Shown: piece after piece, positions 1 to 29,745 of the stretch
Position numbering within the stretch: the stretch's first letter is position 1
Layout of the letters: each line of letters opens with the position of its first letter
Position numbers and translations under genes: made by a program
Source of the DNA: a virus
Reading direction: 5' to 3' (one strand)
IMG/VR virus record: IMGVR_UViG_3300032298_000212
Span: 1 to 29,745 of that record
Length of the DNA: 29,745 nucleotides
The notes under the pieces: generated by a model
Databases searched by the model: none
What the model was told of the DNA's origin: nothing
What the model saw: only the letters and a program-made list of their open reading frames with translations

Positions 1-123
1 CAGCGTTGACGTTAACCTCTGCGCCGTCTTGTATTCCGTCAAGTTTTGTTTTTAAAGTATTCGTGAAATCGTTTGTACTTAAACCCTTTCCGGTTACTTT
101 GTCAACTTTCAAAGCGTCTTGAG
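1..123. repeat. Terminal direct repeat, left copy
   Basis: Bases 1-123 are identical to 29623-29745. The fiber gene reads in frame across the join, giving 775 codons including the stop, so the repeat is best read as the overlap of a circular assembly (a circularly permuted genome or concatemer) rather than two separate copies. The unique genome would be about 29,622 bp. A true short terminal redundancy cannot be excluded from sequence alone. Confidence 0.9.
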
Positions 124-628
124 TGTCAACGTATGTAATTGTAGCCAATCCACTAATTGACGGAATGGTTGGTTTATTTAATATTTGAGCTTTCCCACTT
201 GTAGCGTTCCAATCTGAATTGACTTGCTCAGCCGGGATTGTCGGTTTGTTTAAAATTTCAGCGACTCCACTTGTAGCGTTCCAATCCGAATTAACTTGAC
301 CGGCTGGAATGTCTTGAGCCGTAATAAACGGATGCACTCCGTCCGCTCCGTCGTTAATTAATTCGCTTGTATTTGTGATTTGAGTTGGAATTGTCGGCTT
401 ATTTTTAATATAACTCGGATCGTTTGGTTGCGTTTCGTTCCAATCGCTTTGAACTTGCTCACCAATTACTCTATTAATATTAATTATATAGTCGTTTGGA
501 TTGCTTATAATTGTAATCTCCTCAACGGATGCCTCGACAACTATGTCGATTGTCTCAACGATTGTCGATGAGTTTACAATAATATCATTGATAGTGTCTT
601 GTACTATTATATCTATATTATCGCTCAT
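1..628 (-). CDS. Tail fiber protein, N-terminal part (continues at 29622)
   Basis: This is the first 209 or so codons of a fiber gene that runs off the left end and continues at 29622 down to 27926 once the circle is closed (774 aa in total). The start ATG at 628-626 lies one base after the stop of the preceding gene. The N-terminus (MSDNIDIIVQDTINDI) is an Ile/Val/Asp-rich stretch and probably the virion-attachment end. It is followed by repeats of about 28 residues with the core SDWNATSG..ILNKPTIP: one divergent copy (SDWNETQPNDPSYIKNKPTIP region), then two close copies. A segment NTSELINDGADGV..PFIT also recurs in the distal part. Such repeats are typical of the shafts of Bacteroidetes phage fibers. 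Function is inferred from composition and position, not from a catalytic motif. Confidence 0.8.
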   Translation of the reverse strand, partial: MSDNIDIIVQDTINDIIVNSSTIVETIDIVVEASVEEITIISNPNDYIININRVIGEQVQSDWNETQPNDPSYIKNKPTIPTQITNTSELINDGADGVHPFITAQDIPAGQVNSDWNATSGVAEILNKPTIPAEQVNSDWNATSGKAQILNKPTIPSISGLATITYVDTQDALKVDKVTGKGLSTNDFTNTLKTKLDGIQDGAEVNVNA

Positions 629-629
629 A

Positions 630-953
630 TTATCGAGTTATATCGTCCGTTATTGTAAATAATCCACTTATCCAAGTGTTAACCTCTCCGTCTTGGTTTG
701 TGATTTGAATATCGTATTTGTAATTACAAGCCGGAATATTAATGATTTGCTCGTCAATTGCAAATTGCCCGTTCTCAGCATCAAAAATAGTCAACGCTGG
801 CTCTAAAGCAATAACTCCTCCAGCCTCTTTTCTTAATTGCATCTTAACCTCTCCGTCAGTTAAGTCGAAAGGTAACTCGTTAATGTTTATTTGAAACGTT
901 ACTCGTCTGAATGTATCCCCTCTTTTGGTTGTAAAGTTTAATGTTTGCGCCAT
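630..953 (-). CDS. Fiber-associated structural protein (BppU-N-like), putative
   Basis: A 107-residue protein directly upstream of the fiber gene, separated from it by a single base. It begins MAQTLNFTTKRGDTFRR, then shows alternating beta-type segments with the pattern 'RGDTF..V.F.IN..PFDLTDGEVKMQLRK' and ends with GLFTITDDITR. This pattern (a polar start, an L-T-x-A/G-x-V/I-x-M-Q-x-R core and a terminal 'F.I..DIT') resembles small N-terminal domains of baseplate fiber proteins such as BppU and similar proteins placed before fibers in Bacteroidetes phages. It probably takes part in fiber attachment. There are no catalytic motifs, and the assignment rests on pattern and position only. Confidence 0.55.
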   Translation of the reverse strand: MAQTLNFTTKRGDTFRRVTFQININELPFDLTDGEVKMQLRKEAGGVIALEPALTIFDAENGQFAIDEQIINIPACNYKYDIQITNQDGEVNTWISGLFTITDDITR

Positions 954-1015
954 TTGTCAAAAATTTTTTTAATTTCTTTATATTTTCCTCTGTTCTTTTG
1001 TCCGTCTTCCTCATA

Positions 1016-1525
1016 TTAATATGGTTTGTCTAGCCACCATTTACCGCAAATTAAATTTGAGCGCATTGGATTAACTATATTGTTTGAATTACTAACGTAC
1101 TCAGGCAAATGGAATTTATTTAACCAACGTAACATTCTGTCTTGGTACATTTCAGACTTTAATCTCATATTATTAACTAAATAATCGACCTCAGTTTTGT
1201 CAACCGCAACCGAATTGTCAGGCTGAGCCTTAAAAATTCCATTATTATTTACTTTGTAAGCTCCGATAAGTAGATATTCAACGGCTGCCGCTGCAATTAG
1301 AAACGGAACTATATATCCCTCGTATAGAGTTAAGTATTCATTTTCCAAATCGTCGTTCTCAAAGTCTAAGCAAATCTTATTATAAAGAGTTTCCCCTAAA
1401 ATTTCCTCAAGTCTTATTCTTTGAGCGTCAGCGATGCAAGGAATGTATAAATCAATATCGATATTGCCACCCAAAAGGGTGTTTTTAGTAAGTTCGTTTT
1501 CTTTTAGTAATATAGTTGTCGCCAT
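1016..1525 (-). CDS. Head-tail connector (DUF6712-like), putative
   Basis: A 169-residue, mostly helical protein. The ATG at 1525 shares one base with the portal stop (TAATG), indicating translational coupling. The layout IDIDLYIPCIADAQRIRLEEILG followed by a hydrophobic helix (YIVPFLIAAAAVEYLLIGAY) is the arrangement I associate with DUF6712/gp6-like connectors of Bacteroidetes phages: an N-terminal helix naming positions, a 'LG..LY..I' motif and a central helical bundle. The C-terminus has a helix with MRLKSEMYQDRMLRWLNKFH and a conserved-looking C-G-K end. It would form a ring under the portal to which the tail joins. Function is inferred by family resemblance and by its place next to portal. 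Confidence 0.6.
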   Translation of the reverse strand: MATTILLKENELTKNTLLGGNIDIDLYIPCIADAQRIRLEEILGETLYNKICLDFENDDLENEYLTLYEGYIVPFLIAAAAVEYLLIGAYKVNNNGIFKAQPDNSVAVDKTEVDYLVNNMRLKSEMYQDRMLRWLNKFHLPEYVSNSNNIVNPMRSNLICGKWWLDKPY

Positions 1526-3438
1526 TATTGTCTATAATTTGGTGTTAATGACCAAAAATTGTTACTCTCTGAGGCAATTTGTGCCACCTCAATCTCATTC
1601 TCTTGCCACCTTGCACGAGGTCGGTCTTCCGGATCTAAGTCTAAAATCATTTTTCTCGCCTCGTTTACGCTTATTCTCTCATTATTTCTACGTAAATATA
1701 TTTTTCTCATCCAAAAATGTTGACAATTTACGCCTCCTTTGTATAGCCAAACGCTGTAAGTGTCAGCTCCTCCAGCTCCTAAGCCTGGATTAACAACTTT
1801 TGTTCCGGCGATTGTGATGTCTTCTTTGCGATAAGTACGTCCAGCGCTTACCATTTTTTGACAAAAATCTCTCTCAGCTCCCAAACTTCCCTCGTAAGTG
1901 TAGCGAATTTTAAATAATTCGGTGTCTTGTTCGCTTGTAACGTTTGGAAAACTTGCAAATGACCTAGCTAAATTCAAAGTAATTTCGTTTATTTCAAGGT
2001 CTTTTGTTACTGGTATTGCGTCAACTTCAACCCACTCGTCTTCGTTTATTATTTCGCCAAGTTCAATCAATGCGTCGGCAACTTCTGAAAGTCCGTTGTC
2101 GTCTTTTGAACAGCAAACGTGTTGACTTGCTAATTGTGTTATTGGTGCTGGTTGATTACTAAATAATGATTGAGCAACTTGAGCCGGAATATTAAGGAAT
2201 TGTACTAAGAAGACAATCGCTTGCTCAGTTGTCAAAATTCCCTCTTTTACTTTTGCAAATATGTCAATCGCTGAGCTTATTTGCGCTCCGTTATAAGATA
2301 TTGCAGCGTCATTTGCAACTTCAACTCCAGTTGAGTCAGTTGCAACCTCAGCCATTACTTCCTCAGCTCTTAGGCTTTCAAATTGTAAATCCAAAGTAAT
2401 TCCGTTAACAGCAAAGACTTCCATTAATCCGTCTAAAATAATCTCTTGTTTTGGTTTGATTACGTTAATCATTAACTCAGCAAAACCGACTTTTATTTCC
2501 TCAGCGTTTGAGCTAAAACCATTTGCCTCTTTTATTCCAACTAACATTGGAGACGTTAATTTGTGAGACGTGCAAAGTTGTTGTCTCGCCTCAGCGCTTA
2601 AATAAGCGTATTGTTGATGAGCCTCCGATACTTCTAAGGCTGAAATTGTAATCTCGCTGTCTTTATTGTCGTTCCAATTTAAAAAGAAAGCTCCGGCGTT
2701 TTGTGATCCGGTTAAGTGATTACGAATTTGTCGAGTATTTTCCTGAATTGTCTCGGCGCTCTCTTGAACTCCGCAATTCATATTTATAATATGTCCGAAC
2801 GACAAGCCTTTTTGAATGTGATTAATTGAATAATTACTTATTTCCTCCTCCATTTTCGCCCAAGAAATCCCTGAGACGTAACTCGGATTGGAATAATAAA
2901 ATTGCCCAACCTGATAATCTCTAAAAATGTAAATTTCAGAGCGTTCCCCTAAACCGTCGCCAAAACCAAAAGCGTCAAAGCGTTCCGGCTTATATTTGTT
3001 TACATTTGCAAAATCATAACTATAATAATATCCTGTAATGTCTCCCTCTTCATTTGCAACCTCTGGAGCGATCCTTTGCTTAGCAATATGAAAACAGCGT
3101 TGTATTTTATTATTGATATATTTTACCTCAATAGACGCCTCTCCAAACATTTCAAAATCCTTGCAAATTTTACGCAAATCTTTTTTAGAAACTAACGACA
3201 AAACAGCAGCCCACTCGGACGGCTTTTTTGCTTTCTCGTCTGAGGTCAAACCCTTACCATAAATAAATTGACTATACGAGTCAATTATCGCCGAGTTGGT
3301 TGGCGAGCCATTGTAAGCATGAATAATAGTCTGATAAAAACTATTTTTATCTCCGTTCAAAACCCACTTTTTACCGCTTACCTCCTTAATCTCAGGGCGA
3401 ATGTAATTTGAAAGGTTTATAATTTGTAATTTCTCCAT
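1525..3438 (-). CDS. Portal protein with fused MuF-like C-terminal domain
   Basis: A 637-residue protein that I read as the portal, the dodecameric DNA entry ring of the capsid. The N-terminal part (about 1-370) has portal-type features: AIIDSYSQFIYGKGL near residue 50, a long helix region (KKDLRKICKDFEMFGEASIEV), a segment LTSPMLVGIKEANGFSSNAEE and helical packing near INVIKPKQEIILDGL. After a variable acidic region with CCSKDD, residues from roughly 500 to 637 resemble the end of MuF-type minor head proteins: IRYTYEGSLGAERDFCQKMV, then TYRKEDI and GGVNCQHFWMRKIY, with Cys/His that could bind metal. I infer a portal-minor head fusion. It starts 4 bases after the 102-residue gene and overlaps the connector start by one base. 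Confidence 0.8.
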   Translation of the reverse strand: MEKLQIINLSNYIRPEIKEVSGKKWVLNGDKNSFYQTIIHAYNGSPTNSAIIDSYSQFIYGKGLTSDEKAKKPSEWAAVLSLVSKKDLRKICKDFEMFGEASIEVKYINNKIQRCFHIAKQRIAPEVANEEGDITGYYYSYDFANVNKYKPERFDAFGFGDGLGERSEIYIFRDYQVGQFYYSNPSYVSGISWAKMEEEISNYSINHIQKGLSFGHIINMNCGVQESAETIQENTRQIRNHLTGSQNAGAFFLNWNDNKDSEITISALEVSEAHQQYAYLSAEARQQLCTSHKLTSPMLVGIKEANGFSSNAEEIKVGFAELMINVIKPKQEIILDGLMEVFAVNGITLDLQFESLRAEEVMAEVATDSTGVEVANDAAISYNGAQISSAIDIFAKVKEGILTTEQAIVFLVQFLNIPAQVAQSLFSNQPAPITQLASQHVCCSKDDNGLSEVADALIELGEIINEDEWVEVDAIPVTKDLEINEITLNLARSFASFPNVTSEQDTELFKIRYTYEGSLGAERDFCQKMVSAGRTYRKEDITIAGTKVVNPGLGAGGADTYSVWLYKGGVNCQHFWMRKIYLRRNNERISVNEARKMILDLDPEDRPRARWQENEIEVAQIASESNNFWSLTPNYRQ

Positions 3439-3442
3439 AAAT

Positions 3443-3751
3443 TTATACTTTTAGAACTCCTTTGTTAAGTTCAAAATTTTCAAGGTCAGTTTGAGCCGTT
3501 GCGAACGCCTTGCCTCTATATATTAAGTTGTCATTTTCATTGATTGTAATCTCGAAACTTTGCCCCTCCTTTAAAATTGGCTCTTCAAAATCTAATATTA
3601 ACACATTATTTTGGTAAAATGTGCCTAAAATTTCAATCTCAATCGTTGTATCTCTTAGCTCATCCCTTAAATAAAACGTCAATTCGCCTCCGTTATAATT
3701 ACGAGGAATGCATTTGAATTGATAGGGCGCTGTTAAATTAAATATCCACAT
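3443..3751 (-). CDS. Small structural protein upstream of portal, unknown function
   Basis: A 102-residue beta-rich protein (ELTFYLRDELRDTTIEIEI, then VLILDFEEPILKEGQSFEI, then NLIYRGKAFATAQTDLENF). I recall similar small proteins next to head or tail genes in Bacteroidetes siphophages, but no function is known to me. It is the first gene of the unit that contains portal and connector. Its ATG at 3751 lies 5 bases downstream of the GTTATA half of the conserved bipartite element at 3757-3780, so its message is probably leaderless. A terminator at 3784-3812 separates it from the tail tube gene. Confidence 0.65.
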   Translation of the reverse strand: MWIFNLTAPYQFKCIPRNYNGGELTFYLRDELRDTTIEIEILGTFYQNNVLILDFEEPILKEGQSFEITINENDNLIYRGKAFATAQTDLENFELNKGVLKV

Positions 3752-3756
3752 ATATA

Positions 3757-3780
3757 TATAACTATAAAATAGTGTTTTGT
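3757..3780 (-). promoter_or_regulatory. Putative phage late promoter (ACAAAAC-N11-GTTATA), copy 1
   Basis: On the minus strand ACAAAAC (3780-3774) is followed by 11 bases and GTTATA (3762-3757); five bases later comes the start codon at 3751. The same arrangement with identical spacing occurs at 6433-6456 and 13380-13403, and the element itself also at 16275-16298. Here the extended upstream sequence is TTGTTACAAAAC, so TTGTTA would sit 17 bases from GTTATA, a sigma-70-like spacing. It follows directly on the terminator at 3784-3812. Confidence 0.65.
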
Positions 3781-3783
3781 AAC

Positions 3784-3812
3784 AAAAAAAGCCACCGAAG
3801 TGACTTTTTTTT
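3784..3812 (-). terminator. Intrinsic terminator after the tail tube gene
   Basis: Read on the minus strand, GTCAC-TTCG-GTGGC forms a five-pair stem (one U-G pair) closed by a UUCG tetraloop, followed by seven T. It is preceded by a run of A, so a longer A-U extended stem is possible. It lies 21 bases beyond the stop of the tail tube gene and just before the late-type element at 3757-3780, marking a transcription unit boundary. Confidence 0.75.
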
Positions 3813-3832
3813 AAACAAACTATGAAAGAAAA

Positions 3833-4357
3833 TTAGGAAACAACCACGTTGCTAACTAAAGCCATTAAATCGGCTTTCGTTGCAGTGTCCAAAAATGGAC
3901 TTAAATTGCTCTCTTCAGCATTAATCGTTAAAGTGAAACCTGATAAATCAGCTCCAGCTCCTCCGGTTACTTTTGTGCAGTTTGACATTGTTCCGTTAGC
4001 TGCACCAACTAAAAGAATATTTCCGTTATAATCCTCTACGAAAACGTAAGGACGAGATGCGCAAATCAATTGAATTTGACCTTGTAAGTCAGCTGACAAT
4101 TTTGGAAGTGTAACCGCTAAAGCTTGAGCGTTTAAAAATGTTCCGTTATCTTGTGAGCTTGTTCCAGTTTCAGTCAACGTATTGGTTGTCGCTTTTACTT
4201 CGTATTTAAAAACTTCCGGCAAAGTTCCCAAGTCAGTAACTTGGTGACCAGAGATAATAAAACCATAATCGTCGTAATTAGCGAAGTATAGATTTTTGTA
4301 ACCTCCTCTTTGATCCTTGCATCCTAAAAGTTTACCTTTTGATATTAAACAAGACAT
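3833..4357 (-). CDS. Major tail tube protein
   Basis: A 174-residue protein that would form the stacked rings of the tail tube. The layout matches the tube protein family I know from Bacteroidetes siphophages: MSCLISKGKLLGCKDQRGGY at the N-terminus, a short beta strand (KNLYFANYDDYG), a central 'FKYEVKATTNTLTETGTSSQ' region, a helix with ALAVTLPKLSADLQGQIQL, then RPYVFVEDYNGNILLVGAANG and GAGADLSGFTLTINAEESN near the C-terminus. Three of its cysteines lie in the first 15 or so residues or in the core, as in relatives. It follows the major capsid gene, from which a terminator at 4376-4403 separates it, and is itself followed by a UUCG terminator. Confidence 0.75.
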   Translation of the reverse strand: MSCLISKGKLLGCKDQRGGYKNLYFANYDDYGFIISGHQVTDLGTLPEVFKYEVKATTNTLTETGTSSQDNGTFLNAQALAVTLPKLSADLQGQIQLICASRPYVFVEDYNGNILLVGAANGTMSNCTKVTGGAGADLSGFTLTINAEESNLSPFLDTATKADLMALVSNVVVS

Positions 4358-4375
4358 ATATTTTTTATTTTTTTA

Positions 4376-4403
4376 TTAAAAACCGCCCAAGTTAATGAGC
4401 GGT
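4376..4403 (-). terminator. Intrinsic terminator after the major capsid gene
   Basis: On the minus strand an eight-pair stem (ACCGCTCA with TTGGGCGG-T, one U-G pair) with a six-base loop is followed by five T. It lies 16 bases after the capsid stop. Partial termination here would give more capsid than tube message, since I see no new promoter before the tube gene. Confidence 0.65.
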
Positions 4404-4418
4404 ATTTATGTTAATTAA

Positions 4419-5318
4419 TTAGTCTAAAGATAACCAAACGATTTCCTCAGCGTTGTAGTATCCAACACCTACAGCGTAAACTACCTTACCTCTAACTTTA
4501 CCAGTTAATAAACCGATTTCGTCTTCGTCAACAAGTGCAACTTGGTTGTAGTCAGCAGTTAATCCAGTAGCGAAAACTAAGTTTTTACGCTCATAGATAA
4601 CAACAGAGTTTGAAGGCAATCCGTTTAATACTACTAAAGCGTGACGACCGAATGAAAGTGGGAAGTCAGAGTTTCCGTTTCCGTAAACAATACCTTGAGT
4701 AGATAAATAGAAAGCGTAAGCCTGAGCAACGTCCGGAGAAACCGCAACGATTAACTCTTTATTTCTTAATGCAACCGGTACAGCGTTTAAAGCTGGTTTC
4801 AAATATTTAGTCAATACGTTAGCCTCAGTAACAGCAGCGTCAGCAGTTGGCTTGTTAACGTCAGCATCGTCAGCGAATAAAGTTAAGAATCCGTCGAAGT
4901 TTGTTGAAGACTGCCAAATGTCAGTTTCCAATTTTTCTCCGATAGCTCCTAAAACCTCAGCTTGGATTGCGTCCATAATGTCGCTCGGTGCTGTTCCGTT
5001 AGCAGCTCCAGCTCCCATAATTCCGTCGCTCCAAGTTTGACGAAAATCTTCTTTACAAACGTCAAAGTCATTTTTGAATTTGAAAGGCTCGATAGTATTT
5101 TCGTTTAATACGATAGTACCAGCTGGCGCAAATCCGCAAGTGTAAGCAGTTGTTCCGTCAGTGTAAGCGATTTTACGTAAAGACAATTTAAAGTTTACAT
5201 TCTCAGCGATAGTTACCGCGTTTTTTTCAATAGTGTCAATCGTTTTGAACGCTTGACCGATAATCATACCGGCAGCCGTGCCGTTATAATTTGATGATAC
5301 AGTTGTTGTTGTTGGCAT
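4419..5318 (-). CDS. Major capsid protein (HK97-like fold)
   Basis: A 299-residue protein following the protease gene by 11 bases, the usual place for the major capsid. It has a hydrophilic N-terminus (MPTTTTVSSNYNGTAAG), no obvious long scaffold region, a central helix (APSDIMDAIQAEVLGAIGEKLETDIWQ, the spine-like helix), then AVTEANVLTKYLKPALNAVP, the typical capsid pattern ELIVAVSPDVAQAYAFYLST, and a C-terminal beta region with ALVDEDEIGLLTGKVRGKVVYAVGVGYYNAE. Codon use is more biased to frequent codons than in neighbours, as expected for an abundant protein. The scaffold function may lie in the C-terminal part of the protease gene. Confidence 0.8.
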   Translation of the reverse strand: MPTTTTVSSNYNGTAAGMIIGQAFKTIDTIEKNAVTIAENVNFKLSLRKIAYTDGTTAYTCGFAPAGTIVLNENTIEPFKFKNDFDVCKEDFRQTWSDGIMGAGAANGTAPSDIMDAIQAEVLGAIGEKLETDIWQSSTNFDGFLTLFADDADVNKPTADAAVTEANVLTKYLKPALNAVPVALRNKELIVAVSPDVAQAYAFYLSTQGIVYGNGNSDFPLSFGRHALVVLNGLPSNSVVIYERKNLVFATGLTADYNQVALVDEDEIGLLTGKVRGKVVYAVGVGYYNAEEIVWLSLD

Positions 5319-5329
5319 CTTTTTTTAAT

Positions 5330-6427
5330 TTAATTTTTTAAGTTATTTAATATTTTTTGTGATCTTGTTAATTTCACATTTTTGTTTGAAGTTTCAGCAA
5401 CTTCCGGCTTTGCTTTTGTTGACGCTTTCACTTCAACTTGAGTAGTTTTAACCTCAGCAATTTGAGCGCTTAACTCAGTTTTGATTGCCTCAATTTGTTT
5501 TGAAACCTCAACGCTCATATTGGTAACGATAGCTTTTATCATTTCCTCAGTAGTCATTGCAACCTCAACTTCAATTTCAGCCTCAGGCGTTTCAACTTCC
5601 TCAGCCATTACTTCTTTAATTTCAGCAATAATACCCTCTTGAGTAATTACTAAAATTCGTCCGTCTTCAAGTTCGTGTTCTCCAACTGGAGCTGGAACTT
5701 TGTCGCCATTTTCAGCAACGATAAAAACCGCTTGCTCAGGCTCAAAAGCCTCAGCCTCTAAAATGGTAACACCATCTTTTAGCATCATTGTAGCCATTGC
5801 AATAACAACTTCAACTTGCTCAGCCTCGCTCGATAATTTTACCGATGCGAAACCCTCTTTTATCGCATTTACGATAGTTTCTAAATTCATATTGATTTCT
5901 GATTTTAAATTTACTTTCTCCATATCAAAGACTCCGTCAATCGAAAATCCTTTGACTTTGCCAGTCTTAATGTAATCGTTCCAAATCTCGTCGTTATTGA
6001 CTTTCATTGCAGCGTACCACGTTCCAATTGGCTCATTAAATCCGTACATTACGGACTTATCGTGCAGCTCATCCTCTTTAATCCAAGTCTCAACAAAAGT
6101 AACGTTTTCAATTTGCTTTCCTGAGTGTTCAATCGTTGAATTATTTTGATAACCTTGTTGACTAAAATTGTGTTGAACTTGTTTAATTGTTTCTTTTGGG
6201 AAAACGATATTAAATTCGTGTCCGTCTTGTACTCTATAAATTGGTTGGTTTGGTATTAATACCGCACCCAATAAAATTCTTTGCTCCTTGTTAATCGTTG
6301 CAAGTTTGATTTCCTTTTGTTTTGACAAGGTTACAAATTGCACTTCGATTGCCGGATCACTAACTAACGAGATTGCATAAACTCCCTCGTTTTCCTCTTC
6401 GTTAAATAAAACTTTATAAGTCTCCAT
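5330..6427 (-). CDS. XkdF-like prohead protease with scaffold-like C-terminus
   Basis: A 365-residue protein. Residues 1-170 or so match the XkdF-like putative serine protease family (PBSX element XkdF): METYKVLFNEEENEGVYAIS, the segment GAVLIPNQPIYR, then FSQQGYQNNSTIEHSG, and VTFVETWIKEDELHDKS and VKGFSIDGVF. This part would cleave scaffold during head maturation. Residues from about 190 to 365 are Ala/Glu/Val-rich and low in complexity (EVETPEAEIEVEVAM, KTELSAQIAEVKTTQVEVKA) and probably form a coiled-coil internal scaffold. The fusion explains the lack of a separate scaffold gene before the major capsid. The ATG is 5 bases from the GTTATA half of the late-type element at 6433-6456. Confidence 0.75.
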   Translation of the reverse strand: METYKVLFNEEENEGVYAISLVSDPAIEVQFVTLSKQKEIKLATINKEQRILLGAVLIPNQPIYRVQDGHEFNIVFPKETIKQVQHNFSQQGYQNNSTIEHSGKQIENVTFVETWIKEDELHDKSVMYGFNEPIGTWYAAMKVNNDEIWNDYIKTGKVKGFSIDGVFDMEKVNLKSEINMNLETIVNAIKEGFASVKLSSEAEQVEVVIAMATMMLKDGVTILEAEAFEPEQAVFIVAENGDKVPAPVGEHELEDGRILVITQEGIIAEIKEVMAEEVETPEAEIEVEVAMTTEEMIKAIVTNMSVEVSKQIEAIKTELSAQIAEVKTTQVEVKASTKAKPEVAETSNKNVKLTRSQKILNNLKN

Positions 6428-6432
6428 AATAC

Positions 6433-6456
6433 TATAACTTTTTTTTATTGTTTTGT
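6433..6456 (-). promoter_or_regulatory. Putative phage late promoter (ACAAAAC-N11-GTTATA), copy 2
   Basis: Minus strand: ACAAAAC at 6456-6450, an 11-base spacer of mostly A, GTTATA at 6438-6433, then 5 bases to the ATG at 6427. Spacing is identical to that upstream of the genes at 3751 and 13374. The flanking sequence TTTATAACAAAAC also forms an inverted repeat with the GTTATA half (GTTATA at 6455-6460 and TATAAC at 6433-6438 on the plus strand). It begins the protease-capsid unit. Confidence 0.65.
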
Positions 6457-6480
6457 TATAAACTTTTTACATTAATTTTT

Positions 6481-8376
6481 TTATCCTCCTATCGTTGCAT
6501 TCTTAATAATATTCCTATCGAGAGCCTGAGCAGTGCTTACGTCTGACGCTACGACATAACTTCTTATTGGCGTTTGAGCTTGACTTCCTATTGATTGAGC
6601 GAGTTGGTTTGTCGAGCTTGAGCCAACCGTGTTGAAACTCGGAGCAGTCATTGAGTTACCTCCGCTCGGTGCTGTTCCACCACCTCCACCACCTCCAGGC
6701 GTTTTAACGGCTAATATTTTTTGAACGTTTAACAATCCTCCGGCGATTGCTATACCGGCAGCGATTGTCGCTCTAATTGGTGCGTCCGGTGTTGGAATTG
6801 CTAACTGAGACTCGTAAGCCTTATTTGCTGCGCTATATGTTGAAATTGTCGCACTTGCTACGGCAGCAGCCTTTCCAGCAGTTGTTGACTCTCCTAACAT
6901 TCCGGCAATACTTCCTAAGGCGCTCCCGTAAGAGTCTAAGGCATCCATTTTAGCCTTTGCCTCAGCTTGAGCGATTTTAACTTTTGCGTCAGCTGTTGCT
7001 TTCTCTTTGTCAAGTTGTTTTTGTTTTTGTTCCGCATCCAAATTTTCCATATCGGAAATATGTTGCATTTCAAGTTCAAATGTACTTTGATTGGCTGCCT
7101 CTAAAATTGCTTTTTTCTCTTGAAATTCTCTCTCTAATTTTTGAGCTGGTGTCTCTTGACTTTTAGCCAAATCTTCCAAAATCTTTTGAGCGTCGTCTTG
7201 TCTTCTTTTTTCTGCGTCGGCTTGACTTTTATTTAATTCTTGAATAGCTTTGATATCCTCTTCGTCTCTTTTCTTTTTATCCTCAATCGCTTTTTTTCTT
7301 GCTCTTTCGGCATCGTCTTTTAGTTTTTGACTATGTTCTTTTGCTTTGTTTTCAACTTCTTTTTGATGATTAGTTTCGGCTTGTCGAATTTCAACTTGGT
7401 GTCTCAATTGAATATCCTTGCGCTCATCGTAAGCCTTTTTTAAATTTTCGCTTTGCTTATTAACTTGCTTAACCGACTCATTAACGACCTCCGTTTGTTT
7501 TTTAATTAAATCCTCGTCAGCTCCGGACGCTTTCAAAGACATTAAATAGTTTTTATTTTTTTCGTAGGTGTTCATCGCTACGGCTTTGGCTGACTTCTCG
7601 TAAGCGATTTTTTCGTCAATCAATTTTAACTCCAACGCTCTAATAGCTGACGCACTCGCTCCGGATGCTTTCGCCATTGCAAGCTCGTGACCTTGCTTTC
7701 TTTGTAATTCAGCCGAGTTTTTGTCTAGTGTTTGAGATTGACTTTTTATTGCTTTCTCATTATCTTTTACGGATGCCGTATTTTTAGCGGCTGCGTCTGA
7801 GCTTGACTTAAAATAATTTACCAACGCAACTCCAGCAGCAATCAAAGCCACAATTCCGGCAATAATTGCTCCGATTGGATTGGCTGCGATTGCAGCATTC
7901 CAAAGCCACTGACCGGCTGTGACTATTTTTTGAACTATTGTATATGATTTTGCAACGGCGCTCAATTGCTTAAATGAGTCAATACTTTCTCCGATAGTTT
8001 GCAAGCCTTGAGACAAAGCCATTGCAGCTTGAACTTTTAAAAGTGTTTGCTCAACCTCTTTTGATTGCGCTCCGAATAATGATTGCGCTCCTTGTACCGC
8101 TGCAAATCCTCCAGCAACTCCAGCCAAAGACGAACTCAACGCCTTAAATTTAGCGTCCGGATTAAAGGCATCCGTTAAGGCTCTTGCGTCTGCAATTTGA
8201 TCCTTTAATTGACCGGCTCTTTTAGCAGCCTCAATTGCCTCTTTTGAAGTAACTCCAAATTTTTCGGATAATGCAGCAACGTCAGCCTGAGCCTCCCTTA
8301 ATTGTGAGCGTAAACTTCCAACCCTTTCGTCTGCGTTGCTTTCAATTTTTATATCAATTACTTTCTCAATCGCCAT
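6481..8376 (-). CDS. Tape measure protein
   Basis: A 631-residue protein that sets tail length and is probably ejected with DNA. It begins with a predicted helix pair (SLRSQLREAQADVAALSEKF), has a hydrophobic segment at about 164-189 preceded by the ANPIGAIIAG motif that is common in tape measures, a long charged coiled coil from about 210 to 480 (many K/E/Q/A), and a glycine-rich linker near 565-575. The closing region (QTPIRSYVVASDVSTAQAL) is typical of Bacteroidetes phage tape measures. At about 1.5 angstrom per residue the tail would be near 95 nm, which is an inference from the family rule. It starts inside the end of a 48-residue gene and is followed by the protease unit. Confidence 0.85.
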   Translation of the reverse strand: MAIEKVIDIKIESNADERVGSLRSQLREAQADVAALSEKFGVTSKEAIEAAKRAGQLKDQIADARALTDAFNPDAKFKALSSSLAGVAGGFAAVQGAQSLFGAQSKEVEQTLLKVQAAMALSQGLQTIGESIDSFKQLSAVAKSYTIVQKIVTAGQWLWNAAIAANPIGAIIAGIVALIAAGVALVNYFKSSSDAAAKNTASVKDNEKAIKSQSQTLDKNSAELQRKQGHELAMAKASGASASAIRALELKLIDEKIAYEKSAKAVAMNTYEKNKNYLMSLKASGADEDLIKKQTEVVNESVKQVNKQSENLKKAYDERKDIQLRHQVEIRQAETNHQKEVENKAKEHSQKLKDDAERARKKAIEDKKKRDEEDIKAIQELNKSQADAEKRRQDDAQKILEDLAKSQETPAQKLEREFQEKKAILEAANQSTFELEMQHISDMENLDAEQKQKQLDKEKATADAKVKIAQAEAKAKMDALDSYGSALGSIAGMLGESTTAGKAAAVASATISTYSAANKAYESQLAIPTPDAPIRATIAAGIAIAGGLLNVQKILAVKTPGGGGGGGTAPSGGNSMTAPSFNTVGSSSTNQLAQSIGSQAQTPIRSYVVASDVSTAQALDRNIIKNATIGG

Positions 8377-8504
8377 TTTAATAAGTCTTTAAATTGTTGT
8401 AAATAGTTTTTTTTAAGTTCAAATTTTCCCTTAGCGGTTGCGATAATTTCATTGTGTTCGTATTGCTCAGCGTGTTTGAGCATTTGCAAAATATTTGTTA
8501 TCAT
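8358..8504 (-). CDS. Small protein between tail-tip and tape measure genes, unknown
   Basis: A 48-residue gene. The ATG at 8504-8502 overlaps the stop of the upstream 680-residue gene (ATGA), and the end overlaps the tape measure start by 19 bases. This tight packing fills what would otherwise be a 124-base gap and is the main argument that it is real. The protein begins MITNILQMLKHAEQYE, has a basic helical middle (TAKGKFELKKNYLQQ) and ends KWRLRK. I do not recognise a family. Confidence 0.6.
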   Translation of the reverse strand: MITNILQMLKHAEQYEHNEIIATAKGKFELKKNYLQQFKDLLKWRLRK

Positions 8505-10543
8505 AATTCATTTAAAAGCTCAATGTCGCTCTCTCCATTTGTTAAGTTAGTAGTTATTTTATTAATTCTAAAAAGACGATCCACAATTTTAAACCTATCA
8601 TTTAGCTTTAAATTCATAAAAATACTAATTGGCAAAATTGCTTTGATTTTCGTTAGTCTATTTTTAGGATTAAAAACTTGCATAATATAATCCTGATAAT
8701 ATTTAAAAAATAATGTATCGGTAAAATCGTTAGTTGCAGTCCATTCGTTTAATTCAGCTTTGAAATTTATATTTGAAGTCCCGGTTGTTGGATCTAAATA
8801 AACCGAGTTTGACGGCAAAATATATTTACTAATCTCTTGATGAGTTGATGTTGTTTTTTTAAACGAAAACGCCACATTATCATTATAAATAGGATAAAAT
8901 AAAAGCGGTTTATTAAGTGACGACTCGTAGTTACCAGTAGCAGCGTTAAAATTGTCGTTTGCTGAATAACCCCACTGAATATCCGTAACGCCATTGTCAA
9001 AAATATTGTACAATCTCTCGAATTTCATATGAGAAAACGGAAGAGTTACTTTATAAACGCCTCCCTCAATTTCCGGTAACTCATTATAAATCTCTTTTGC
9101 CCAGTCGTAATTGAATTGCTGGCTATGTTTTAAAGCTAAAAGTGTCTTTGTGTCTTCATAACCAAACTCAACTTGTTTAAATGGTAGAGCCACGTTAACG
9201 CTTTTACTATCTACTTTAATATATTTAGTAATATTATGTACGTTTCCAGTACTATAAAAGTCGTTTAATGTCTTTACTACTATTATATTATTCTCAACGT
9301 AAGCGGTCAAATTAAACATTTTAAAAAGTCCGGTTAAAAAATCCAAAACTTTTAACTCAGGGATTTGCTGAGCAATATCGAAAATAAAATCATTTATAGT
9401 ATTAAAAGCTGGTGCTGTATAAACGTCAAAAACTACACTTGTCGGATTGTCAGGGAAATCAAAACGAGGTAAATTTAAATCGATTAAGTCCATTGTAATA
9501 ATTACCTGAGATTGAATAAAAAATGTATAATTTGCAACATCAATAATTCCTAAATCTAAATAAGCGTTTCCGTTCAAAGTATTACTTTGAAAATATAAAA
9601 CTCCGTTTCTAAATACACTTATTCTATAATCGTCAGTTGAGGTTGTCGTAGTTTGAATATAAGAATTCCCAGCTGTATAATCTTGAGTTACGTGCAAAAT
9701 TGTCGAGTTCTCAAAATAACTATCGACTCCAGTTCCCGTCCACGTATCGATTAACTCCGGAGGTAAAATATTTGAGTCAACTCCTTGAACGTTTCCTTTA
9801 CTTCGGTGCAACCACATAAATAATTGATAATAATCCATATTTGAATTATTAAAAAAATCATTACTAAAAGTTAATCCGTATTGACTCTCGATTGCTCTGA
9901 TTATTTTATCAATTCGAATAGCATATTTTAACTCGCTCCACAAAAGTCCGTGATTGTGAGTTGAGCCTGATTGATAAAATAAATTTCTATCGTCCTCAGA
10001 ATGTCCGGTTGAACTATCGTAATAATACCTATTTGTGTGAGAGATAAAAGGAACTATCACGTCTTCAATTGTCGGATCTTCTTGAAAATAAGTCAATACC
10101 TCATCTGCATTATAAATTTTATTATAAGCCGACAAAGGCAAAGCGTTCAATTTATCCTCTCCGATTAAGTCGTTGAGCTTTATCGTATCTCCGTAGTAAG
10201 TAATTCTATAAGCGTAAGGCTGATTATTTTGCAAGTCAACGCCCTCGAGTTTGATTTTACCACTATTAAATCGGTTTGAGTCAATTTCAATATAGCCGTC
10301 AATTCTTACTCTCGCATCAAAGCCTCCCTCAATATCGTAATTATAATAGTGTTTAAATAAACGATTATTTTCTGAGGTTGCTGGAATTGAGAACGACTTA
10401 GAAAAGTCGGTAAATACTTTGGAAATGTCTTGAACGTCTTGGATAACTTGAGTTATTGAAATTGTCTCGTCGTTAAATAAATCCGTCCTTTGAAATTTAC
10501 CGGTTGTATTGTCTTTTAAAAATAAGGCTAGCGTTAAATCCAT
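8501..10543 (-). CDS. Large tail-tip/baseplate protein, putative
   Basis: A 680-residue protein, starting directly after the stop of the 369-residue gene with no gap. It opens with MDLTLALFLKDNTTGKFQR, then QDVQDISKVFTDFSKSFSIP, a pattern I know from large tail proteins of Bacteroidetes phages ('F..P.S..N...F' followed by 'Y...I..GFD'). The middle is rich in Tyr, Asn and beta segments; the C-terminus has NLKLNDRFKIVDRLFRINKITTNL, similar to the end of hub-type (Tal/gp27-like) proteins. I infer a structural role at the tail tip. No peptidase or lysozyme motif is evident. It sits upstream of the tape measure, whereas tail-tip genes normally follow it. Confidence 0.6.
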   Translation of the reverse strand: MDLTLALFLKDNTTGKFQRTDLFNDETISITQVIQDVQDISKVFTDFSKSFSIPATSENNRLFKHYYNYDIEGGFDARVRIDGYIEIDSNRFNSGKIKLEGVDLQNNQPYAYRITYYGDTIKLNDLIGEDKLNALPLSAYNKIYNADEVLTYFQEDPTIEDVIVPFISHTNRYYYDSSTGHSEDDRNLFYQSGSTHNHGLLWSELKYAIRIDKIIRAIESQYGLTFSNDFFNNSNMDYYQLFMWLHRSKGNVQGVDSNILPPELIDTWTGTGVDSYFENSTILHVTQDYTAGNSYIQTTTTSTDDYRISVFRNGVLYFQSNTLNGNAYLDLGIIDVANYTFFIQSQVIITMDLIDLNLPRFDFPDNPTSVVFDVYTAPAFNTINDFIFDIAQQIPELKVLDFLTGLFKMFNLTAYVENNIIVVKTLNDFYSTGNVHNITKYIKVDSKSVNVALPFKQVEFGYEDTKTLLALKHSQQFNYDWAKEIYNELPEIEGGVYKVTLPFSHMKFERLYNIFDNGVTDIQWGYSANDNFNAATGNYESSLNKPLLFYPIYNDNVAFSFKKTTSTHQEISKYILPSNSVYLDPTTGTSNINFKAELNEWTATNDFTDTLFFKYYQDYIMQVFNPKNRLTKIKAILPISIFMNLKLNDRFKIVDRLFRINKITTNLTNGESDIELLNEL

Positions 10544-11653
10544 TTAAATAGCGTCGTTAATTAAATTATAACTATATTCAAAATCAATCTCGTAGTTAAT
10601 CAATCTATTTTTTAATTTAGTTTTTAGCTCAGTGCCTTGAGTTTTTACAATTACCGGCTTACGATCCAACAAAACGGTCTCGCTTAAAAGTAAGTCAGTA
10701 ATTAGTTCGTTATAACTTTCGTCAATCCAACCGGAATTAACTTTTATCGTTTGAGTTCCTACAAAATTAAAGGACTTATTTTGACCTCTTAACGCTGTAT
10801 AATTTACGTTATCCGGACTCAATTTATAATCACTATTTTTGACGCTTAAATTATTGGTTTGAGCTTTGTAAAAAGTCAAAGTCTGCCAGCCTCCCTCTCT
10901 ATTTATAAAGTCAATTAATACCGGCGTATATTTTGGCTCGCAAATTGGATAGGTATAAAATGGATCAAATGTAATTGGAGACGCTCCGTCAGGAAATAAC
11001 GTGATTGTAACGCTACAACCATTTACATAAGCGTTGTCAATTTTGACTAACGAAATCGGAATGCGATATAAATAAACTCCAATCAAATTATCCTGATTGA
11101 TTGACGTCGGATAACTTACTCCGTCAATGCGGTCATAAGTTACATTTAAAACGTCGCCCAAACTTTGAAAGTCAACCAATATATTTAAATATTGAATTGT
11201 ATTTGTAGGATAAGTATTTTGTATTTGATAGTTATTTTTTATGTCTGAATTAAATAATAAATCTACTCTACTATTAACAGCAGTTTGTAATCCGTCCATA
11301 TATTGAGTGAAACCATTTACCCCAACGTAGTCAGTCGTATCAATTAATTCGTAAGTACCGGCGTTATTCCAATATCTTTTGACTTTAAATAAAGCAAAAT
11401 TTTCGTTATAATCCCAACCGATATAATTTGGATAATTTGGCGCAATATTATCGATAAATTCCTTAACGAAATTTGATATATTATAATAATTTGATACGTT
11501 TGTTGGATCAGGCGACGGCTTGCTCAAGGTGTATCTCGGAGAGATTGGAGGGACTTCGCCTTGTCTCCAAATAAATAACTCTATTTTAGAGCCAATTTGC
11601 CCAGCCTCAGTGACTTCAATTACAAACGGACTTCTTACTTTAACTACTTTCAT
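10544..11653 (-). CDS. Tail-tip structural protein, putative (distal-tail-like)
   Basis: A 369-residue beta-rich protein in the tail module, adjacent on both sides (no gap) to the gp10-like gene and the 680-residue gene. It begins MKVVKVRSPFVIEVTEAGQI, contains YNISNFVKEFIDNIAPNYP and the segment CEPKYTPVLIDFINREGGWQ followed by LTFYKAQTNNLSV, and ends with LLDRKPVIVKTQGTELK and INYEIDFEYSYNLIND. The combination of 'GGWQ..TFY', a late 'L...PV.VK' strand and a final 'I.F.Y..N' is known to me from structural proteins of flavobacterial phages without a proven role. Its place with the hub-like gene suggests a distal tail or baseplate component. Confidence 0.55.
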   Translation of the reverse strand: MKVVKVRSPFVIEVTEAGQIGSKIELFIWRQGEVPPISPRYTLSKPSPDPTNVSNYYNISNFVKEFIDNIAPNYPNYIGWDYNENFALFKVKRYWNNAGTYELIDTTDYVGVNGFTQYMDGLQTAVNSRVDLLFNSDIKNNYQIQNTYPTNTIQYLNILVDFQSLGDVLNVTYDRIDGVSYPTSINQDNLIGVYLYRIPISLVKIDNAYVNGCSVTITLFPDGASPITFDPFYTYPICEPKYTPVLIDFINREGGWQTLTFYKAQTNNLSVKNSDYKLSPDNVNYTALRGQNKSFNFVGTQTIKVNSGWIDESYNELITDLLLSETVLLDRKPVIVKTQGTELKTKLKNRLINYEIDFEYSYNLINDAI

Positions 11654-12178
11654 TTATTTAATATCTTTTAATGTAAATTCTAAAAACGACTCCAAATCCA
11701 AGCCGTACTTTTCAGCTATATTATTGTCAAAATCTTTGTACTCATTGTCAAACGCATTCCTAAAAAATCTCGTCTCGTATGTTCCCGTCCTATTTATCGA
11801 GTTTGTTATCGAGGTAACCATTAATTTACGATTTGTAAATTGACCTCCAGCGCCTCGCACTCCTTGAATGCCTTTGCGAATAACCCACTTATCAATTGCA
11901 CTCCTTGAGGCGTTTGCTTTGTACGGAGAATTTGGAGCTTTTGCACTTGACTCACTTCCTTTCGTTCCGTAATCTAATTGCGCCCAATAATCCTCAGCAT
12001 AAAAATCAAACTCGATTGAGTTTTTATTCTCTTTGGCTTTGTACTCTAAAGACTTCGACAATTGGCCGGATGCGTTATGCGTTCCGTAACGTCCTCCGAC
12101 TTTTAGATTTTGCCTCGCTCTTTCGACAACCGATTGACCGAACTCGTTGAGCGCTTGCTGTACGTTTTTAATCTCCAT
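11654..12178 (-). CDS. HK97 gp10-like head-tail/tail completion protein
   Basis: The protein from Met at 12178 has 174 residues. An open frame extends 16 codons further to a GTG at 12226, but that would overlap the upstream gene by 59 bases, while the ATG at 12178 overlaps by 11 and gives the typical start MEIKNVQQALNEFGQSVVER. The pattern of a helix with a basic face, SGQLSKSLEYKAKENKNSIEF, YWAQLDYGTKGSES, then an APNSPYKA loop and a helix ending RGAGGQFTNRK matches the HK97 gp10 / phage tail completion family ('A..Y..yvE.GT' motif). It probably joins neck and tail. Confidence 0.65.
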   Translation of the reverse strand: MEIKNVQQALNEFGQSVVERARQNLKVGGRYGTHNASGQLSKSLEYKAKENKNSIEFDFYAEDYWAQLDYGTKGSESSAKAPNSPYKANASRSAIDKWVIRKGIQGVRGAGGQFTNRKLMVTSITNSINRTGTYETRFFRNAFDNEYKDFDNNIAEKYGLDLESFLEFTLKDIK

Positions 12179-12632
12179 TGCAACAAACTCCAAAATCGTT
12201 ATTCGGTACGCTAATTTCAATATCACACTTCCAGCCGTCTAAGGCATTCGTAAACGCTAAAAGTATCGGTTGCAAACTCGGATCGTTTTGTAATTCAATA
12301 TCAAACTCATTACGTTGCAATCGCATTTTCGTAATCATATAATTGAGGATTGCGTGGCAAGTGTTGAGGTTGTCAAGCTCGTTGTCGTTCCCTAAGAATT
12401 TATCTTTTACATTTATCTTTGACATATTACGAATATCGACAACAGCCACCTCGAAAGTAAAATTGACAACTCCATTATTAATTGAAGAGCTGAGTATATT
12501 AATATGAGCGAGCGGAAATATATTTTTTTTAACATTGTCGATTATGTCAGTGCCGTGAGTAATTGTATTTAAAAGAGGTGCGCTCTCCAACGTACTCTTA
12601 ATGTAATCTATTGCCTGATAAAATGCTCTCAT
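12168..12632 (-). CDS. Tail terminator/completion-type protein, putative
   Basis: A 154-residue protein. Its ATG overlaps the stop of the frameshift extension of the tail chaperone (ATGA at 12632-12629). Features I associate with tail terminator-like proteins of Bacteroidetes phages: an N-terminal helix (MRAFYQAIDYIKSTLE), then LLNTITHGTDIIDNVKKNIF, PLAHINILSSSINNGVVNF, a strand FTFEVAVVDIR, a cluster NELDNLNTCHAILNYMI, and a C-terminal LDGWKCDIEISVPN. It would cap the tail tube or link it to the neck. Not certain; the family is poorly characterised. Confidence 0.55.
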   Translation of the reverse strand: MRAFYQAIDYIKSTLESAPLLNTITHGTDIIDNVKKNIFPLAHINILSSSINNGVVNFTFEVAVVDIRNMSKINVKDKFLGNDNELDNLNTCHAILNYMITKMRLQRNEFDIELQNDPSLQPILLAFTNALDGWKCDIEISVPNNDFGVCCNGD

Positions 12633-12889
12633 TTTTTAAAGTGATTTTTAATTTGTTTTGCCTCCTCTTTGCTTTCGTCGATTAAGTAAGATAATAACGT
12701 GAGTGACTCGTGAAGAGGCTCGTTTCCAACGTCTCGAGGCTTAATTCTAAGCTCTCTTGAAAGTCTAACAAAAGATTGATACCAACCCCAGCGCTCGTTG
12801 AAACCTCCTCGAGAAATTTCCCCTCCCTCATCGCCTTGCTCTCCAAATGCGATAGGATATTGCTCAATAATTCCTTGCTTAAATTCCAA
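12629..12889 (-). CDS. Tail assembly chaperone, -1 frame extension
   Basis: This frame encodes 86 residues, including GGFNERWGWYQSFVRLSREL and HESLTLLSYLIDESKEEAKQ. The 'WGW..S...L' followed by '..L...L' and 'Y L...K.E' pattern is the one of the second tail chaperone product in Bacteroidetes siphophages. It has no Met codon at all; the only available start is a TTG at 12889-12887 placed directly on the slippery T run, so an independent start is unlikely. It overlaps the 0 frame of the 230-residue chaperone for 208 bases. Read by a -1 shift after codon 162 of that gene, it gives a fusion of about 248 residues ending at 12629, as in lambda G/GT. Confidence 0.7.
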   Translation of the reverse strand: MEFKQGIIEQYPIAFGEQGDEGGEISRGGFNERWGWYQSFVRLSRELRIKPRDVGNEPLHESLTLLSYLIDESKEEAKQIKNHFKK

Positions 12890-13374
12890 AAAAAAAGAAT
12901 AGAGCCAGTAACAACGTCCATTCTTACGTCGTTAAATAAATCGGCTTTGCTCTCGTCTCCGTCGTAATCCTCAATTTGATAAAACGGCATCGCTGACTTT
13001 GTAATTGGACGATATAATACTGACATCAATAGCGCCAAATTATCCTGATCTCCGAGTAATGTGTCAATCGTTGCGTGTTCTCCGATAGTCATTTTGTCTA
13101 AGTTCGGAATAAATCCATAATGCACTCCGTTCATTTTAAACGTCCTAACGAGCTGAGGTTTTTGATCCAATACCTTAGCCAATTGCTCAACGATTTCAGC
13201 GAAGTCGTTAACCGGTATTTTCATAACGTCAGCCACGCTCAAGTTACAAAATATCGCAACCATTTGAATGCAAACAAAAGTCTCATCGTCCTGGTTGTCT
13301 TTTACTACTTTTAAATATCTCAAATACTGAGACAATTTAATCTCCTTTAAATCCGTTGGAATTACTACTCTCAT
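12682..13374 (-). CDS. Tail assembly chaperone (G-like, 0 frame)
   Basis: A 230-residue protein. The N-terminal pattern (MRVVIPTDLKEIKLSQYLRY, then VAIFCNLSVADVMKIP, NGVHYGFIPNLDKMTIGEHA) matches a tail chaperone-like family found in Bacteroidetes phages: 'YGFIP.Ld.iT.GE' is its hallmark. The continuation SILFFWNLSKELLSNILSHL also fits that family, so the full 0-frame product is probably made. It contains the T9 slippery run at codons 160-163. It begins the second late unit: the ATG at 13374 is 5 bases from GTTATA of the element at 13380-13403. The product would bind the tape measure during tail assembly. Confidence 0.7.
   Translation of the reverse strand: MRVVIPTDLKEIKLSQYLRYLKVVKDNQDDETFVCIQMVAIFCNLSVADVMKIPVNDFAEIVEQLAKVLDQKPQLVRTFKMNGVHYGFIPNLDKMTIGEHATIDTLLGDQDNLALLMSVLYRPITKSAMPFYQIEDYDGDESKADLFNDVRMDVVTGSILFFWNLSKELLSNILSHLESKAMREGKFLEEVSTSAGVGINLLLDFQESLELSLETLETSLFTSHSRYYLT
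12888..12897 (-). other. Probable -1 ribosomal frameshift site
   Basis: Minus strand C followed by nine T. In the 0 frame it reads CTT TTT TTT TGG (codons 160-163 of the chaperone), so the heptamer T TTT TTT is available for a -1 slip, after which reading continues TTG GAA into the extension frame. No Met exists downstream in that frame. I did not find an obvious strong pseudoknot by eye. An indel error in this homopolymer is the alternative. Confidence 0.65.
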
Positions 13375-13379
13375 ATATA

Positions 13380-13403
13380 TATAACTAAAAAAAGTCGTTT
13401 TGT
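13380..13403 (-). promoter_or_regulatory. Putative phage late promoter (ACAAAAC-N11-GTTATA), copy 3
   Basis: Minus strand: ACAAAAC at 13403-13397, spacer of 11, GTTATA at 13385-13380, then 5 bases (TATAT, the same as copy 1) to the ATG at 13374. Located in the 38-base gap between terL and the tail chaperone, where no other feature explains it. Confidence 0.65.
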
Positions 13404-13412
13404 TTATTTTTT

Positions 13413-14576
13413 TTATGTAATTATAACTCGTCTCGATTTGTTTATTGCGAGACTCATCATTGCGAAGTATCTCAAAGCGTCGATTGCGTGGTTAAATTCG
13501 TCGATAGGTCGGTTTAATTTTTTGCCGGTTTTGTCAACATCCCAGCTATAATTGCGTAGCTCCTTAATTAAATTGGTGCTTGACTTTGTGACTAAGATTT
13601 CCTTTTGTTGTAATACCGAGATACCATAATTGATTGAGTCAGCTCCTTTGACAACCGGCTTAATATTAAACCCGGCTCGTCTTATCTCCTCTATTGACTT
13701 TGGTTCGGCTGAGTCAGCCCAAATTGGAGCGGTGCGTTCCTGTTTCATTAGTCGAATTATATCTGAGTTCAAAAGTGAGGTTGAATAAATCATTTCGTCA
13801 ACGATTATTTTGCCGTTGTAATCATAAACTCCAACGTGAGCCGTTGGATCGTTTGAATAACCAAAGTCAAGTCCACTCCCTAAGAATTTTGCCTCAGGCG
13901 GTATTGTGTCGATTGTCTCCCAATTTTGAAATATCACTCCCTCAAGTGAGCCGAGTTGACCGAGTCCGTAAACGTTCCACCAATTCGCCCAATAAGTTGA
14001 GGTTGACGCTTTGTCTTTTGCTTTCTCAATCTCTTTGACAATTGCCGGATCGAGAGCCTCGTTATCTTTGTACGTCAAAATAACAAAGTCAGAGTCGGCA
14101 TCGTTTAAGAGTTCCGTTTGTACCCAAAATTCATTTGTTGGATTGTAGTCAAGGTATATGAATTTTTTAGTACGGACGGCTAATTGCTGGTAACTTTCAA
14201 AGTCGATATTATTGCACTCGTTTACGAATAGAATATCACGTCTCGCTCCTCGTAATTTGTCAGGTTGGTCGACGCTAAAAAATTCAATATAAGAATTATT
14301 TGAGAATGTATATTTAAGTGACGACCGGTTGAAATTAGCATCTCGATAGTTGTCAGTTAGGAGCATTATTTTTTGGAAGTCTTTTAAAGCTCCACGTTTC
14401 AAATGAGGGATTGACTCACTAACTATTGAAATCTCTGAAAAGGGATTTTGAATAGCGTAAGTAATAAGCAAAGGCAATATCGAAAACGTTTTGGAACTAC
14501 TCGTCCCACCTTGCACAATCCTAACTCGTTTTCTTAATTTGGCGATTTTACTCTGAGCCGTCGTTTTCTGGAACAT
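13413..14576 (-). CDS. terL: Terminase large subunit
   Basis: A 387-residue DNA packaging motor. Walker A is GGTSSSKT at 23-30 with the TSSSKT form typical of PBSX-type terminases; Walker B is ILFVNE at 115-120, with the coupling motif YNPTN at 144-148. The nuclease domain shows GLDFGY (Asp237), WADSAEP (Asp288) and a late DEFNHAIDALRY (Asp359 and Asp366). The length is slightly short but normal for this group. The start overlaps the small subunit by 29 bases. A headful (pac) mechanism would fit the circularly permuted assembly, but no pac site can be identified by eye. Confidence 0.9.
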   Translation of the reverse strand: MFQKTTAQSKIAKLRKRVRIVQGGTSSSKTFSILPLLITYAIQNPFSEISIVSESIPHLKRGALKDFQKIMLLTDNYRDANFNRSSLKYTFSNNSYIEFFSVDQPDKLRGARRDILFVNECNNIDFESYQQLAVRTKKFIYLDYNPTNEFWVQTELLNDADSDFVILTYKDNEALDPAIVKEIEKAKDKASTSTYWANWWNVYGLGQLGSLEGVIFQNWETIDTIPPEAKFLGSGLDFGYSNDPTAHVGVYDYNGKIIVDEMIYSTSLLNSDIIRLMKQERTAPIWADSAEPKSIEEIRRAGFNIKPVVKGADSINYGISVLQQKEILVTKSSTNLIKELRNYSWDVDKTGKKLNRPIDEFNHAIDALRYFAMMSLAINKSRRVIIT

Positions 14577-14862
14577 CCAAATCGAGTGAATTAAAAATCG
14601 GTTTTTCTATATTTAAATTCATTTCCGTTTCCACTTTTTTAGGCACGAAATATTGAGCGTACTTTGCGAATAGTTCCAAATATTTATATGGATCTTTGTC
14701 TAAGACATCGGCAAAGGCTTGGTGTATGTTTGGCACTTGAGCCTCCAACGTTTGAACGAATAAAGCTCTCGCCTCAGATATCAATTTAGTCTCTGCGCCT
14801 TTCGGTTTTAATCCTCCGTGACCTTTTTTAAGTCTTCCGTTTTCGTCTCTACTACTTTCCAT
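14548..14862 (-). CDS. terS: Terminase small subunit, putative
   Basis: A 104-residue protein directly before and overlapping terL by 29 bases. It begins with a charged segment (MESSRDENGRLKKGHGGLKP) with the motif 'DENGRLKKG..G.KP', common at the start of small terminase subunits of Bacteroidetes phages, followed by helices (AETKLISEARALFVQTLEAQ; DPYKYLELFAKYAQYF) and an acidic tail. It would recognise phage DNA and start packaging. The assignment rests mostly on position and general pattern; I do not see a clear helix-turn-helix. Confidence 0.7.
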   Translation of the reverse strand: MESSRDENGRLKKGHGGLKPKGAETKLISEARALFVQTLEAQVPNIHQAFADVLDKDPYKYLELFAKYAQYFVPKKVETEMNLNIEKPIFNSLDLDVPENDGSE

Positions 14863-14875
14863 ATCTTACAATAAT

Positions 14876-15091
14876 TTATTGAATTTGATATTTACCTAAA
14901 ATAACCTCGTTATTTGTCAAAAACTCCGACGTAAACAATTTAAAGCCGTTGTGAGACTTCTTTTTTAATAACTTATATAAGTTGCTCGGCATCCAAATTT
15001 CGTTCGCTGATAGGTCTGCTGGTGCGTTTTCGATTATAGCGTCCAAAAATTCGTAAAATTCGGCTTGCTGTTGTTTTTTAGTTATTTTCAT
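14876..15091 (-). CDS. Hypothetical protein before the terminase genes
   Basis: A 71-residue protein (MKITKKQQQAEFYEFLDAII, then EIWMPSNLYKLLKKKSHNGF) that I do not recognise. Its helical start and a 'P..LY..L' helix could form a small DNA-binding fold, but this is speculation. It lies 13 bases before terS and 147 bases after the four-cysteine protein; the gap upstream contains a hairpin with a T run close to its start codon. Confidence 0.55.
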   Translation of the reverse strand: MKITKKQQQAEFYEFLDAIIENAPADLSANEIWMPSNLYKLLKKKSHNGFKLFTSEFLTNNEVILGKYQIQ

Positions 15092-15102
15092 AATTATATT
15101 TT

Positions 15103-15132
15103 AAAAAAAAATGTTAGCCTTTCCCTCCTAAC
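15103..15132 (-). terminator. Weak hairpin with T9 run in the 15092-15238 gap
   Basis: On the minus strand GTTAG...CTAAC (five pairs, ten-base loop) is followed by A and nine T, about 12 bases before the ATG at 15091. The stem is short, so this is a weak terminator or attenuator candidate. The rest of the 147-base gap holds a second small inverted repeat (CTTTAG/CTAAAG) and no promoter I can recognise. Confidence 0.35.
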
Positions 15133-15238
15133 TTACTAACTTGCAAAATATGACTCCTTAGTTTTGCTCCCGTTTCACAACCTTGTAAAGTAGGTTTAAA
15201 CTCCCTTTAGTTTTCTTTACTTTCTAAAGCCAGTATTT

Positions 15239-15610
15239 TTATTTAAAATTATATAATTTATATAAATCTTTGATTATTGCCTCGTGTACTTTTGAGCAAC
15301 TTGAGCAATTTGAGTTATCGATACCAAAATAATAAGAATAAAGTCCGTTTAAAAATTCAGCATCCTCAAAATTTAACTCGGTACGCTTTCCGTCGATTAC
15401 TCTTTGACCTTTTACGTCTAAAAATATTCTAAAATGTTCTTTGTCGATTGCTGTCATTTCCGATTTTACCTTTTTAAAGTTAAATAATCGGTTAAGTCCA
15501 AATCGTCTCTCCTCGCATCCTTGACACGGCTCAATTCCTACGGCTGAGGTTACAGCTGCAACCACATCGCCAAGTCCCTGAATTTCTTTTTTAGTTCTTC
15601 TTTTTGCCAT
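15239..15610 (-). CDS. Four-cysteine (zinc-binding) protein, unknown
   Basis: A 123-residue protein with two CxxC pairs: CQGCEERR at about 34-41 and CSSCSKV at about 102-108. The N-terminus is basic (MAKRRTKKEIQGLGDVVAAV). The spacing of the two CxxC pairs suggests one zinc-binding site joining the ends of the chain. I recall proteins with the pattern 'GLGD.V..VT.a.GI..C.GC..R...LN..F' in Bacteroidetes phages without known function. It overlaps the end of the sigma-like gene by 20 bases, so the two are co-translated, and it could be a transcription or packaging accessory factor. Confidence 0.6.
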   Translation of the reverse strand: MAKRRTKKEIQGLGDVVAAVTSAVGIEPCQGCEERRFGLNRLFNFKKVKSEMTAIDKEHFRIFLDVKGQRVIDGKRTELNFEDAEFLNGLYSYYFGIDNSNCSSCSKVHEAIIKDLYKLYNFK

Positions 15611-16019
15611 TTAATTTATTTTTTACCATTTTATTAATCCGGTGTATAGTTTGAATGTGAATGCCGGTTTGTCTTGAGAGTTCTCGTTGACCTAAGAGCG
15701 TTGATTGTTCAAACATCGTTCTCTCGTACCAGGTTAAGTCTTTTGATAGCTCTGAATAATCAATTCCCTCACAATATTCCTCATCTTCGACTTCAAAATT
15801 ACTAAAATCGTCGATTAAAATATCGTTATTTTTAAGAGAGTCATAAAATAATGACCTCAAAGTTACAAAAATATATCCGTCAGTGACCGGAATAGTCCTC
15901 TCTGATAATTTAATATACATATTTTGAACCAACTCGTCCGCTAAGTCCTTGCTCTTGCAAATTTGAAAAGCCATTTTACGCCACTGAGCGTCCTTTTTAG
16001 CGAGTTCGTGAATTATCAA
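15591..16019 (-). CDS. Sigma-70-family-like protein (phage late sigma candidate)
   Basis: A 142-residue protein with a sigma region 2-like N-terminal half (WRKMAFQICKSKDLADELVQ at 13-32, then NMYIKL, and YIFVTLRSLFYDSLK at 49-63, matching the '..DLVQ..fi.l' and '..yl....rn...D.lR' signatures) and a C-terminal helix-turn-helix like region 4.2 (LLGQRELSRQTGIHIQTIHR at 108-127, then MVKNKL). The linker between them is acidic. It starts with TTG at 16019, coupled to the previous stop (TTGA); the next Met is residue 16, which would cut region 2. I infer an alternative sigma or sigma-like activator for late genes. It is the second gene of the unit whose promoter carries the late-type element. Confidence 0.7.
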   Translation of the reverse strand: MIIHELAKKDAQWRKMAFQICKSKDLADELVQNMYIKLSERTIPVTDGYIFVTLRSLFYDSLKNNDILIDDFSNFEVEDEEYCEGIDYSELSKDLTWYERTMFEQSTLLGQRELSRQTGIHIQTIHRINKMVKNKLNGKKKN

Positions 16020-16249
16020 AGCCTCATCGGATTAAAATACTCACTTAAAAAATGCAATACGTGAGTTTCATTTTCAATATAATATGCCGTACCTCGAATA
16101 ATTAACACAATTTCCTCCGGAGACTCAACCCAATATCCGTCGATACTATCGACGTTGACTCTAAAATCGACAAACAATCCATTGAGTCCGAGATTGTCGT
16201 CTTCCTGTTCCAACCACATTTGAGTCGATATTGTGTACGGTTTTATCAT
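16016..16249 (-). CDS. Small protein before the sigma-like gene, unknown
   Basis: A 77-residue acidic protein with the start MIKPYTISTQMWLEQEDDNL, a middle FRVNVDSIDGYWVE and an end EIVLIIRGTAYYIENETHV. I do not recognise a family. It is the first gene of the sigma-like unit and its stop overlaps the sigma-like start (TTGA). Its ATG sits five bases from the end of a host-type -7 box, so the message from that promoter is probably leaderless. Confidence 0.6.
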   Translation of the reverse strand: MIKPYTISTQMWLEQEDDNLGLNGLFVDFRVNVDSIDGYWVESPEEIVLIIRGTAYYIENETHVLHFLSEYFNPMRL

Positions 16250-16253
16250 TTGA

Positions 16254-16286
16254 CAAATATACTAATTATATTGATATAACTACAAA
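16254..16286 (-). promoter_or_regulatory. Host-type promoter before the sigma-like unit
   Basis: Minus strand TTTG (16286-16283), 21 bases, TATATTTG (16261-16254), a good match to the Bacteroidetes -33/-7 pattern. The box ends four bases before the ATG at 16249, so transcription would begin at or very near the start codon. The spacer contains GTTATA of the late-type element. Confidence 0.6.
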
Positions 16287-16298
16287 AATTGGTTTTGT
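16275..16298 (-). promoter_or_regulatory. Late-type element (ACAAAAC-N11-GTTATA), copy 4, overlapping a host promoter
   Basis: Minus strand ACAAAAC (16298-16292), 11 bases, GTTATA (16280-16275), with TTGTTA in front as in copy 1. Unlike the other three copies, GTTATA is 25 bases from the next ATG, and it overlaps the host-type promoter at 16254-16286. Positive feedback or a switch from host to phage control is a possible meaning. Confidence 0.55.
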
Positions 16299-16305
16299 AA
16301 CAAAT

Positions 16306-16572
16306 TTAGATTGTTTTTGTTTTAAATTCAACATTCCAATCACTCCAAACATATACAAAACAACCGTGTTTTTTAAGCTCTGATAGCCTCAATTCCTGTA
16401 GAGGTGACAATATACCATTTTCTCTTTTTACTTCGATAAACGTCGCCTGGCCGTCTTTGATAGCTAAGAGATCGGGAATGCCATTTGTTGAGGTCTTTAT
16501 TAACTTGGTTACAAAATACCCTTGCGCCTGGAGTTTCTTTTTTATCTTAGTTTGTATTTGCTGCTCTGTCAT
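16306..16572 (-). CDS. VRR-NUC domain nuclease
   Basis: An 88-residue stand-alone VRR-NUC (PD-(D/E)xK) nuclease. The active-site pattern is present: TSTNGIPDLLAIKDG with Asp34, then ATFIEVKRENG with Glu47 and Lys49, and the following SPLQELRLSELKKHG with Gln59. In phages such proteins usually resolve branched DNA or process replication intermediates. Here it ends an operon of replication and modification genes. The start shares a base with the stop of a tiny membrane protein (TAATG). Confidence 0.85.
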   Translation of the reverse strand: MTEQQIQTKIKKKLQAQGYFVTKLIKTSTNGIPDLLAIKDGQATFIEVKRENGILSPLQELRLSELKKHGCFVYVWSDWNVEFKTKTI

Positions 16573-16664
16573 TATTTTGTCATTACTAAAATAAAAGCAA
16601 CGGCCAAAGTGATAACTGAGATCCAGGCCATAACTTCAATAATTATTTTATCTCTATTTTCCAT
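16572..16664 (-). CDS. Tiny membrane protein, unknown
   Basis: A 30-residue gene: a short charged N-terminus (MENRDKIIIE) followed by one hydrophobic segment (VMAWISVITLAVAFILVM). It overlaps the upstream 57-residue gene by 11 bases and its stop joins the VRR-NUC start as TAATG. Its reality is supported by the packing and the single transmembrane pattern, but not by a known family. Confidence 0.5.
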   Translation of the reverse strand: MENRDKIIIEVMAWISVITLAVAFILVMTK

Positions 16665-16827
16665 TTAATTTTCTGTAAATAATTAATAATTCCTCAATTG
16701 TTAAATTTTGACCTTTGTAATCCCAAAGGTATATTGAATTAAAATCGCATTCCAAACGCAACCAGGTGACAAATTGAATGATCTCGATTAAGTCGTCGTC
16801 CTTTGGAATATATTTTTTACCTTTCAT
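16654..16827 (-). CDS. Small protein, unknown
   Basis: A 57-residue gene with the start MKGKKYIPKDDDLIEIIQFV and an end with LTIEELLIIYRKLNGK, probably helical. The ATG overlaps the stop of the 30-residue gene (ATGA at 16827-16824), and the stop lies 11 bases inside the next gene, so it forms part of a tightly coupled chain. No family recognised. Confidence 0.55.
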   Translation of the reverse strand: MKGKKYIPKDDDLIEIIQFVTWLRLECDFNSIYLWDYKGQNLTIEELLIIYRKLNGK

Positions 16828-16916
16828 TTTGAGCCTATTTTAATTAAAAAATACCATAACCAAACTATTTTTGGTCTTATAAACTCATATACTAAAATTG
16901 CTGCAATTAATTTCAT
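16824..16916 (-). CDS. Tiny hydrophobic protein, unknown
   Basis: A 30-residue gene, MKLIAAILVYEFIRPKIVWL followed by WYFLIKIGSK. It starts four bases inside the previous 79-residue gene (the ATG at 16916-16914) and ends with an ATGA junction. It could be a small membrane protein. Chance occurrence is possible but the two coupled junctions argue for a gene. Confidence 0.45.
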   Translation of the reverse strand: MKLIAAILVYEFIRPKIVWLWYFLIKIGSK

Positions 16917-17152
16917 AACTTCCTAACAAAATTATCATTATAGTCAAACTCCAACTCAAAAAATTCTCCATTGTCTAAATACTTAAATGTATAAATGTAA
17001 TGAGAGCAAAAGGCTTTTTTTTCGTTGCTCCACTTCTCCGGCATCTCTAAATTTTTAGCCGTTCCAATCATTCGGAACTCACGCCCAACCGTTCCGACTT
17101 GAGGCAATAAGTGTATACCTATTTTATTATTCTTTACAATTAGATAGTCCAT
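16913..17152 (-). CDS. Hypothetical protein downstream of the Mom-like gene
   Basis: A 79-residue protein, MDYLIVKNNKIGIHLLPQVG at the start, EMPEKWSNEKKAFCSH in the middle and FFELEFDYNDNFVRKL at the end; probably a small beta-rich fold. I do not recognise a family. Its ATG shares one base with the stop of the Mom-like gene (TAATG), so the two are co-translated, and a partner role in DNA modification is possible but unproven. Confidence 0.55.
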   Translation of the reverse strand: MDYLIVKNNKIGIHLLPQVGTVGREFRMIGTAKNLEMPEKWSNEKKAFCSHYIYTFKYLDNGEFFELEFDYNDNFVRKL

Positions 17153-17766
17153 TATTTTAAAATATAAATAAATTTCAATTGTCTTCCCTCTGCTTTTTTA
17201 ATATTTGGATAAATTTGTTGCATCAATTGCCATTTTCGAGTTTTATGTCTATGCCACATTGTAACCGGATGAATTCTCTCTCCATTTTCTAAAATATAAA
17301 AATCTGATTTTATATCGTCAATTAATTTATAATTTGCAGCTTTGTAAATTGTGCCATTATTTCCAACGCTGGTATCTGAATAAGATATTAATGCCTTTAA
17401 TTTAGGATAACATTTTTTTAAAAAATTATGTAACAACGACAAAGTAATAGTCTCAGAAAATTTCGGCATTTCATCACTTAGCCACATCCTATCAAACTCC
17501 CTAACTTCATCCGAATTATAAATACCTTTTATTTTTGGTCTTATTCCATAACCCAATTGTAAAGCTCCGTGTATTTCTCCTTTCCAATAAACTAAAAAAT
17601 TTAAAAAACTATTTTTTGTCGGCTTTTTAGAATAATGATTTTTTGAAATTATAATATCGGCTTGACTTTTTTCGCAAACCATTATTTTAATATCTTTGAT
17701 TTTACATTCGTAACCGATTATATAATTAGTCCAGTCATAAATAGGAGCTTTTTTTAAATTAGACAT
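17152..17766 (-). CDS. Mom-like DNA modification protein (GNAT fold)
   Basis: A 204-residue protein when started at the ATG at 17766, which shares a base with the upstream stop (TAATG). An upstream ATG at 17787 would add seven residues and overlap by 22 bases. It resembles the phage Mu Mom family, which makes the methylcarbamoyl modification of adenine: HYSKKPTKNSFLNFLVYWKG, then ALQLGYGIRP, the segment EVREFDRMWLSDEMPKFSET, then LLHNFLKKCYPKLKALISYS and the hallmark DTSVGNNGTIYKAANYKL. The 'E..R.wl.de.pk.sE' and 'iSY.D...G..GTIY.A..' motifs are the family signature. It would alter phage DNA to resist restriction. The exact base product cannot be read from sequence. Confidence 0.8.
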   Translation of the reverse strand: MSNLKKAPIYDWTNYIIGYECKIKDIKIMVCEKSQADIIISKNHYSKKPTKNSFLNFLVYWKGEIHGALQLGYGIRPKIKGIYNSDEVREFDRMWLSDEMPKFSETITLSLLHNFLKKCYPKLKALISYSDTSVGNNGTIYKAANYKLIDDIKSDFYILENGERIHPVTMWHRHKTRKWQLMQQIYPNIKKAEGRQLKFIYILK

Positions 17767-17996
17767 TATAAATTTTTTATCGCCCAATTGGCATAATCAA
17801 TAATCTTTTTAAAGTCGTCTTTGTCTTGATCCTTTTTTCTCCAGTTGTATTTGTCAATATTAAATTTGCAAATAGCTAAGATTTCCTCCTTACTTAAATT
17901 CGCCTCAGCACGCTCAAAAGTATCGATACCGATTTCATATTGCTTTGGTTTTTTGACGTATGGATTTGTAGTTGTCTCAAAAAATTCTTTACTCAT
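17766..17996 (-). CDS. DUF3310-like protein, putative
   Basis: A 76-residue protein. The order 'YEIGIDTFERAEANLSKEEI' then 'LAICKFNIDKYNWRKKDQDK' then 'DDFKKIIDYANWAIKNL' matches the DUF3310 layout ('Y..g.i...i......l......ni.KY..R...K...eDl.KA..y'). T7 gp1.7, a nucleotide kinase-type protein, is the known relative. The match is short and one key Arg is preceded by Trp, so confidence is moderate. It is the first gene of the modification-nuclease operon, driven by the promoter at 18080-18112, and its stop shares a base with the Mom-like start. Confidence 0.6.
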   Translation of the reverse strand: MSKEFFETTTNPYVKKPKQYEIGIDTFERAEANLSKEEILAICKFNIDKYNWRKKDQDKDDFKKIIDYANWAIKNL

Positions 17997-18026
17997 AATA
18001 TAAAAAATAAACCCTCCTCGATTGCT

Positions 18027-18075
18027 ACCGCCAAGCGCAAAAGAAAAGGGATATTAAATACTTTACTTTGGCGGT
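18027..18075 (-). repeat. Inverted repeat in the leader of the Mom operon
   Basis: ACCGCCAA (18027-18034) and TTGGCGGT (18068-18075) are exact inverted repeats, 33 bases apart, within the 121-base gap 17997-18118. The distal arm lies at or just after the expected transcription start of the promoter at 18080-18112, so the 5' end of the message would fold back on the leader. The leader otherwise holds a CTCC-rich stretch and no open frame. Confidence 0.5.
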
Positions 18076-18079
18076 TGTA

Positions 18080-18112
18080 CAAATATAATAATTTTATTTT
18101 AATATATCCAAA
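18080..18112 (-). promoter_or_regulatory. Host-type promoter for the Mom operon
   Basis: Minus strand TTTG (18112-18109), 21 bases, TATATTTG (18087-18080): a full match to the Bacteroidetes -33/-7 pattern with the same spacing and boxes as the promoter at 16254-16286. The start would be near 18073, about 80 bases before the ATG at 17996. Confidence 0.65.
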
Positions 18113-18118
18113 TTATTT

Positions 18119-19198
18119 TTAATTTATTTTACTTAGCCATTGCTCATATATATTTGAGGCGATTTGAGCTGTCATAATTGGAGGAACTGACATTCCAATA
18201 AGATAATCACATTTTAAATTTAAAAAATTATAATCTAAAGGATAACTTCCACTATTACATAATTCTTTTTTACTTCTATATCTAGGCTCTTCATAAAGAC
18301 AGCAATTATCACTTGAAGTAATTGTATTGCAAACTTTATTTAATTTTAAAAATTTATGATTAAACATAAAATTTGGCCTTCCGTTTCTAGTTGAAACATT
18401 GTCTAAATCTATATCGGTTTCAATTCTATCATTCCATAATTCTAAAGCCTTGCCAGTTAATAATCTCTCATTATTATTTTTTTGATAAATTTCCCTAAAA
18501 GGAATTTCAATCTCATTAAAATTCATTTCAATAGTCGGTAACTCTGTAAACATATCGGCAAAAGATAAAAATTGACCTGCTAAGTCTTTGCGTAAACATA
18601 TAAAAAAGACTCTCTCTCTCCTTTGTGGTACGCCCATTTTTGAGGCATCTAATAAAAAATGTTGACAATAATATCCAGCTTTGTCAAACTCCTCATAAAT
18701 TTTACGAACGTAAGCCTTAGCCTCGCCCATTAATAATCCTTTTACATTTTCAGCAACTACCACTTTGGGTTGTAATTCTTTTGCTAAGTCAATAAAATCA
18801 AAAAATAAAGTATCTAAAACTTGCTCAGCCTGTCCCTCTCTAAATACCTTTTCTTTGCCCCAGTCCTTTTCTCTATTTCCAGCCATTGAAAACGAACTAC
18901 AAGGAGGAGAGCCGTCTAATATATCTAAATTATATAAATCTTTCGGCAAATCTTTACGCTTTGCAAAAGTAGTAATCGACTCTAAAAATGAATATTTTGG
19001 ATTGTGATTTTCTTTATAAACCTCAATCATTTTTTTATCAATATCATTATGACCTATAACGTCAAACCCAGCTAATTTATAGCCCATTGTTGATCCTCCT
19101 CCACAAGCAAAACAACTAAATACTTTGCCTTTGTCTTTTGTAAATTTAGCGTCTTTTAAATTCCAATTGTACGGAAATTTATGTTTATTTTCGTTCAT
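18119..19198 (-). CDS. DNA cytosine-5 methyltransferase
   Basis: A 359-residue Dcm-type enzyme that methylates C5 of cytosine with S-adenosylmethionine. Motif I is FSCFACGGGSTMGYKLAGF (27-45), motif IV is LDGSPPCSSFSMAGN with catalytic Cys100, motif VI AENVKG at 149-154, motif VIII GVPQRRERVFFI at 189-200, and motif X is IGMSVPPIMTAQIAS near the end. All core motifs are present, so it is probably active; the target site cannot be deduced. It overlaps the helicase stop by 14 bases. No matching restriction enzyme is seen, so it is an orphan enzyme, likely to protect phage DNA. Confidence 0.9.
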   Translation of the reverse strand: MNENKHKFPYNWNLKDAKFTKDKGKVFSCFACGGGSTMGYKLAGFDVIGHNDIDKKMIEVYKENHNPKYSFLESITTFAKRKDLPKDLYNLDILDGSPPCSSFSMAGNREKDWGKEKVFREGQAEQVLDTLFFDFIDLAKELQPKVVVAENVKGLLMGEAKAYVRKIYEEFDKAGYYCQHFLLDASKMGVPQRRERVFFICLRKDLAGQFLSFADMFTELPTIEMNFNEIEIPFREIYQKNNNERLLTGKALELWNDRIETDIDLDNVSTRNGRPNFMFNHKFLKLNKVCNTITSSDNCCLYEEPRYRSKKELCNSGSYPLDYNFLNLKCDYLIGMSVPPIMTAQIASNIYEQWLSKIN

Positions 19199-20411
19199 TT
19201 TCTTTGAAGATTTTAAGTGTATAATCTTTTTTCTTTAATACGGCTTTGTAAATGTCAAGTTCGATCCCTCCTTTGCTAAATATCCAAAAGACCTCATTTG
19301 ATTTTCGTTGCATTGTCGTCAATCTATCTCGGCTTTGCCAGTAACTTGTCGCACTAAAAGCAATATTATAATAGACTAAGTATTTGGCATTCTTTAAACT
19401 TATTCCCTCACGTCCGGAAACGATTTGTAAAGCGATATTTTTATCGGTATTGTCAAACTCCTCAACGTCATTTGTCAAGTTCTCGACGCCAAAAACTGAG
19501 AGTAAAGCGTTATATTCCTCTTTGAAGACGTAAAAAATTGCAATTTTTATACCTTTAAATTTGTTATGTATAAATAATGCCTTATTCTTATCAATTACTT
19601 TTGACGTTCCGTCCTCAAATTTGCAAGTCCCGGAGCTTAGTTGGTGTATTTTCTGCATCAATTTCACTCCGGTATCTCCGAGAATGACCTGGCCGTCGGT
19701 GTTCTTAACAACTAAATTCTTTTTGAGCTTATTAATTATCAAATTGGTTATCGGTTGCATCTCGCATTCTAAAATCATTTCGTTGACTGAGGTCGTGAAA
19801 CCGGCTTGCGCTTGAGTAAAAGTGATTAAATAGTTTTGAATGACTCTTTTGATTAACGACTCTTTGGCTTGAGAGTAATCTTTAATAACAGCATAGCCTA
19901 AGCGTTTTTCTTTTACGTCCACATAATCAACCGCCCACTTATAAAAGTTCGTATATTGTTTAAATGGAGAGTAATTGGAAACCCAAAATTGATTAAACCA
20001 TTGCGAATGACTCTCCGGCGTTGGCGTTCCTGACAAAAATATCATTGGTAAATGAGAATAACGCTTTTTGAATAGCTGAGCCACTTTATTCGGCTTTGGA
20101 TAAGCTCCAAAGCGGTGGTGTTCATCGTGTATAATCAAATCAAAGTTTCCGTCGATTAAATGTAAACTCTCGTCGTTTATAATTGTTAAATCAAAGTCAA
20201 AACCAAAATTGTCGTAATCCCACTGAATTGAGGATATTGCTTTTTTCTTAGTTAAAAATAAGACTTTTTTAGCACCGAATAACTTTGCCGTATTTAAAGC
20301 CGTCAAAGTTTTTCCCGTTCTCACTTCCATAGCCAAATAAACGATTTTTTTGTGATCTAAAACCTCAGCCGCCTGAGCTGATATTTTAATTTGATAGTCT
20401 CTTAGTTTCAT
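19185..20411 (-). CDS. SNF2-type superfamily 2 DNA helicase
   Basis: A 408-residue helicase or translocase. Motif I is MEVRTGKT (28-35), motif II is DEHH (96-99), motif III SGTPTPES (127-134), and the second lobe carries SGREGISLKNAKYLVYYN (motif V region) and WQSRDRLTTMQR (motif VI), a SNF2/DEAD-like arrangement. It starts two bases after the primase-helicase stop, so it is in the replication operon. The likely role is in replication start or fork remodelling. It overlaps the methyltransferase start by 14 bases. Confidence 0.85.
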   Translation of the reverse strand: MKLRDYQIKISAQAAEVLDHKKIVYLAMEVRTGKTLTALNTAKLFGAKKVLFLTKKKAISSIQWDYDNFGFDFDLTIINDESLHLIDGNFDLIIHDEHHRFGAYPKPNKVAQLFKKRYSHLPMIFLSGTPTPESHSQWFNQFWVSNYSPFKQYTNFYKWAVDYVDVKEKRLGYAVIKDYSQAKESLIKRVIQNYLITFTQAQAGFTTSVNEMILECEMQPITNLIINKLKKNLVVKNTDGQVILGDTGVKLMQKIHQLSSGTCKFEDGTSKVIDKNKALFIHNKFKGIKIAIFYVFKEEYNALLSVFGVENLTNDVEEFDNTDKNIALQIVSGREGISLKNAKYLVYYNIAFSATSYWQSRDRLTTMQRKSNEVFWIFSKGGIELDIYKAVLKKKDYTLKIFKENERK

Positions 20412-20413
20412 AA

Positions 20414-22744
20414 TTAAAAAGCAATATCGTCGTCCTTGACTAATTCAACGTTATTTGTTTTGATTGTAAACCAACGCATGCCGTTAGTATTTCCGTCGAT
20501 ATATTTTGCACCTATAAAATTGCAATACTTTTGTACCCAAATATTAAACTTCTTATTTGTCAACCATTTTTTATAATCCTGATATTCAGTTGTAAAATTA
20601 TTAAAGTAAAAAGATTTTTCGAGTCTTTGATTGTGAGGTACATTTTCAATATCCTTAACCCACTCTAAAAATTCCATTGAAGTCTCAGCGATAAATTTAC
20701 GCATTTTAATATTTTTGGCGTTCTGAGGTACTAAGCCCAATTTCAAATAAGATTGTAAACAATAAACCATATAATTATCAAAGCGCTTATAATCGTCCTC
20801 ATCCCAGTCGTCAAATAGTTGTCGATTAAATTCGTCGTAAGGTGTCAAAGCCTTTCCGTAAAATTGTGCAAACTCAATCTCAAATCTACGGCGGTCGTGA
20901 CTATTTCCCTCTCCTTTGATTGCGTAATTTGTAGAGATAACCATTTTAGGACTCTCCTCAACTTTTAACTTAATAGCGTCTTTGTTTTTACGCTCGAGAG
21001 TCATTCCTTCCGTTACCAAACTAAATTTACTCTCAAAGTCAAAATTCTTTTTGACGTCGTCAAATACTAAAACTTGAGTCTCTGGAGAGACGGTTTGATA
21101 TGGAAACGATTTTTTATCGTCAAAAGACTTTCCGTCTAATATTGATATTTTTCTAATTTGTTTTAAACCTTGAACGAATAATCCTTTCCCAGTTCCACCC
21201 TCCGGATTTTCGCTTATAACTTCATCATTTAAGATTATAGCTTTATTATTCATTTTGTTTTTATAAGTGCTTAAAAGATACCCAACGACGCACTCGATAG
21301 CAATTGGCTCGTTGTTACTAATATTATTTATAAAAGTCTTATATTCATTCTCTAAGTCTTCGGATTGAATAAAATCTCTCGGTATAATTTGAGACTTCCA
21401 AACGTAGCCGTCAACGTCGATATAGTCAACCAATTTAATAGCGTCTTTTGTGACTTCTAAAATACCATTCTCAAAAGCAATATAAGATTTTGTTTTAGTG
21501 TCTTTTAGCATCATTAAATCGACGCTCTCAATCATTGATAAATAATTTTCTGAGAATATATTTTGATAACTTGCACAATAATTCCAAACGTCAATCTCTC
21601 CTCGATCCATTAAATAATTAAGTACGAAATCTTTTATTTTCTCGGCTGAGGTTTCGACTACTTTATTAGAGCTTATATAAATCCACGTTGCCTTTTGTGC
21701 CTCTGACTGAAAATATTTTTTAAAGCCGTTACGTTCTAAAAATAATCGGTACTTTAAATTATCAATTCTCAGTTTATTTTTTTCGCCATATTGCCAAAAG
21801 TCTTCGTGTTCGGATGCTTCATTTATTTCGTTGAATGTATCCTCCGTTATACCATATTTTTCAATTACTTCCTTTTTACCTTTCTTTAAATCTACTTTTA
21901 TAGAGTCTATTTTATTATAATTCTCAAAGTATTTTATATCAAAATTACGTTTTTTATAAGCGGACTTTATTGTAGTTTTTGCCTCTGTCTCTGAGAAGTC
22001 TCCAATTACTACATTATTCAAAATATATCCCTCTGCATTGCCTTGAGATATACCATACTCGCAAAACGCTCCAGCCAAGTCAAAAATAAAAGCGTTACGC
22101 TCTCCCTCTCTAAAATCTTTTTGCCAATTCCACTCCATTATCTTAGCAATAATTTTATCCTGGTCGGTAACTGGTAAAAGTGGCACTCGTTCCGAAACGT
22201 TAAATCCCTCCTCTTTTAGTATTGGATTAAAAATTTCTGCCTCAGGATTAAAATAAATGTTCGGATCGTAGGACTCAAAACAAACTCGGTCGACATTTGA
22301 GTTGCTAATATCAAAATAATCGAAATTAAATTGTTTTTGAAACTCTTTAAATACTTTTGGATGAGTTTCTTTTGTCAATTCATTTGATACTTTTATAACT
22401 CCTTTTATTCCAATTCCTGAGGGAGATATAAAAAGTAAACAAAAATGTTTATTTTGTTTTAATACTTCCAATTGAGCGAGCATCGTTTCAACGTCAGGAT
22501 ATTTGTCAAAATCGACAACCATTAATCCTGAATGCTGTTGTAATGAGTATGAGTTTCGTTCATTAAAAATACCGGCAAAAATTATACAGGGAAGTTTTGT
22601 CTTATTTTCTTTTGCTCCGTTTCTGACTAGTTCCACAATCTCTTTTGAAGTTCCTTTTTTAATCCTATTGACTATTTTCTCAATTGGAACGTGAAAGGGT
22701 ACGTCGGTTGACTTATATAAGTCTTTAAATACTGATACTATCAT
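20414..22744 (-). CDS. Primase-helicase (VirE_N primase plus SF3 helicase)
   Basis: A 776-residue protein with two parts. Residues 1-180 match the VirE_N/BT4734-like primase domain (archaeo-eukaryotic primase type): GLMVVDFDKY with Asp78 and Asp80, SPSGIGIKG (108-116), and DRVCFESYDPNIYFNP (152-167). A linker follows with WNWQKDFREGERNAFIFDLA (206-225, PriCT-like). The C-terminal part has an SF3 helicase core: Walker A GGTGKG (516-521), VFDD (560-563), the ISTN segment (603-606), and arginines in HDRRRFEIEF (617-625). This is the main replication protein, and no DNA polymerase is present, so the host polymerase is used. Its start lies five bases after the T run of a terminator-like hairpin. 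Confidence 0.9.
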   Translation of the reverse strand: MIVSVFKDLYKSTDVPFHVPIEKIVNRIKKGTSKEIVELVRNGAKENKTKLPCIIFAGIFNERNSYSLQQHSGLMVVDFDKYPDVETMLAQLEVLKQNKHFCLLFISPSGIGIKGVIKVSNELTKETHPKVFKEFQKQFNFDYFDISNSNVDRVCFESYDPNIYFNPEAEIFNPILKEEGFNVSERVPLLPVTDQDKIIAKIMEWNWQKDFREGERNAFIFDLAGAFCEYGISQGNAEGYILNNVVIGDFSETEAKTTIKSAYKKRNFDIKYFENYNKIDSIKVDLKKGKKEVIEKYGITEDTFNEINEASEHEDFWQYGEKNKLRIDNLKYRLFLERNGFKKYFQSEAQKATWIYISSNKVVETSAEKIKDFVLNYLMDRGEIDVWNYCASYQNIFSENYLSMIESVDLMMLKDTKTKSYIAFENGILEVTKDAIKLVDYIDVDGYVWKSQIIPRDFIQSEDLENEYKTFINNISNNEPIAIECVVGYLLSTYKNKMNNKAIILNDEVISENPEGGTGKGLFVQGLKQIRKISILDGKSFDDKKSFPYQTVSPETQVLVFDDVKKNFDFESKFSLVTEGMTLERKNKDAIKLKVEESPKMVISTNYAIKGEGNSHDRRRFEIEFAQFYGKALTPYDEFNRQLFDDWDEDDYKRFDNYMVYCLQSYLKLGLVPQNAKNIKMRKFIAETSMEFLEWVKDIENVPHNQRLEKSFYFNNFTTEYQDYKKWLTNKKFNIWVQKYCNFIGAKYIDGNTNGMRWFTIKTNNVELVKDDDIAF

Positions 22745-22749
22745 AGTGT

Positions 22750-22828
22750 AAAAAAATAGTCCCCATTACCAGCAGTGGTAGTTGCGTGGTAATAGGGACT
22801 TTGTAAAAAGTTATAAATGGCTACCACT
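22750..22828 (-). promoter_or_regulatory. Leader RNA with terminator-like hairpin (attenuator candidate)
   Basis: On the minus strand a 14-pair stem (22800-22787 with 22771-22758, one G-U pair) with a 15-base loop is followed by A and seven T, then the primase ATG five bases later. It lies between a promoter (22841-22871) and the gene. The loop contains CTACCACT, complementary over 8 bases to AGTGGTAG near the 5' end of the leader (plus-strand 22821-22828). GTGGTA of that 5' segment could also pair with TACCAC in the stem arm at 22791-22786. A pseudoknot or a switch between two structures is possible. Confidence 0.7.
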
Positions 22829-22840
22829 CCAATTGTTTTT

Positions 22841-22871
22841 CAAAGATAATAATTAATTTTTAATAAACTAA
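22841..22871 (-). promoter_or_regulatory. Host-type promoter for the primase unit
   Basis: Minus strand TATCTTTG (22848-22841), a good -7 box, with TTAG 19 bases upstream as a weak -33. The same TATCTTTG is found at 25349-25356. The start would be near 22834, giving a leader of about 90 bases. Confidence 0.55.
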
Positions 22872-22889
22872 TTTTTTTTAATATTTTTT

Positions 22890-22999
22890 TTAATAGTACA
22901 CATTCAACACATTTTTTTGGAAAATGTACCCCCCCCCATCATTTTAAAATTTTATTTTCTAAGGGGGTATAGGGAAACGCTTAAAATGTGTACTATTAA
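22890..22999. other. Nested inverted repeat, candidate replication origin
   Basis: A perfect 15-base inverted repeat (22890-22904 and 22985-22999) encloses a second one, TACCCCC (22927-22933) and GGGGGTA (22963-22969), part of a run of nine C and of five G, with the palindrome ATTTTAAAAT at 22941-22950 in the middle. The arrangement is nearly symmetric about 22945. It lies in the noncoding interval between the SSB-like and primase genes. No gene or terminator explains it. Confidence 0.5.
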
Positions 23000-23001
23000 G
23001 C

Positions 23002-23027
23002 AAAAAAAAGGAGGACTTAAGCCCTCC
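23002..23027 (-). terminator. Intrinsic terminator after the SSB-like gene
   Basis: On the minus strand GGAGGGC-TTAA-GTCCTCC forms a stem of seven pairs (one U-G pair), followed by eight T. It lies 28 bases beyond the stop of the SSB-like gene and ends the early unit. Confidence 0.8.
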
Positions 23028-23054
23028 GATTTCCATTATTAACCAAACTAATTA

Positions 23055-23744
23055 TTAAAATTCTAAATCGTCCTCGTCGATAACCTCATCGCTTTCAATT
23101 GGTGCGATTGTATCGATTGGCTCAGCCTTTGCTAAATACGTCTTTAAATAAGCCTCCAATACATTGTAAGCCTCGTCCGCTAAGTCAGCCTCCGAGTCAC
23201 TTAACGACTTCTCAAACGCAAAGCCCGGCGTTGTATATTTAACAGCTCCTTTTTTGCCGTCGATAGCTTTGTCAACGACAACCCACTCGTCCGTTAAGCG
23301 TGAGCGAGTCTTTGCTGTAAAATCTCCGTAAGATTGGCACGCTGCGCCCTTAAGTTGTAAGTTAGCAATTGAGCCGTCTTCTAGCATACAATATACGCTC
23401 TTAACGTAATGACCTCCGGCAGCCTTAATTTTCTCCTTAATGTCTTTGTAAAGTCCTTTTGCGATTTCGTTTCCTTTGAATGGTTTGACAACCATTTCGT
23501 CACGTGAGATAAATTTTACCTCATTGGAATTGATTTGACTTGAGCTTGCATCGTTCCACCCTTTTATGGTGTGCAATTCGTCAAGGACTAAAAATTTAAA
23601 AGGCAAAGGGATTGCGACATTTTCTTTGGTTTCTTTGTCGTAATAGCTGAAACCTTTGTCGTTTGATTTCCACTCAATAAATTTTTTAGCTGGATTTGTT
23701 TGTGGTTGTGCAAACGCTTGTTTGCGATTTGAAATTGTACTCAT
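23055..23744 (-). CDS. Single-stranded DNA-binding-like protein, putative
   Basis: A 229-residue protein. The N-terminal part is basic and aromatic (FIEWKSNDKGFSYYDKE), the middle has beta-type segments and KPFKGNEIAKGLYKDIKEKI, YCMLEDGSIANLQLKG and EWVVVDKAIDGKKGAVKY. The C-terminus is strongly acidic and ends SDEVIDEDDLEF, an acidic tail with a final Phe as in single-stranded DNA-binding proteins that recruit partners. It is the last and largest gene of the early unit, upstream of primase-helicase. I do not see a classical OB-fold SSB signature, so the function is inferred from the tail and the position. Confidence 0.6.
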   Translation of the reverse strand: MSTISNRKQAFAQPQTNPAKKFIEWKSNDKGFSYYDKETKENVAIPLPFKFLVLDELHTIKGWNDASSSQINSNEVKFISRDEMVVKPFKGNEIAKGLYKDIKEKIKAAGGHYVKSVYCMLEDGSIANLQLKGAACQSYGDFTAKTRSRLTDEWVVVDKAIDGKKGAVKYTTPGFAFEKSLSDSEADLADEAYNVLEAYLKTYLAKAEPIDTIAPIESDEVIDEDDLEF

Positions 23745-23761
23745 AATTTTATTTTATTTAT

Positions 23762-23786
23762 GGTCTGAAATTAAGATGCTCAAACC
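23762..23786 (-). promoter_or_regulatory. Hairpin in the leader of the SSB-like gene
   Basis: On the minus strand GGTTTGA and TCAGACC form a seven-pair stem (one U-G) with an 11-base loop, about 20 bases before the ATG at 23744 and within the 65-base gap after the 43-residue gene. No T run follows, so it is not a classical terminator. It could affect translation or bind a protein. Confidence 0.4.
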
Positions 23787-23809
23787 TTGCATCGGTTATT
23801 ATGATATTG

Positions 23810-23941
23810 CTAAATTATATAATTCTTTTTAATTGACAAAATTTTTCTATATAAATTATTCACTCTCTCGGAGTTTACGCCTCGTTTGTAGTAAAAATTT
23901 AGCACTCTTTTGATCCTTGTTAATTCGCTTGCCTTATTCAT
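23810..23941 (-). CDS. Small basic protein, unknown
   Basis: A 43-residue gene, MNKASELTRIKRVLNFYYKR then GVNSERVNNLYRKILSIKKN. The ATG at 23941-23939 overlaps the end of the upstream 70-residue gene by 8 bases. It is basic and helical, and could bind nucleic acid or a protein, but I do not recognise it. Confidence 0.5.
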   Translation of the reverse strand: MNKASELTRIKRVLNFYYKRGVNSERVNNLYRKILSIKKNYII

Positions 23942-24146
23942 AAACTTCCTCCAAATCTAAATAACGATAAGTATTTGTAAATTTTCCCCAGTCAACGACA
24001 ACCGGAAGTCCGATTGTCCTCTTTGGATTTTGCAATTCATTTCCGATTTCTACAATTACGCCAACTTTGTCGGTTGGATTGTGCCTATCAATTTCCATTG
24101 CGAAGATACTCGTTTCTTTTAATCTTACTTTTTGTCCTAGTTTCAT
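23934..24146 (-). CDS. Hypothetical early protein, SH3-like
   Basis: A 70-residue protein, MKLGQKVRLKETSIFAMEID, then DKVGVIVEIGNELQ and GLPVVVDWGKFTNTYRYLDL. The pattern 'G..V.......G...GVI.EI......P..V.W' is that of small SH3-like barrels (KOW-type), found in many phage hypothetical proteins. Function unknown; an early takeover protein is possible. It lies four bases after the 147-residue gene. Confidence 0.6.
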   Translation of the reverse strand: MKLGQKVRLKETSIFAMEIDRHNPTDKVGVIVEIGNELQNPKRTIGLPVVVDWGKFTNTYRYLDLEEVYE

Positions 24147-24150
24147 AATA

Positions 24151-24594
24151 TTAAAATTTTAGTGATATTGAATTTTTGCGAGGTGTCGTTCCTACTTTTG
24201 GAACGTCGTTTCCGTATGCGTCGATTATTGTTTGCTTTTGTGCGAGCTTTAATAGCTCAACCCTTGCGTCGAGGTCGGCTTTTAATTGGCAATAAATTGG
24301 ATCGTCTGAATAATTTAAAGTTTCTCCTCCGTTTGTCGGAACGAACTCAACGCCATAACATTTTATTTTATCCTCCGGAAGATGCTTTCTCATCTCTGAG
24401 TCGGCTGAATTAATTACTTCTTTTAATCGGCAAATATTCGCCATAAATTGGTGTTTGTCAACCTCTCCGCTTTCGATTACATTGTCAACCATTCTTTTAC
24501 CAGTTAGGATTGCATCCTTTTTTGTAAATGTTGGCTCGTACATTGTAACAAATTGCTCTGAATTTTCTAAAAATAATTTTGAATTTGCTCCCAT
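24151..24594 (-). CDS. Hypothetical early protein of Bacteroidetes phage type
   Basis: A 147-residue protein, with helices near NSEQFVTMYEPTFTKKDA and DKHQFMANICRLKEVINSAD, and a C-terminal half with CYGVEFVPTNGGETLNYSDD, YCQLKADLDARVELLKLAQK and PKVGTTPRKNSISLKF. I recall proteins with 'GVEF.PvNGG...NYS.DP.Y' and a basic 'KV..TPRK.S..iKF' end in Bacteroidetes phage early regions, with no proven role. Its ATG shares one base with the stop of the 39-residue gene (TAATG). Confidence 0.65.
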   Translation of the reverse strand: MGANSKLFLENSEQFVTMYEPTFTKKDAILTGKRMVDNVIESGEVDKHQFMANICRLKEVINSADSEMRKHLPEDKIKCYGVEFVPTNGGETLNYSDDPIYCQLKADLDARVELLKLAQKQTIIDAYGNDVPKVGTTPRKNSISLKF

Positions 24595-24713
24595 TATGAT
24601 TTGATTTTTTGATAAGCGTTACACATTTTTTCGTTGTTTGAGTAGTGTATCGATTGGATTGTTTTACGCATCCATTTATCGAATTTTTTAATTTGTTTTA
24701 GTTTCTCTTCCAT
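24594..24713 (-). CDS. Small protein, unknown
   Basis: A 39-residue gene, MEEKLKQIKKFDKWMRKTIQ then SIHYSNNEKMCNAYQKIKS. It overlaps the upstream 47-residue gene by 16 bases and its stop joins the next ATG as TAATG. Basic and helical, no family recognised. Confidence 0.5.
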   Translation of the reverse strand: MEEKLKQIKKFDKWMRKTIQSIHYSNNEKMCNAYQKIKS

Positions 24714-24841
24714 TTTTCTAAGATTTTTTCGATTGTTTGTTTGATTTCATTTTCTGACTCTATTGGGATTAACCTTTTAATTATTTTGGTTTGAGTTCCC
24801 TCTTTAAATTTTGACTTGCGTCCGGCGTTTCTTTTATTCAT
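24698..24841 (-). CDS. Small basic ribbon-helix-helix-like protein, putative
   Basis: A 47-residue gene, MNKRNAGRKSKFKEGTQTKI then IKRLIPIESENEIKQTIEKI. The 'NAGRKSKF.EGT......R.P.E' start followed by a helix is the pattern of small DNA-binding proteins in Bacteroidetes phages (ribbon-helix-helix type). It could bind the operator or iteron region upstream. Its ATG sits at the stop of the 69-residue gene with one base shared. Confidence 0.5.
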   Translation of the reverse strand: MNKRNAGRKSKFKEGTQTKIIKRLIPIESENEIKQTIEKILEKWKRN

Positions 24842-25050
24842 TATTCTTTAAATAAGCTAAGTAAATTGTTTAATGTCGTTTCGGTATCTAAAAACGTACA
24901 AATTGAGCTTGCCTCGTCAATAGTTAATCCGAAGACGCTTTGATTATTTTCTAAGCTCTTAATAATTTTTTGAGCTGAGGTTGGATAATATTTTTTTACA
25001 ATTTCCAATTTTTCTAAATATTCCGGTTTCAATCTTTCTAATAGTTTCAT
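24841..25050 (-). CDS. Hypothetical early protein
   Basis: A 69-residue helical protein (MKLLERLKPEYLEKLEIVKK, then SSICTFLDTETTLNNLLSLF). It overlaps the upstream gene by 4 bases. No family recognised. Confidence 0.55.
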   Translation of the reverse strand: MKLLERLKPEYLEKLEIVKKYYPTSAQKIIKSLENNQSVFGLTIDEASSICTFLDTETTLNNLLSLFKE

Positions 25051-25241
25051 AATGAATAATAATAAGTTAATAATCTCTCTTCAATTTGTAGCATTATTTT
25101 GGCTCTTTGTAAATTGTAATTTAAATGTAAACCTAAATTTACCAATTCAATATGAGACTCAAATTTTTGCTGAGCGTTGTCAATCATTTTTAAGATTGCA
25201 ATTTGTTTGCGGTGTTTGTGGATTAATTTTTTAGTTTCCAT
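25047..25241 (-). CDS. Hypothetical early protein
   Basis: A 64-residue basic, helical protein (METKKLIHKHRKQIAILKMI, then NLQRAKIMLQIEERLLTYYY). It overlaps its neighbours by 11 and 4 bases. No family recognised. Confidence 0.55.
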   Translation of the reverse strand: METKKLIHKHRKQIAILKMIDNAQQKFESHIELVNLGLHLNYNLQRAKIMLQIEERLLTYYYSL

Positions 25242-25317
25242 ATCTTAAAATAATTTGAATTAAAAAATAACTTGCTGCGATTAAGCAAAATCCGTAATAA
25301 AAATTTTTTGATTTCAT
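25231..25317 (-). CDS. Tiny membrane protein, first early gene
   Basis: A 28-residue gene, MKSKNFYYGFCLIAASYFLI then QIILRYGN, with one hydrophobic segment. It is the first gene after the early promoter at 25349-25356 (about 25 bases from the expected start) and overlaps the next gene by 11 bases. Support is positional only. Confidence 0.45.
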   Translation of the reverse strand: MKSKNFYYGFCLIAASYFLIQIILRYGN

Positions 25318-25348
25318 AATTTTAAATATTTGTTTGTTAATAATAGAG

Positions 25349-25356
25349 CAAAGATA
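25349..25356 (-). promoter_or_regulatory. Early promoter -7 box (TATCTTTG)
   Basis: Minus strand TATCTTTG, as at 22841-22848. Upstream, TTAG lies 23 bases away as a weak -33 candidate. It reads into the first early gene, directly after the iteron region and the late terminator. Confidence 0.5.
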
Positions 25357-25388
25357 TAATCTATTTTTAATTTAAAGGACTAAAATTA

Positions 25389-25440
25389 AACTTTAACAAA
25401 ACTTTAACATATACGTATTTATTCGTAATTATACGTAAAA
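25389..25440. repeat. Iterons and direct repeats between late terminator and early promoter
   Basis: Three successive 10-base units, ATACGTATTT, ATTCGTAATT and ATACGTAAAA (25411-25440), place CGTA at exact 10-base steps, one helical turn. Next to them AACTTTAACA occurs twice, at 25389-25398 and 25400-25409. They lie 33-91 bases upstream of the -7 box at 25349-25356. Such an array could be an operator, an activator site or an origin iteron. Confidence 0.6.
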
Positions 25441-25446
25441 TGGTAT

Positions 25447-25470
25447 AAAAAAACCACTTATAAAAGTGGC
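25447..25470 (-). terminator. Intrinsic terminator at the end of the late/lysis unit
   Basis: On the minus strand CCACTT-TTAT-AAGTGG forms a six-pair stem (with a flanking G) followed by seven T. It lies 31 bases beyond the spanin-like gene and ends late transcription before the early region. Confidence 0.8.
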
Positions 25471-25501
25471 TTTGATTGGCTTAAGGCTGTGACGTCTCCA
25501 G

Positions 25502-25963
25502 TTAAGCGAATAAATTTAATCTCTTATTTAGATAATATAGTAATATTGCCAATAATAATAACCATAACCACCAAAATTGAGTAATTATTGAGATTTTTCT
25601 TTGTACTTCTTTGACGCTTGTTTTGGTTTGCTGTACTGACTTAATATTTTCTTTACGACTACTTTGTACTATTTCGTTTTTTATTGTCTTATTTCGGCTC
25701 GTTTCACGTTTGTGACGTATTTTAGCATTAAGATAGGACGTTTTTTTGCCGTTATTGTCGATAATTACAATCGCTTTGCACGTATCAATCGGCTCAATAT
25801 AAAAATCGTTAACGACTTTGTCAATATCGTAGCTCGTATTGGTAACTATTTTAGTAGTGTCGGAGATAGTTACTTCCGTTTTTGTCGTCGTTTCGGTATT
25901 GCTTTTGTTTACTTTACGAGTTCCGCAACCAACTAAAAGCAATAAAATTAAAATATATCTCAT
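25502..25963 (-). CDS. Unimolecular spanin candidate (lipoprotein plus C-terminal membrane segment)
   Basis: A 153-residue protein. The N-terminus is a lipoprotein signal (RYILILLLLVGC) with lipobox LVGC, Cys13 being the modified residue. A periplasmic middle region rich in T, K, Q and E follows, probably helical near 95-120, and the C-terminus has a hydrophobic segment (ITQFWWLWLLLLAILLYYL, about 126-144) followed by a basic end. This double anchoring, outer membrane lipid and inner membrane helix, is the layout of u-spanins such as T1 gp11, which fuse the membranes at lysis. The gene shares one base with the phosphoesterase stop (TAATG) and is the last gene of the lysis unit. Function inferred from architecture. 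Confidence 0.7.
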   Translation of the reverse strand: MRYILILLLLVGCGTRKVNKSNTETTTKTEVTISDTTKIVTNTSYDIDKVVNDFYIEPIDTCKAIVIIDNNGKKTSYLNAKIRHKRETSRNKTIKNEIVQSSRKENIKSVQQTKTSVKEVQRKISIITQFWWLWLLLLAILLYYLNKRLNLFA

Positions 25964-26955
25964 TATCTTATTTTATTTTGCACTATTCTTAAATTATTAA
26001 CCTCGTAATCGCCTGACTTCTCCACTCTAATATGAGCAAAGCCATTATTCCAACTATTAAAAGGCATATATTCCGGCTGTAAACCACATAAACAACCAAC
26101 GCTCCACGTTGTCGTTACGTTTCCACTTAAGGAAACCTCAGTATGTTCGGACGTTCTATGGTGGTGTCCTATTATCGAGCTTTCTTTTGCTTTCATATAA
26201 AGTCCTCGAGCTGGATTAACCGGAGGCGCAAAACCGCTGAAAAATTCGTGTCCGTGAAGTAGTGGTAATTTACCGGCTTTTGCTATTTGTTTACTTTTTA
26301 CCTCTTGAACGCCAGCCTCTCCAAATCTTAAAATTGTGGAAAGTTCAAAATCCGGTATTCCTAAAAGCTCCGGCGCTTGTAATTTTAAAAAGTTTTGCCA
26401 ACGATCCTCGTGATTTCCTATTTTATAATAAATCGGAGCTTGAAAGTGGTCTTGTAAATTCTTTAAAAAATTTCTAGTCATTTCTAACTCGTCAGCCATA
26501 TTTCTCAATCGTCTATCTTTAATAAATCGAGATAGCATATACATATCAATAGTATCTCCATTTAAATAAACGCAATCAATTTTCTCAGTTTTGCCGTAAT
26601 CAATCGCTAATTTAAGAGCGTCGTTGTTTTGGTAGGGAAAATGAATGTCCGTTAAAAATAAAATGTTTTTGTTTGGGACGATTACTTCGCTTTGCTTTTC
26701 GTAGTCCGATTCTGGTAACTCAAAATTTTTTTCCATAAATTGTTTTCTTTCTTTTGCTGTTCTTTCTGACGTTGTTTCTTTTACACTTCTTTGTAACTCT
26801 CCACGATGCGCTCTTACAATTCCTCGAGCTGCCTCTACACTATTAAAATCAATCGGATAATCTGCAACCAATAAACGAGATATTGCGTTCGTGGATGCGT
26901 GAGGAAATTTAAGCAAATATTCTCTAACGATTTCCCCCTTATAAGTTATTTTCAT
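25963..26955 (-). CDS. Calcineurin-like metallophosphoesterase
   Basis: A 330-residue enzyme with an N-terminal helical region (1-90, a possible winged-helix-like or basic domain) and a metallophosphoesterase core: FLTDIHFP (Asp103, His105), LNGDTIDM (Asp134, Asp137), IGNHEDRW (Asn181-His182), LLHGHEF (His234, His236) and IIGHHHRTSEH (His264-His266). All metal-binding motifs are present. Substrate unknown; phage relatives have been linked to nucleic acid processing. It is placed between endolysin and spanin, overlapping the former by 4 bases, so it is made late. Confidence 0.85.
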   Translation of the reverse strand: MKITYKGEIVREYLLKFPHASTNAISRLLVADYPIDFNSVEAARGIVRAHRGELQRSVKETTSERTAKERKQFMEKNFELPESDYEKQSEVIVPNKNILFLTDIHFPYQNNDALKLAIDYGKTEKIDCVYLNGDTIDMYMLSRFIKDRRLRNMADELEMTRNFLKNLQDHFQAPIYYKIGNHEDRWQNFLKLQAPELLGIPDFELSTILRFGEAGVQEVKSKQIAKAGKLPLLHGHEFFSGFAPPVNPARGLYMKAKESSIIGHHHRTSEHTEVSLSGNVTTTWSVGCLCGLQPEYMPFNSWNNGFAHIRVEKSGDYEVNNLRIVQNKIR

Positions 26956-27431
26956 ATTTTTGGATATAAAATTCCGTTGTCAAATATAGTAATTTTTTTA
27001 TCAATCAAATTTTTTAATTTTCTCCAATCATAACCAAAGGCTTTTTGAAAATGTGGAGCGTCTTTAAATTTTTTCCAATCGCCTCCCCACTCATAACCGG
27101 CAGCCTTAAAAAAAGAAACTACAAATTGCCAATTTTTATCATTTGCCCAGCTCGCACTCTCGAAAGTTCCGTCTCCATTTTTATCATACAATAAAACAAT
27201 ATCAAAAGCGAGTCCGTAATTATGAATGCTTTGCCAGCTGTCAGCGTTTGTAACTTTTGGCGTTTGTAAAAATAATTTTCTTTGCTCCTCCGGACTTCTA
27301 AAAACATAAGCAAAACGAAGTCTCACATTTTTAGGAAGTTTTTTATTGCATTCTAAATACAAATTTAGCAATTCGTTTTTAATTTTAGGATGCGCTTTGC
27401 TTATTCTCTCAATCGTTATTTCGTCCTTCAT
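26952..27431 (-). CDS. Endolysin, M15 family peptidase (VanY/ L-Ala-D-Glu or D-Ala-D-Ala type)
   Basis: A 159-residue single-domain zinc peptidase that cuts the peptide part of peptidoglycan. FVFRSPEEQ-like AYVFRSPEEQRK at 41-52, SIHNYGLAFDIVL (His70, Asp77) and KDAPHFQKAFGYDW (His127) are the M15 motif set 'S.H..G.A.D' and 'PHF'. There is no signal peptide, so a holin is needed, and two candidates precede it. It overlaps the second holin-like gene by 23 bases. Confidence 0.85.
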   Translation of the reverse strand: MKDEITIERISKAHPKIKNELLNLYLECNKKLPKNVRLRFAYVFRSPEEQRKLFLQTPKVTNADSWQSIHNYGLAFDIVLLYDKNGDGTFESASWANDKNWQFVVSFFKAAGYEWGGDWKKFKDAPHFQKAFGYDWRKLKNLIDKKITIFDNGILYPKI

Positions 27432-27591
27432 TTTTTTTTGATTTCTCCATTAAATACCAACGGCGCAAGGTATAACCTGAGGCTAATATAAAAGCAAAAA
27501 CTTTCATTGCAACGTCAACGTCTGCGAATGATATTGCGTAAAAAGTTCCAGTCAATAAAGAGGGTTTTAAGTCTAAAAAATATTGTCTCAT
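27409..27591 (-). CDS. Holin-like membrane protein 2, putative
   Basis: A 60-residue protein with two hydrophobic stretches (SLLTGTFYAISFADV; VAMKVFAFILASGYTLRRWY) and a charged C-terminus (MEKSKKNEGRNND). It directly precedes and overlaps the endolysin. The size, hydrophobic profile and position suggest a holin or antiholin. No experimental relative known to me. Confidence 0.55.
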   Translation of the reverse strand: MRQYFLDLKPSLLTGTFYAISFADVDVAMKVFAFILASGYTLRRWYLMEKSKKNEGRNND

Positions 27592-27770
27592 TTTCTTAAT
27601 CGCTCTACTATGTTAGTGACTCCCTCAATTCCAATATAAGCCGTCGCAATAACAACCCAATCGGACGAGGTTAATGTTTGATTAAATAAACCAACGCAAG
27701 CGATTACGAAAACCGATAATTTACGAGAGATTAATTTATTTAAAATTACGTCAAATTGCTGTCTGCTCAT
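27588..27770 (-). CDS. Holin-like membrane protein 1, putative
   Basis: A 60-residue protein with two hydrophobic segments (LSVFVIACVGLFNQTL; WVVIATAYIGIEGVTNIV), short ends (MSRQQFDVILNKLISRK; ERLRK). This is a typical small holin layout. It overlaps the second membrane protein by 4 bases (ATGA). Together they form a holin pair before the endolysin; which one is the holin cannot be decided from sequence. Confidence 0.6.
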   Translation of the reverse strand: MSRQQFDVILNKLISRKLSVFVIACVGLFNQTLTSSDWVVIATAYIGIEGVTNIVERLRK

Positions 27771-27921
27771 TTTTAATATTTTGTATTTCGTTGTAAATTC
27801 GTAAAAGTTCCGCCTCCTTTTCTTTGAGTAATTCCTCAGGCGTTTTCTCGTCTTCTACTTCTAAAAATTCGACTCTTACAAGTCCATTATCGTCATAAAT
27901 TTCATTTCTAATTTGTGCCAT
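27751..27921 (-). CDS. Small acidic protein between fiber and holin, unknown
   Basis: A 56-residue gene, MAQIRNEIYDDNGLVRVEFL then an acidic, helical end (EDEKTPEELLKEKEAELLRI). The ATG at 27921 is five bases from the fiber stop, and its end overlaps the holin-like start by 20 bases. I recall small proteins of this type after fiber genes in Bacteroidetes phages, with no known function. Confidence 0.65.
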   Translation of the reverse strand: MAQIRNEIYDDNGLVRVEFLEVEDEKTPEELLKEKEAELLRIYNEIQNIKNEQTAI

Positions 27922-27925
27922 AATA

Positions 27926-29745
27926 TTACGCTTTTCTAATTGAAACCATTGGAATATTTCCCGCTTGATAACCTAAAGTTCCTAAAGTTGACGGGATTGA
28001 ATTATATGTTGATGCTATAAATCCCTGAGTTGCTGCACTAAAATTTCCTGATGTAGCAAAACCATAAACAACACCTTGAGATAAAAAGCTAAATAAATTT
28101 GTACCATTATTTGCAATAAACCCAAGCCAATATGTTGTTCCCGCATTAAATGTAAATGTAACTGATGCTGTTTTATTTCCTATTGTTGAGCAATCAAAAT
28201 CAGCACTTTCATATAACTTTGAACTTGGTACACCATTTAAATCAGAAAATATTAAAACTTTCGCTAATCCTCCAGCAAATAAAGTAGTTACGTTAATACT
28301 TAATGATTGAGTTGTAAAAGTTTGATTTGGGAAAAAAGGCATACAATACAATCTATTCGCTACGGCAGCGGCAGTTAGTGGAGCTGTTCCATAAACTACA
28401 TATTGATTAATATATTGACCGCTAACAATAAATTTTTGAGCGTGTATTCCTCCAGTTGCTCCTCCACTTATTGTCAAATCGCCACTTCCTAAAACTGAGT
28501 TTCCGTTTATAGTTTTTATATTCGTGCCACTTACAAGCGTGTCTTGTTTTGACGTAGCCAAACCACTATATTGAGTATTGGTTGCGTTGTCTCCGGTGTT
28601 CGTTCCTGATTGATTGCCAATAGTTGTCAAATTAGCATCCGTAACATAACGCTTGTCAGTTGAGTCAGCGATGTCAGCCGTTGTCAAAGTAACGTCTGAG
28701 CTTAACGCTTTGGTGTTAATTGTGCGAGTATTTAGAACTAAGCCACTCAAATCCTGATCTCCGGTATTACTTCCGCTCAAAGTTGTAATTCCAAGTTTTG
28801 ATTTTATTGTCGCATCCGTTTCGTCTCCGGTATTTGTTCCGCTTTGATTGCCAATAGTTGTCAAGTTAGCGTCAGTAACATAACGCTTATTGGTTGAGTC
28901 AGCAATATCGGCAGTCGTAACGCTTTTATTTTTCCAAAGTGATGTCGAACTATCGTAAGATAATAATTGATTATTAGAAACGCCGTTAATTGCTACATTG
29001 TGCAACTCTTGTAATTCATAACCATTTTGAATTTGCACCTCAATTTGACCTTGAGTTGGATGCGACCTTGTAATTTTACCTATATAAACTAAATGATCCG
29101 GAGCGCTTGGCTTTGTAGTTGTATAAGCTCCAGCCGTTGTCGGACTCAAATATAATTGAGCGCCCTCCGTAAATGAGGAAGTATCTAAGCCACTTAGGTC
29201 TCCAATAACAACACAATTTCCAACTCCATTATTTAAAATGTTTGATTGTAATAATCCAAAAGTCCTTGAGCTTAAACTCTCTGAGCTTGCTTGTGCTTTT
29301 GAAACTAAAATTTTATTTCCATTTGCGCCACTAATATAAACGATAGTGCCCTTTGTTAAGGTTGCGCCAGTCATATTCTTAACCTCACGCACTAACGTAC
29401 TCGCTTGGCTTGTCGTTGGAATATCTAAGGCAGTTATAAAAGGATTAACTCCGTCCGCTCCGTCGTTTATTAAGTCGCTCGTATTTGTAACCGCTGCCGG
29501 AATAGTTGGCTTGTTTAATATTTGAGCAACGCCACTCGTTGCATTCCAATCGCTATTAACTTGAGCTGCCGGAATAGTTGGTTTGTTTAAAATTTGTGCG
29601 TCGCCTGAGGTTGCATTCCAGTCAGCGTTGACGTTAACCTCTGCGCCGTCTTGTATTCCGTCAAGTTTTGTTTTTAAAGTATTCGTGAAATCGTTTGTAC
29701 TTAAACCCTTTCCGGTTACTTTGTCAACTTTCAAAGCGTCTTGAG
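27926..29745 (-). CDS. Tail fiber protein, C-terminal part (begins at 628)
   Basis: Continuation of the fiber gene that starts at 628; the last 123 bases duplicate the left end. It carries two more SDWNATSG..ILNKPTIP repeats, a second NTSDLINDGADGVNPFIT segment, a middle domain with a KGTIVYISGANGNK core (common in phage fibers), and two copies of a module with TTADIADST.KRYVTDANL followed by TIGNQSGTNTGD. The last 150 residues or so form a beta-rich domain with FTTQSLSINVTT, VLIFSDLNGVPSSKLYES and GTTYWLGF, which resembles receptor-binding or carbohydrate-binding beta-sandwich domains at fiber tips. I infer adsorption to the host surface. The stop at 27926 lies 4 bases before the next small gene. 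A virion-associated baseplate fiber is the main alternative name. Confidence 0.8.
   Translation of the reverse strand, partial: QDALKVDKVTGKGLSTNDFTNTLKTKLDGIQDGAEVNVNADWNATSGDAQILNKPTIPAAQVNSDWNATSGVAQILNKPTIPAAVTNTSDLINDGADGVNPFITALDIPTTSQASTLVREVKNMTGATLTKGTIVYISGANGNKILVSKAQASSESLSSRTFGLLQSNILNNGVGNCVVIGDLSGLDTSSFTEGAQLYLSPTTAGAYTTTKPSAPDHLVYIGKITRSHPTQGQIEVQIQNGYELQELHNVAINGVSNNQLLSYDSSTSLWKNKSVTTADIADSTNKRYVTDANLTTIGNQSGTNTGDETDATIKSKLGITTLSGSNTGDQDLSGLVLNTRTINTKALSSDVTLTTADIADSTDKRYVTDANLTTIGNQSGTNTGDNATNTQYSGLATSKQDTLVSGTNIKTINGNSVLGSGDLTISGGATGGIHAQKFIVSGQYINQYVVYGTAPLTAAAVANRLYCMPFFPNQTFTTQSLSINVTTLFAGGLAKVLIFSDLNGVPSSKLYESADFDCSTIGNKTASVTFTFNAGTTYWLGFIANNGTNLFSFLSQGVVYGFATSGNFSAATQGFIASTYNSIPSTLGTLGYQAGNIPMVSIRKA
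29623..29745. repeat. Terminal direct repeat, right copy
   Basis: Second copy of the 123-base sequence found at 1-123. It lies inside the fiber gene and encodes the stretch around KVDKVTGKGL and LDGIQDGAEVN. Joining the ends removes one copy. Confidence 0.9.

Follow-up and report, generated by a model that had tools for sequence, protein, structure and literature searches.

In bacteriophage T4, the late genes are turned on by the phage sigma-like protein gp55, which works at promoters made of a single box (TATAAATA), depends on the sliding clamp and uses no −35 box. Phage sigma factors with late promoters of their own are an established kind, known from a few phages. The phiEco32 protein gp36, also a phage sigma for middle and late genes, reads the single box tAATGTAtA, with transcription starting 6–8 bases downstream, and comes without a recognizable region 4 or −35 box (PMC8948821). 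In Salmonella phage 7-11, the sigma factor gp47 reads promoters of the form GTAAtg-16-aCTA (PMC8948821; PMC4331800), and the sigma gene itself sits behind both host and phage promoters (PMC4331800). Among bacteria, the usual boxes of ECF sigma factors are AAC at −35 and CGT at −10 (PMC4153023), while sigma-P has AACA at −35 (PMC8791391).

Here we analyzed an entire virus record, 29,745 bases long (the window), in which nearly all genes lie on the minus strand and which appears to hold an undescribed family of this kind, comprising a small ECF-like sigma factor and a two-box element that would be its late promoter. As in 7-11, which is likewise a tailed phage encoding a sigma, two-box late promoters are predicted at the starts of a few structural units, the host's sigma would read the early genes, and the sigma gene lies behind a host-type and a phage-type promoter. 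The two nevertheless differ in box sequences, host phylum and start-codon geometry, and the likeness is one of arrangement between a system proven biochemically and one that we infer. Late genes would be turned on by a phage sigma-like protein as in T4 and phiEco32, but T4 lacks a −35 box and gp36 lacks both region 4 and that box, whereas the window system has both regions and both boxes. With bacterial ECF promoters (PMC4153023; sigma-P, PMC8791391), the window shares (A/T)ACA and GTT cores, a spacing of 15–17 bases and a sigma of regions 2 and 4; unlike them, it has an extra AAAY after the −35 core, TATA after GTT and a phage setting, and no anti-sigma gene was identified in it.

The window contains exactly four copies of the element, ACAAAAC-N11-GTTATA, each on the coding strand and ahead of a unit start, at 3757–3780 (copy 1, pre-portal/portal unit), 6433–6456 (copy 2, protease/major capsid unit), 13380–13403 (copy 3, tail unit) and 16275–16298 (copy 4, sigma/terminase operon), all on the minus strand. 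These coordinates, the strand and the 11-base spacing had been given in a preliminary description of this DNA and proved exact, as did its distance of 5 bases between GTTATA and the ATGs at 3751, 6427 and 13374, and its TTGTTA, which overlaps copies 1 and 4 at their leading end and lies 17 bases from GTTATA. For copy 4, the distance to the ATG at 16249 is 25 bases. No other copy had been noticed by eye, and indeed there is no fifth exact copy in the window, the nearest other site (9032–9055, plus strand) having two mismatches. Sixty first-order Markov copies of the window yielded one exact match altogether, versus four in the real window. With up to three mismatches, the pattern is at background in the window (34 found versus 26.8 expected), so that the signal resides in the near-exact sites. 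A weight matrix of 30 columns, trained on 31 sites from ten relatives with the window excluded, scored the four sites at 35.8, 33.8, 28.8 and 27.8 bits, whereas the next-best window position on either strand reached 4.9 bits, a gap of more than 20 bits, and the top score in 60 random Markov windows was 14.9. Across the window and its near-complete close relatives, only the four sites stood out in the matrix scan, and no comparable matches lay inside genes, where the preliminary description had held that many equally good ones would speak against a promoter.

The genes that follow the four copies all lie on the minus strand. Copy 1 is followed by a small pre-portal gene (3443–3751), copy 2 by an XkdF-type head protease (5330–6427; PF14550, 1.3e-13) and copy 3 by a tail assembly chaperone-like gene (12682–13374), so named from gene order and a weak Phage_TAC_7 match below cut-off. 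The operon behind copy 4 opens with a conserved 77-aa gene without a family match (16016–16249), continues with the ECF-like sigma factor proposed to read the element (15591–16019, TTG start, 142 aa) and includes the large terminase (13413–14576). Directly before copy 1, a hairpin followed by a T-run (3784–3812, minus strand) has the sequence and predicted folding of an intrinsic terminator; it was unlisted in a simple terminator scan and is kept in relatives though its stem sequence varies. As the hairpin and T-run would end the capsid unit right before copy 1, a new start is needed there. Within the tail-chaperone gene, a −1 frame stays open for ~86 codons (12889–12629, minus strand) after a nine-T run at ~12895, and this stretch (12629–12900) resembles the G/GT-type programmed frameshift of tail assembly chaperones.

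To place the element in a wider context, we obtained 80 relatives via the terminase and searched and read 20 of their records whole or nearly whole. The near-complete close relatives carry the same four sites in the same order, ahead of the sigma/terminase operon, tail chaperone, protease and pre-portal gene, and no fifth place in them approaches the four with the relatives-trained matrix. Both halves are held in ortholog upstreams while spacer and flank letters change, and the spacer is exactly 11 bases in 49 of 52 relatives' sites (8–14 allowed) and in all 78 tail-chaperone upstreams. When viral contigs were scanned for the pattern plus an ATG, whether or not they were relatives, 73 sites mapped to the starts of only three of the window's genes (33 tail chaperone, 21 pre-portal and 19 protease), and the element was also present at the equivalent genes of phages with ~30–40% protein identity. 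We put the probability that the element is the promoter of the structural units at about 0.95. A DNA-binding protein could also account for a pair of short conserved halves a fixed distance apart, in which case the element would be the site at which a phage repressor or activator common to the units acts, an operator and not a −35/−10 pair itself. This is very improbable, given that the halves are neither inverted nor direct repeats, that the orientation of the element to its gene is fixed in the relatives' sites, and that the fixed 5–7 bases to the first ATG, together with an ECF-like box geometry, suit a start site.

For the promoter reading, the halves are best taken as the −35 box (A/T)ACAAAAY and the −10 box GTTATA of an ECF-type promoter, to judge from their sequence: 16 bases separate (A/T)AC, which opens the first half in the window family, from GTT, which opens the second. 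The 11-base "spacer" would then be part of a −35/−10 spacing of 15–16 bases, and AAAY would be a conserved extension of the −35 box. The base before GTT is A in 33 of 42 cases and C in only 5 of 42, where the ECF form would have C, so that the agreement with ECF promoters is partial. Several other promoter types were considered. A sigma-70 reading of the halves (nnnACA-N17-TATA) fits the spacing equally well, but it would leave the ATG just 4 bases past the −10 hexamer and is ill-suited to an ECF-like sigma, and it was set aside. A T4-type late promoter, with one TATAAATA-like box and no −35, was rejected on finding two conserved boxes at fixed spacing instead. A scan for canonical E. coli-type promoters, which is uninformative for Bacteroidota, gave 76 scattered sites versus 53 in shuffles.

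We next consider the protein encoded at 15591–16019. In nearly every relative with a contig extending that far, a homolog adjoins the terminase, and Pfam Sigma70_r2 was detected in 26 of 37 aligned homologs (best 8.8e-9), while the window's own protein had no Pfam match below E = 1. A profile search of PDB sequences returned sigma factors only, with Bartonella RpoE on top (1.9e-5). The predicted structure, of modest confidence (pTM 0.43), consists of two helical domains with a weakly predicted linker between them. Foldseek matches it best to ECF sigmas (probability 1.00, best E 4e-3), with low TM-scores that probably stem from differing domain orientation. Region 2 was thus recognized via Pfam and the PDB profile, and region 4 only as a helix-turn-helix in the model. 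The homologs and the two-domain model together assign the predicted protein to an ECF-like sigma family with regions 2 and 4 only. The Foldseek list also has an RNA-guided transcription complex (9n9q). In bacterial genomes we found no close relatives and two distant ones only, so that the family seems restricted to phages; one of the distant relatives, on a Flagellimonas onchidii contig (L297, 10001–10417), shares 24% identity. Most relatives have, immediately behind the sigma gene, a conserved gene for a lysine-rich 123-aa protein with two CxxC motifs (15239–15610, minus strand, in the window), a candidate sigma partner.

The element and the sigma factor occur together across lineages of related loci, some of which have diverged elements. 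Among terminase-selected loci of the Fpv5 type, the element is present in the single one with sigma, as ACAAAAA-N12-GTTTTA-N5-ATG at the tail chaperone, and in none of 15 without it. Among those of the G031 type, 15 of the 18 loci with sigma have it, as do 9 of the 43 that lack sigma, where the site count is near control (15 versus 12). In the sigma-bearing G033 type, elements close to the terminase have diverged or were not detected, and a whole record of this type has exact copies at other genes. The sigma (E 1e-11 to 1e-15) is encoded by all three distant syntenic motif carriers with records long enough; it was found in none of the motif records lacking synteny that were tested. Because the loci and phages are related and the loci partly fragments, these counts are not independent events, and the numbers support a link between sigma and element rather than measure its strength.

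A link of this sort bears on the possibility that the element is a phage promoter read by the host polymerase with a housekeeping or other host sigma, helped by a phage activator on the ACAAAAC half, with the sigma-like protein doing something else. The host polymerase is present anyway, the −10 is TATA-rich, and some motif carriers have no detectable sigma, though most of these are short fragments. By contrast, the element tracks the sigma family across lineages and changes along with it, and the Bacteroidota housekeeping −7 box TAHHTTTG is missing from the elements at structural genes, a host-type box being found upstream of the tail chaperone in 1 of 78 cases and upstream of the protease in 0 of 27. 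The exact element is also rare in host-family chromosomes, with 23 matches in 201 Mb (60 genomes) versus 60 for a backward control, this set being a Flavobacteriaceae-type family picked via a Flagellimonas genome that may not be that of the true host; the window, whose host is probably among the flavobacteria, has four in 0.03 Mb versus those 23 in 201 Mb. We therefore regard a host sigma as an unlikely reader, and consider it highly probable, on sequence grounds, that the phage's ECF-like sigma reads the element. A phage-specific promoter of late units, read by the phage's sigma-like protein, had been proposed in the preliminary description and is the best reading of all the tests run.

Among 50,697 phage records, a detectable homolog of the sigma was present only in the Nonlabens phages P12024S and P12024L, where the record notes Sigma-70 region 2. 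Matches to the window-type element in these two phages are chance-like, with two mismatches. A sibling element, AAC-N17-CGTT(AAT), which gives the best fit to the ECF boxes AAC and CGT, is found there instead, with six copies per phage, all on the coding strand, 4–5 bases before an annotated gene and none intragenic; five of the six sites have this spacing and the sixth is one base shorter. Shuffles are expected to hold 0.02–0.04 copies versus the six observed, a significance that is post hoc, as the pattern was first recognized in upstream regions, though every match lies at a gene start. In the 58% sigma clade (L077–L084), the tail-chaperone −10 half is GTCTTA in most members and GTTATA in L079 and L081. 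These two keep GTCTTA at the pre-portal gene, and the sigma proteins of the clade are nearly identical, so that one sigma may accept both forms.

The sigma operon differs from the structural units in its upstream region. In the window, the host-type −7 box TATATTTG (16254–16261, minus strand) lies between copy 4 and the ATG at 16249, 4 bases from the latter. The preliminary description had set the halves apart from host-type promoters, which is borne out at the structural units, whereas copy 4 is accompanied by this host-like box as well. Promoters of F. johnsoniae have the −7 sequence TAHHTTTG, 4–5 bases before the start (PMC6847099). Of 57 distinct sigma-operon upstreams, 41 carry the element, and in 38 of these 41 a host-type −7 box lies no more than 35 bases from the ATG; its usual form is TATATTTG, 4 bases before the start codon. 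These sequences support the view that copy 4, combined with the host-type box, would drive the operon holding the sigma gene itself, and suggest a host-driven start followed by self-activation. Taking these observations together, we propose that the element is the late promoter of a family of small tailed phages, probably of flavobacteria, and that, early in infection, the host's sigma would read the −7 box TATATTTG at the sigma operon, giving the first phage sigma. This protein would bind the host core polymerase, read (A/T)ACAAAAY and GTTATA, activate its own operon via copy 4 and switch on the tail, capsid and portal units via copies 3, 2 and 1, respectively, and transcription of these three would probably start on the A of the ATG, yielding leaderless mRNAs.

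The distance between element and start codon bears on this last step. All 78 tail-chaperone sites have an ATG 5–7 bases past the element. It is the gene's own ATG, 5 bases from GTTATA, at 65 of these, while at the other 13 the gene starts 17–18 bases from the element and the nearer ATG, at 6–7 bases, opens a four-codon frame (MIYL, MIFL, MVYL, MAYL or MTYL) whose TGA overlaps the gene's ATG (ATGA). The frame, M-x-(Y/F)-L-stop, is found in L051–L059, L062–L064 and L075 and is kept while codons 2 and 3 vary; the 13 cases are apparently one lineage and represent a single event kept with changes rather than 13. In 7-11 and phiEco32, transcription starts 6–9 bases from the element (PMC8948821), a range that, applied to the window, begins at the A of the ATG for the three units. 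The three structural units are likely to be leaderless, while leaderless transcription is not probable at the sigma operon, with its 25 bases. Most F. johnsoniae transcripts have leaders of more than 10 bases (PMC6847099), which would make leaderless late mRNAs unusual for such a host.

An exact 5 bases to the ATG in most copies could also be taken to mean that the element does its work within the mRNA, signaling translation or processing close to the start codon. At the sigma-operon copies, however, the distance is mostly 25–26 or 10–11 bases, a variability that makes the element independent of the ATG and argues against a translation signal. With 10–26 bases at most sigma-operon copies and 17–18 at the 13 tail-chaperone copies, the element itself is unchanged; moreover, the strict spacing of the halves reaches ~24 bases upstream, and one site comes directly after a terminator. 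An mRNA signal is accordingly the least probable of the alternatives. Under the promoter reading, we give even odds to a promoter locked to the start codon, in which structural mRNAs would be leaderless and, where the gene start drifted 11 bases downstream, the kept four-codon frame would feed ribosomes to the gene. If such a lock holds, leaderless messages would be made in hosts where most mRNAs have leaders and Shine-Dalgarno sites are missing, and leaderless late mRNAs would show how a phylum that initiates without Shine-Dalgarno sites deals with such messages.

A literature search on flavobacterial or Bacteroidetes phages, late promoters and sigma factors, with subscription journals largely outside its scope, found no paper, and late-gene timing in Bacteroidota phages seems undescribed. 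The present analysis names a sigma, a promoter, a regulon and a probable early-to-late switch, which are testable in the cultured phages P12024S and P12024L. Sigma–promoter pairs drifting together (GTTATA with spacer 11; CGTTAAT with spacer 12–13) form a natural series for co-evolution, and the pairs are candidate orthogonal promoters for Flavobacterium genetics. Elsewhere in the window, a Mom-like DNA modification protein (17152–17787, minus strand; PF25680, 4.6e-39), present in just 3 of the 80 relatives' loci, is encoded next to a probable DNA cytosine methyltransferase gene (18119–19198).
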